Below the pieces are notes generated by a model that did not search any database, was not told the origin of the DNA, and saw only the letters and a program-made list of their open reading frames with translations. Below are positions 1 through 32,971 of a DNA stretch of 32,971 bases, in pieces (position 1 is the first letter of the stretch; each line of letters begins with the position of its first letter). Made by a program: the position numbers and the translations under genes. Source of the DNA: Candidatus Zhuqueibacterota bacterium (lineage in GTDB: Bacteria > Zhuqueibacterota > QNDG01 > JABMRT01); assembly GCA_013202295.1 (NCBI GenBank), contig JABMRT010000207.1, positions 1-32,971 of the forward strand, read 5' to 3'.

Positions 1-18
1 GGATTCCCCATCCTCCGT

Positions 19-53
19 GTACTGTGTACTGTGTACTGTATACTGTCTACTGC
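19..53. repeat. Tandem heptamer repeat (five 7-base units)
   Basis: Five consecutive seven-base units lie just beyond the stop codon of gnd: GTACTGT three times, then ATACTGT and CTACTGC. The period is exactly seven bases and the core TACTG is constant. A related seven-base pattern is found downstream of the cellobiose phosphorylase gene at 9751-9778. No coding or stem-loop role is evident for this copy. It resembles in style the short tandemly repeated repetitive (STRR) heptamers known from cyanobacteria, but the units differ. Confidence 0.85.
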
Positions 54-55
54 TC

Positions 56-1507
56 TCAAACGACATAAGTTGATGCCGATGTCGAACCACCGCATCCCGT
101 CCAGTTGGTATGAAAAAATTCACCGCGCGGTTTATCCAATCGCTCATACGTATGCGCGCCAAAATAATCCCGCTGGGCCTGCAGCAAATTGGCCGGGAGA
201 CGCGCAGTGCGGTATCCATCATAAAAGGCCAGTGCGGAGCTAATCGCTGGAATCGGAATACCCAGTTCCACAGCAGTCTTGACCACACGCCGCCATGCCG
301 GCATGGCTTTCATGACCTCTTCTTTAAAGAAGGGATCGAGAAGTAGGTTGATGAGATCCGTATTCTTGTCAAAAGCTTCTTTGATCTTGCCGAGGAAAGC
401 GGACCGAATGATACAGCCGCCGCGCCACATAAGCGCGATCCCACCGTAATTCAAATGCCATTTATAGCTCTCAGCTGCAGCCCGCATGAGCTGGTATCCT
501 TGAGCGTAACTCACGATCTTGGACGCATAGAGTGCTTCTTCCAGATCTGCGACAAACTGTGCCTTATCTCCATCAAAGGAGATTCCGGGACCAGCCAGCT
601 CTTTAGAAGCGGCCACACGCTCCTCCTTGATTGCGGAAAGACATCGTGCAAACACGGCTTCACCGATCAACGTCAACGGCATGCCTTCATCGAGCGCGGC
701 AATGGCCGTCCATTTACCCGTGCCCTTCTGACCCGCTGTATCGAGAATCAAATCCACCGTGGCATTGCCTTCTTCATCTTTGTATCCAAGAATGTCACGG
801 GTGATCTCGATGAGATAGCTATCCAGTTTACCCTCGTTCCACCTGGTGAACGCTTCATGCATTGCTTCGTTGGACATGCCCAGCCCGGCCTTCATCATCT
901 GATAGGTCTCTGTGATCATCTGCATATCACCATATTCAATGCCGTTATGTACCATTTTTACAAAATGGCCAGCGCCATTCTCTCCCACCCAGTCACAGCA
1001 AGGTTCACCTGCATCGGTTTTGGCTGCCACTTTCTGAAAAATCTCCTTCACATGAGGCCACGCTTCAGGCGATCCTCCAGGCATAAGCGAAGGGCCCTTA
1101 AGTGCGCCCTCCTCACCGCCAGATACACCAGTACCAATATAAAACAAGCCGGCATCTTCAACAACCATCGTACGACGAATCGTATCCGGGAAATGGCTAT
1201 TGCCGCCATCAATGATAATGTCGCCCTTCTCCAGATGCGGGATCAGCATATCAATAAAACTGTCCACAGCCAGACCGGCCTTCACTAGAATCATTACCTT
1301 GCGTGGTCTTTTCAAGCTGGCCACCAATTCTTCAATTGACTGACACCCCTTGATGTTTTTGCCTTTGGCCCGACCTTCCATGAAGGCATCTACCTTGCTC
1401 GTGGTCCGATTAAACACTGCCACAGAAAATCCTTTGCTTTCGACATTCAAAACAAGATTCTCGCCCATCACAGCGAGCCCGATTAATCCAAAATCATATT
1501 GTGACAT
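56..1507 (-). CDS. gnd: 6-phosphogluconate dehydrogenase, decarboxylating
   Basis: The enzyme oxidises and decarboxylates 6-phosphogluconate to ribulose 5-phosphate with NADP+ in the cytoplasmic pentose phosphate pathway. The 483 residues match the usual length of the long-form family. The Rossmann motif GLAVMGENLVLN lies at residues 10-21, and NRT at 33-35 is the usual NADP-binding turn. The signature KMVHNGIEYGDMQ near residue 183 holds the catalytic Lys and the Asn/Glu substrate contacts. The C-terminus has the family's GGSTSASTYVV-type tail. The ATG is preceded by a strong GGAGGTGAT ribosome binding site. It is the last gene of a leftward operon with an SDR, uxaE and a GntR-LacI-type regulator, so it is probably co-regulated with uronate catabolism, although 6-phosphogluconate is not an intermediate of that route. 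Confidence 0.97.
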   Translation of the reverse strand: MSQYDFGLIGLAVMGENLVLNVESKGFSVAVFNRTTSKVDAFMEGRAKGKNIKGCQSIEELVASLKRPRKVMILVKAGLAVDSFIDMLIPHLEKGDIIIDGGNSHFPDTIRRTMVVEDAGLFYIGTGVSGGEEGALKGPSLMPGGSPEAWPHVKEIFQKVAAKTDAGEPCCDWVGENGAGHFVKMVHNGIEYGDMQMITETYQMMKAGLGMSNEAMHEAFTRWNEGKLDSYLIEITRDILGYKDEEGNATVDLILDTAGQKGTGKWTAIAALDEGMPLTLIGEAVFARCLSAIKEERVAASKELAGPGISFDGDKAQFVADLEEALYASKIVSYAQGYQLMRAAAESYKWHLNYGGIALMWRGGCIIRSAFLGKIKEAFDKNTDLINLLLDPFFKEEVMKAMPAWRRVVKTAVELGIPIPAISSALAFYDGYRTARLPANLLQAQRDYFGAHTYERLDKPRGEFFHTNWTGCGGSTSASTYVV

Positions 1508-1590
1508 AACATCACCTCCAAATTAATTTATATTTATTTTATCCTGGAATTAGTTAACATTCACCCTTCCCCATGAACCGTTAAATTTCT

Positions 1591-2367
1591 CTATATCGTC
1601 ATTGCTGAAAATCCGCCATCAACCCAGACAATTGCACCAGTCACGAAAGAGGATGCCTTTTCAGATGCCAGCCAGATCACAACAGGAATCAACTCCTCTG
1701 CTTCCCCAAAACGCTTCATGGGTGTATGCCCAAAGATGGAATCCGTGCGCTCTTTTGTGAGAAGCTTCTTGTTTTGTTCAGCAGGGAAGAATCCCGGAGC
1801 AATCGCGTTTACACGCACTCCCTGTGTCGCCCATTCACGCGCCAGATTTTGCGTAAGATTATTTACCCCTGCCTTGGATACTGCATAGGTAAACACCTTG
1901 GAGAGAGGCGGCCCTGACGATGCGGACGAAATATTAATGATGGAACCAGATTTTTGCTGAACCATCTGCTTGCCAAAAACCTGCGATGCCATAAAAATAC
2001 CCTTCAAATTAACTTGCAGGATTTTATCCCATTCCTCCTCGGCTATTTCAAAAAATGGGGTGCCGGAGTTTATACCCGGCGCATTAATGAGGATATCCAC
2101 CTTGCCCCAATCCCGGATTATCTGATCGCAAGCATGCTGGATATCCGCTTTTTTGGAGACATCCTCTTGAACGGTCATGGATCGGACGCTCAACGCTGCG
2201 ATCTCATCTGCTCGCTTTTGCGCATTTTCCAGATTCAAATCCAGAATGGCCACATCCGCCCCGGCTTTAGCCAACCCCTCAGCCATCGCGCCGGCCAGTA
2301 CACCCCCACCCCCGATCACCGCAGCGGTCTTGCCCTTCAATCCAAATAAATTTTCAACGTATGACAT
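1591..2367 (-). CDS. SDR family oxidoreductase, probable fructuronate reductase (mannonate-forming)
   Basis: This is a classical short-chain dehydrogenase of 258 residues. A glycine-rich nucleotide motif GGGGVLAG is at residues 19-26, and the catalytic triad comprises Ser147/148, Tyr161 and Lys165 (TYAVSK). The usual NNAG is replaced by NAPG at 95-98. The end VTGAIVWVDGGFSAMTI is typical of the family. The reading frame is open further upstream, but paired ATG codons at 2370 and 2367 follow an AAAGGA ribosome site; 2367 gives the better spacing. The specific role is inferred from position: it sits directly behind uxaE, and reduction of fructuronate to mannonate is the next step of that pathway. 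Gluconate 5-dehydrogenase or 2-keto-3-deoxygluconate reductase activities are alternatives that sequence alone does not exclude. Confidence 0.75.
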   Translation of the reverse strand: MSYVENLFGLKGKTAAVIGGGGVLAGAMAEGLAKAGADVAILDLNLENAQKRADEIAALSVRSMTVQEDVSKKADIQHACDQIIRDWGKVDILINAPGINSGTPFFEIAEEEWDKILQVNLKGIFMASQVFGKQMVQQKSGSIINISSASSGPPLSKVFTYAVSKAGVNNLTQNLAREWATQGVRVNAIAPGFFPAEQNKKLLTKERTDSIFGHTPMKRFGEAEELIPVVIWLASEKASSFVTGAIVWVDGGFSAMTI

Positions 2368-2446
2368 CATAAGTCCTTTCGCATTCTTTGTTTTTGAAAG
2401 AAGGGTAGCCCCTTGCCCCATTACGGATGGAAAGTGAGAGATTCAT

Positions 2447-3691
2447 TTAGAGGAACAATCTTTTTATATGCCTCTCCCACAAATTCTCAGTGACATGTTT
2501 TGCAATCACCGCTTCATTGTCCTTTAAAGCCTGAAGAAAACGTTCCCCCATCTCAGATGCAACCTTATACCCCACATGAAGAAGTTGCCTGAAATGGGGA
2601 TTATAATTTGCATTGGACTGATCATGCCGCAAAGTAGAAGCATAAGTCGGACCGTCCCAGCAATCAACTTCAGCGGGATCAGGAAGCCGCGCCAGATCAA
2701 TATCAATCACCGTTGCATAGGGTCCGCACAGTTCATCAAATCGTCCGAACGCGGATGCGTATACTTCTTTGGCTATTTTGAGTCCATCGCCGCCCGATTC
2801 AGCCAGACCGATCAACTCCTCAAGCCAGGTTGTTCCTGCTGTCTTCACGTGAACACCAGCGTCATATTTCTTAAGCGCCTTTTGAATGGAGTTGTATATC
2901 GCGAACTTGTCGCTTCCCGAATGCACACTGAGTTTTAAATTCGATGGCAGTCCAAACTGCTTGACCGCAAATTGGATGACTGCCAAATCTTCCTCAAATT
3001 CTTTAGCGAATTGATCCACATCACCCACATAATCTACACCTTTATTAAAGCGGCCCGTAAATTTGGGCGCAATAGTCTGAGCGGGTATTTTCTCCATTGC
3101 AATCATTGCAAGGATGAACAACATCTCCACTGGCGTTTGAGGTGCGTCCGTTTCATCCATCGACACTTCTGGGACAAAATCTGAATTGCCTTTTTTTCCG
3201 GAAATATATCGATATGTTTCTCCTGCTTTCTGGACGGCAAACAAATACTTCTCTGCAGCGGATTTGATGAGCTCCTCTGTAACATCTATTGGATCATCCA
3301 ATCCGGCTATTTTCAAAGATCCGATCAATCCCTTCTGAGAATCAACGAAGGACTGGATGGCCGCCGCCACCGCTTTCTCACCGATAAAATCTGCCACATC
3401 CAGCGTAAAGAAATCACTGGCCTGGATAAATCCATCCACATTTTTCAGACCCACATGGTCTGCATCGACAAAATAAGCATCCTTCCATCCAAGCACCTGG
3501 ATAGCTTCGTCTGCTTCTTGGCGGACAGAATCCTGTGTGGTGTAAATAATCTGATGCTCACGATAAGATTTATTCCACACTGGTGAAATTGTGACACCCG
3601 CCTCCTTTGCTTTCTGGAGAACAGCCAACTGGGCCTTACCCTGATGTCCGAACCGGTCACCCATACCGAATGAATATTTTCCGATGGTCAT
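2447..3691 (-). CDS. uxaE: Tagaturonate epimerase (tagaturonate to fructuronate)
   Basis: The 414-residue protein resembles the UxaE family, described in Thermotoga maritima, which epimerises D-tagaturonate to D-fructuronate and so joins galacturonate breakdown to the glucuronate branch. Recognition rests on the N-terminus (GKYSFGMGDRFGHQGKAQL), the acidic/His-rich segment FVDADHVGLKNVDGF near residue 76, the central SVHSGSDKFAIY segment, and the late HVGYKVASEMGERF segment. These Asp, His and Ser-His residues are plausible metal or sugar ligands, but that is my inference. There is no signal peptide, so it is cytoplasmic. An AAGGA site lies nine bases before the ATG. It lies 79 bases upstream of the SDR gene and 76 bases downstream of the regulator, consistent with one transcript. 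Confidence 0.85.
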   Translation of the reverse strand: MTIGKYSFGMGDRFGHQGKAQLAVLQKAKEAGVTISPVWNKSYREHQIIYTTQDSVRQEADEAIQVLGWKDAYFVDADHVGLKNVDGFIQASDFFTLDVADFIGEKAVAAAIQSFVDSQKGLIGSLKIAGLDDPIDVTEELIKSAAEKYLFAVQKAGETYRYISGKKGNSDFVPEVSMDETDAPQTPVEMLFILAMIAMEKIPAQTIAPKFTGRFNKGVDYVGDVDQFAKEFEEDLAVIQFAVKQFGLPSNLKLSVHSGSDKFAIYNSIQKALKKYDAGVHVKTAGTTWLEELIGLAESGGDGLKIAKEVYASAFGRFDELCGPYATVIDIDLARLPDPAEVDCWDGPTYASTLRHDQSNANYNPHFRQLLHVGYKVASEMGERFLQALKDNEAVIAKHVTENLWERHIKRLFL

Positions 3692-3767
3692 TTCTCGTTA
3701 TCCTTTTCCAGTAATATTTCTAAGAGATGTTGGCTGTGGACCGCTTACTACTCACCACATACTGTTT

Positions 3768-4856
3768 TTATATGCAACAAGACTCCCTGTGAATGATTGT
3801 GGGTTTAAGAATCGTCCGTGGTACAAACGGTTTATTTTCAATTTGTGAAATTAACACTTCGAGCGCCTTGTCTGCAATTTGATCAGAGGGCTGATGAATG
3901 GTTGTCAGAGGAACCGGTGGAGGAATGGGAAATGTTACATCGTCAAATCCGACAAGTGATACATCTCCTGGAATGCGCAATCCACCCGCTTTGAGAGCAC
4001 GTTCAAATCCAAGCGCGGATTGATCATTGAACGCAAAAACTCCATCGGGACAATCCGGCAGCCTGTAAAAATCTTCTCCAATCGCGAATCCAGATTCATA
4101 ATCCTCCCTGGAAGCGGGAAAAGCAAATTCGAATTCAGGAATATAATCCAGTCCATGTTCACGCAGTGCGAGTAAAAATCCTTGTCGGCGCAACGCACCC
4201 AGTGGATTATTCTTTTCCGCATTGATATATCCCAGTCTCTGACAACCGGAATGAATCAGGCATTCGGTGGCCATCATCGCACCTCGTTCATGATCGGTGC
4301 CGACATAATGAATCGCGGGATCTTCGATATATGAAATCATCACATAGGGGAAATGGGTTTCATGCAATTCCCGCACAATCTGGGGTACCCGGTTCGTATG
4401 TTCAGTGGAGGCGATAATCAGCCCCTTGACTCCCATCTCTTGAAAATGATGAATTTGATTTTCTTCACGTTTGAAGTCATTCGAGGAATAGGAAAAAAGC
4501 AGCTTGCATCCACGAGTAGAGCTATGTTCTTCTAAATGATGTGAAATTTGCATGAAGAATGGATTATTAAAATCTGTCAACACCAACCCAATCGTTCCGA
4601 CTCCCGCTTCCCGCTTTCGAGCTCCTATTTTTGCGACAAAAGTCCCTTTTCCAACCCGTCCATAAAGAAATCCATCCCGGATGAGTTCTGCGAGCGCCTT
4701 TTTTATTGTGATCAGGCTGACATCATAAGACTTTGCCAGTTCCACGTTAGGTGCAATCTGATTTCCTCCGCTCAGTTTACCTGTCTCGATCTGGGTTTGG
4801 ATATCCTCAATAATTTGCTGATAAAGAGGTACCGGACTTGTATGATTAATTGCCAG
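3768..4856 (-). CDS. GntR-type transcriptional regulator with LacI-type sugar-binding domain, CTG start
   Basis: The protein has an N-terminal winged helix of GntR type (PLYQQIIEDIQTQIETGKL, then SYDVSLITIKKALAELI and GRVGKGTFV). It is followed by a periplasmic-binding-protein-like effector domain from about residue 90 (GTIGLVLTDFNNPFF, then VSLVGFDDVTFP and TTIHQP). This is the architecture of AraR-like regulators, and about 362 residues is the expected length. A GTG at 4745 would cut off half of the DNA-binding domain. The frame stays open to an in-frame TAA just before the ribosome binding site, with no ATG, GTG or TTG in between. The first workable codon is CTG at 4856, seven bases after AAGGAG; ATT at 4850 is the alternative. 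It is likely the local uronate-responsive repressor of the leftward operon and the divergent symporter. Confidence 0.88.
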   Translation of the reverse strand: MAINHTSPVPLYQQIIEDIQTQIETGKLSGGNQIAPNVELAKSYDVSLITIKKALAELIRDGFLYGRVGKGTFVAKIGARKREAGVGTIGLVLTDFNNPFFMQISHHLEEHSSTRGCKLLFSYSSNDFKREENQIHHFQEMGVKGLIIASTEHTNRVPQIVRELHETHFPYVMISYIEDPAIHYVGTDHERGAMMATECLIHSGCQRLGYINAEKNNPLGALRRQGFLLALREHGLDYIPEFEFAFPASREDYESGFAIGEDFYRLPDCPDGVFAFNDQSALGFERALKAGGLRIPGDVSLVGFDDVTFPIPPPVPLTTIHQPSDQIADKALEVLISQIENKPFVPRTILKPTIIHRESCCI

Positions 4857-4863
4857 TGTCCTT

Positions 4864-4869
4864 CTCCTT
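4864..4869 (-). promoter_or_regulatory. Ribosome binding site that decides the regulator start
   Basis: On the minus strand AAGGAG stands seven bases before the CTG at 4856. An in-frame stop lies just upstream of it, and it is the only good Shine-Dalgarno sequence in reach of a complete GntR helix-turn-helix domain. It therefore argues for initiation at CTG (or ATT at 4850), not at the internal GTG 4745. Confidence 0.7.
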
Positions 4870-4881
4870 GATTAGGCCCAT

Positions 4882-4902
4882 TAGGTATATTGAGTATACC
4901 AA
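4882..4902. promoter_or_regulatory. Operator-like dyad between regulator and symporter
   Basis: GGTATA at 4884-4889 and TATACC at 4895-4900 form a perfect six-base inverted repeat with a five-base spacer; the flanks TT/AA extend it with one mismatch. It sits 13 bases upstream of the regulator's ribosome binding site, in the 226-base region shared with the divergent symporter. This is the natural place for autoregulation by the GntR-LacI-type protein. A second, weaker dyad (TAAGTT 5012-5017 with AACTTA 5029-5034) lies nearer the symporter. The assignment to this regulator is inferred from position. Confidence 0.5.
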
Positions 4903-5082
4903 ATAGAAATTCTAATGTCAAGTAATTTTATTGATAACTTTTTCAAATTTAACCCAATTAAACCGAATACTAGACCGGGAAGACTGAAAAATCTATAAAA
5001 CTGTTTGATATTAAGTTCTACATATATTAACTTACACATCATTTTGTCTCGATAAGATAATCCACAATTGGGAGGACAATCA

Positions 5083-7113
5083 ATGCATTTTGGAACCGTT
5101 GATATAATTATCTTTTTTGCATTTATCATCAGTGTAATCACAATCGGCATTCTTAAAAGCCGAAAAGAGCAAACTGGTGAAGATTATTTTCTGGCCGGCC
5201 GTGGCTTGACCTGGTGGCTGATCGGATTTTCTCTGATCGCGGCCAATATCTCAACCGAACAATTTGTGGGTATGAGCGGCAATGCAGCCAGTCACGTCGG
5301 TCTGGCGATTGCAAGTTATGAGTGGATGGCAGCCATTACACTCGTGGTTGTGGCATTTGGATTTCTGCCCTACTTCCTACGCGCCGGGATTTTCACCATG
5401 CCCGAATTTCTGGAAGTTCGTTACAACAGCACAGCTCGAACCATCATGGCATCTGCGACTATCTTTATATACATGCTATTACTGGGATCTGTAACTTATG
5501 CCGGCGCTGTGACGATTCGAACCCTGGCCGGACAAATGGGGTATCATGTACCCCTGACAACCGGCTCACTAATAATTGGCGTGATTGCAATGCTCTACGT
5601 GGCAGCCGGTGGTTTGAAAGCCTGCGCTTGGGCAGATCTAATTCAGGGTAGTGCGTTGATTGTTGGTGGAGCGATTATCATGGTCTTCGCGTTTATTAAA
5701 TTGGGACAGGCCAGCGTCGCAGCACAAATCGTAAATGTCGAAACTGGTGAAGTTGCTATGAAAGCGTTATCTCCTGACCAGGGAGCTGTTGAACGGTTCT
5801 GGGATCTGAACCGGATCCGAATGAATATGTTTCTACCAAAGACGGATACAATTCTGCCATGGACAGCTCTTATGCTCGGGCTTTGGATTCCAAACTTTTA
5901 CTATTGGGGATTGAATCAGTATATCACCCAGCGTACACTCGGTTCTGCCTCGTTGAAAGAAGGACAAAAAGGGATTGTTTTTGCAGCTGCATTAAAGCTC
6001 GTCATCCCATTTTTCATCGTGATTCCCGGAATCATCGCTTTCAATCTATATTCAAATAACATGCAAACTGAAGCTATTCAGGACAATGCCAAGATTATGG
6101 CCAAATATGTCATGGCCAACCCAAACACACAAATGGTTGAGGTTGCAGAAGCACCACCGGATTCAATGATCGCAGCCTGGAATCCGGACCGTTTTCTAAT
6201 AGCTCTCTATGAAGATCAAGAGAAAATGACTCTGGTCAGGGCGAAGAATCCTTTTGTTCTCCCCATTTTAAAATCCGATTATGCCGCAACAGATGTTTCA
6301 AAATATGCCCTTTTCAAGTCTGAAGACAAGGCCTGGAAGAGTGTTTTCCCGGCCCTTGCTGCGGAGGTAACAGTTTACAATGCGAATGCCAGCCACATGG
6401 CTGAAGCGACAGGGAATGCGACATCCACTGAGAAATTTATTGCTTATAAGTACGACACTGCCATGGCCCAACTCCTCGGGAATGTCTTGCCCCAGGGTGT
6501 AGGCCTGCTTGGGTTTGTCCTTGCCGCTCTTCTCGGCGCTGTGGTTAGTTCACTGGCTGCCATGCTCAATGCCTCTTCTACAATATTCACAATGGATATT
6601 TACAAACGTTACATGGCTCCGGAAGCCTCACAGAAAAGCCAGGTACTGCTCGGACGTATTTGTGTAGTCGCCTTCGCATTTATCGCGATCACGCTCGCCC
6701 CACAATTGGGTAATCCGAAAATAAGCAACTCGATTTTCACCATCATTCAGGAAGGTCAGGGATTTATCTCTCCCGGCATCCTGGCCGTATTTGCTTTTGG
6801 ATTGCTGGTGCGTAAAGCTCCGCCCATGGCCGGTGTGGTTGGACTTCTGACAAATATAGCGGCCTATGGAATCCTGAAACTGGCTGCTCCCCAAATTCAG
6901 TTTCTGAACCGCATGGCTATCTGCTTCGCGCTGTGCCTACTCGTAATGGGGTTAATAACAGCGATCAGGCCGTTACCTAAACCGGTTGAATTTAAACAGC
7001 AGACGAATCTGAATCTAGAGACCTCAAAGGGAGCACTCATCGTAGGCTTGATTGTTATCGCCCTGACCCTAATTCTCTATTTCATTTTCAGTCCGCTGGG
7101 TCTGGCAAAATAA
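5083..7113 (+). CDS. Sodium:solute symporter (SSS/SGLT family) with enlarged loop
   Basis: This is an inner-membrane sodium-coupled sugar or uronate transporter of 676 residues. The start has the family pattern (FAFIISVITIGILKSRK, then EDYFLAGRGLTWWLIGFSL and ANISTEQFVGMSG). About a dozen hydrophobic helices follow, with the late motif SSLAAMLNASSTIFTMDIY near residue 493. Residues about 325-460, between two helices, form a hydrophilic segment that I judge much longer than the loop usually found there. Its start is the ATG at 5083, eight bases after GGGAGG; a TTG 15 bases earlier overlaps the ribosome site. It diverges from the GntR-LacI-type regulator, suggesting hexuronate or oligosaccharide uptake under its control, but the substrate cannot be read from sequence. 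A strong terminator follows at 7216. Confidence 0.9.
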   Translation: MHFGTVDIIIFFAFIISVITIGILKSRKEQTGEDYFLAGRGLTWWLIGFSLIAANISTEQFVGMSGNAASHVGLAIASYEWMAAITLVVVAFGFLPYFLRAGIFTMPEFLEVRYNSTARTIMASATIFIYMLLLGSVTYAGAVTIRTLAGQMGYHVPLTTGSLIIGVIAMLYVAAGGLKACAWADLIQGSALIVGGAIIMVFAFIKLGQASVAAQIVNVETGEVAMKALSPDQGAVERFWDLNRIRMNMFLPKTDTILPWTALMLGLWIPNFYYWGLNQYITQRTLGSASLKEGQKGIVFAAALKLVIPFFIVIPGIIAFNLYSNNMQTEAIQDNAKIMAKYVMANPNTQMVEVAEAPPDSMIAAWNPDRFLIALYEDQEKMTLVRAKNPFVLPILKSDYAATDVSKYALFKSEDKAWKSVFPALAAEVTVYNANASHMAEATGNATSTEKFIAYKYDTAMAQLLGNVLPQGVGLLGFVLAALLGAVVSSLAAMLNASSTIFTMDIYKRYMAPEASQKSQVLLGRICVVAFAFIAITLAPQLGNPKISNSIFTIIQEGQGFISPGILAVFAFGLLVRKAPPMAGVVGLLTNIAAYGILKLAAPQIQFLNRMAICFALCLLVMGLITAIRPLPKPVEFKQQTNLNLETSKGALIVGLIVIALTLILYFIFSPLGLAK

Positions 7114-7147
7114 AGGAATTGATTTATATCCACATCCGATCAGTGTT

Positions 7148-7175
7148 TTGATAATATCTGGCGGATGCTGATAAT
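7148..7175 (+). promoter_or_regulatory. Possible sigma-70 promoter upstream of cellobiose phosphorylase
   Basis: TTGATA (7148-7153) and GATAAT (7170-7175) are each one base from the sigma-70 consensus hexamers, with a 16-base spacer. A transcript starting here would run into the hairpin at 7216-7242 before reaching the cellobiose phosphorylase start codon. It is either incidental or part of an attenuated leader. Confidence 0.35.
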
Positions 7176-7215
7176 TTTTTTTCAGGTAACAAACGCGTGG
7201 ACATTACACATCCAC

Positions 7216-7242
7216 AAAGTCTGGTTGACAACCAGACTTTTT
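7216..7242 (+). terminator. Rho-independent terminator after the symporter
   Basis: Twelve bases (7216-7227) are exactly complementary to 7229-7240, and the hairpin ends in a run of five T residues. In practice two or three inner pairs would open to form the loop. It lies 103 bases after the symporter stop and 65 bases before the next start codon. Confidence 0.75.
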
Positions 7243-7257
7243 CTGGAGACAGTTCCG

Positions 7258-7267
7258 CAAACGTTTG
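7258..7267. promoter_or_regulatory. LacI-family-like operator palindrome
   Basis: CAAACGTTTG is a perfect ten-base palindrome with the central CG step typical of LacI/GalR-family operators. It lies 40 bases before the cellobiose phosphorylase start codon, beyond the terminator. No pure LacI-type gene is in the window, so the partner regulator is unknown, and the local GntR-LacI hybrid has a different type of DNA-binding domain. Confidence 0.35.
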
Positions 7268-7306
7268 AGAGTAAAAGATCATTTTTATATAAACACGAGG
7301 CGTCCA

Positions 7307-9742
7307 ATGAAATTTGGTTATTTTAACGACAACGACAGGGAATATGTGATTACTGATCCTAAAACTCCCTGGCCATGGATTAACTATCTTGGTAACGAAG
7401 ACTTTTTCTCTCTCATCTCAAATACAGCCGGTGGATATAGTTTTTATAAAGATGCACGGTTAAGAAGAATCACCCGGTACCGCTACAACAATGTACCAAT
7501 GGATGCGGGTGGAAAATACTTCTATGTTAATGAAGGTGGAGATGTCTGGTCACCAGGATGGAAACCGGTTAAAGCGAAGTTGGATAATTACGAATGCAAA
7601 CACGGAATGGGTTACACTCAAATTACAGGTGAAAGAAATGACCTAGAAGCTGAAATATTATTTATGGTTCCTTTGAAATTCTGGGGTGAAATTCAAAAAG
7701 TAAAACTGACCAATAAAAGCAAGGAATCTAAAAAATTCAAACTTTTTTCATTTGTGGAATGGTGCCTTTGGGATGCGAATGAAGATACGACAAACTTCCA
7801 GCGCAATTTCTCAACCGGCCAGGTAGAAATTGTTGGTTCAACTTTATATCATAAAACCGAATACAGGGAAAGAAGAAACCATTATGCTTTTTACCATGTG
7901 AATGAAAATATCGCGGGTTTTGATACCGACCGTGAATCGTTTATCGGTTTGTATAATGGATTTGAAGCGCCCGATGTCGTCATGGAAGGAAAACCAAAAA
8001 ATACCGAAGCACATGGATGGTCACCCGTTGCATCGCATTGCATTGAGATTGAATTAAACGCCGGTGAAGTAAAAGAACTGGTATTCATTCTGGGATATTG
8101 CGAAAATGTACAGGAAGAGAAATTCGTTTCAAACCAGATCATCAACAAAATACCTGCTGAAAAAATGATCTCCCAATTTGCCACAGCGGATGATGTAAAT
8201 AAGGCTTTTAAAGATCTTAATAAATTCTGGGACGACCTCCTTTCAAAATTTCATGTAGAGCATTCTGATAACAACATTAACAGAATTGTAAATGTTTGGA
8301 ATCAATACCAATGTATGGTAACCTTCAATTTTAGCCGAAGTGCTTCATTTTTTGAATCAGGCATTGGCCGTGGTATGGGATTCCGTGATTCTTGTCAGGA
8401 CTTAATTGGTTTTGTGCACCAAATTCCTGAAAGAGCTCGTGAAAGAATTATTGATATTGCCTCGACACAATTTGAAAATGGTGGCGCTTATCACCAGTAT
8501 CAGCCTCTTACAAAACGTGGCAACAATGATGTTGGCGGAAATTTCAATGATGATCCATTATGGTTAATTTTGGCAACATCTGACTATATTAAAGAAACAG
8601 GCGACTGGTCTATTCTTGATGATATGGTTCCATTTGATAATGATGAAAACAACAAGGCTTCATTATTCGAACATTTAAAACGATCGTTCAATCATGTGAC
8701 AAATAATTTGGGCCCACATAAACTTCCCTTAATTGGTCGTGCCGACTGGAATGATTGCTTAAACCTGAATTGCTTTTCAAATACTCCTGGGGAAGCATTC
8801 CAAACGACTGAAAACAAAGAAGGCGGCGTTGCCGAATCAGTATTTATCGCAGGTATGTTTGTATTATATGGAAAAGAATTTGTTGCTATTTGTAATGAAT
8901 TAGGTAAAACTGATGAAGCAAATTCTGCGCAGAAACATATTGAAGATATGAAAACAGTAATTGACGAGCATGGCTGGGATGGCGAATGGTTCATTAGGGC
9001 TTACGATCATTACGGCAAAAAAATCGGAAGCAAAGAGAACGAAGAAGGTAAAATATTTATCGAATCACAAGGTATGTGTACCATGGCTGAAATAGGCGTA
9101 GATGATGGCAGGGCTAAAAAAGCGCTTGATTCAGTAAAAGAAAGATTGGATTGCAAATATGGTATCGTTTTAAACAATCCAGCCTTTACAAAATATCATA
9201 TTGAATATGGCGAGATTTCAACATATCCTGAAGGATATAAAGAAAATGCCGGTATCTTCTGTCATAACAATCCATGGATTATCATTGGAGAAACGATGGT
9301 CGGAAATGGTGACCGTGCTTGGGATTACTACAAAAAGATTTGCCCGACTTACTTGGAAGACATTAGTGAATTACATAAAACAGAGCCATATGTGTTTTCA
9401 CAAATGATTGCTGGGAAAGATGCCTTTAAACCTGGCGAGGCAAAGAACTCATGGTTGACTGGTACAGCTTCCTGGACTTTTGTATCTATTACTCAATATA
9501 TTCTGGGAATAAAACCAGATTATAATGGATTAAGTGTAAATCCTTGTATCCCGAAAGACTGGAAAGGATACAAAGTAAATAGAACATTCAGGGGTGCAAA
9601 ATTTGAGATTGCAGTAGAAAACCCAAATGGAGTTTCAAAAGGCGTGAAGCAAATGATTGTGGATGGCAAAGAAATAGAAGGTCATGTCATTCCAGTGATG
9701 GATGCAGGAAAGACCTACAAAGTCGAAGTCATTCTGGGATAA
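7307..9742 (+). CDS. cbp: Cellobiose phosphorylase (GH94)
   Basis: This cytoplasmic enzyme splits cellobiose with phosphate into glucose 1-phosphate and glucose. The N-terminus ([18 protein letters not shown], then [15 protein letters not shown] and [20 protein letters not shown]) closely follows characterised cellobiose phosphorylases, as recalled from the Cellvibrio gilvus enzyme. The catalytic segment [11 protein letters not shown] carries the DWND motif at residues 480-483. The 811 residues match the family. The ATG at 7307 follows a CGAGG site; a TTG at 7265 lies inside the operator palindrome and is unlikely. There is no signal peptide. Base composition differs from the neighbours: sampled 60-base lines at 8581, 8641 and 9121 are 33% G+C by hand count, against 52% at 10321, which suggests acquisition from an AT-richer genome. 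Other GH94 specificities, such as cellobionate, are possible but less likely. Confidence 0.92.
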
Positions 9743-9750
9743 TTCGTTAG

Positions 9751-9778
9751 GTCGTAGATCGTATGTAGTATATCGTAG
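9751..9778. repeat. Tandem heptamer repeat, left arm
   Basis: Four seven-base units in register, GTCGTAG, ATCGTAT, GTAGTAT and ATCGTAG, lie immediately after the cellobiose phosphorylase stop and run into the terminator stem. The period and the TA-rich core resemble the repeat at 19-53. Confidence 0.75.
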
Positions 9779-9813
9779 CCCGGCTGCTTTCTGAAGCTGG
9801 GCTTTTTCTTTTT
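9777..9813 (+). terminator. Rho-independent terminator after cellobiose phosphorylase
   Basis: AGCCCGGCT (9777-9785) pairs with AGCTGGGCT (9795-9803), nine pairs with one G-U, followed by TTTTTCTTTTT. The 11-base sequence AGTATATCGTA (9767-9777) and its exact complement at 9819-9829 flank the hairpin, so readthrough RNA could form a longer outer stem. Confidence 0.85.
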
Positions 9814-9855
9814 CGACATACGATATACTGCCTGCGACCTTACGATGGATGACCT
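9814..9855. repeat. Tandem heptamer repeat, right arm, inverted
   Basis: Six degenerate seven-base units follow the terminator T-run: CGACATA, CGATATA, CTGCCTG, CGACCTT, ACGATGG, ATGACCT. Read on the other strand they resemble the left-arm units, so heptamers occur as an inverted pair around the terminator. The last units are weak. Confidence 0.5.
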
Positions 9856-9876
9856 CACAACATACGAATCTCTTTC

Positions 9877-9907
9877 TTGACTTTTTACAATTTTTCCTCG
9901 ATATTGT
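9877..9907 (+). promoter_or_regulatory. Possible promoter of the glucuronokinase gene
   Basis: TTGACT at 9877-9882 is a good -35 hexamer. TATTGT at 9902-9907 is a weaker -10 at a long 19-base spacing. A terminator upstream and a start codon 43 bases downstream make this the logical promoter position for the kinase and nucleotidyltransferase pair. Confidence 0.35.
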
Positions 9908-9949
9908 AACATCTTGAATTTTCAGAAATAGAATTGACTTGGACAATCC

Positions 9950-10945
9950 ATGATCATTGAACAACGGGCATTTGCTCGGGCAGGGCTTCTCGGCAATCCA
10001 TCAGATGGATATTTTGGAAAGACCATTTCAATCAGCGTGAGGAATTTCAGTGCGCATGTCTCGCTTTATGAGTCCCCGGAACTCCAAATCGAACCCCAGA
10101 TCGAAGATACCAATACCTACCGGAACATCTATCACCTCATGGAATCCGTGCAGTTGACCGGCTATTATGGCGGCACCCGCCTTCTCAAAGCGGCAATCAA
10201 AACATTCTTTGAATACTGCACGAACCAGGGATTTAAATTCTCCCATAAAAATTTCACAATCCGGTATCGCAGTTCAATCCCCCGTCAGGTCGGATTGGCC
10301 GGTTCAAGCGCCATTATCACAGCCACCATGCGCGCCTTGATGCGATTTTACGAAATTGACATCCCGCTTGACATTCTGCCGAACGTTGTTCTCTCTGCGG
10401 AAATGGATGAATTGGGCATCAATGCCGGATTGCAGGACCGGGTCATTCAAGCCTATGAAGGCTGTGTGTACATGAACTTCGATAAATCCATTATGGATCA
10501 AAAAGGACATGGTGATTATGAACGGTTGGATCCGTCCTTACTGCCCAAACTTTTTATTGCGTACCGGACTGATCTGAGTAAAGTATCCGGCAAAGTGCTG
10601 AACACGGTTCGCGCACGTTGGGAGAAAAATGATCCTGAAGTCATTGGGGCATTAGACCGGATCGCGCAAATCGCTGAAGAGGGCCGCGAAGCTATTCTTC
10701 AGAAGGAGTATGACACACTCCACAAATTAATGGATGAGAATTTCGACTGCCGCTCCCGAATCATGCCCATATCCGAGCATAATTGGGATCTTGTGAATAC
10801 GGCTCGGAAATGCGGCGCTTCAGCGAAATTCACAGGTAGTGGCGGCTCTATTATCGGTATTTACATGGATGATGCCATGTTGAACCGGTTGGCCATTGAA
10901 TTAAAAAAGGTAAACGCCAGAGTAATCAAGCCCTATATTATGTAG
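9950..10945 (+). CDS. GHMP kinase, probable glucuronokinase
   Basis: The enzyme probably phosphorylates D-glucuronate at C1 with ATP, giving glucuronate 1-phosphate in the cytoplasm. All three GHMP motifs are visible in the 331 residues: ARAGLLGNPSDGYFGKTIS at 9-27, the ATP loop PRQVGLAGSSA at 111-121, and AKFTGSGGS at 292-300; GLQDRV places the likely catalytic Asp at 163. From memory, plant glucuronokinase has nearly the same pattern (FARIGFLGNPSD-YFGRTIS, GYYGG-RLL, PRQTGLSGSSA, GLQDRV, AKFTGSGG), much closer than mevalonate or galactokinase. It lies 16 bases upstream of a GalU-type nucleotidyltransferase, which fits a two-step route to UDP-glucuronate, and next to a TRAP transporter that could supply the acid. 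Other sugar-1-kinase specificities cannot be excluded without assay. Confidence 0.8.
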   Translation: MIIEQRAFARAGLLGNPSDGYFGKTISISVRNFSAHVSLYESPELQIEPQIEDTNTYRNIYHLMESVQLTGYYGGTRLLKAAIKTFFEYCTNQGFKFSHKNFTIRYRSSIPRQVGLAGSSAIITATMRALMRFYEIDIPLDILPNVVLSAEMDELGINAGLQDRVIQAYEGCVYMNFDKSIMDQKGHGDYERLDPSLLPKLFIAYRTDLSKVSGKVLNTVRARWEKNDPEVIGALDRIAQIAEEGREAILQKEYDTLHKLMDENFDCRSRIMPISEHNWDLVNTARKCGASAKFTGSGGSIIGIYMDDAMLNRLAIELKKVNARVIKPYIM

Positions 10946-10961
10946 GAGAACGGATAGAATC

Positions 10962-11837
10962 ATGGTAAAGAAAGCTGTCATACCTGCTGCGGGATTGGGA
11001 ACACGATTTCTCCCAGCTACCAAAGTACAACCCAAAGAAATGCTACCGATCATTGATACACCTACCATTCAATACGTGATCCAAGAAGCAGTGGACGCAG
11101 GTATTGAAGATATCCTAGTAATTACCGGCAAAGGCAAGCGGGCCATTGAAGATCATTTTGATCGTAATTTCGAACTGGAATCCCATCTTGAGGGCAATGG
11201 AAACCAAGCCTGGAATGATGAGATCCGTCGTTTATCGGATATGGCGAACATTCACTTTATTCGACAAAAAGAAATGAACGGACTCGGTGATGCGATCAAT
11301 CACGCCCGGTTTCATACAGGGGACGAGCCCTTTGTCGTGTTGCTGGGTGATACGGTGATGCGCTCTGCGATCCCGGTTACCCAACAACTGATCGACATCT
11401 ATGAACAATATCAATGTTCGATTCTGGGAGTCGAAACCGTACCGAAGGAGAAAGTCTCACGTTACGGAATCCTCGGAGGCAATCAGATCAGCGACCATAT
11501 CATGGAAGTCACAGATCTCATCGAGAAGCCCACACCCAAAGAAGCGCCATCCAATTTTGCAATTGCCGCACGCTACATTCTGACACCGGAAATATACAAG
11601 GCTTTGGAAGAGACGCCTCGCGGTAAGAATAATGAAATTCAGATTACGGATGCATTAAAGATCTTGATGCAACGCGAAAAAATTATGGCCTATAAATTCG
11701 AAGGCAAACGATATGACATCGGTAATAAACTTGATTATCTGAAAACCACAATTGAATTTGCTTTGGAGCGTGAGGAATTCGCTAAACCGCTCATGGCGTT
11801 CATGAAGGAGATTTGCAGTGGTAAGAAAAAGAACTAG
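10962..11837 (+). CDS. GalU-type UTP--sugar-1-phosphate uridylyltransferase
   Basis: The 291-residue nucleotidyltransferase has the pyrophosphorylase signature AAGLGTRFLPATKVQPKEML at 9-28, GKGKRAIEDHFD at 56-67, LIEKP at 186-190, and EIQITDA at 225-231. It makes a UDP-sugar from UTP and a sugar 1-phosphate. Three positions differ from the bacterial GalU/GtaB pattern as I recall it: GLGH is GLGD (Asp110), LGDD is LGDT (Thr131), and GAGGE is GKNNE (Asn223-Asn224). The metal-binding Asp130 is kept. Some archaeal-type homologues share the first two changes, so they may mark lineage, not substrate. Tight linkage to the glucuronokinase suggests glucuronate 1-phosphate as the substrate. Glucose 1-phosphate, as released by the cellobiose phosphorylase, is the conventional alternative. 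Confidence 0.88.
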   Translation: MVKKAVIPAAGLGTRFLPATKVQPKEMLPIIDTPTIQYVIQEAVDAGIEDILVITGKGKRAIEDHFDRNFELESHLEGNGNQAWNDEIRRLSDMANIHFIRQKEMNGLGDAINHARFHTGDEPFVVLLGDTVMRSAIPVTQQLIDIYEQYQCSILGVETVPKEKVSRYGILGGNQISDHIMEVTDLIEKPTPKEAPSNFAIAARYILTPEIYKALEETPRGKNNEIQITDALKILMQREKIMAYKFEGKRYDIGNKLDYLKTTIEFALEREEFAKPLMAFMKEICSGKKKN

Positions 11838-11890
11838 AACAACTCATTACGTTTTATGCATTTAAATTTCAAAGACCCAAACGTGTCATA

Positions 11891-11952
11891 ATGTTATAAC
11901 ATGTTTTTCACAGTAATTAACTTCATTTATTCACCAATATTATGTTAATTAC
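11891..11952. promoter_or_regulatory. Symmetric elements upstream of the TRAP operon
   Basis: Two elements stand in the 153-base gap before dctP. ATGTTATAACAT (11891-11902) is a perfect 12-base palindrome. GTAATTAAC (11913-11921) and GTTAATTAC (11944-11952) form a perfect nine-base inverted repeat 22 bases apart. No convincing promoter hexamers align with them. The position suggests operators controlling the TRAP operon; neither matches the dyad at 4882. Confidence 0.4.
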
Positions 11953-11990
11953 ATACTGAAACAACCATCTGATCAAATAAGGTGAAATCT

Positions 11991-12959
11991 ATGAGAAAAC
12001 TCCTATTCCTGTGTCTCACAGGATTGTTCTTGACCTCATGCCAAACCAGTTCCCGTGTCACTGTTTTGAAATTGGCCCATGCACTGGATATTTCACATCC
12101 GGTGCACAAAGGTATGATCGTTATGGCGGAGAAGCTTGTTGAGAAATCTGATGGACGAATGCGCATCGATATTTATCCAAGCGGACAGTTGGGCAATGAG
12201 CGCGAGTTGATTGAAATGCTTCAAATCGGCAGCCTATCCATGACCAAGGTCTCCACCGCGCCATTGGAATCCTTTGTGCCGGAAATGAAAATATTTGGTG
12301 TGCCCTATCTCTTTCGGGATGACGCCCATCGCTGGAAAGTATTGGAAGGAGAAATCGGCAAGCAGCTTCTCCTCGCGGGGCAGGATTATCTCGTTCGCGG
12401 ACTCTGCTATTATGATGCGGGCAACCGCAGCTTTTATACGAAGGATCGCCCGATTGAATCGCCGAAAGATCTTGAAGGACTTAAAATCCGGGTTATGAAA
12501 TCCATTACCTCCATGTCCATGGTGAAAAGCCTTGGAGGATCTGCAACGCCTATTCCCTGGGGCGAACTTTATACGGCCTTGCAGCAGGGTGTGGTCGATG
12601 GCGCTGAAAACAATCCACCCAGTTTTCATCTGTCCCGTCATTACGAAGTCTGTAAATATTATAGTTTGGATGAGCACACGTCCGTGCCGGATATCCTTCT
12701 AATGAGTACCGTGGTCTGGAACCGACTCTCACGCCAGGAACAGACCTGGCTACAGGAAGCAGTGGATGAATCAGTCATTGCCCAGCGTCAGTTCTGGAAA
12801 GAGGCAGTGGATGAAGCCTTTCGTGTCGTTCAGGAGGCGGGCGTGCAAATCCTCTATCCCGACAAAGCGCCTTTCCGGGAAAAGGTCAAGGCCATGCATG
12901 AATCATATAAAGGGACATCGATTTACAATCTTATTCAAAAAATCGAAGCCATTGAATAA
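11991..12959 (+). CDS. dctP: TRAP transporter substrate-binding lipoprotein (DctP family)
   Basis: This is the substrate-binding subunit of a tripartite TRAP transporter. The 322-residue protein starts with a lipoprotein signal (MRKLLFLCLTGLFLTSC, lipobox Cys17), so it is lipid-anchored outside the inner membrane. The family segments ELIEMLQIGSLSM, FGVPYLFRDDAHRW, LEGLKIRVMKS (with the conserved carboxylate-binding Arg) and ALQQGVVDGAENNP are present. The ATG at 11991 is preceded by AAGGTG; a GTG at 11982 overlaps that site. Most TRAP ligands are organic acids, and several studied homologues bind glucuronate or galacturonate. The neighbouring kinase and the uronate operon make a hexuronate the likely ligand, by inference. 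Confidence 0.93.
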   Translation: MRKLLFLCLTGLFLTSCQTSSRVTVLKLAHALDISHPVHKGMIVMAEKLVEKSDGRMRIDIYPSGQLGNERELIEMLQIGSLSMTKVSTAPLESFVPEMKIFGVPYLFRDDAHRWKVLEGEIGKQLLLAGQDYLVRGLCYYDAGNRSFYTKDRPIESPKDLEGLKIRVMKSITSMSMVKSLGGSATPIPWGELYTALQQGVVDGAENNPPSFHLSRHYEVCKYYSLDEHTSVPDILLMSTVVWNRLSRQEQTWLQEAVDESVIAQRQFWKEAVDEAFRVVQEAGVQILYPDKAPFREKVKAMHESYKGTSIYNLIQKIEAIE

Positions 12960-12974
12960 ACAGGGGAAATTGCA

Positions 12975-13484
12975 ATGCTGAAAGTGATCAAATTCATTAA
13001 TACCATTATTTCGAAATTATTAATCGTTCTCATGGCAGCGATTGTACTGGATGTCACCTGGCAAGTGATCACCCGATTCATATTAAAAAATCCCAGTTCA
13101 TTTACAGAAGAATTAGCGGGTTTTCTATTGATCTGGATCGGCGTTCTCGGAGCCAGTCACGCGCTGTATACGAAATCTCATTTGGGGATTGACATCCTGA
13201 CCTATAGACTGCAAGGCGTCAAACGTCAAATATCTGATGTCATCATCTATGTTTTTGTGGCACTCTTTGCACTTTTCATCATGGTCATCGGCGGAATGAA
13301 ACTGGTACAGCTCACCCTGTCATTGAACCAGATTTCACCAGGACTGAATGTTCCAATGGGATACATTTACATCGTCCTCCCCTTCTCTGGCCTTTTGATG
13401 ATTCTCTATTCTGCCGGATTTATCTATAAGGCATTAAAGGGGTCAGAAGAATTGTCTGAACATCAAATCAGCGCATTGGATTAA
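12975..13484 (+). CDS. dctQ: TRAP transporter small membrane subunit (DctQ family)
   Basis: The 169-residue protein has four hydrophobic helices (LLIVLMAAIVLDVTW, FLLIWIGVLGASHAL, VIIYVFVALFALFIMVIGG, IYIVLPFSGLLMILYSAGF), as usual for DctQ. The segment VITRFILKNPSSFTEELAG before helix two is characteristic. It starts 15 bases after dctP and ends 26 bases before dctM, inside one operon. It forms the inner-membrane translocator with DctM. Confidence 0.93.
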   Translation: MLKVIKFINTIISKLLIVLMAAIVLDVTWQVITRFILKNPSSFTEELAGFLLIWIGVLGASHALYTKSHLGIDILTYRLQGVKRQISDVIIYVFVALFALFIMVIGGMKLVQLTLSLNQISPGLNVPMGYIYIVLPFSGLLMILYSAGFIYKALKGSEELSEHQISALD

Positions 13485-13510
13485 CCCAGTAAATAAAGGA
13501 GCGAGACATC

Positions 13511-14806
13511 ATGGAATTGTCCGTGCTTGTCCTGGTTGTTAGTTTTGTCATTCTCTTGCTTTTAAGCGTACCAATCGCCATCGCGATTGGCATCACAACC
13601 ATATTAACCATGTTGTTCACGATCCCGCCTGGACCGGCGATTACGACCGTGGCCCAACAAATGGCCACAGGCATCAACAGCTTCGCACTGCTTGCGATTC
13701 CCTTTTTTATTTTGTCAGGACTCTTGATGGGCCGAGGTGGCATCGCACGAAGGCTGGTGGATTTTGCCAAAGTTTTGGTTGGCATGTTTCCTGGCGGTCT
13801 GGCCTATGTGAATGTATTGGCCTGCATGTTTTTCGGCGCAATTTCCGGATCGGCCGCAGCCGCGACCTCTGCCATCGGCGGATTCATGATTCCCATGATG
13901 AACAAAGATGGTTATGATAAAGATTTCAATACGGCCGTAACCGTCACTGCCGCTACAACCGGATTGTTGATCCCACCGAGTAATGTGCTAATCGTCTATT
14001 CTCTCGCTAGTGGAGGAGTTTCTATCGCTGCTCTGTTTATCGCGGGATATCTTCCCGGTATTTTAGTTGGACTTGGCCTGATGGGTGTCTGCGCCATCGT
14101 CGCCATGATTAAAAAATATCCAGTGGGACGAAGAGACAATTTTCTTGTGGGCTTGAAACGATTTCTGGATGCTATTCCTAGTCTGCTACTTATTGTGATT
14201 GTGATCGGGGGAATTATTGCGGGATATTTTACGGCGACCGAGGCAAGCGCAGTGGCCGTTCTTTATTCCCTGCTGCTTTCAGTCGTTTTTTATCGGGAAG
14301 TAAAATTCAAACAAATGCCGGAGATCCTTCTCAAGACGGTGGAAACCACTGCTATCGTAATGCTTCTAATCGGCACATCGAAAGCGATGTCATGGATTCT
14401 GTCCTATGAAAACATCCCGCAGGATATCACTGCAGCTCTGATCGGATTTTCAAGCAGTAAATATGTGATACTGCTGATGATCAATCTCATCCTTCTGGTC
14501 GTGGGCACATTTATGGATATGACTCCGGCTGTCTTAATTTTCACTCCCATCTTTCTACCCATTGTCACACAGCTTGGTATGTCGCCCCTCCATTTCGGGA
14601 TTGTGATGGTACTCAACCTCTGCATCGGGCTTTGCACACCTCCTGTAGGTGCCGTCCTTTTCTTGGGATGCAGTATCGGTAAAACCACAATCGCACGTGT
14701 GACTAAATCGCTCCTTCCTTTCTACGCAGTGATGATCGTCTCCCTCCTTCTTGTGACCTACATTCCATGGATTGTGGAAGTGCTGCCCCGATTATTCGGA
14801 TATTAA
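13511..14806 (+). CDS. dctM: TRAP transporter large membrane subunit (DctM family)
   Basis: This is the large channel subunit of the TRAP transporter, 431 residues with about twelve hydrophobic segments. Family landmarks are AIPFFILSGLLMGRGGIA, FFGAISGSAAAATSAIG, TAATTGLLIPPSNVLIVYSL, GYFTATEASAVAVLYSLLL, FMDMTPAVLIFTPIFLPI and LNLCIGLCTPPVGAVLF. An AAAGGAG site precedes the ATG. It moves the bound acid into the cell on an ion gradient. The operon ends here, at the perfect-palindrome terminator 17 bases past the stop. Confidence 0.95.
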   Translation: MELSVLVLVVSFVILLLLSVPIAIAIGITTILTMLFTIPPGPAITTVAQQMATGINSFALLAIPFFILSGLLMGRGGIARRLVDFAKVLVGMFPGGLAYVNVLACMFFGAISGSAAAATSAIGGFMIPMMNKDGYDKDFNTAVTVTAATTGLLIPPSNVLIVYSLASGGVSIAALFIAGYLPGILVGLGLMGVCAIVAMIKKYPVGRRDNFLVGLKRFLDAIPSLLLIVIVIGGIIAGYFTATEASAVAVLYSLLLSVVFYREVKFKQMPEILLKTVETTAIVMLLIGTSKAMSWILSYENIPQDITAALIGFSSSKYVILLMINLILLVVGTFMDMTPAVLIFTPIFLPIVTQLGMSPLHFGIVMVLNLCIGLCTPPVGAVLFLGCSIGKTTIARVTKSLLPFYAVMIVSLLLVTYIPWIVEVLPRLFGY

Positions 14807-14822
14807 ACATTTATCATCTTCC

Positions 14823-14855
14823 GAAGGGGCTTATCATGATAAGCCCCTTCATTTT
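14823..14855 (+). terminator. Perfect 28-base palindrome terminator after dctM
   Basis: Bases 14823-14850 are a perfect 28-base palindrome (12 or so usable pairs around a central ATCATGAT), followed by ATTTTT. It ends the TRAP operon. An in-frame ATG at 14836 lies inside it, which argues that the next gene really starts at 14869. Confidence 0.9.
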
Positions 14856-14868
14856 TGGACATCAGTCA

Positions 14869-15606
14869 ATGCAATTTCCGAATATTTCACACCATAAAAT
14901 CCCTGCTCTTACAACAGACCAAATGCGAGAAGTGGATCGCTTGATGATTGAAGAAATGGGCATCCAACTCATACAAATGATGGAAAACGCAGGCCGTAAC
15001 CTTGCCCGCCTAGCCCAATATAAATATCTACAGAAGGACAAAGAAAGCGATATAATTGTCCTGGCGGGAAAAGGTGGCAATGGTGGAGGCGCACTCGTGT
15101 GTGCACGTCATCTGGCAAATTGGAGATATCCTGTCAAGATTGTATTGAGTAAACCGGAAGATGAATACACGGGCATTCCTTTACTGCAATTGAACATTCT
15201 TAAAAAGATGGACTTGGATATTATACCATATGGATTTCTGATTAAAATGAAAACGCCCCGTTTGATTATTGACGGTTTGATCGGCTACAGCCTGTCCGGT
15301 CCACCAAGAGGCGATGTAGCAAATTTAATACGATGGGCAAATTTGGAGGATACACCAATCCTTTCGCTCGATCTCCCATCAGGAATGGAGGCAACAACCG
15401 GAGAGGTATATGTTCCCTTTATCAAAGCATCAGCAACGATGACACTGGCTCTACCTAAAATGGGACTCCTTAAACCCGAAAACAAGTCGATGGTTGGAGA
15501 CCTCTATCTGGCCGATATCAGTGTACCGCCATTCCTCTATAGACAATTGAATCTGTATGTCCCGGATCAGCTTTTCAGGGATACCGAGATAATAAAACTC
15601 ACTTAA
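14869..15606 (+). CDS. Stand-alone YjeF-N domain protein (NAD(P)H-hydrate epimerase-like)
   Basis: The 245-residue protein is a single YjeF N-terminal domain without the C-terminal ADP-dependent dehydratase domain of the usual Nnr fusion. Recognisable parts are ALTTDQMREVDRLMIEEMGI, then IVLAGKGGNGGGALVCARHL, LIIDGLIGYSLSGPPRG, LSLDLPSGMEATTGE and LALPKMGLL. The family loop, normally close to GPGNNGGDGLVAARHL, reads GKGGNGGGALVCARHL, losing an Asn and the Asp. Epimerase activity is therefore uncertain. An ATG at 14836 lies inside the upstream terminator, so I use 14869; no strong ribosome site is visible for either. It is probably transcribed separately from the TRAP operon, with no obvious link to it. 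Confidence 0.8.
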   Translation: MQFPNISHHKIPALTTDQMREVDRLMIEEMGIQLIQMMENAGRNLARLAQYKYLQKDKESDIIVLAGKGGNGGGALVCARHLANWRYPVKIVLSKPEDEYTGIPLLQLNILKKMDLDIIPYGFLIKMKTPRLIIDGLIGYSLSGPPRGDVANLIRWANLEDTPILSLDLPSGMEATTGEVYVPFIKASATMTLALPKMGLLKPENKSMVGDLYLADISVPPFLYRQLNLYVPDQLFRDTEIIKLT

Positions 15607-15876
15607 AGCGAAAGTACTATGTTTTACTGGTCTATTATTTGCCTAAACAATATAACATGTTCCATCGAACGGATGAACATCGAATCAGGTTCAATTTAAT
15701 TCTCTTTCGATTTCAAAATGAAATAGAAAGGATGAATCCATTTTCAAATTGCAGATCAATGAATCGTTATCGTTCGACATTGGCACTTTTAAAAAACAAA
15801 AATTACTTTTCCCCTTTTCTCCCTGAAAAGTCAGGAGAATTGATTACTCACCGTTATGTTTTTTTTATTGAATGAC

Positions 15877-17895
15877 ATGAAAAAACGTCTAATAATCACA
15901 CTTTTTATTTTTCAATGGTTCACTGGATTCACACAGAATTTGGATTTGGCTGAATTCAGCCTTCAAGATCTGATTGACCAGAAAGTGACCCTGGTCTCAA
16001 AGAAAGAGGAAAAATTTATACGAGCAGCCGCGGCTGTCTTTGTATTGACGAATGAGGACATCCGGCGCTCAGGGGCAACAAGCATCCCGGAATTGCTGAG
16101 GCTGGTGCCTGGATTCCAGGTGGCAAGAATCGACGCCAACAAATGGGCCGTCAGCACTCGCGGCTTTATCGGACGTTTTTCTAACAAACTTCTGGTACTC
16201 ATTGATGGGCGATCTGTGTACTCCCCGCTGTTCTCCGGCGTCTTCTGGTCCATGCAGGACGTGATGCTGGAGGATATCGAGCGCATCGAAGTGATCCGGG
16301 GACCTGGTGCAACCCTTTGGGGAGCAAACGCGGTCAACGGAATTATCAATATTGTCACCAAGCATACAAAAGAAACTCAAGGCGGACTGATCTCCGTAGG
16401 TGTTGGTACAGAGGAACGGATCTTTGGTACTGCACGATACGGCACTGAAATCAGTAAAAATGTTTCTATCCGCGGATTCTCGAAATATATTAAACGGGAT
16501 CAATCTCTCCTTATAAATGGCGATCCGGCAGCGGATGACTGGGACATTCTACACAACGGCCTTCGTGCTGACTGGGAAAAATCACCAAACCACCTGATGA
16601 GTCTTGAGTCCGACTTTTACTGTGGCAATCTGAATCATACACTCGAGACAGTAACGCTTGATCCACCGCATATGAACAGTCGCAAGTACAACGGCGATAT
16701 GCGAGGAATGCATGTGCAATTTCATTCGCAATCTATTTTTAATAACGCATCTGTTCTCAATCTTCAAACCTATTACGATTACCTGAATCGAGACGAGGGT
16801 GTTGTCAATGGCAGTATGCGCACATTTAATATTGATTTGGATTATCTGTTTGATTGGGGACGACGCCATCAAGTCATCTGTGGTGCTGCTTTCCGTTTGA
16901 TCCGGCATGAATATGCTTACAATAATATCATGTATATCGATTCAAATGTGAGAACGCAAAATCTATACAGCGCATTTATTCAGGATGACATTCAAATATT
17001 AAAAGAACGGCTCCGTTTAACTTTAGGCAGTAAATTCGAACACTACTATTATACTGGATTCGAAATACAGCCAAACGCTCGTCTCCTTTTTACGCCCAAT
17101 ACGGTTCACACCTTCTGGACCGCTGTCTCCAAAGCCGTTCGAACGCCCTCACTCGCTGAAGTTGAAGGACGCCACCTGGCATCCATGGACGGTACAATGT
17201 TGTTTGACTTGCCGATGATTTTCGGGTATTGGGGCAATCCTGATCTTCGTTCAGAATCACTCATTGCGTATGAGATCGGTTATCGGCACTGTCCTTCGAA
17301 TCAGTTTCTTTTGGATGTGGCTGCTTTTTATAACGATTATAATCACCTGGTTTCTGGAAATATGGGCTTTATAGAAATCGATCCTTCTCCTTATCCTCAA
17401 TATTACATTTTCTATGCGACATCGGAAAATAAAATAGCCGGTCAGATCTATGGTGTTGAAACACTTCTGGATTATCAGGTAAGCAAGACCTGGAGAATAC
17501 AATGTTCTTATACGTTCTCAAAAGCAAACATGCACTATGTGAGCGGCGGTAATGGCTTGTATATCAATCAAGTGGATAATATTGAAGGGCAGATCCCCAG
17601 ACATCAGGGATTTCTGAGATCGTCAATGAATCTTTTGAAGAACATTGAGTTAGACGCATGTCTGAGGTACATGGACGAACTTCCTGAACTTTCAATCTCG
17701 GATTATTTCGACCTTGATCTTCGCTTGGGATTACAAATAAGCCGCCAATATCAATTGAGTATTATCGGGCAAAATCTGTTACATGAACATCGGCTTGAAT
17801 TTGTGCCCGAATTGAGTTATTCGAAAAACGCAATGATACAACGAGGAATCTTCGTAAAATTTAACTGGCTCTTTAACCAGACGAATCATAAATGA
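15877..17895 (+). CDS. TonB-dependent receptor (first of two paralogues)
   Basis: This outer-membrane receptor for energy-coupled uptake has 672 residues. A signal peptide (MKKRLIITLFIFQWFTGFTQ) is followed by a short conserved stretch (LAEFSLQDLIDQKVTLVSKK), the plug domain (RRSGATSIPELLRLVPGFQV, RGPGATLWGANAVNGIINIV) and a beta barrel. It has no carboxypeptidase-regulatory-like extension, unlike the receptor at 29744. The ATG at 15877 is chosen because it opens directly into the signal peptide; an ATG at 15856 would add seven residues before it. It is closely paralogous to the protein at 20945, especially in the plug. It ends in NQTNHK, not in a terminal aromatic residue. The ligand is unknown. 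Together the pair flanks a YfiR, kinase and regulator set. Confidence 0.92.
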   Translation: MKKRLIITLFIFQWFTGFTQNLDLAEFSLQDLIDQKVTLVSKKEEKFIRAAAAVFVLTNEDIRRSGATSIPELLRLVPGFQVARIDANKWAVSTRGFIGRFSNKLLVLIDGRSVYSPLFSGVFWSMQDVMLEDIERIEVIRGPGATLWGANAVNGIINIVTKHTKETQGGLISVGVGTEERIFGTARYGTEISKNVSIRGFSKYIKRDQSLLINGDPAADDWDILHNGLRADWEKSPNHLMSLESDFYCGNLNHTLETVTLDPPHMNSRKYNGDMRGMHVQFHSQSIFNNASVLNLQTYYDYLNRDEGVVNGSMRTFNIDLDYLFDWGRRHQVICGAAFRLIRHEYAYNNIMYIDSNVRTQNLYSAFIQDDIQILKERLRLTLGSKFEHYYYTGFEIQPNARLLFTPNTVHTFWTAVSKAVRTPSLAEVEGRHLASMDGTMLFDLPMIFGYWGNPDLRSESLIAYEIGYRHCPSNQFLLDVAAFYNDYNHLVSGNMGFIEIDPSPYPQYYIFYATSENKIAGQIYGVETLLDYQVSKTWRIQCSYTFSKANMHYVSGGNGLYINQVDNIEGQIPRHQGFLRSSMNLLKNIELDACLRYMDELPELSISDYFDLDLRLGLQISRQYQLSIIGQNLLHEHRLEFVPELSYSKNAMIQRGIFVKFNWLFNQTNHK

Positions 17896-18026
17896 GCCAA
17901 GTGGATGTCTTCTCATTTACAGCAACACAGTCATTGTTTTAATATGGATTTTTAACTAACACATGAGCTACATTTTTGGAATTCATATAAACGCGTATTT
18001 TATATAATGTAAAAGGATTCGCTAAA

Positions 18027-18578
18027 TTGCACATTCCGAATCTTTCGATGAGATATCGAAATATTATCATTACCCTCCTATTGATTGCCAGTCCTATCTT
18101 TCACTTTCAGGGCAACACCCTCACTGAGCATCAGGCCAGAGCAGCATACATTTACAATTTCATAAAATTTATAACATGGCCTGAACATGTATTTAAAACT
18201 GCAGACCAACCGATCTGTATTACCTTTTTTGGACATTCTGAAGTTGAAAAAGAATTCAAAGAACTAATTCAAGATCGCACAATTAATGACCGGCACATTG
18301 AAGTGAAAGTCATTTATACCAATCAAGAATTGGATTCATGTCACATCGTTTACTTAAATGACATTGAAAGGCGTTATCAGATCTCGACGATCAATGCATT
18401 GAAGAACGATCCTGTGCTGACAATCAGCAACGCTGAATATTTTACCCGAATTGGAGGAATGATTCATTTTATCATTGCCGATGACCGCCTCTGCTTTGAA
18501 ATCAACCGTTCGGCTCTGGAGGCAGTCAATCTCGAGGTCAGTGCAAAATTATTACGGGTCGCCCGGGTAGTCGAATGA
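18027..18578 (+). CDS. YfiR-family (DUF4154) periplasmic protein
   Basis: The 183-residue protein has a signal segment (IIITLLLIASPIFHF) and the DUF4154 pattern: ARAAYIYNFIKFITWPE near 38-53, a first Cys at 64 (ICITFFG), CHIVYLNDIE from Cys105, VLTISNAEYFTRIGGMIHFI at 130-149, and FEINRSALEAVNLEVSAKLL at the end. In Pseudomonas, YfiR is a periplasmic, redox-sensitive inhibitor of the diguanylate cyclase YfiN. The TTG at 18027 is used because AAAAGGA precedes it by nine bases; the ATG at 18048 lacks a ribosome site but would also give a signal peptide. The stop overlaps the kinase start by ATGA, so the two are translationally coupled, as expected for a periplasmic partner of that kinase. Confidence 0.88.
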   Translation: MHIPNLSMRYRNIIITLLLIASPIFHFQGNTLTEHQARAAYIYNFIKFITWPEHVFKTADQPICITFFGHSEVEKEFKELIQDRTINDRHIEVKVIYTNQELDSCHIVYLNDIERRYQISTINALKNDPVLTISNAEYFTRIGGMIHFIIADDRLCFEINRSALEAVNLEVSAKLLRVARVVE

Positions 18579-20119
18579 CGAACATCGTAAACATATCACT
18601 CCAGAGATTCAGAAACATATCGATCAAATACAAACTGATCGCTATGGTGCTTTCGGTGAGTGGTTGCGCTTTGATTTTTGCTTCGCTGAGTTTCCTTGTA
18701 TATGATCGGGGACAACACAGAAAGAAAATGATCCAGGATCTGAAAATTCAATCAGAGATGATTGGCAATAATTGCACAGCGGCTCTTTTGTTTAATATCC
18801 CTAATGACGCGCAGGATATCATTATAGGTATGAGAGCCAATCCTAACATTTTGTTGAGCGGTATCTATCAATCCAATGGTACCGAGTTCGCGTTATACGT
18901 TCGATCCGATTTAAATCCGAACTTGCACCTAAAGATGTTTACAAATTCCATTCATTCAATCATCCCTGGTGGATGGGTATCCAAGGAACATACACTACCA
19001 AAACAGTTGATCTCTGAAGAGAGGGCTGTCTTTTTTAACGGGCGACTACTCCTTGTTCATCCGATTGTTCTTGATCAGGAAATCATCGGTACAGTCGTCA
19101 TCGAATCAGATCTTAAAGCACTTCAGGATCGTCTCAGAAATTACATTGGTACTATGGCAACCCTAATAAGTACGGCGTTTATTTTCATCATTATTCTCAC
19201 TTCCCGATTTCAGACTTTCATTACCAAACCGATTTTTGCTTTGACTGAAACAGCAAAACGGATTTCAGAAAAAGAGGATTATTCAATCCGTGTTGATCAA
19301 AAATGCGACGATGAGCTTGGATTCCTGGTCAACCGGTTTAATGACATGCTTGCACAAATTGAAGACAGAGATATCGCGCTTCGGGAGACTTCATTCAAAC
19401 TCGAAAATCAAACAGTGAAACTTGGTGACGAGTTGATTGTCCGACAGAAAATCGAAAGTCAAATAAAAGAAAGCCTGGCAGAGAAAGAGATTCTTCTGCA
19501 AGAGATTCACCACAGAGTTAAAAATAATCTTCAAATCATTTCAAGTCTTCTTAAATTGCAAATCAGTGAAATTGATAATCTTGAAACCACCACACAGCTT
19601 CAAGATTGCCATGACCGGGTTCATTCAATGGCGTTAATTCATGAACAGCTTTACAGTTCAAAAGACTTTTCTAAAATTAATTTTAATGAGTATATTCGCA
19701 ATCTAACAAATCACTTGTTCCATATCTATCACCAACAGATTCAGAATGTAGACATCGATATTCAGATCAAAGACGTTCACATTGAGTTGAATACAGCCAT
19801 ACCATGCGGATTATTGATTAATGAATTGCTTTCAAACTCCTTAAAATACGCGTTTCCAGATCTCAAGAAAGGCCGCATTAAAATCCAATTAAATGAGGAA
19901 TCAATGCCCCCGGAGTCAACTCAAGAAATAAATTGCCGTTATCACACGTTAATAATCAGTGATAATGGAATTGGCATTCCAGAAAAGGTTAATCCGGAAA
20001 CATCTGACTCACTGGGTTTACGTCTGGTTCAGGCTCTGACCAAACAGCTACATGGCCAGATTACAATTAACCGTAAGCATGGAACAACATATACAATCAA
20101 GTTTAAGGAATTTATATAA
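18575..20119 (+). CDS. Membrane histidine kinase with CHASE8-like sensor, HAMP and HisKA_2-type core
   Basis: The 514-residue sensor kinase has a helix at about 21-43, a periplasmic region to about 188, a second helix at about 192-210, a HAMP domain at about 211-263 and a coiled stretch to 305. The H-box LLQEIHHRVKNNLQIISSLL is at 308-327 (His313 the likely acceptor), followed by NELLSNSLKYAFP at 416-428 and DNGIG at 463-467. This core is of the HisKA_2/HWE-like type. The periplasmic part has the CHASE8 pattern of YfiN (CTAALLFNIPNDAQDII, then MRANPNILLSGIYQSNGTEF), but the output is a kinase, not GGDEF. With YfiR just upstream, YfiR probably modulates kinase activity. Its partner is likely the receiver two bases downstream. 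Confidence 0.9.
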   Translation: MTNIVNISLQRFRNISIKYKLIAMVLSVSGCALIFASLSFLVYDRGQHRKKMIQDLKIQSEMIGNNCTAALLFNIPNDAQDIIIGMRANPNILLSGIYQSNGTEFALYVRSDLNPNLHLKMFTNSIHSIIPGGWVSKEHTLPKQLISEERAVFFNGRLLLVHPIVLDQEIIGTVVIESDLKALQDRLRNYIGTMATLISTAFIFIIILTSRFQTFITKPIFALTETAKRISEKEDYSIRVDQKCDDELGFLVNRFNDMLAQIEDRDIALRETSFKLENQTVKLGDELIVRQKIESQIKESLAEKEILLQEIHHRVKNNLQIISSLLKLQISEIDNLETTTQLQDCHDRVHSMALIHEQLYSSKDFSKINFNEYIRNLTNHLFHIYHQQIQNVDIDIQIKDVHIELNTAIPCGLLINELLSNSLKYAFPDLKKGRIKIQLNEESMPPESTQEINCRYHTLIISDNGIGIPEKVNPETSDSLGLRLVQALTKQLHGQITINRKHGTTYTIKFKEFI

Positions 20120-20121
20120 TT

Positions 20122-20514
20122 ATGCACGCGATTCTAACTAACGATTTAAAAATCTTGATCGTCGAAGATGAAATGATTACCGTCCTCGAAATTCAACAGT
20201 CACTCCGCCAAGGAGGATATCAAGTGGTTGGGTATGCGGATAACAGCGAAGACGCCATTCGTATGACAAGGAATAATCTCCCTGAGTTAGTCCTTATGGA
20301 TATTAAAATCTGTGGCAGTGTCGATGGGATTGATACCGCACAGAAAATCAAAGCTGAATTCGACATTCCTATCATATTCATCACAGCCAATTCAGATTAT
20401 TTACACTCAGATCGGTTGAAAGGCGTGGATCCTCACGACATTATTATCAAACCCTTTACAGACTTCGATCTGATGTCTTCCATTAACAATGCATTGCCAC
20501 ATACAATAGCATAA
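20122..20514 (+). CDS. Single-domain response regulator
   Basis: This is a stand-alone receiver of 130 residues. The acidic pocket is Glu15-Asp16 (ILIVEDE), the phosphoacceptor is Asp60 in LVLMDIKI, and the switch residues are Thr88 (FITAN) and Lys110 (IIIKPF). There is no DNA-binding or enzymatic output domain, as often seen with HisKA_2/HWE kinases. It is probably phosphorylated by the kinase two bases upstream and acts through a partner protein or as a phosphate shuttle. The downstream output is not visible in the window. Confidence 0.93.
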   Translation: MHAILTNDLKILIVEDEMITVLEIQQSLRQGGYQVVGYADNSEDAIRMTRNNLPELVLMDIKICGSVDGIDTAQKIKAEFDIPIIFITANSDYLHSDRLKGVDPHDIIIKPFTDFDLMSSINNALPHTIA

Positions 20515-20944
20515 TCTAACAATTCTTTTTTCGAGTCCCGAACTACCATTATTCTAATTTAAGTATTTGTAAAACCTTTAAATCATTTTCTTAACCAGAT
20601 GAGTTTCGAAAACTCCCAAATTGTTCGCTGTAATGCTCAATATTGGGTTAATATTCTTAACCAACTGTCTCGAATACCATGGAATCAACTTCATGGTATA
20701 TTTATTGCTTATATAATAACAGAATCATAAGGCTGGATAAATGACTTAGTTATGCATTCAAAATAAGAGTCGTTTCTTCAATTCAGCACATAATGTAATT
20801 CTGTGCATTCCATTCTGTAAGAGGATTTTTATTATATCCTTTTTTTTATCCAGCCGAAATTTACAACAGATCTGACTCGAAAGTCCCTGTGCTTGAATTT
20901 ACTCGGCCTGATGATTAATTTTCTGATCATTTATAGGTGACACG
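20515..20944 (+). other. 430-base gene-free leader before the second receptor, with nested inverted repeats
   Basis: I see no gene here. ATACCATG (20674-20681) and CATGGTAT (20692-20699) form an eight-base hairpin. GGCTGGATAAA (20731-20741) is exactly complementary to TTTATCCAGCC (20845-20855). Inside this pair are three smaller stems: GACTTA 20743-20748 with 20764-20771 (two-base bulge), GCACA 20786-20790 with TGTGC 20802-20806, and AGGAT 20822-20826 with ATCCT 20836-20840, the last followed by eight T residues. The third stem looks like a weak terminator, and the outer arm overlaps its T-run. I do not recognise a known riboswitch; the cobalamin B12-box is absent. Confidence 0.5.
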
Positions 20945-22942
20945 ATGAAACGGTTGCTGGTTTTTATATTCATAAATTTGCCAATCCTTATTCTTTTCTC
21001 ACAATCAAAAGACTTAACTGAATTGAGTTTGCAAGAGCTTTCTGCCTACGAAGTGACTCTGGTATCCAGAAAAAAAGAGACACTTTTCCAGGCAGCGGCA
21101 GCAATATATGTTATCACAGGTGAAAGCATCCGGATGTCTGGAGCGACAAGTATACCGGAAGCGCTCCGTCTTGTACCCGGCTTGCAGGTAGCCCGGATAG
21201 ATGCGAATAAATGGGCGATCACATCTCGCGGATTCATCGGTCGATTCTCGAACAAACTGCTCGTACTCATTGACGGACGTGTTATCTACAATCACCTTTT
21301 CTCCGGCGTTTTCTGGGACATGTACGATGTGATGATTGAGGACATCGATCACATCGAGGTAATTCGCGGTCCGGGTGCCACATTATGGGGCGCGAATGCA
21401 GTAAACGGAATCATCAACATCATTACCAAAACCGCTAATGCCACACAGGGAGCACTGTTAAAAGTGGGCAGTGGTACTGAGGAAAGACGTTTTGGAGTTG
21501 CCCGGTTTGGCAAAAATGTAGGATTGAAATTTCATTATCGAGGATATATAAAATACTTTGACCGCGATGCGTTCGTGGATGCAGAAGGAAATAAATCCAA
21601 GGATCGTTGGGATGTACTGCGGGGAGGAGCACGATTCGACTGGGATCCCTCCGGCCGTGACAACATTCGATGTATAACAGATATTTATTCCGGAGAGATC
21701 GGACACAACCTGGAGGGAGTTTCTCTCCAACCTCCCTATATGGAATGGCAAGCGCATCGTGGAGCGATCAGAGGATACAGCGCTCTGATGAGCTGGCAGC
21801 ATTATTTCGCGAACGCTTCGGTGTGGACGTTTACCATGAGTCATGATAACGCGCAGAGAGAAGAGGGAACGCTCGATGCGAAATTCAAATCGTCAGAAGT
21901 GGATGCAAGTTATCTTTTTGATATCGGAAATCGACAGCAAGTTATCGCCGGCATCGGATTGCGATTGTTCCAGGATCAGTATCAGAACACATTTGCCATG
22001 TCCGTTTTTCCATCAAAAAGAAATCTTCCTTTTTGGAGTGCATTCATACAGGATGAAATATTTATAGTGCCATCACGATTACGTCTCACTCTGGGCTCCA
22101 AATTTGAACATAACAGTTTTGATGGATTTGAGATCCAGCCGAATGTCCGTCTCCTCTATCTCCCGGATAATACGATCACATTTTGGGGTGCGGTCTCAAG
22201 AGCAGTACGAACACCATCCAGGGCTGAATCGGGTGGATATTATGTGGATCAGGTGATTATGGACACGACGTTCCTGCACATGCCCATCGTGATTCGCATG
22301 GAAGGAAATCCTGAATTTCGATCCGAAACACTCCTTTCTCATGAAATTGGGTGCCGCTACAGTTCAAAAGAATGGTTCTCCATAGATTTGACCGCATTTT
22401 ATAATAAATATGATTACGTATTCAGCGGTCTTTTCAACACACCTTTCAAAGAGAATGAATCAGGTTATGAATACATTGTATTCCCCATTCTGACAGACAA
22501 CAAAATTGCTGGAATCGGATATGGCTTTGAATTCAGTACCGAACTTCAGTTGACAAAATCCTGGCAGATACTTTTTGGATACGCACATATTCATATGAAT
22601 CTGCACGCCGCTCATGGTGGAATAGATGAACCCTCAGCGGATAGAACTGAGAGACAGTGCCCCATTCACAATGGTACAATTCAAATGAATTTTAATTTAT
22701 CACACTCTGTTTCTACTACCTGCGTCCTGCGTTATATGGATTATATAGAGGATGCTGACATCCCGGATTATCTGAATTTGGATCTCAATCTGCGGTTTCG
22801 TCCATATAGAAATTGTAAATTTTCTCTGGTGGGTCAGAATCTCCTGCACGACTCAATTCTGGAATATCAGCCTGAACTCGATTATACCCAGTACACTTAC
22901 ACGCAACGAGGTGTTTACTCGAGCCTAACCGTGAGTTTCTGA
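20945..22942 (+). CDS. TonB-dependent receptor (second paralogue)
   Basis: The 665-residue outer-membrane receptor has a signal peptide (MKRLLVFIFINLPILILFS), the stretch LTELSLQELSAYEVTLVSRK, a plug domain (MSGATSIPEALRLVPGLQV, RGPGATLWGANAVNGIINII) and a barrel that ends in RGVYSSLTVSF with the usual terminal Phe. Its plug is very similar to that of the receptor at 15877, including an identical RGFIGRFSNKLLVLIDGR, while the barrels diverge in loops. That suggests duplication and different ligands. TAGGTGA precedes the ATG. Transcription probably starts in the 430-base leader. A terminator lies about 95 bases after the stop. Confidence 0.92.
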   Translation: MKRLLVFIFINLPILILFSQSKDLTELSLQELSAYEVTLVSRKKETLFQAAAAIYVITGESIRMSGATSIPEALRLVPGLQVARIDANKWAITSRGFIGRFSNKLLVLIDGRVIYNHLFSGVFWDMYDVMIEDIDHIEVIRGPGATLWGANAVNGIINIITKTANATQGALLKVGSGTEERRFGVARFGKNVGLKFHYRGYIKYFDRDAFVDAEGNKSKDRWDVLRGGARFDWDPSGRDNIRCITDIYSGEIGHNLEGVSLQPPYMEWQAHRGAIRGYSALMSWQHYFANASVWTFTMSHDNAQREEGTLDAKFKSSEVDASYLFDIGNRQQVIAGIGLRLFQDQYQNTFAMSVFPSKRNLPFWSAFIQDEIFIVPSRLRLTLGSKFEHNSFDGFEIQPNVRLLYLPDNTITFWGAVSRAVRTPSRAESGGYYVDQVIMDTTFLHMPIVIRMEGNPEFRSETLLSHEIGCRYSSKEWFSIDLTAFYNKYDYVFSGLFNTPFKENESGYEYIVFPILTDNKIAGIGYGFEFSTELQLTKSWQILFGYAHIHMNLHAAHGGIDEPSADRTERQCPIHNGTIQMNFNLSHSVSTTCVLRYMDYIEDADIPDYLNLDLNLRFRPYRNCKFSLVGQNLLHDSILEYQPELDYTQYTYTQRGVYSSLTVSF

Positions 22943-23034
22943 ACCGTTTAGAATTAAAATGATAAATGTTTATCCTGAGCCATTAAACATACTCAGGATA
23001 AACTCCATCGAAGGATGATGTCATAGCTCAATAC

Positions 23035-23078
23035 AAAGAGCGATGTATCCCGGATAGTCAGGGTACATCGCTCTTTTC
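23035..23078. terminator. Bidirectional terminator between convergent genes
   Basis: AAAGAGCGATGTA plus CCC (23035-23051, one bulged T) pairs with 23061-23076 over 16 pairs around a nine-base loop, followed by TTTTC on the plus strand. On the minus strand the stem is followed by TTTGTATT. It separates the rightward receptor from the leftward GH130 gene. Confidence 0.85.
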
Positions 23079-23088
23079 TTACATAGTT

Positions 23089-23122
23089 ACCTCCGGAAAG
23101 GCTAAAGCCTCCGAAGGTTTTT
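23089..23122 (+). terminator. Second hairpin before the GH130 stop
   Basis: ACCT, CGG and AGGC pair with GCCT, CCG and AGGT across small mismatches with a TAAA loop, followed by five T residues on the plus strand. It is a backup terminator for the rightward transcript just ahead of the convergent gene's end. Confidence 0.55.
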
Positions 23123-23125
23123 CTC

Positions 23126-24103
23126 TTATGACGTCTTCTTTATTAAATCCACCAACTCATCAACCTTGGCAAAAGCCAATCCCACTACCGTATCAGCAGC
23201 ACCATAATAGACTGCAAGTTTATTGGAATCTTGATCGCAGAGGGCCGCGCATGGGAAAACCACATTTGCCACATCGCCCACACATTCATACAAAGCACGG
23301 GGGTTGAGCACATAAGGTTTCGCGCGGCCAATCACCTTCCACGGCTCGTCCAAATCGAGCAAGGCTACACCTGCACTGTAAACAAATCCATTGCAGGACT
23401 GAAGCACACCATGATAAATCATCAGCCATCCTTCTGAAGTTTCAATCGGAGCCGGTCCCCCGCCAATCTTGGTATACTGCCATGAATTTCCAACAGGCCC
23501 CATGACCCATCTGTGCTTTCCCCAATATTCAAGATCAGGACTTTGGCTTAAAAATATATCACCGAACGGCGTATGCCCACTGTCTGAAGGCCTGCTGAGT
23601 AAGACAAATTTATCATCAATCTTTCGGGGAAACAGAACACCGTTTCGGTTAAAGGGCAGAAACGCATTCTCGACCTGATGAAAGGTTTCGAAATCATCCG
23701 ACCAGGCCAGGCCAATTGTCGGGCCATGATAATAATTACACCACATCACATAATACCGGCCGTCAATGACCACCACGCGTGGATCGTATCCATACACAAA
23801 TTCACTGATTTCATCAACATCACATTGAAATTTGATGGGATTCGGTTCGATATTCCATTTTAATCCATCCTTGCTGAATCCGCGATGCAGCTGCATCTTG
23901 CGTGTCGTATCATCAATACGAAACACACCTGCAAATTCACCTTTATAAGGAATGACCGCGCTGTTAAACACACTGTTTGAGGTAGGTAGAATATCTCTGG
24001 GAATCACTGGATTATTCGAATAGCGCCACATCACTTCGCTTGATCCGGCAGGCCGGTCTTCCCACGGCAAATTGGGTATGGATTGTCCATTTACTATTTT
24101 CAT
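23126..24103 (-). CDS. GH130 family glycoside phosphorylase (mannoside-type)
   Basis: The 325-residue protein has the five-bladed propeller pattern of GH130: NPVIPRDILPTSNSVFNSAV near the N-terminus, VYGYDPRVVVIDGRYYVMWC (the Asp is the expected catalytic acid), the RN-containing segment LPFNRNGVLFPRKI, then SRPSDSGHTPFGDIF, IGGGPAPIETSEGWLMIYHG and VVFPCAALCDQDSNKLAVYYGAAD. Family members mostly phosphorolyse beta-mannosides such as mannosylglucose or mannooligosaccharides to mannose 1-phosphate. There is no signal peptide, which points to cytoplasmic phosphorolysis. The ATG follows GAGGGA. It is the last gene of the leftward run with the receptor, secreted protein, PorV-like protein and eda. 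The exact linkage specificity cannot be read from sequence. Confidence 0.88.
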   Translation of the reverse strand: MKIVNGQSIPNLPWEDRPAGSSEVMWRYSNNPVIPRDILPTSNSVFNSAVIPYKGEFAGVFRIDDTTRKMQLHRGFSKDGLKWNIEPNPIKFQCDVDEISEFVYGYDPRVVVIDGRYYVMWCNYYHGPTIGLAWSDDFETFHQVENAFLPFNRNGVLFPRKIDDKFVLLSRPSDSGHTPFGDIFLSQSPDLEYWGKHRWVMGPVGNSWQYTKIGGGPAPIETSEGWLMIYHGVLQSCNGFVYSAGVALLDLDEPWKVIGRAKPYVLNPRALYECVGDVANVVFPCAALCDQDSNKLAVYYGAADTVVGLAFAKVDELVDLIKKTS

Positions 24104-24204
24104 TGCTTCCCTCTCAATTGTTTTTTAGCCAATAATAATCGCTGGAAAGTAAATATACCAATCCCAAAGAAAGATTTCAATGTTTTTTAAGAATTGGTGA
24201 TAAA

Positions 24205-24870
24205 TTAATGTATCTGCTCTCTCGCATGTTGGATTGCCTCTTTAAAATCACGAGCTTTTTTGTTAAGTGCCTGAAAATCGTTTGCGGCGATGGCCTTTTT
24301 ATCTAAAATTGCACTACCCACACCGAGACAGAAAGCCCCTGCACTAATCCAGTCACCCGCGTTGGACGCATGGACACCACCCGTCGGCATGATGCGCAGA
24401 TGATTTAAGGGAGCCATGATGGATCTCATATATTCAGGTCCAAAGGATTCTGCGGGAAACAGCTTAATCACATCCGCGCCAGCTTCATGGGCCTGAAGCA
24501 TCTCTGTGGGAGTCATACATCCGGGCACGGCAGGGCAATCGTGTGCATGCGCCATGTGGATAATCTCCGGTTTAAAAACGGGACTTATCACATATTTAGC
24601 TCCTGCATGGATGGCCTTTTCTGCCTCATCACCATTCAGAACTGTGCCCGCTCCAATCAGAATCTTATCTCCCAATGTTTTGCACAGTTTGGAAATGGCC
24701 TCAATCGCACCTGGAGTATTCAGAGTGACTTCAATTGCTTTCATCCCGCCTTGGATTATTGCTTCAGCGATCTGGAGAATCTTGTCTGAATTTGTAAGAC
24801 GGAGAATCACAACGGCGCCACAATCCTGTATCTCGTTTAAAACTGTTTGACGTGACAAGCTTTCACCCAT
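24205..24870 (-). CDS. eda: KDPG/KHG aldolase
   Basis: The enzyme cleaves 2-keto-3-deoxy-6-phosphogluconate to pyruvate and glyceraldehyde 3-phosphate, and often also 4-hydroxy-2-oxoglutarate. The 221 residues include AIEVTLNTPGA with Glu47, ILIGAGTVLN, SPVFKPEII, VPGCMTPTEM and ADVIKLFPAESFGP with the Schiff-base Lys136, then LRIMPTGGV for phosphate binding. The ATG at 24870 gives the normal length; a GTG at 24915 would place the start inside a strong hairpin (24903-24936) and add 15 unmatched residues. It completes the uronate route whose first steps are encoded at 1591-3691, although it lies in the other leftward cluster, upstream of GH130. Confidence 0.95.
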   Translation of the reverse strand: MGESLSRQTVLNEIQDCGAVVILRLTNSDKILQIAEAIIQGGMKAIEVTLNTPGAIEAISKLCKTLGDKILIGAGTVLNGDEAEKAIHAGAKYVISPVFKPEIIHMAHAHDCPAVPGCMTPTEMLQAHEAGADVIKLFPAESFGPEYMRSIMAPLNHLRIMPTGGVHASNAGDWISAGAFCLGVGSAILDKKAIAANDFQALNKKARDFKEAIQHAREQIH

Positions 24871-24902
24871 TCTTGTTGAAGAGGAACCACATGGATAATG
24901 AA

Positions 24903-24936
24903 GAAGCGCATCCACATATTAGTGTGGATACGCTTC
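24903..24936. other. Strong hairpin upstream of eda
   Basis: GAAGCGCATCCACA (24903-24916) pairs with 24923-24936 over 14 pairs with one G-U or A-C position and a six-base loop. No T-run follows on either strand, so it is not a classic terminator. It may be a processing or mRNA-stability element between the PorV-like gene and eda. Confidence 0.6.
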
Positions 24937-25012
24937 GAATGAATAAAGGGGAAATAATCTAGATTATAAGATAGTGTATTTTACAACCTCAATCGTAAAG
25001 CACCCTTCATGC

Positions 25013-25064
25013 TGAGATTTTGGATACACGTGGGGAAGAGGAACGTATTTCAACCAAAATCTCA
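25013..25064. other. Inverted repeat between the PorV-like gene and eda
   Basis: TGAGATTTTGG (25013-25023) and CCAAAATCTCA (25054-25064) are perfect 11-base complements. Inside, ATAC (25024-25027) pairs with GTAT (25045-25048), leaving a five-base bulge and a loop of 17. It begins about 43 bases after the PorV-like stop in the direction of transcription. It may be a weak intergenic terminator or a structured leader of eda. Confidence 0.5.
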
Positions 25065-25106
25065 TTATGACACAATCCAAATCATGTCCCCTATTTTGCA
25101 TTGAGA

Positions 25107-26126
25107 CTAAAAGGCCAATCCAATCGAGACCCGTTGCACATTGTTAAGAACACCGAAATCCTGGTATGCATAATCCAGACGAATTTCAGTAAATCCAACA
25201 ATACGATATTTCACGCCGCCGCCAAGGGTCAGACCTTCTTCAGAATCCTCGGAACCGAACAGAGAGCGATACCCGCCTCTCAATGCAACCATTTGATTGA
25301 ACATATATTCAGCTCCGACATTCAGATATTCCACATCATCGTTTGGATGCAGAGCGTCGACAGCAAGGTACAGATTACTGTTACCTGCACCTTTGAGTAC
25401 ATCCATTCCCAAGCCGACACGGAACATCAATGGCATATCAAAGCCGTCTGTCTGGAAATTGGCATTTAACGCATCATTGTTTCCTTCGATACTTGGATCA
25501 TAATCTGCAGGAACGAGTAGATCAATACCGCTCATTTTCATCTTTGTGCCGTAATTTGAAATACTCATTCCAATCATGAGGCCGTTAAACTGGGTTTCGA
25601 ACAGAGTACCGATATCAATGGCCACGCCATTGGCTGAACAATTATGGATATTTTCACGAACATATTTGACACTGCCTCCAATAGAGAAGCGGTCTGTCAA
25701 ACTATTGGCATACGACAGTGCAAAAGCATAACTTCCCGCACTGAACATCTGCCCATTACCCATCGGATAAAGAGTCGTTGTCATCTCCATCTCATCCATG
25801 GTCAGAAAAGTGGCACTCACTCCGAATGTGCCCATCTGTTGTAACGGTATCACAATGGCCGCAAAATTAAAATTGATATCAGCAAGCCATTTTGTGTGAT
25901 TGAACATGGCCTCGGCCCGATCCAATCTCGCGAGCCCCGCAGGATTCCAATAAACTGCGGACGCATCATTGCTGAGTGTGGTAAACGCACCGCCCATAGA
26001 AACAGCACGTGCACCCACATCAATATTAAGAAAAGTCGCTGCAGTCGTACCCACTTTACTCACAGATTGAGCAAAAATCGGTAAGCACAGCAGCAGCGAG
26101 AGAAAGAGAATCATTGTTTTCTTCAT
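25107..26126 (-). CDS. PorV/PorQ-family outer-membrane barrel protein
   Basis: The 339-residue protein has a signal peptide (MKKTMILFLSLLLCLPIFAQ). It then has the PorV-type opening (FLNIDVGARAVSMGGAFTTL, SAVYWNPAGLARL) and alternating beta strands to a terminal RVSIGLAF with a final Phe. PorV (LptO) shuttles type IX cargo in Bacteroidota, and related FadL-like proteins occur widely in FCB-group candidate phyla. The frame is open further upstream, but AAGGAGA lies just before the ATG at 26126, which opens directly into the signal peptide. Its position after a FlgD-tailed secreted protein suggests that it helps deliver or anchor that protein at the surface. This is inference. Confidence 0.85.
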   Translation of the reverse strand: MKKTMILFLSLLLCLPIFAQSVSKVGTTAATFLNIDVGARAVSMGGAFTTLSNDASAVYWNPAGLARLDRAEAMFNHTKWLADINFNFAAIVIPLQQMGTFGVSATFLTMDEMEMTTTLYPMGNGQMFSAGSYAFALSYANSLTDRFSIGGSVKYVRENIHNCSANGVAIDIGTLFETQFNGLMIGMSISNYGTKMKMSGIDLLVPADYDPSIEGNNDALNANFQTDGFDMPLMFRVGLGMDVLKGAGNSNLYLAVDALHPNDDVEYLNVGAEYMFNQMVALRGGYRSLFGSEDSEEGLTLGGGVKYRIVGFTEIRLDYAYQDFGVLNNVQRVSIGLAF

Positions 26127-26296
26127 GACGTCTCTCCTTATTGTCAGGAAATGAAGATCGGGGAAACGGGATCTGCCCATTCTTTCCGAACTTCTGAATA
26201 AGTGTTGAATCTGGACATTTCTATTTTTCATAACAGTATACCTGGTCAGATTCGGAAAGATCAACCATGCAGATCCTTCCTTCTGACTTTCTTTCT

Positions 26297-29200
26297 TTAT
26301 TTGATAACCGCAAATTTACCGATTTTTTGGCCTGCTTTACCGGCATCTACATGATAAATATAGATTCCGTAGGCAATATCAATATTGTCTTTGGTGAGCA
26401 TATCCCATACTTCGGTTCCGTTGGAGAGATTTTCACCATGCTGATGTTCAAGCATTTCGACCAACTGACCTCTCACATTAAAGATACGGATTGTACATTC
26501 CGCAGGCAGATTGATGAAATGAAGCTCCCGCGGGCCACGACCGTTACTATATGGATTCTTGGGCTCCCAAGAGTTGGAGACAATATACGGATTCGGAACC
26601 ACCCGGATGTCATCCAATTGCACTTCTGCTGCAACTTGATCAATGTGCTGACCATGCAGTGTGAACTCCATTGAATCGGCAGAAAGAAATGGTTTATTAA
26701 ATCTGGCAAAGAGCGTATCGCCGATTGTCGGATTTAAAGTATCTTCTGTAGAAATGGATAAACCAATCTGCCAACCTGCTATCAGAGAATCACTGAGAAT
26801 AATGATTTCATCTGATCTGTTTTGTCGCCCATATTGATATCCAGTAAAGATTCCTTCACCTTCAACGTCAAAGTCTTGTTCGCGGAAAGCAAAAAGTGAC
26901 TCTTCATTCAAGCTCATATTAATGACCTTAAAGTTGACATCAATCGCCTCTAATAAATCATTGCCTCGTTGATACTCAGTGGAAGTGCCAATGCCCACCT
27001 CACCGAAGACAACCATAAAATCGGCAGCTTGCAGAAGTTTTTCACCTCTGGAATAGGAATACGCACGAACACCCACCGGATAGAGTAGCGTGTCGCTGCT
27101 TTCACCCCACCCTGTGGTGCTATCATTCAAGGCGAGTGTTTCAATCTCATTCCGGAAATTCAACTGGAATCCATCAATGATTGGCAGTTCATCAGAGGAA
27201 TAAAAAAGTGTGGATTCTTTCAGCAGCGTATCATTTTCAGTAACATCCATAAGATTGAAACTGAGTGTTGAGGGAGTGCCATTGTCAATGGTGTCATTGA
27301 ATGTAATACGATAGACATGGCCATCGTTGGCAGTGACTTCATCAGGATAAGCAATACGAATATCCACTTCGCTATCTGTTGTGGATGTCTCTCCCTTGAT
27401 CATACCACCTGTCCTGGCTACCTCAAATCCCGCAGACGGGGCCTCAGGAGTAACCACCTGAACATTCGGGCTTTTTGCCTCCACTTCACCTGTTTTATCC
27501 AAAGCGATAAAATAAGCACATTCAGAGGGGGCGATTCCCATATCAACAGCACCAAAGTCATAGGCTGTCACTGCATAAAAGTATTGGTATCCATTCATGG
27601 CCGTGGTGTCCACAAAGGAGTGTGTCAAACCGGTATTCGTGCCCAACCAAAACTGAACACCTTTTGAAGCGACCTCAGAATATCCAAAATAGTTGTCATC
27701 CAGATCAAACTGCGCCATTGGCCATCGCCAGGTATCAATACCTTTTCCATCTGAGATGTCCCGCATGTCATTGAATCCCTGATCCGTGGAACGATAGATT
27801 CTGTATCCTTCAAAATCATTTCGTCCGGTGAAATCATCATAAGAATCTTCTGAAACAGCATCCCAATACAGGGTGACCCTGTGATCACCTGCAACGGCTC
27901 TTAAGACAGGTGCATCGGGCGCTCTCGCAAATCTATAATTTTGGTTATAGGTTTCAGCGAACCAGAATTTATTTTCGATAATATCATCGGGAGTGGTACC
28001 CTCTCCGGCCATTAAACCCATCGAGAAACGTTCTGTAGCTCCTGGAGTCATTGGGAAATAACCGGAACCCCAGAGCAGCTCGATATTGTCATTTTGCAAA
28101 ATATCATTGAGATATCCCGGTATGGTATTGTTCCAGACCAGCGCATCCTCATAGTGGGGCATATCCGCCCAGATATACAGGGTAAAACTGGTGAGCCCCA
28201 GCATGTCCGTTTCATCAATGTCTGTCTGATCAAAACGGGGTTCACCCGGTGTTCTCAAGCCGTCTCCTTCGCCGGTATCACCTGTGAATTCCTTGCCATC
28301 TGCGCCCACATCATCTTCTTCTATACTCCAATCGCCATCATTATCAATACCATCATCACGACGTTCATCAAGAAGCAGATTGTCTTTTCCGGCATCCGTA
28401 AAATAATTGATGCATTTGGCGCCGACATAAAGATAGGTTTGGATTGCATTCTCACCCGTTCCGACTTCTGCTCCCTGGCTCTCATCAATCAAACCATTCA
28501 GGTTGTCATCCACCAAATTCCGGGGTGTTTCTTCGACAACCTTGCCGGCCCAGAATTCATAGGTCTGATCGATGTAATGAACAATCAGAGTGTCTTGAGT
28601 CAGTGTCACCTTGGATCGCTCAAATGTTTCATAATCAATGACAACCACTTCTTCACCTTCCTGAAGTGTGCGCGGCGCGAACATGGCTTCAGAAATTACA
28701 TCGCCGCTTCCGTTGAATCCATCGTTATCATTGTCGATACCATCATCCGCGTTTCCCGGGCTTTCGAGGAATGCCCCGCCAAAGTATCCCGGTTCGTTCC
28801 AGCCGCCGTAACCGATATGATCTGAATCCCAGAGATAGGCAAGATCTGTTTCAAGATCGAAGGCCCCGCTGTCATCACTGTATTCACTGCCGCCGCCAGA
28901 TGCAGTTTCACCCACATTGTTCCCAATTTTGTAGGCGAAGATCATCTTGTCATGATGATAGGTGCCGATATTTTCAAGATCAAACAGCAGAAAGATTCCA
29001 TCTTCGATAAGGGCATTTTTCCACTGAAAACTGCGCACTCTCATCCGAATTCCCAGTCCGCGCCGCTCTGTATCAATTGAATCAGGGAAGAACTGAAATT
29101 CTTTGTTCATATAATCATCGGCATAGAAAAAGGCTTCTTCATCTGCGGTGAAATTGTCTTTTCCAAAATAGCCGTTCCATGCGGCGCGAGCCGAATTGCC

Positions 29201-29710
29201 GTCCACAGCATCATTCGCCCAGCCGGGATCATCAGAGTCCCATTTATCGGGCCAGAATGCCGGCCAGGAATCCACCCATTTATTCATGGCAATTAAACTT
29301 GAATTAGGATTCGCAAATCCGTCAAGCGGCAGAAAGGTCCACCACTCACCGTTCGGGCCTGTGTCACCCGACGACCATGCACCCGCTAAACCCGTTCCTG
29401 AACCGCGAACCGTACTAAAAATATTCTGAAGTTCTCCATTGTTATCCAGAACCTCAGAGCCGACAAACACATTGCCGTCGATCAGATATTCATGCCCTGA
29501 TCCGATCGGCCATTCGCCGGGGATATCGACATCATCACGCCGACCATACGTTCCGCCATTATAAAATGTGGTCCGGAACTTGTTTCCCGCGTGATCTCCC
29601 CGCTTGATATAGCGCTCGTCACCGTGCAGGCCTTGCATCTGCGCCCAGAGCTGTCCGGCACATAAGACAAGCACGAGAAAAAGCAGAATAATTCGATGGT
29701 TGCTTTTCAT
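26297..29710 (-). CDS. Large secreted protein with Ca-binding-type repeats and FlgD-like C-terminal tail
   Basis: The 1137-residue exported protein has a type I signal (KSNHRIILLFLVLVLCAGQ, then LWAQ). I do not recognise the N-terminal domain, which is rich in Trp, Asp and Gly. Acidic DxDxDG-type elements stand near residues 317-333 (DDGIDNDNDGFNG), 398-412 (DDNLNGLIDES) and 447-466 (DDGIDNDGDW), like calcium loops of thrombospondin-type repeats. A fibronectin-III-like module begins near APVLRAVAGDHRVTLYWDAV. The last 100 residues (VVPNPYIVSNSW, INLPAECTIRIFNVRGQLVE, YGIYIYHV, GKFAVIK) form a FlgD-like tail used for surface targeting in type IX-like systems. AAGGAG precedes the ATG at 29710. 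It lies 33 bases after the receptor gene, in the place a SusD would take. Confidence 0.8.
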   Translation of the reverse strand: MKSNHRIILLFLVLVLCAGQLWAQMQGLHGDERYIKRGDHAGNKFRTTFYNGGTYGRRDDVDIPGEWPIGSGHEYLIDGNVFVGSEVLDNNGELQNIFSTVRGSGTGLAGAWSSGDTGPNGEWWTFLPLDGFANPNSSLIAMNKWVDSWPAFWPDKWDSDDPGWANDAVDGNSARAAWNGYFGKDNFTADEEAFFYADDYMNKEFQFFPDSIDTERRGLGIRMRVRSFQWKNALIEDGIFLLFDLENIGTYHHDKMIFAYKIGNNVGETASGGGSEYSDDSGAFDLETDLAYLWDSDHIGYGGWNEPGYFGGAFLESPGNADDGIDNDNDGFNGSGDVISEAMFAPRTLQEGEEVVVIDYETFERSKVTLTQDTLIVHYIDQTYEFWAGKVVEETPRNLVDDNLNGLIDESQGAEVGTGENAIQTYLYVGAKCINYFTDAGKDNLLLDERRDDGIDNDGDWSIEEDDVGADGKEFTGDTGEGDGLRTPGEPRFDQTDIDETDMLGLTSFTLYIWADMPHYEDALVWNNTIPGYLNDILQNDNIELLWGSGYFPMTPGATERFSMGLMAGEGTTPDDIIENKFWFAETYNQNYRFARAPDAPVLRAVAGDHRVTLYWDAVSEDSYDDFTGRNDFEGYRIYRSTDQGFNDMRDISDGKGIDTWRWPMAQFDLDDNYFGYSEVASKGVQFWLGTNTGLTHSFVDTTAMNGYQYFYAVTAYDFGAVDMGIAPSECAYFIALDKTGEVEAKSPNVQVVTPEAPSAGFEVARTGGMIKGETSTTDSEVDIRIAYPDEVTANDGHVYRITFNDTIDNGTPSTLSFNLMDVTENDTLLKESTLFYSSDELPIIDGFQLNFRNEIETLALNDSTTGWGESSDTLLYPVGVRAYSYSRGEKLLQAADFMVVFGEVGIGTSTEYQRGNDLLEAIDVNFKVINMSLNEESLFAFREQDFDVEGEGIFTGYQYGRQNRSDEIIILSDSLIAGWQIGLSISTEDTLNPTIGDTLFARFNKPFLSADSMEFTLHGQHIDQVAAEVQLDDIRVVPNPYIVSNSWEPKNPYSNGRGPRELHFINLPAECTIRIFNVRGQLVEMLEHQHGENLSNGTEVWDMLTKDNIDIAYGIYIYHVDAGKAGQKIGKFAVIK

Positions 29711-29743
29711 AATCAACTCCTTATTGAAATACCCTTGTCACTC

Positions 29744-32700
29744 TTAGAATCCGATGGCAAGTCCAGCCTGAATTTGACGCGGCCAGGTATGCCAGTCAGC
29801 CCGATTCACCAAGCTCTCAGGAGTCCCAATCCGATCTGGATTATATAGAATCTTATCCGGATTGATCTGGGTTGTATACCTGGCTGTGCCCGTGTCGCCA
29901 TAAACTGCGGTTTCATCCAGATTGTTAAAGATATTATACACATTCAAGAATATATCACAATGCAAACCAGCCACACTGAAACGGCGATTGATATACAGAT
30001 CCATACTTTTTTGCACAGGCAGGCGCGCACTGTTCTCTTTTAAACCCAGTTGTGTCGAGCCACCCACAAACTGTCCGACCCCAAAGCTTGGTGTATAAGG
30101 ACGGCCAGTCCAATAATTACCTATCAACGAGAATGTCCAATCCTCAAGACGATAAATGAAACGGGCATTTAATGTATGGTTCTGATCCCAATTCAGGGGA
30201 ATCAAGTTCTTTACAGGTTCTTGATCATTTTCAACGGCATTAAACGCATCACGTGGATTGGAGTAGGTTCCCTCAGCAATCTGGAAGGAATAATCGACTC
30301 CGGCCGAGAAATTATTGGCATACCGTTTTTCAACCTTCAGTGTTATACCACGCACATTGGCATAATCCCTGTTTTCGAACTGCGAGTATTTCAGATCAAC
30401 ACGATTGCCAATTTGAATTAATGGGCTTGTGCCCACCCAGTCACGAATATCTTTGTAAAACAAGGTGACATCGACACCAATATTTTCGGCAATCTGCTGC
30501 TGCAATCCAACTTCGTACTGAACCGTTCTTTCAGGGTTAAGATTAGGATTACCGAAAACCTGATTCCCGCCTCCGCTTGAGAATTTAAAATCCGGATTGT
30601 CATACAGATATTCAAAATTGGGCACCTGAAAAAAGTGGCCGTAAGAGAAATGAATCACTCCTTTATCGGATATCGGATACGCGATCCCGAGACGTGGACT
30701 AAACGCCATCTTCGGATCAACCTTTTCCTGCATAAATTCGCGACGATCACTTGATTCATATTCATCGAACTGTGCATAATACGCTTCCCGCTCCTGCGTG
30801 GTCAACGTATCAGGAGGATCCACCCAGTTTTTGTATCTATTTTCATCGTTCATTGGATAATAGATATTGGGATCATGCGGATCACTGGGTTTGTACGCAT
30901 TGGCATCAAAATAATCGAACCGGACACCGATGTTGATATTCAGCTCTTTCAGCTCGATTTTATCCTGAACATAGGCTGAAAACTCATGGGGTTTCCGATT
31001 ATACAGATTCCAATATATACTTCCCTCTTCAGGATGGGAGGGTTCAAAGGGTTTTATAGGTGAGCCGTATTCATCAGCAGCCGGCCGGATAGTGAACTGA
31101 TCGAGTGTCAGCTCATGAAATCGCATTTCAAATCCGGCCTTGACTTGATGGGCAGGATGCATTTGACTGGTCAGATCCAACTTGCCAAGCCAGAATGCAG
31201 AACTGCGATAGTAATGACTCATATCCATGCCAGAGCTGTAATAACTATAACTCGAAGGCGGCGAACCTGAAGAATCAGGATGCACATATCCGTCCGGCCC
31301 ATCCGGATCAGGTCTGTACATATAGTTCAAACGCTGAGTGATCACATAGTTCAAAGAGTCCTGGCCTTCGGGCGTGGTGTAATCATCAATGATCCATCCC
31401 TCAAAACCAACGGATGTATCCGGGTACACCACAACTTGATACCTTGGTGTGGCTGACCAGTCTTCATACACATACCGCTCATATTCATTAAAAAAGCGGC
31501 TGATACGTGCTTCATAGAAGGTCGATGGAGAAAGCACGTGATTCCATGAGAAGAGATGGGTTGCACCACCCCCACCCTGCTGAGGCATTCCTGTAGGTGT
31601 GTACTTGTAATTTTGTACATCACCCGACCGGTCGCTTTGCCAGGTATTATAAAAATAGTTATAGCTGAATTTTAAATTTGCGCTGAAACGATAGGTCAGC
31701 TTACCCTGCAATGAAAGTTTTTCATAAGGATTGAGCGGAACCAGATCGCCCGTTCCCGGATTTCCCTGCGGCGTATACCAGTCGCGACCATAAAGCGGAC
31801 CCTGACGTGATTGATAACGGCCATTTGTAAAGAACGTCACCTTATCGCCTATAAAAGGAACCGGGCCGCTCAGGTTAAATTCACTGTTATAAATCGGATT
31901 GAATCCTTTAAGAGGATTGCTTTCGACACCGACTGCAGAGATATTGCCTGTAACCGGATCTACAACGGTCTGGACTTCATCCAGCACGTTGTAAATTTTG
32001 GAATTGCTGACAAAATCACCGATATAACTCGAGAATTCACCGGAATATTTGTCACTGCCCTCTTTTGTGATGATGTTTACAATACCCGACATGGCCTGAC
32101 CATATTCGGCATTGAATGTACCGCTGACGACCTGAAGTTCCTGAATAGCGGAGTTCTCAACCGATACACCCATGTTGCCTGAGAACACATCCGTAGACGC
32201 CACACCGTCTACCCAGAACGCTATTTCACCGGAACGGCCGCCGCGAATATGCAGATCATTACCAGAACGGACAATGCCCGCCTGAAGCTCGAGCACATCC
32301 GTCATGCTTTGAACGGGCAGATCATCGATTTCATCAGATGAAACAGATGCAAAGGATGACGTCATATCGGTTTTAACTAAGAGTTTGGGCGCGGTAATTG
32401 TTACCGCTTCACCCGTTTCAAGAACCGTGGGACTTAATGAGCCATTAATGGTCGTCGTCTGATCGATAGATGAACGCACACTATTAACTATCATGGGGGT
32501 ATAACCCATCATTGAGATACGCAATGTATAAAGCCCCGGTGTGAGGTTGAGAATATTATAGAATCCGTCGAGGTTTGTTGCTGCCCCGAAGACTGTTCCC
32601 TCAACAAATACATTCGCACCGATCAGCGGTTGCCCCGTATCCTGATCGAGAATGGTTCCTGAAATTTTTCCGGTCGTACCTGCAGTCAATACTGAATTAA

Positions 32701-32752
32701 ACAGCAGGACAAGACCCAGAAGCAGATAAATCACTTGTACACTTTTTTTCAT
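29744..32752 (-). CDS. SusC-like TonB-dependent receptor with carboxypeptidase-regulatory-like domain
   Basis: The 1002-residue outer-membrane receptor has a signal peptide (KKSVQVIYLLLGLVLLFNS). It is followed by a carboxypeptidase-regulatory-like domain at about 29-112 (GKISGTILDQDTGQPLIGAN, then LRISMMGYTPMIV), a plug at about 130-235 (DDLPVQSMTDVLELQAGIV, RGGRSGEIAFWVDGV, YGQAMSGIVNIITKEG) and a long barrel ending in QIQAGLAIGF. GAGGAAAA precedes the ATG. It heads the leftward run with the secreted protein, PorV-like protein, eda and GH130, so it probably imports an oligosaccharide from a plant-type polysaccharide. It belongs to a different subgroup from the receptors at 15877 and 20945. 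Confidence 0.93.
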   Translation of the reverse strand: MKKSVQVIYLLLGLVLLFNSVLTAGTTGKISGTILDQDTGQPLIGANVFVEGTVFGAATNLDGFYNILNLTPGLYTLRISMMGYTPMIVNSVRSSIDQTTTINGSLSPTVLETGEAVTITAPKLLVKTDMTSSFASVSSDEIDDLPVQSMTDVLELQAGIVRSGNDLHIRGGRSGEIAFWVDGVASTDVFSGNMGVSVENSAIQELQVVSGTFNAEYGQAMSGIVNIITKEGSDKYSGEFSSYIGDFVSNSKIYNVLDEVQTVVDPVTGNISAVGVESNPLKGFNPIYNSEFNLSGPVPFIGDKVTFFTNGRYQSRQGPLYGRDWYTPQGNPGTGDLVPLNPYEKLSLQGKLTYRFSANLKFSYNYFYNTWQSDRSGDVQNYKYTPTGMPQQGGGGATHLFSWNHVLSPSTFYEARISRFFNEYERYVYEDWSATPRYQVVVYPDTSVGFEGWIIDDYTTPEGQDSLNYVITQRLNYMYRPDPDGPDGYVHPDSSGSPPSSYSYYSSGMDMSHYYRSSAFWLGKLDLTSQMHPAHQVKAGFEMRFHELTLDQFTIRPAADEYGSPIKPFEPSHPEEGSIYWNLYNRKPHEFSAYVQDKIELKELNINIGVRFDYFDANAYKPSDPHDPNIYYPMNDENRYKNWVDPPDTLTTQEREAYYAQFDEYESSDRREFMQEKVDPKMAFSPRLGIAYPISDKGVIHFSYGHFFQVPNFEYLYDNPDFKFSSGGGNQVFGNPNLNPERTVQYEVGLQQQIAENIGVDVTLFYKDIRDWVGTSPLIQIGNRVDLKYSQFENRDYANVRGITLKVEKRYANNFSAGVDYSFQIAEGTYSNPRDAFNAVENDQEPVKNLIPLNWDQNHTLNARFIYRLEDWTFSLIGNYWTGRPYTPSFGVGQFVGGSTQLGLKENSARLPVQKSMDLYINRRFSVAGLHCDIFLNVYNIFNNLDETAVYGDTGTARYTTQINPDKILYNPDRIGTPESLVNRADWHTWPRQIQAGLAIGF

Positions 32753-32855
32753 TTTTCCTCTCCAGTTGTGATATTACCCAAAATGCATCAATCACATGTT
32801 TCGAACCGAGTTTGCCTCCTTTCATTACCTCTATCAATTATATTTTAGTATCATT

Positions 32856-32971
32856 AGTGTCCGGTTAAACCTTAGAATAGCCCGTATTGATGCACATTGG
32901 TACTACTCGGCGGTTTGTATTTGATGTTCATTACCAGTTCGTACAAAGGTTTTCTCTCAAAGAGATTAACC
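32856..32971 (-). mobile_element. 3' end of a probable insertion sequence with transposase C-terminus, cut by the window edge
   Basis: On the minus strand one frame is open from the window edge to a TAA at 32872-32874, giving 32 residues that include NLFERKPLYELVM and end in NVHQYGLF. The LFERKPL segment and the final LF resemble the ends of IS4-type transposases. Just beyond the stop stands GGTTTAACCGGACACT, and sequences containing GTGTCCGG are familiar as terminal repeats of such elements. The other end and any target duplication are outside the window, so both the family and the boundary are tentative. Confidence 0.4.

Follow-up and report, generated by a model that had tools for sequence, protein, structure and literature searches.

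A candidate envelope signalling module built on a TonB-dependent receptor, YfiR and CHASE8

YfiR represses one class of diguanylate cyclases, with an OmpA-like lipoprotein as the input. What, then, is the role of a YfiR gene that lies between two genes for TonB-dependent receptors (TBDR) and next to a histidine kinase? This arrangement is found in the window, i.e., the whole stretch of 32,971 nucleotides that we analysed (Candidatus Zhuqueibacterota bacterium, GCA_013202295.1, contig JABMRT010000207.1, positions 1 to 32,971, forward strand). The gene order at 15856-22942 is TBDR, YfiR/DUF4154, CHASE8-HAMP-HisKA_2-HATPase kinase, single receiver, second TBDR:

15856..17895, plus strand: TBDR1, TOL_0244 type (Pfam Plug 80.7 bits, barrel 89.9 bits)
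18027..18578, plus strand: YfiR/DUF4154 periplasmic protein (PF13689 137.6 bits, cut-off 24.9)
18575..20119, plus strand: sensor kinase, CHASE8-HAMP-HisKA_2-HATPase_c (Pfam domains, motifs, AF2 model)
20122..20514, plus strand: single-domain receiver (PF00072 Response_reg 70.4 bits, cut-off 30.2)
20674..20699, plus strand: stem-loop with a T-rich tail, possible terminator, between the receiver and TBDR2
20945..22942, plus strand: TBDR2, TOL_0244 type (Plug 67.1 bits, barrel 79.6 bits)

Most of the layout described in the initial annotation was confirmed. The YfiR and kinase genes overlap by ATGA (open reading frames 18027-18578 and 18575-20119), the receiver gene opens two bases after the kinase gene (from 20119 to 20122), and a TBDR with both Plug and barrel (Pfam) lies on either side of these three genes. 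The start proposed for TBDR1, 15877, had to be corrected, as it is the second in-frame ATG and the open reading frame opens at 15856. The YfiR gene starts at a TTG or at the ATG at 18048, and the N-terminus of its product is hydrophobic and signal-peptide-like. Promoter and terminator scans gave nothing above chance: the seven terminator-like sites, the stem-loop at 20674..20699 included, compare with 5.7 expected.

The kinase consists of a transmembrane helix, CHASE8 (residues 49-176), a second transmembrane helix, HAMP (216-264), HisKA_2 (310-385) and HATPase_c (413-511). All four domains pass their Pfam cut-offs (CHASE8 38.2 bits against 27, HAMP 30.6 against 25, HisKA_2 99.4 against 22.3, HATPase_c 43.0 against 26.4). 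The profile check thus upholds the earlier assignment of the periplasmic part to CHASE8, and also that of a HisKA_2/HATPase core at the place where YfiN has GGDEF, for which Pfam gave no match. In the AF2 model of the sensor and HAMP part (pLDDT 93.8), the periplasmic part is a PAS-like domain flanked by two long helices. The H, N and G boxes are intact (HHRVKNNLQ at 312, N box at 416, DNGIG at 463, SLGL at 479). The receiver has kept its catalytic residues (acidic pair, phospho-Asp60 in LMDI, Thr88 and Lys110); its nearest named relatives are of the PhyR type, with a score for NF006623 (94.2 bits) below the cut-off of 240. The pair therefore has what defines a HisKA_2 two-component system: full phospho-acceptor and ATPase motifs, plus a receiver.

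The three protein families are already known and named by NCBIfam: NF053590 (TOL_0244 receptor), NF053591 (TOL_0243, YfiR-like) and NF053592 (histidine kinase near YfiR-like). All three protein types are matched in the window. Only YfiR passes its cut-off (138.4 bits against 125), whereas the receptors (578.8 bits for TBDR1 and 561.9 for TBDR2, curated cut-off 645) and the kinase (185.9 bits, cut-off 194) fall short. Beyond this trio, the window has a HisKA_2 domain, a stand-alone receiver and a further receptor. The trio is named after Thalassolituus oleivorans, and the names describe neighbourhood, not function. The profile of the window YfiR family matched the solved YfiR of Pseudomonas aeruginosa (E 2.5e-9), and the window protein scored below the cut-off for the "sequestration protein YfiR" NF053586 (49.1 bits against 85). 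Viral contigs contained no relative of the window YfiR.

Within the 5.15-Mb assembly, the only YfiR and the only CHASE8 are both in this 7-kb gene set. The same holds for the TOL_0244-type receptors, of which there are just two among 34 plug genes. In TBDR1 a flexible N-terminal segment, DLAEFSLQDLIDQKVTLVSKKEEK, precedes the plug (about residues 57-165) and the barrel (166-679); the AF2 model has a mean pLDDT of 90.6, with residues 24-34 below 50. A Pfam scan to E = 1 found no STN domain in TBDR1 or TBDR2, the assembly's only STN domain being on a different contig, and neither FecR nor an ECF sigma factor was annotated among the neighbours.

To what extent is the gene set conserved? We anchored a survey on the receptor alone and scored the neighbours with six-frame profiles, which gave 78 testable loci. 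YfiR was found near the receptor in 63 of the 78 loci, and directly downstream on the same strand in 57. Both YfiR and a CHASE8 protein were present in 58 of the 78, and the receptor-YfiR-CHASE8 set spans at least 11 phyla. Absence of the gene set from other genomes, named in the initial annotation as a refuting result, is thus clearly contradicted. The core of receptor, YfiR and CHASE8 is constant, whereas the single receiver and the second, bracketing receptor vary between loci. Among 100 scanned neighbours, no other family was seen more than three times. In 14 genomes the receptor had no local YfiR, and 13 of these encoded YfiR elsewhere, usually beside CHASE8 and a receptor. The base rates of YfiR are 14/39 in Zhuqueibacterota and 21/140 in Gammaproteobacteria. 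Among 30 YfiR loci of Gammaproteobacteria, 14 had a receptor within 1.5 kb and 21 had CHASE8, hence the receptor is the looser partner. No YfiB-like OmpA protein was found in ten proteins upstream of receptor-less YfiR loci, several of which were short of sequence. Two apparent variants were rejected: a 620-aa YfiR fusion (L194) was an out-of-frame read-through of a receptor gene, and a "YfiR-YfiR" tandem (L190) was one domain split by the profile.

The output stage of the CHASE8 proteins is swappable. The 52 readable cases comprised 44 histidine kinases, three kinase-receiver-GGDEF proteins and five with GGDEF alone, and the same sensor part occurs elsewhere with HisKA, hybrid or GGDEF(-EAL) outputs. 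The description of the window sensor as "rewired to a kinase" is thus misleading. Since a kinase is the usual output in the receptor-linked family (44/52, or 47/52 with the mixed proteins) and GGDEF the minority, there is no support for replacement of GGDEF by a kinase in the window lineage. Parsimony on the YfiR and CHASE8 tree gave nine output changes, of which the starred branches force far fewer, with support too weak for dating.

The core components are also co-inherited. Once distances were centred for evolutionary rate, receptor, YfiR and CHASE8 correlated with one another at 0.22-0.27. The kinase ATPase domain correlated less with YfiR or CHASE8 (0.12-0.13), even though it is on the CHASE8 polypeptide; its correlation with the receptor was 0.21. 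The raw YfiR-CHASE8 correlation of 0.50 partly reflects evolutionary rate.

Receptor, YfiR and signalling enzyme probably work together, telling the cell what is outside. On balance we favour, with some reserve, the reading that a three-tier module for envelope signalling is widespread and that the window set is an example of it. Its outer-membrane input would be a TOL_0244-type TBDR, with YfiR as the soluble periplasmic relay and the PAS-like CHASE8 of the signalling enzyme as the receiving domain in the inner membrane. Ligand binding or TonB-driven transport would change the receptor and thereby the amount of YfiR bound at the outer membrane, where YfiR might be held much as YfiB sequesters it in Pseudomonas. 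The altered load of YfiR on CHASE8 would then change the activity of the HisKA_2 kinase, which would hand its phosphate to the adjacent receiver (20122..20514). By homology to YfiR-YfiN, YfiR is expected to bind CHASE8 directly, and the same analogy suggests that it represses this partner. We infer that the receptor is the input and that its occupancy is reported through YfiR. With their different barrels and similar plugs, the two receptors could feed one relay with two ligands.

A rather unlikely alternative, which nonetheless deserves attention, is that the receptor imports a compound that YfiR (or CHASE8) binds in the periplasm, changing the kinase; the receptor would then act in import only, as the supplier and probably a target gene instead of the sensor. 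The conserved partners and their order fit this equally well. Two Methylobacter loci lacking YfiR (L098 and L107), in which the receptor adjoins ABC_sub_bind and phosphonate-binding-like periplasmic proteins and a kinase-receiver-GGDEF protein takes the place of YfiR-CHASE8, fit delivery as well as contact. A role as uptake receptor has been proposed for TOL_0244 itself, whose level increased sevenfold on the n-C28 alkane (PMC6304351). However, the only solved function in the YfiR family is protein-protein binding via a conserved surface. In P. aeruginosa this surface is where YfiB docks at the outer membrane, and it coincides in part with the site predicted for YfiN (PMC4655355); the C-terminal region that forms it is also the conserved part in the window YfiR family. 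The periplasm-facing plug, moreover, is unusually conserved while the barrels diverge. The plugs of TBDR1 and TBDR2 are 82% identical (89/109), so that "nearly identical" was an overstatement, and their barrels 40%. Plug conservation is high across the whole TOL_0244-type family (mean 71.5%): at a barrel identity of 0.34-0.40, plug identity was about 0.72, against 0.515 in a control TBDR family of equal barrel divergence. Plug and N-terminal motif are no proof of YfiR binding, because receptors without local YfiR keep both (plug conservation 0.68).

It is much less probable that YfiR and CHASE8 report the state of the periplasm (envelope or redox stress) via cysteines or folding, the receptors being merely regulated neighbours. 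P. aeruginosa YfiR is reported to be redox sensitive (PMC4655355), and in the alignment from the P. aeruginosa match the window YfiR has Cys at both the Cys71 and Cys110 positions. Yet it has none at the Cys145 and Cys152 positions, where Cys occurs in 5% and 0% of 86 relatives, and among these the Cys71 position is Cys in 31% and the Cys110 position in 74%. Nor would this account for the pairing with a single receptor type in at least 11 phyla. Chance clustering of unrelated neighbours in one assembly, which only the small intergenic distances favour, is refuted by the same order and strand in 57 of 78 independently anchored loci.

The set resembles YfiBNR (YfiB-YfiR-YfiN/TpbB; Pseudomonas, Escherichia) and HmsCDE in that a YfiR-family gene adjoins the gene of an inner-membrane CHASE8 and HAMP protein and, by analogy, in the capture of YfiR by an outer-membrane input. 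Unlike YfiBNR, the window has a HisKA_2 kinase and a receiver as output instead of GGDEF, a TBDR and no YfiB-like OmpA lipoprotein among its five genes, and a YfiR that lacks the second disulfide (145-152). As in FecA-FecR-FecI, the signal of an outer-membrane receptor would be relayed in the periplasm on its way to the cytoplasm; unlike that system, the receptors lack STN and the annotated neighbours include no FecR or ECF sigma factor. More tentatively, TOL_0244-type receptors might form a general transducing class that docks YfiR by its conserved plug and N-terminal segment. Such docking would be a third signalling mechanism, in addition to FecA/STN-FecR-sigma and YfiB-YfiR, in which one common input stage serves exchangeable outputs, either a kinase or cyclic di-GMP, over at least 11 phyla.

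Our search of the openly available literature returned no functional study of the gene set, and only the alkane proteomics paper (PMC6304351). This paper reports that OmpS of Alcanivorax dieselolei (B5T_01485), a TBDR, is 40.3% similar to TOL_0244; OmpS is reported to start an alkane-detection cascade (PMC6304351, PMC5174103). Our results indicate that, across many phyla, the usual neighbours of the receptor-linked YfiR family are a TBDR and a CHASE8 kinase. If the receptor does act as the input, the set would provide a testable path by which occupancy of an outer-membrane receptor is signalled into the cytoplasm without STN or sigma factor. It would also offer one possible account of how OmpS and similar receptors elicit alkane responses.

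The five genes claimed for this locus by the initial annotation were found as stated, as open reading frames of the window:

15856-17895, + strand, TonB-dependent receptor (TBDR1)
18027-18578, + strand, YfiR
18575-20119, + strand, CHASE8 sensor kinase
20122-20514, + strand, single-domain receiver
20945-22942, + strand, second TonB-dependent receptor (TBDR2)

The ATGA overlap between YfiR and kinase and the two-base gap between kinase and receiver were both seen in the window sequence. All domains of the set exceeded the curated Pfam cut-offs, including the proposed CHASE8 domain of the kinase (38.2 bits for a cut-off of 27), and the catalytic motifs of kinase and receiver are intact. The two receptors are 82% identical in their plugs and 40% in their barrels. 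One YfiR and one CHASE8 are encoded in the whole assembly (5.15 Mb; completeness about 96%), both within the same 7-kb stretch of the window. Only two of its 34 plug genes are of the TOL_0244 type, both in this stretch (579 and 562 bits; the next plug gene scored 107).

We scanned named genomes with the receptor alignment, retained the best 80 loci independently of YfiR and the kinase, and called their neighbours by six-frame profile searches (78 testable loci). YfiR was near the receptor in 63 of the 78, and in 57 lay directly downstream on the same strand. A CHASE8 protein accompanied receptor and YfiR in 58/78 loci. This trio occurs in Acidobacteriota, Deferribacterota, Verrucomicrobiota, Myxococcota, Walliibacteriota, Pseudomonadota, Nitrospinota, Thermodesulfobacteriota, Planctomycetota, Gemmatimonadota and Nitrospirota (NCBI lineage), in a KSB1 metagenome-assembled genome and in the window's own phylum. 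Since the records are mostly metagenome-assembled genomes, binning errors are possible in single cases; they cannot explain the overall pattern. The receptor-YfiR-CHASE8 set is a real, conserved module.

Fifteen of the 78 testable loci had no YfiR nearby by six-frame profiles. In one (locus L085), the receptor is separated from YfiR and CHASE8 by about 7 kb; 13 of the 14 remaining genomes encode YfiR elsewhere. Twenty such distant YfiR loci were fetched: nearly all had CHASE8 and most had a receptor beside YfiR. The window's YfiR type occurs in 14 of 39 relatives in its phylum and 21 of 140 Gammaproteobacteria; at the higher rate (14/39), the binomial probability of at least 13/14 genomes with YfiR is near 1.5e-5, a guide only because the 14 genomes are unmatched by phylum. 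When gammaproteobacterial loci were anchored on YfiR, CHASE8 was found in 21/30 and a receptor within 1.5 kb in 14/30. In that class YfiR is thus linked more tightly to CHASE8 than to the receptor, which is a frequent but inconstant partner. Among 100 non-core neighbours picked for Pfam scan (from 270 in relatives and named loci), no other family recurred in more than three. Apparently tandem YfiR domains (two profile matches per protein) were seen at locus L113 (2414-3775) and in the 390-450-aa YfiR frames of loci L121 and L123; these proteins adjoin a CHASE8 protein, the L113 kinase being a separate gene. One gammaproteobacterial genome (G115, 4.7 Mb) has nine YfiR-like genes across eight contigs, an unusual expansion.

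The CHASE8 sensor had been described as rewired to a kinase, which the survey does not uphold: the output is a kinase in 44 of the 58 trio loci (33 with a fused receiver), kinase-receiver-GGDEF in three and GGDEF without kinase in five, the protein being truncated or without readable output in six. Pfam searches of twelve CHASE8 proteins of relatives bore out their architectures. The window's HisKA_2 form was seen among its own relatives (loci L014, L015, L019, L022 and others), and in none of the 80 named receptor-anchored loci. The receiver is a single domain in the window, whereas in relatives it often belongs to a receiver-PAS-kinase-receiver protein. In loci L087 (10542-15416), L091 (10517-15532) and L109 (10667-15691), receptor and YfiR are immediately followed by giant CHASE8-kinase-receivers-GGDEF-(EAL) fusions of about 1,600 aa, which unite the two kinds of output in a single polypeptide.

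Across 54 loci, pairwise distances corrected by row mean correlated at 0.22 (receptor-YfiR), 0.26 (receptor-CHASE8) and 0.27 (YfiR-CHASE8). Correlations with the ATPase domain were 0.13 for YfiR, 0.21 for the receptor and only 0.12 for CHASE8, despite its being on the same polypeptide. The sensor stages thus co-travel somewhat more than CHASE8 does with its own output, which supports modularity, not contact.

Plug identity was 0.72 in the TOL_0244-type family and 0.515 in a control receptor family from the same phylum, at barrel identities of 0.34-0.40. It stayed at 0.68 in members without local YfiR, so plug conservation is a trait of the whole receptor family. Ahead of the plug lies a conserved segment (consensus DLTxLSLExLMxxEVTSVSKK), whose start is disordered in the receptor model (residues 24-34, pLDDT <50) and whose remainder is less confident than the plug. 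Two Methylobacter receptors without local YfiR (in L098:1740-9875 and L107:1765-9875) have lost this segment with its SLEELM motif (SLDEELGWLQEEAVIFSASRREQK), which is suggestive, although the two cases are closely related. Ahead of them lie phosphonate-binding-like and ABC_sub_bind periplasmic proteins and a kinase-receiver-receiver-Hpt-receiver-GGDEF protein, possibly an alternative input stage. The CHASE8-HAMP model (pLDDT 93.8) has a PAS-like domain flanked by two long helices; its best solved match is WalK, with an extracellular PAS-like domain. The solved P. aeruginosa YfiR is matched by the YfiR family profile. By analogy, YfiR could be docked by the receptor's N-terminal strand.

TRAP transporter, GH94, GH130 and KDPG-aldolase-like neighbours hint at a possible carbohydrate setting. 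The TRAP transporter (11982-14806) is complete, with a DctP solute-binding protein followed by DctQ- and DctM-like proteins; the next frame (14767), which encodes a YjeF_N protein, overlaps the DctM-like gene at its end. A sugar phosphorolysis neighbourhood surrounds the signalling genes (5068-11837 and 23126-24915), comprising an SSF symporter, GH94 phosphorylase, GHMP kinase, nucleotidyl transferase, GH130 mannooligosaccharide phosphorylase and KDPG-aldolase-like protein.

NCBIfam equivalog models exist for the TOL_0244 receptor, the TOL_0243 YfiR-like protein and a 'YfiR-like protein-associated' histidine kinase; the trio had thus already been seen by curators. Our literature search found no paper treating YfiR and a TonB-dependent receptor as one system. 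In Thalassolituus oleivorans, TOL_0244 increases sevenfold on n-C28 alkane; it was compared with OmpS of Alcanivorax dieselolei (PMC6304351), a receptor that is reported to initiate the detection of alkanes (PMC6304351; PMC5174103). The proposal that receptor occupancy is reported through YfiR to the CHASE8 kinase is plausible and is strengthened by the survey, which lends nothing to the rewiring. We consider a receptor-dependent function of the module somewhat probable, whether the receptor captures YfiR directly or other receptor-dependent routes are at work; that probability is shared between the two.
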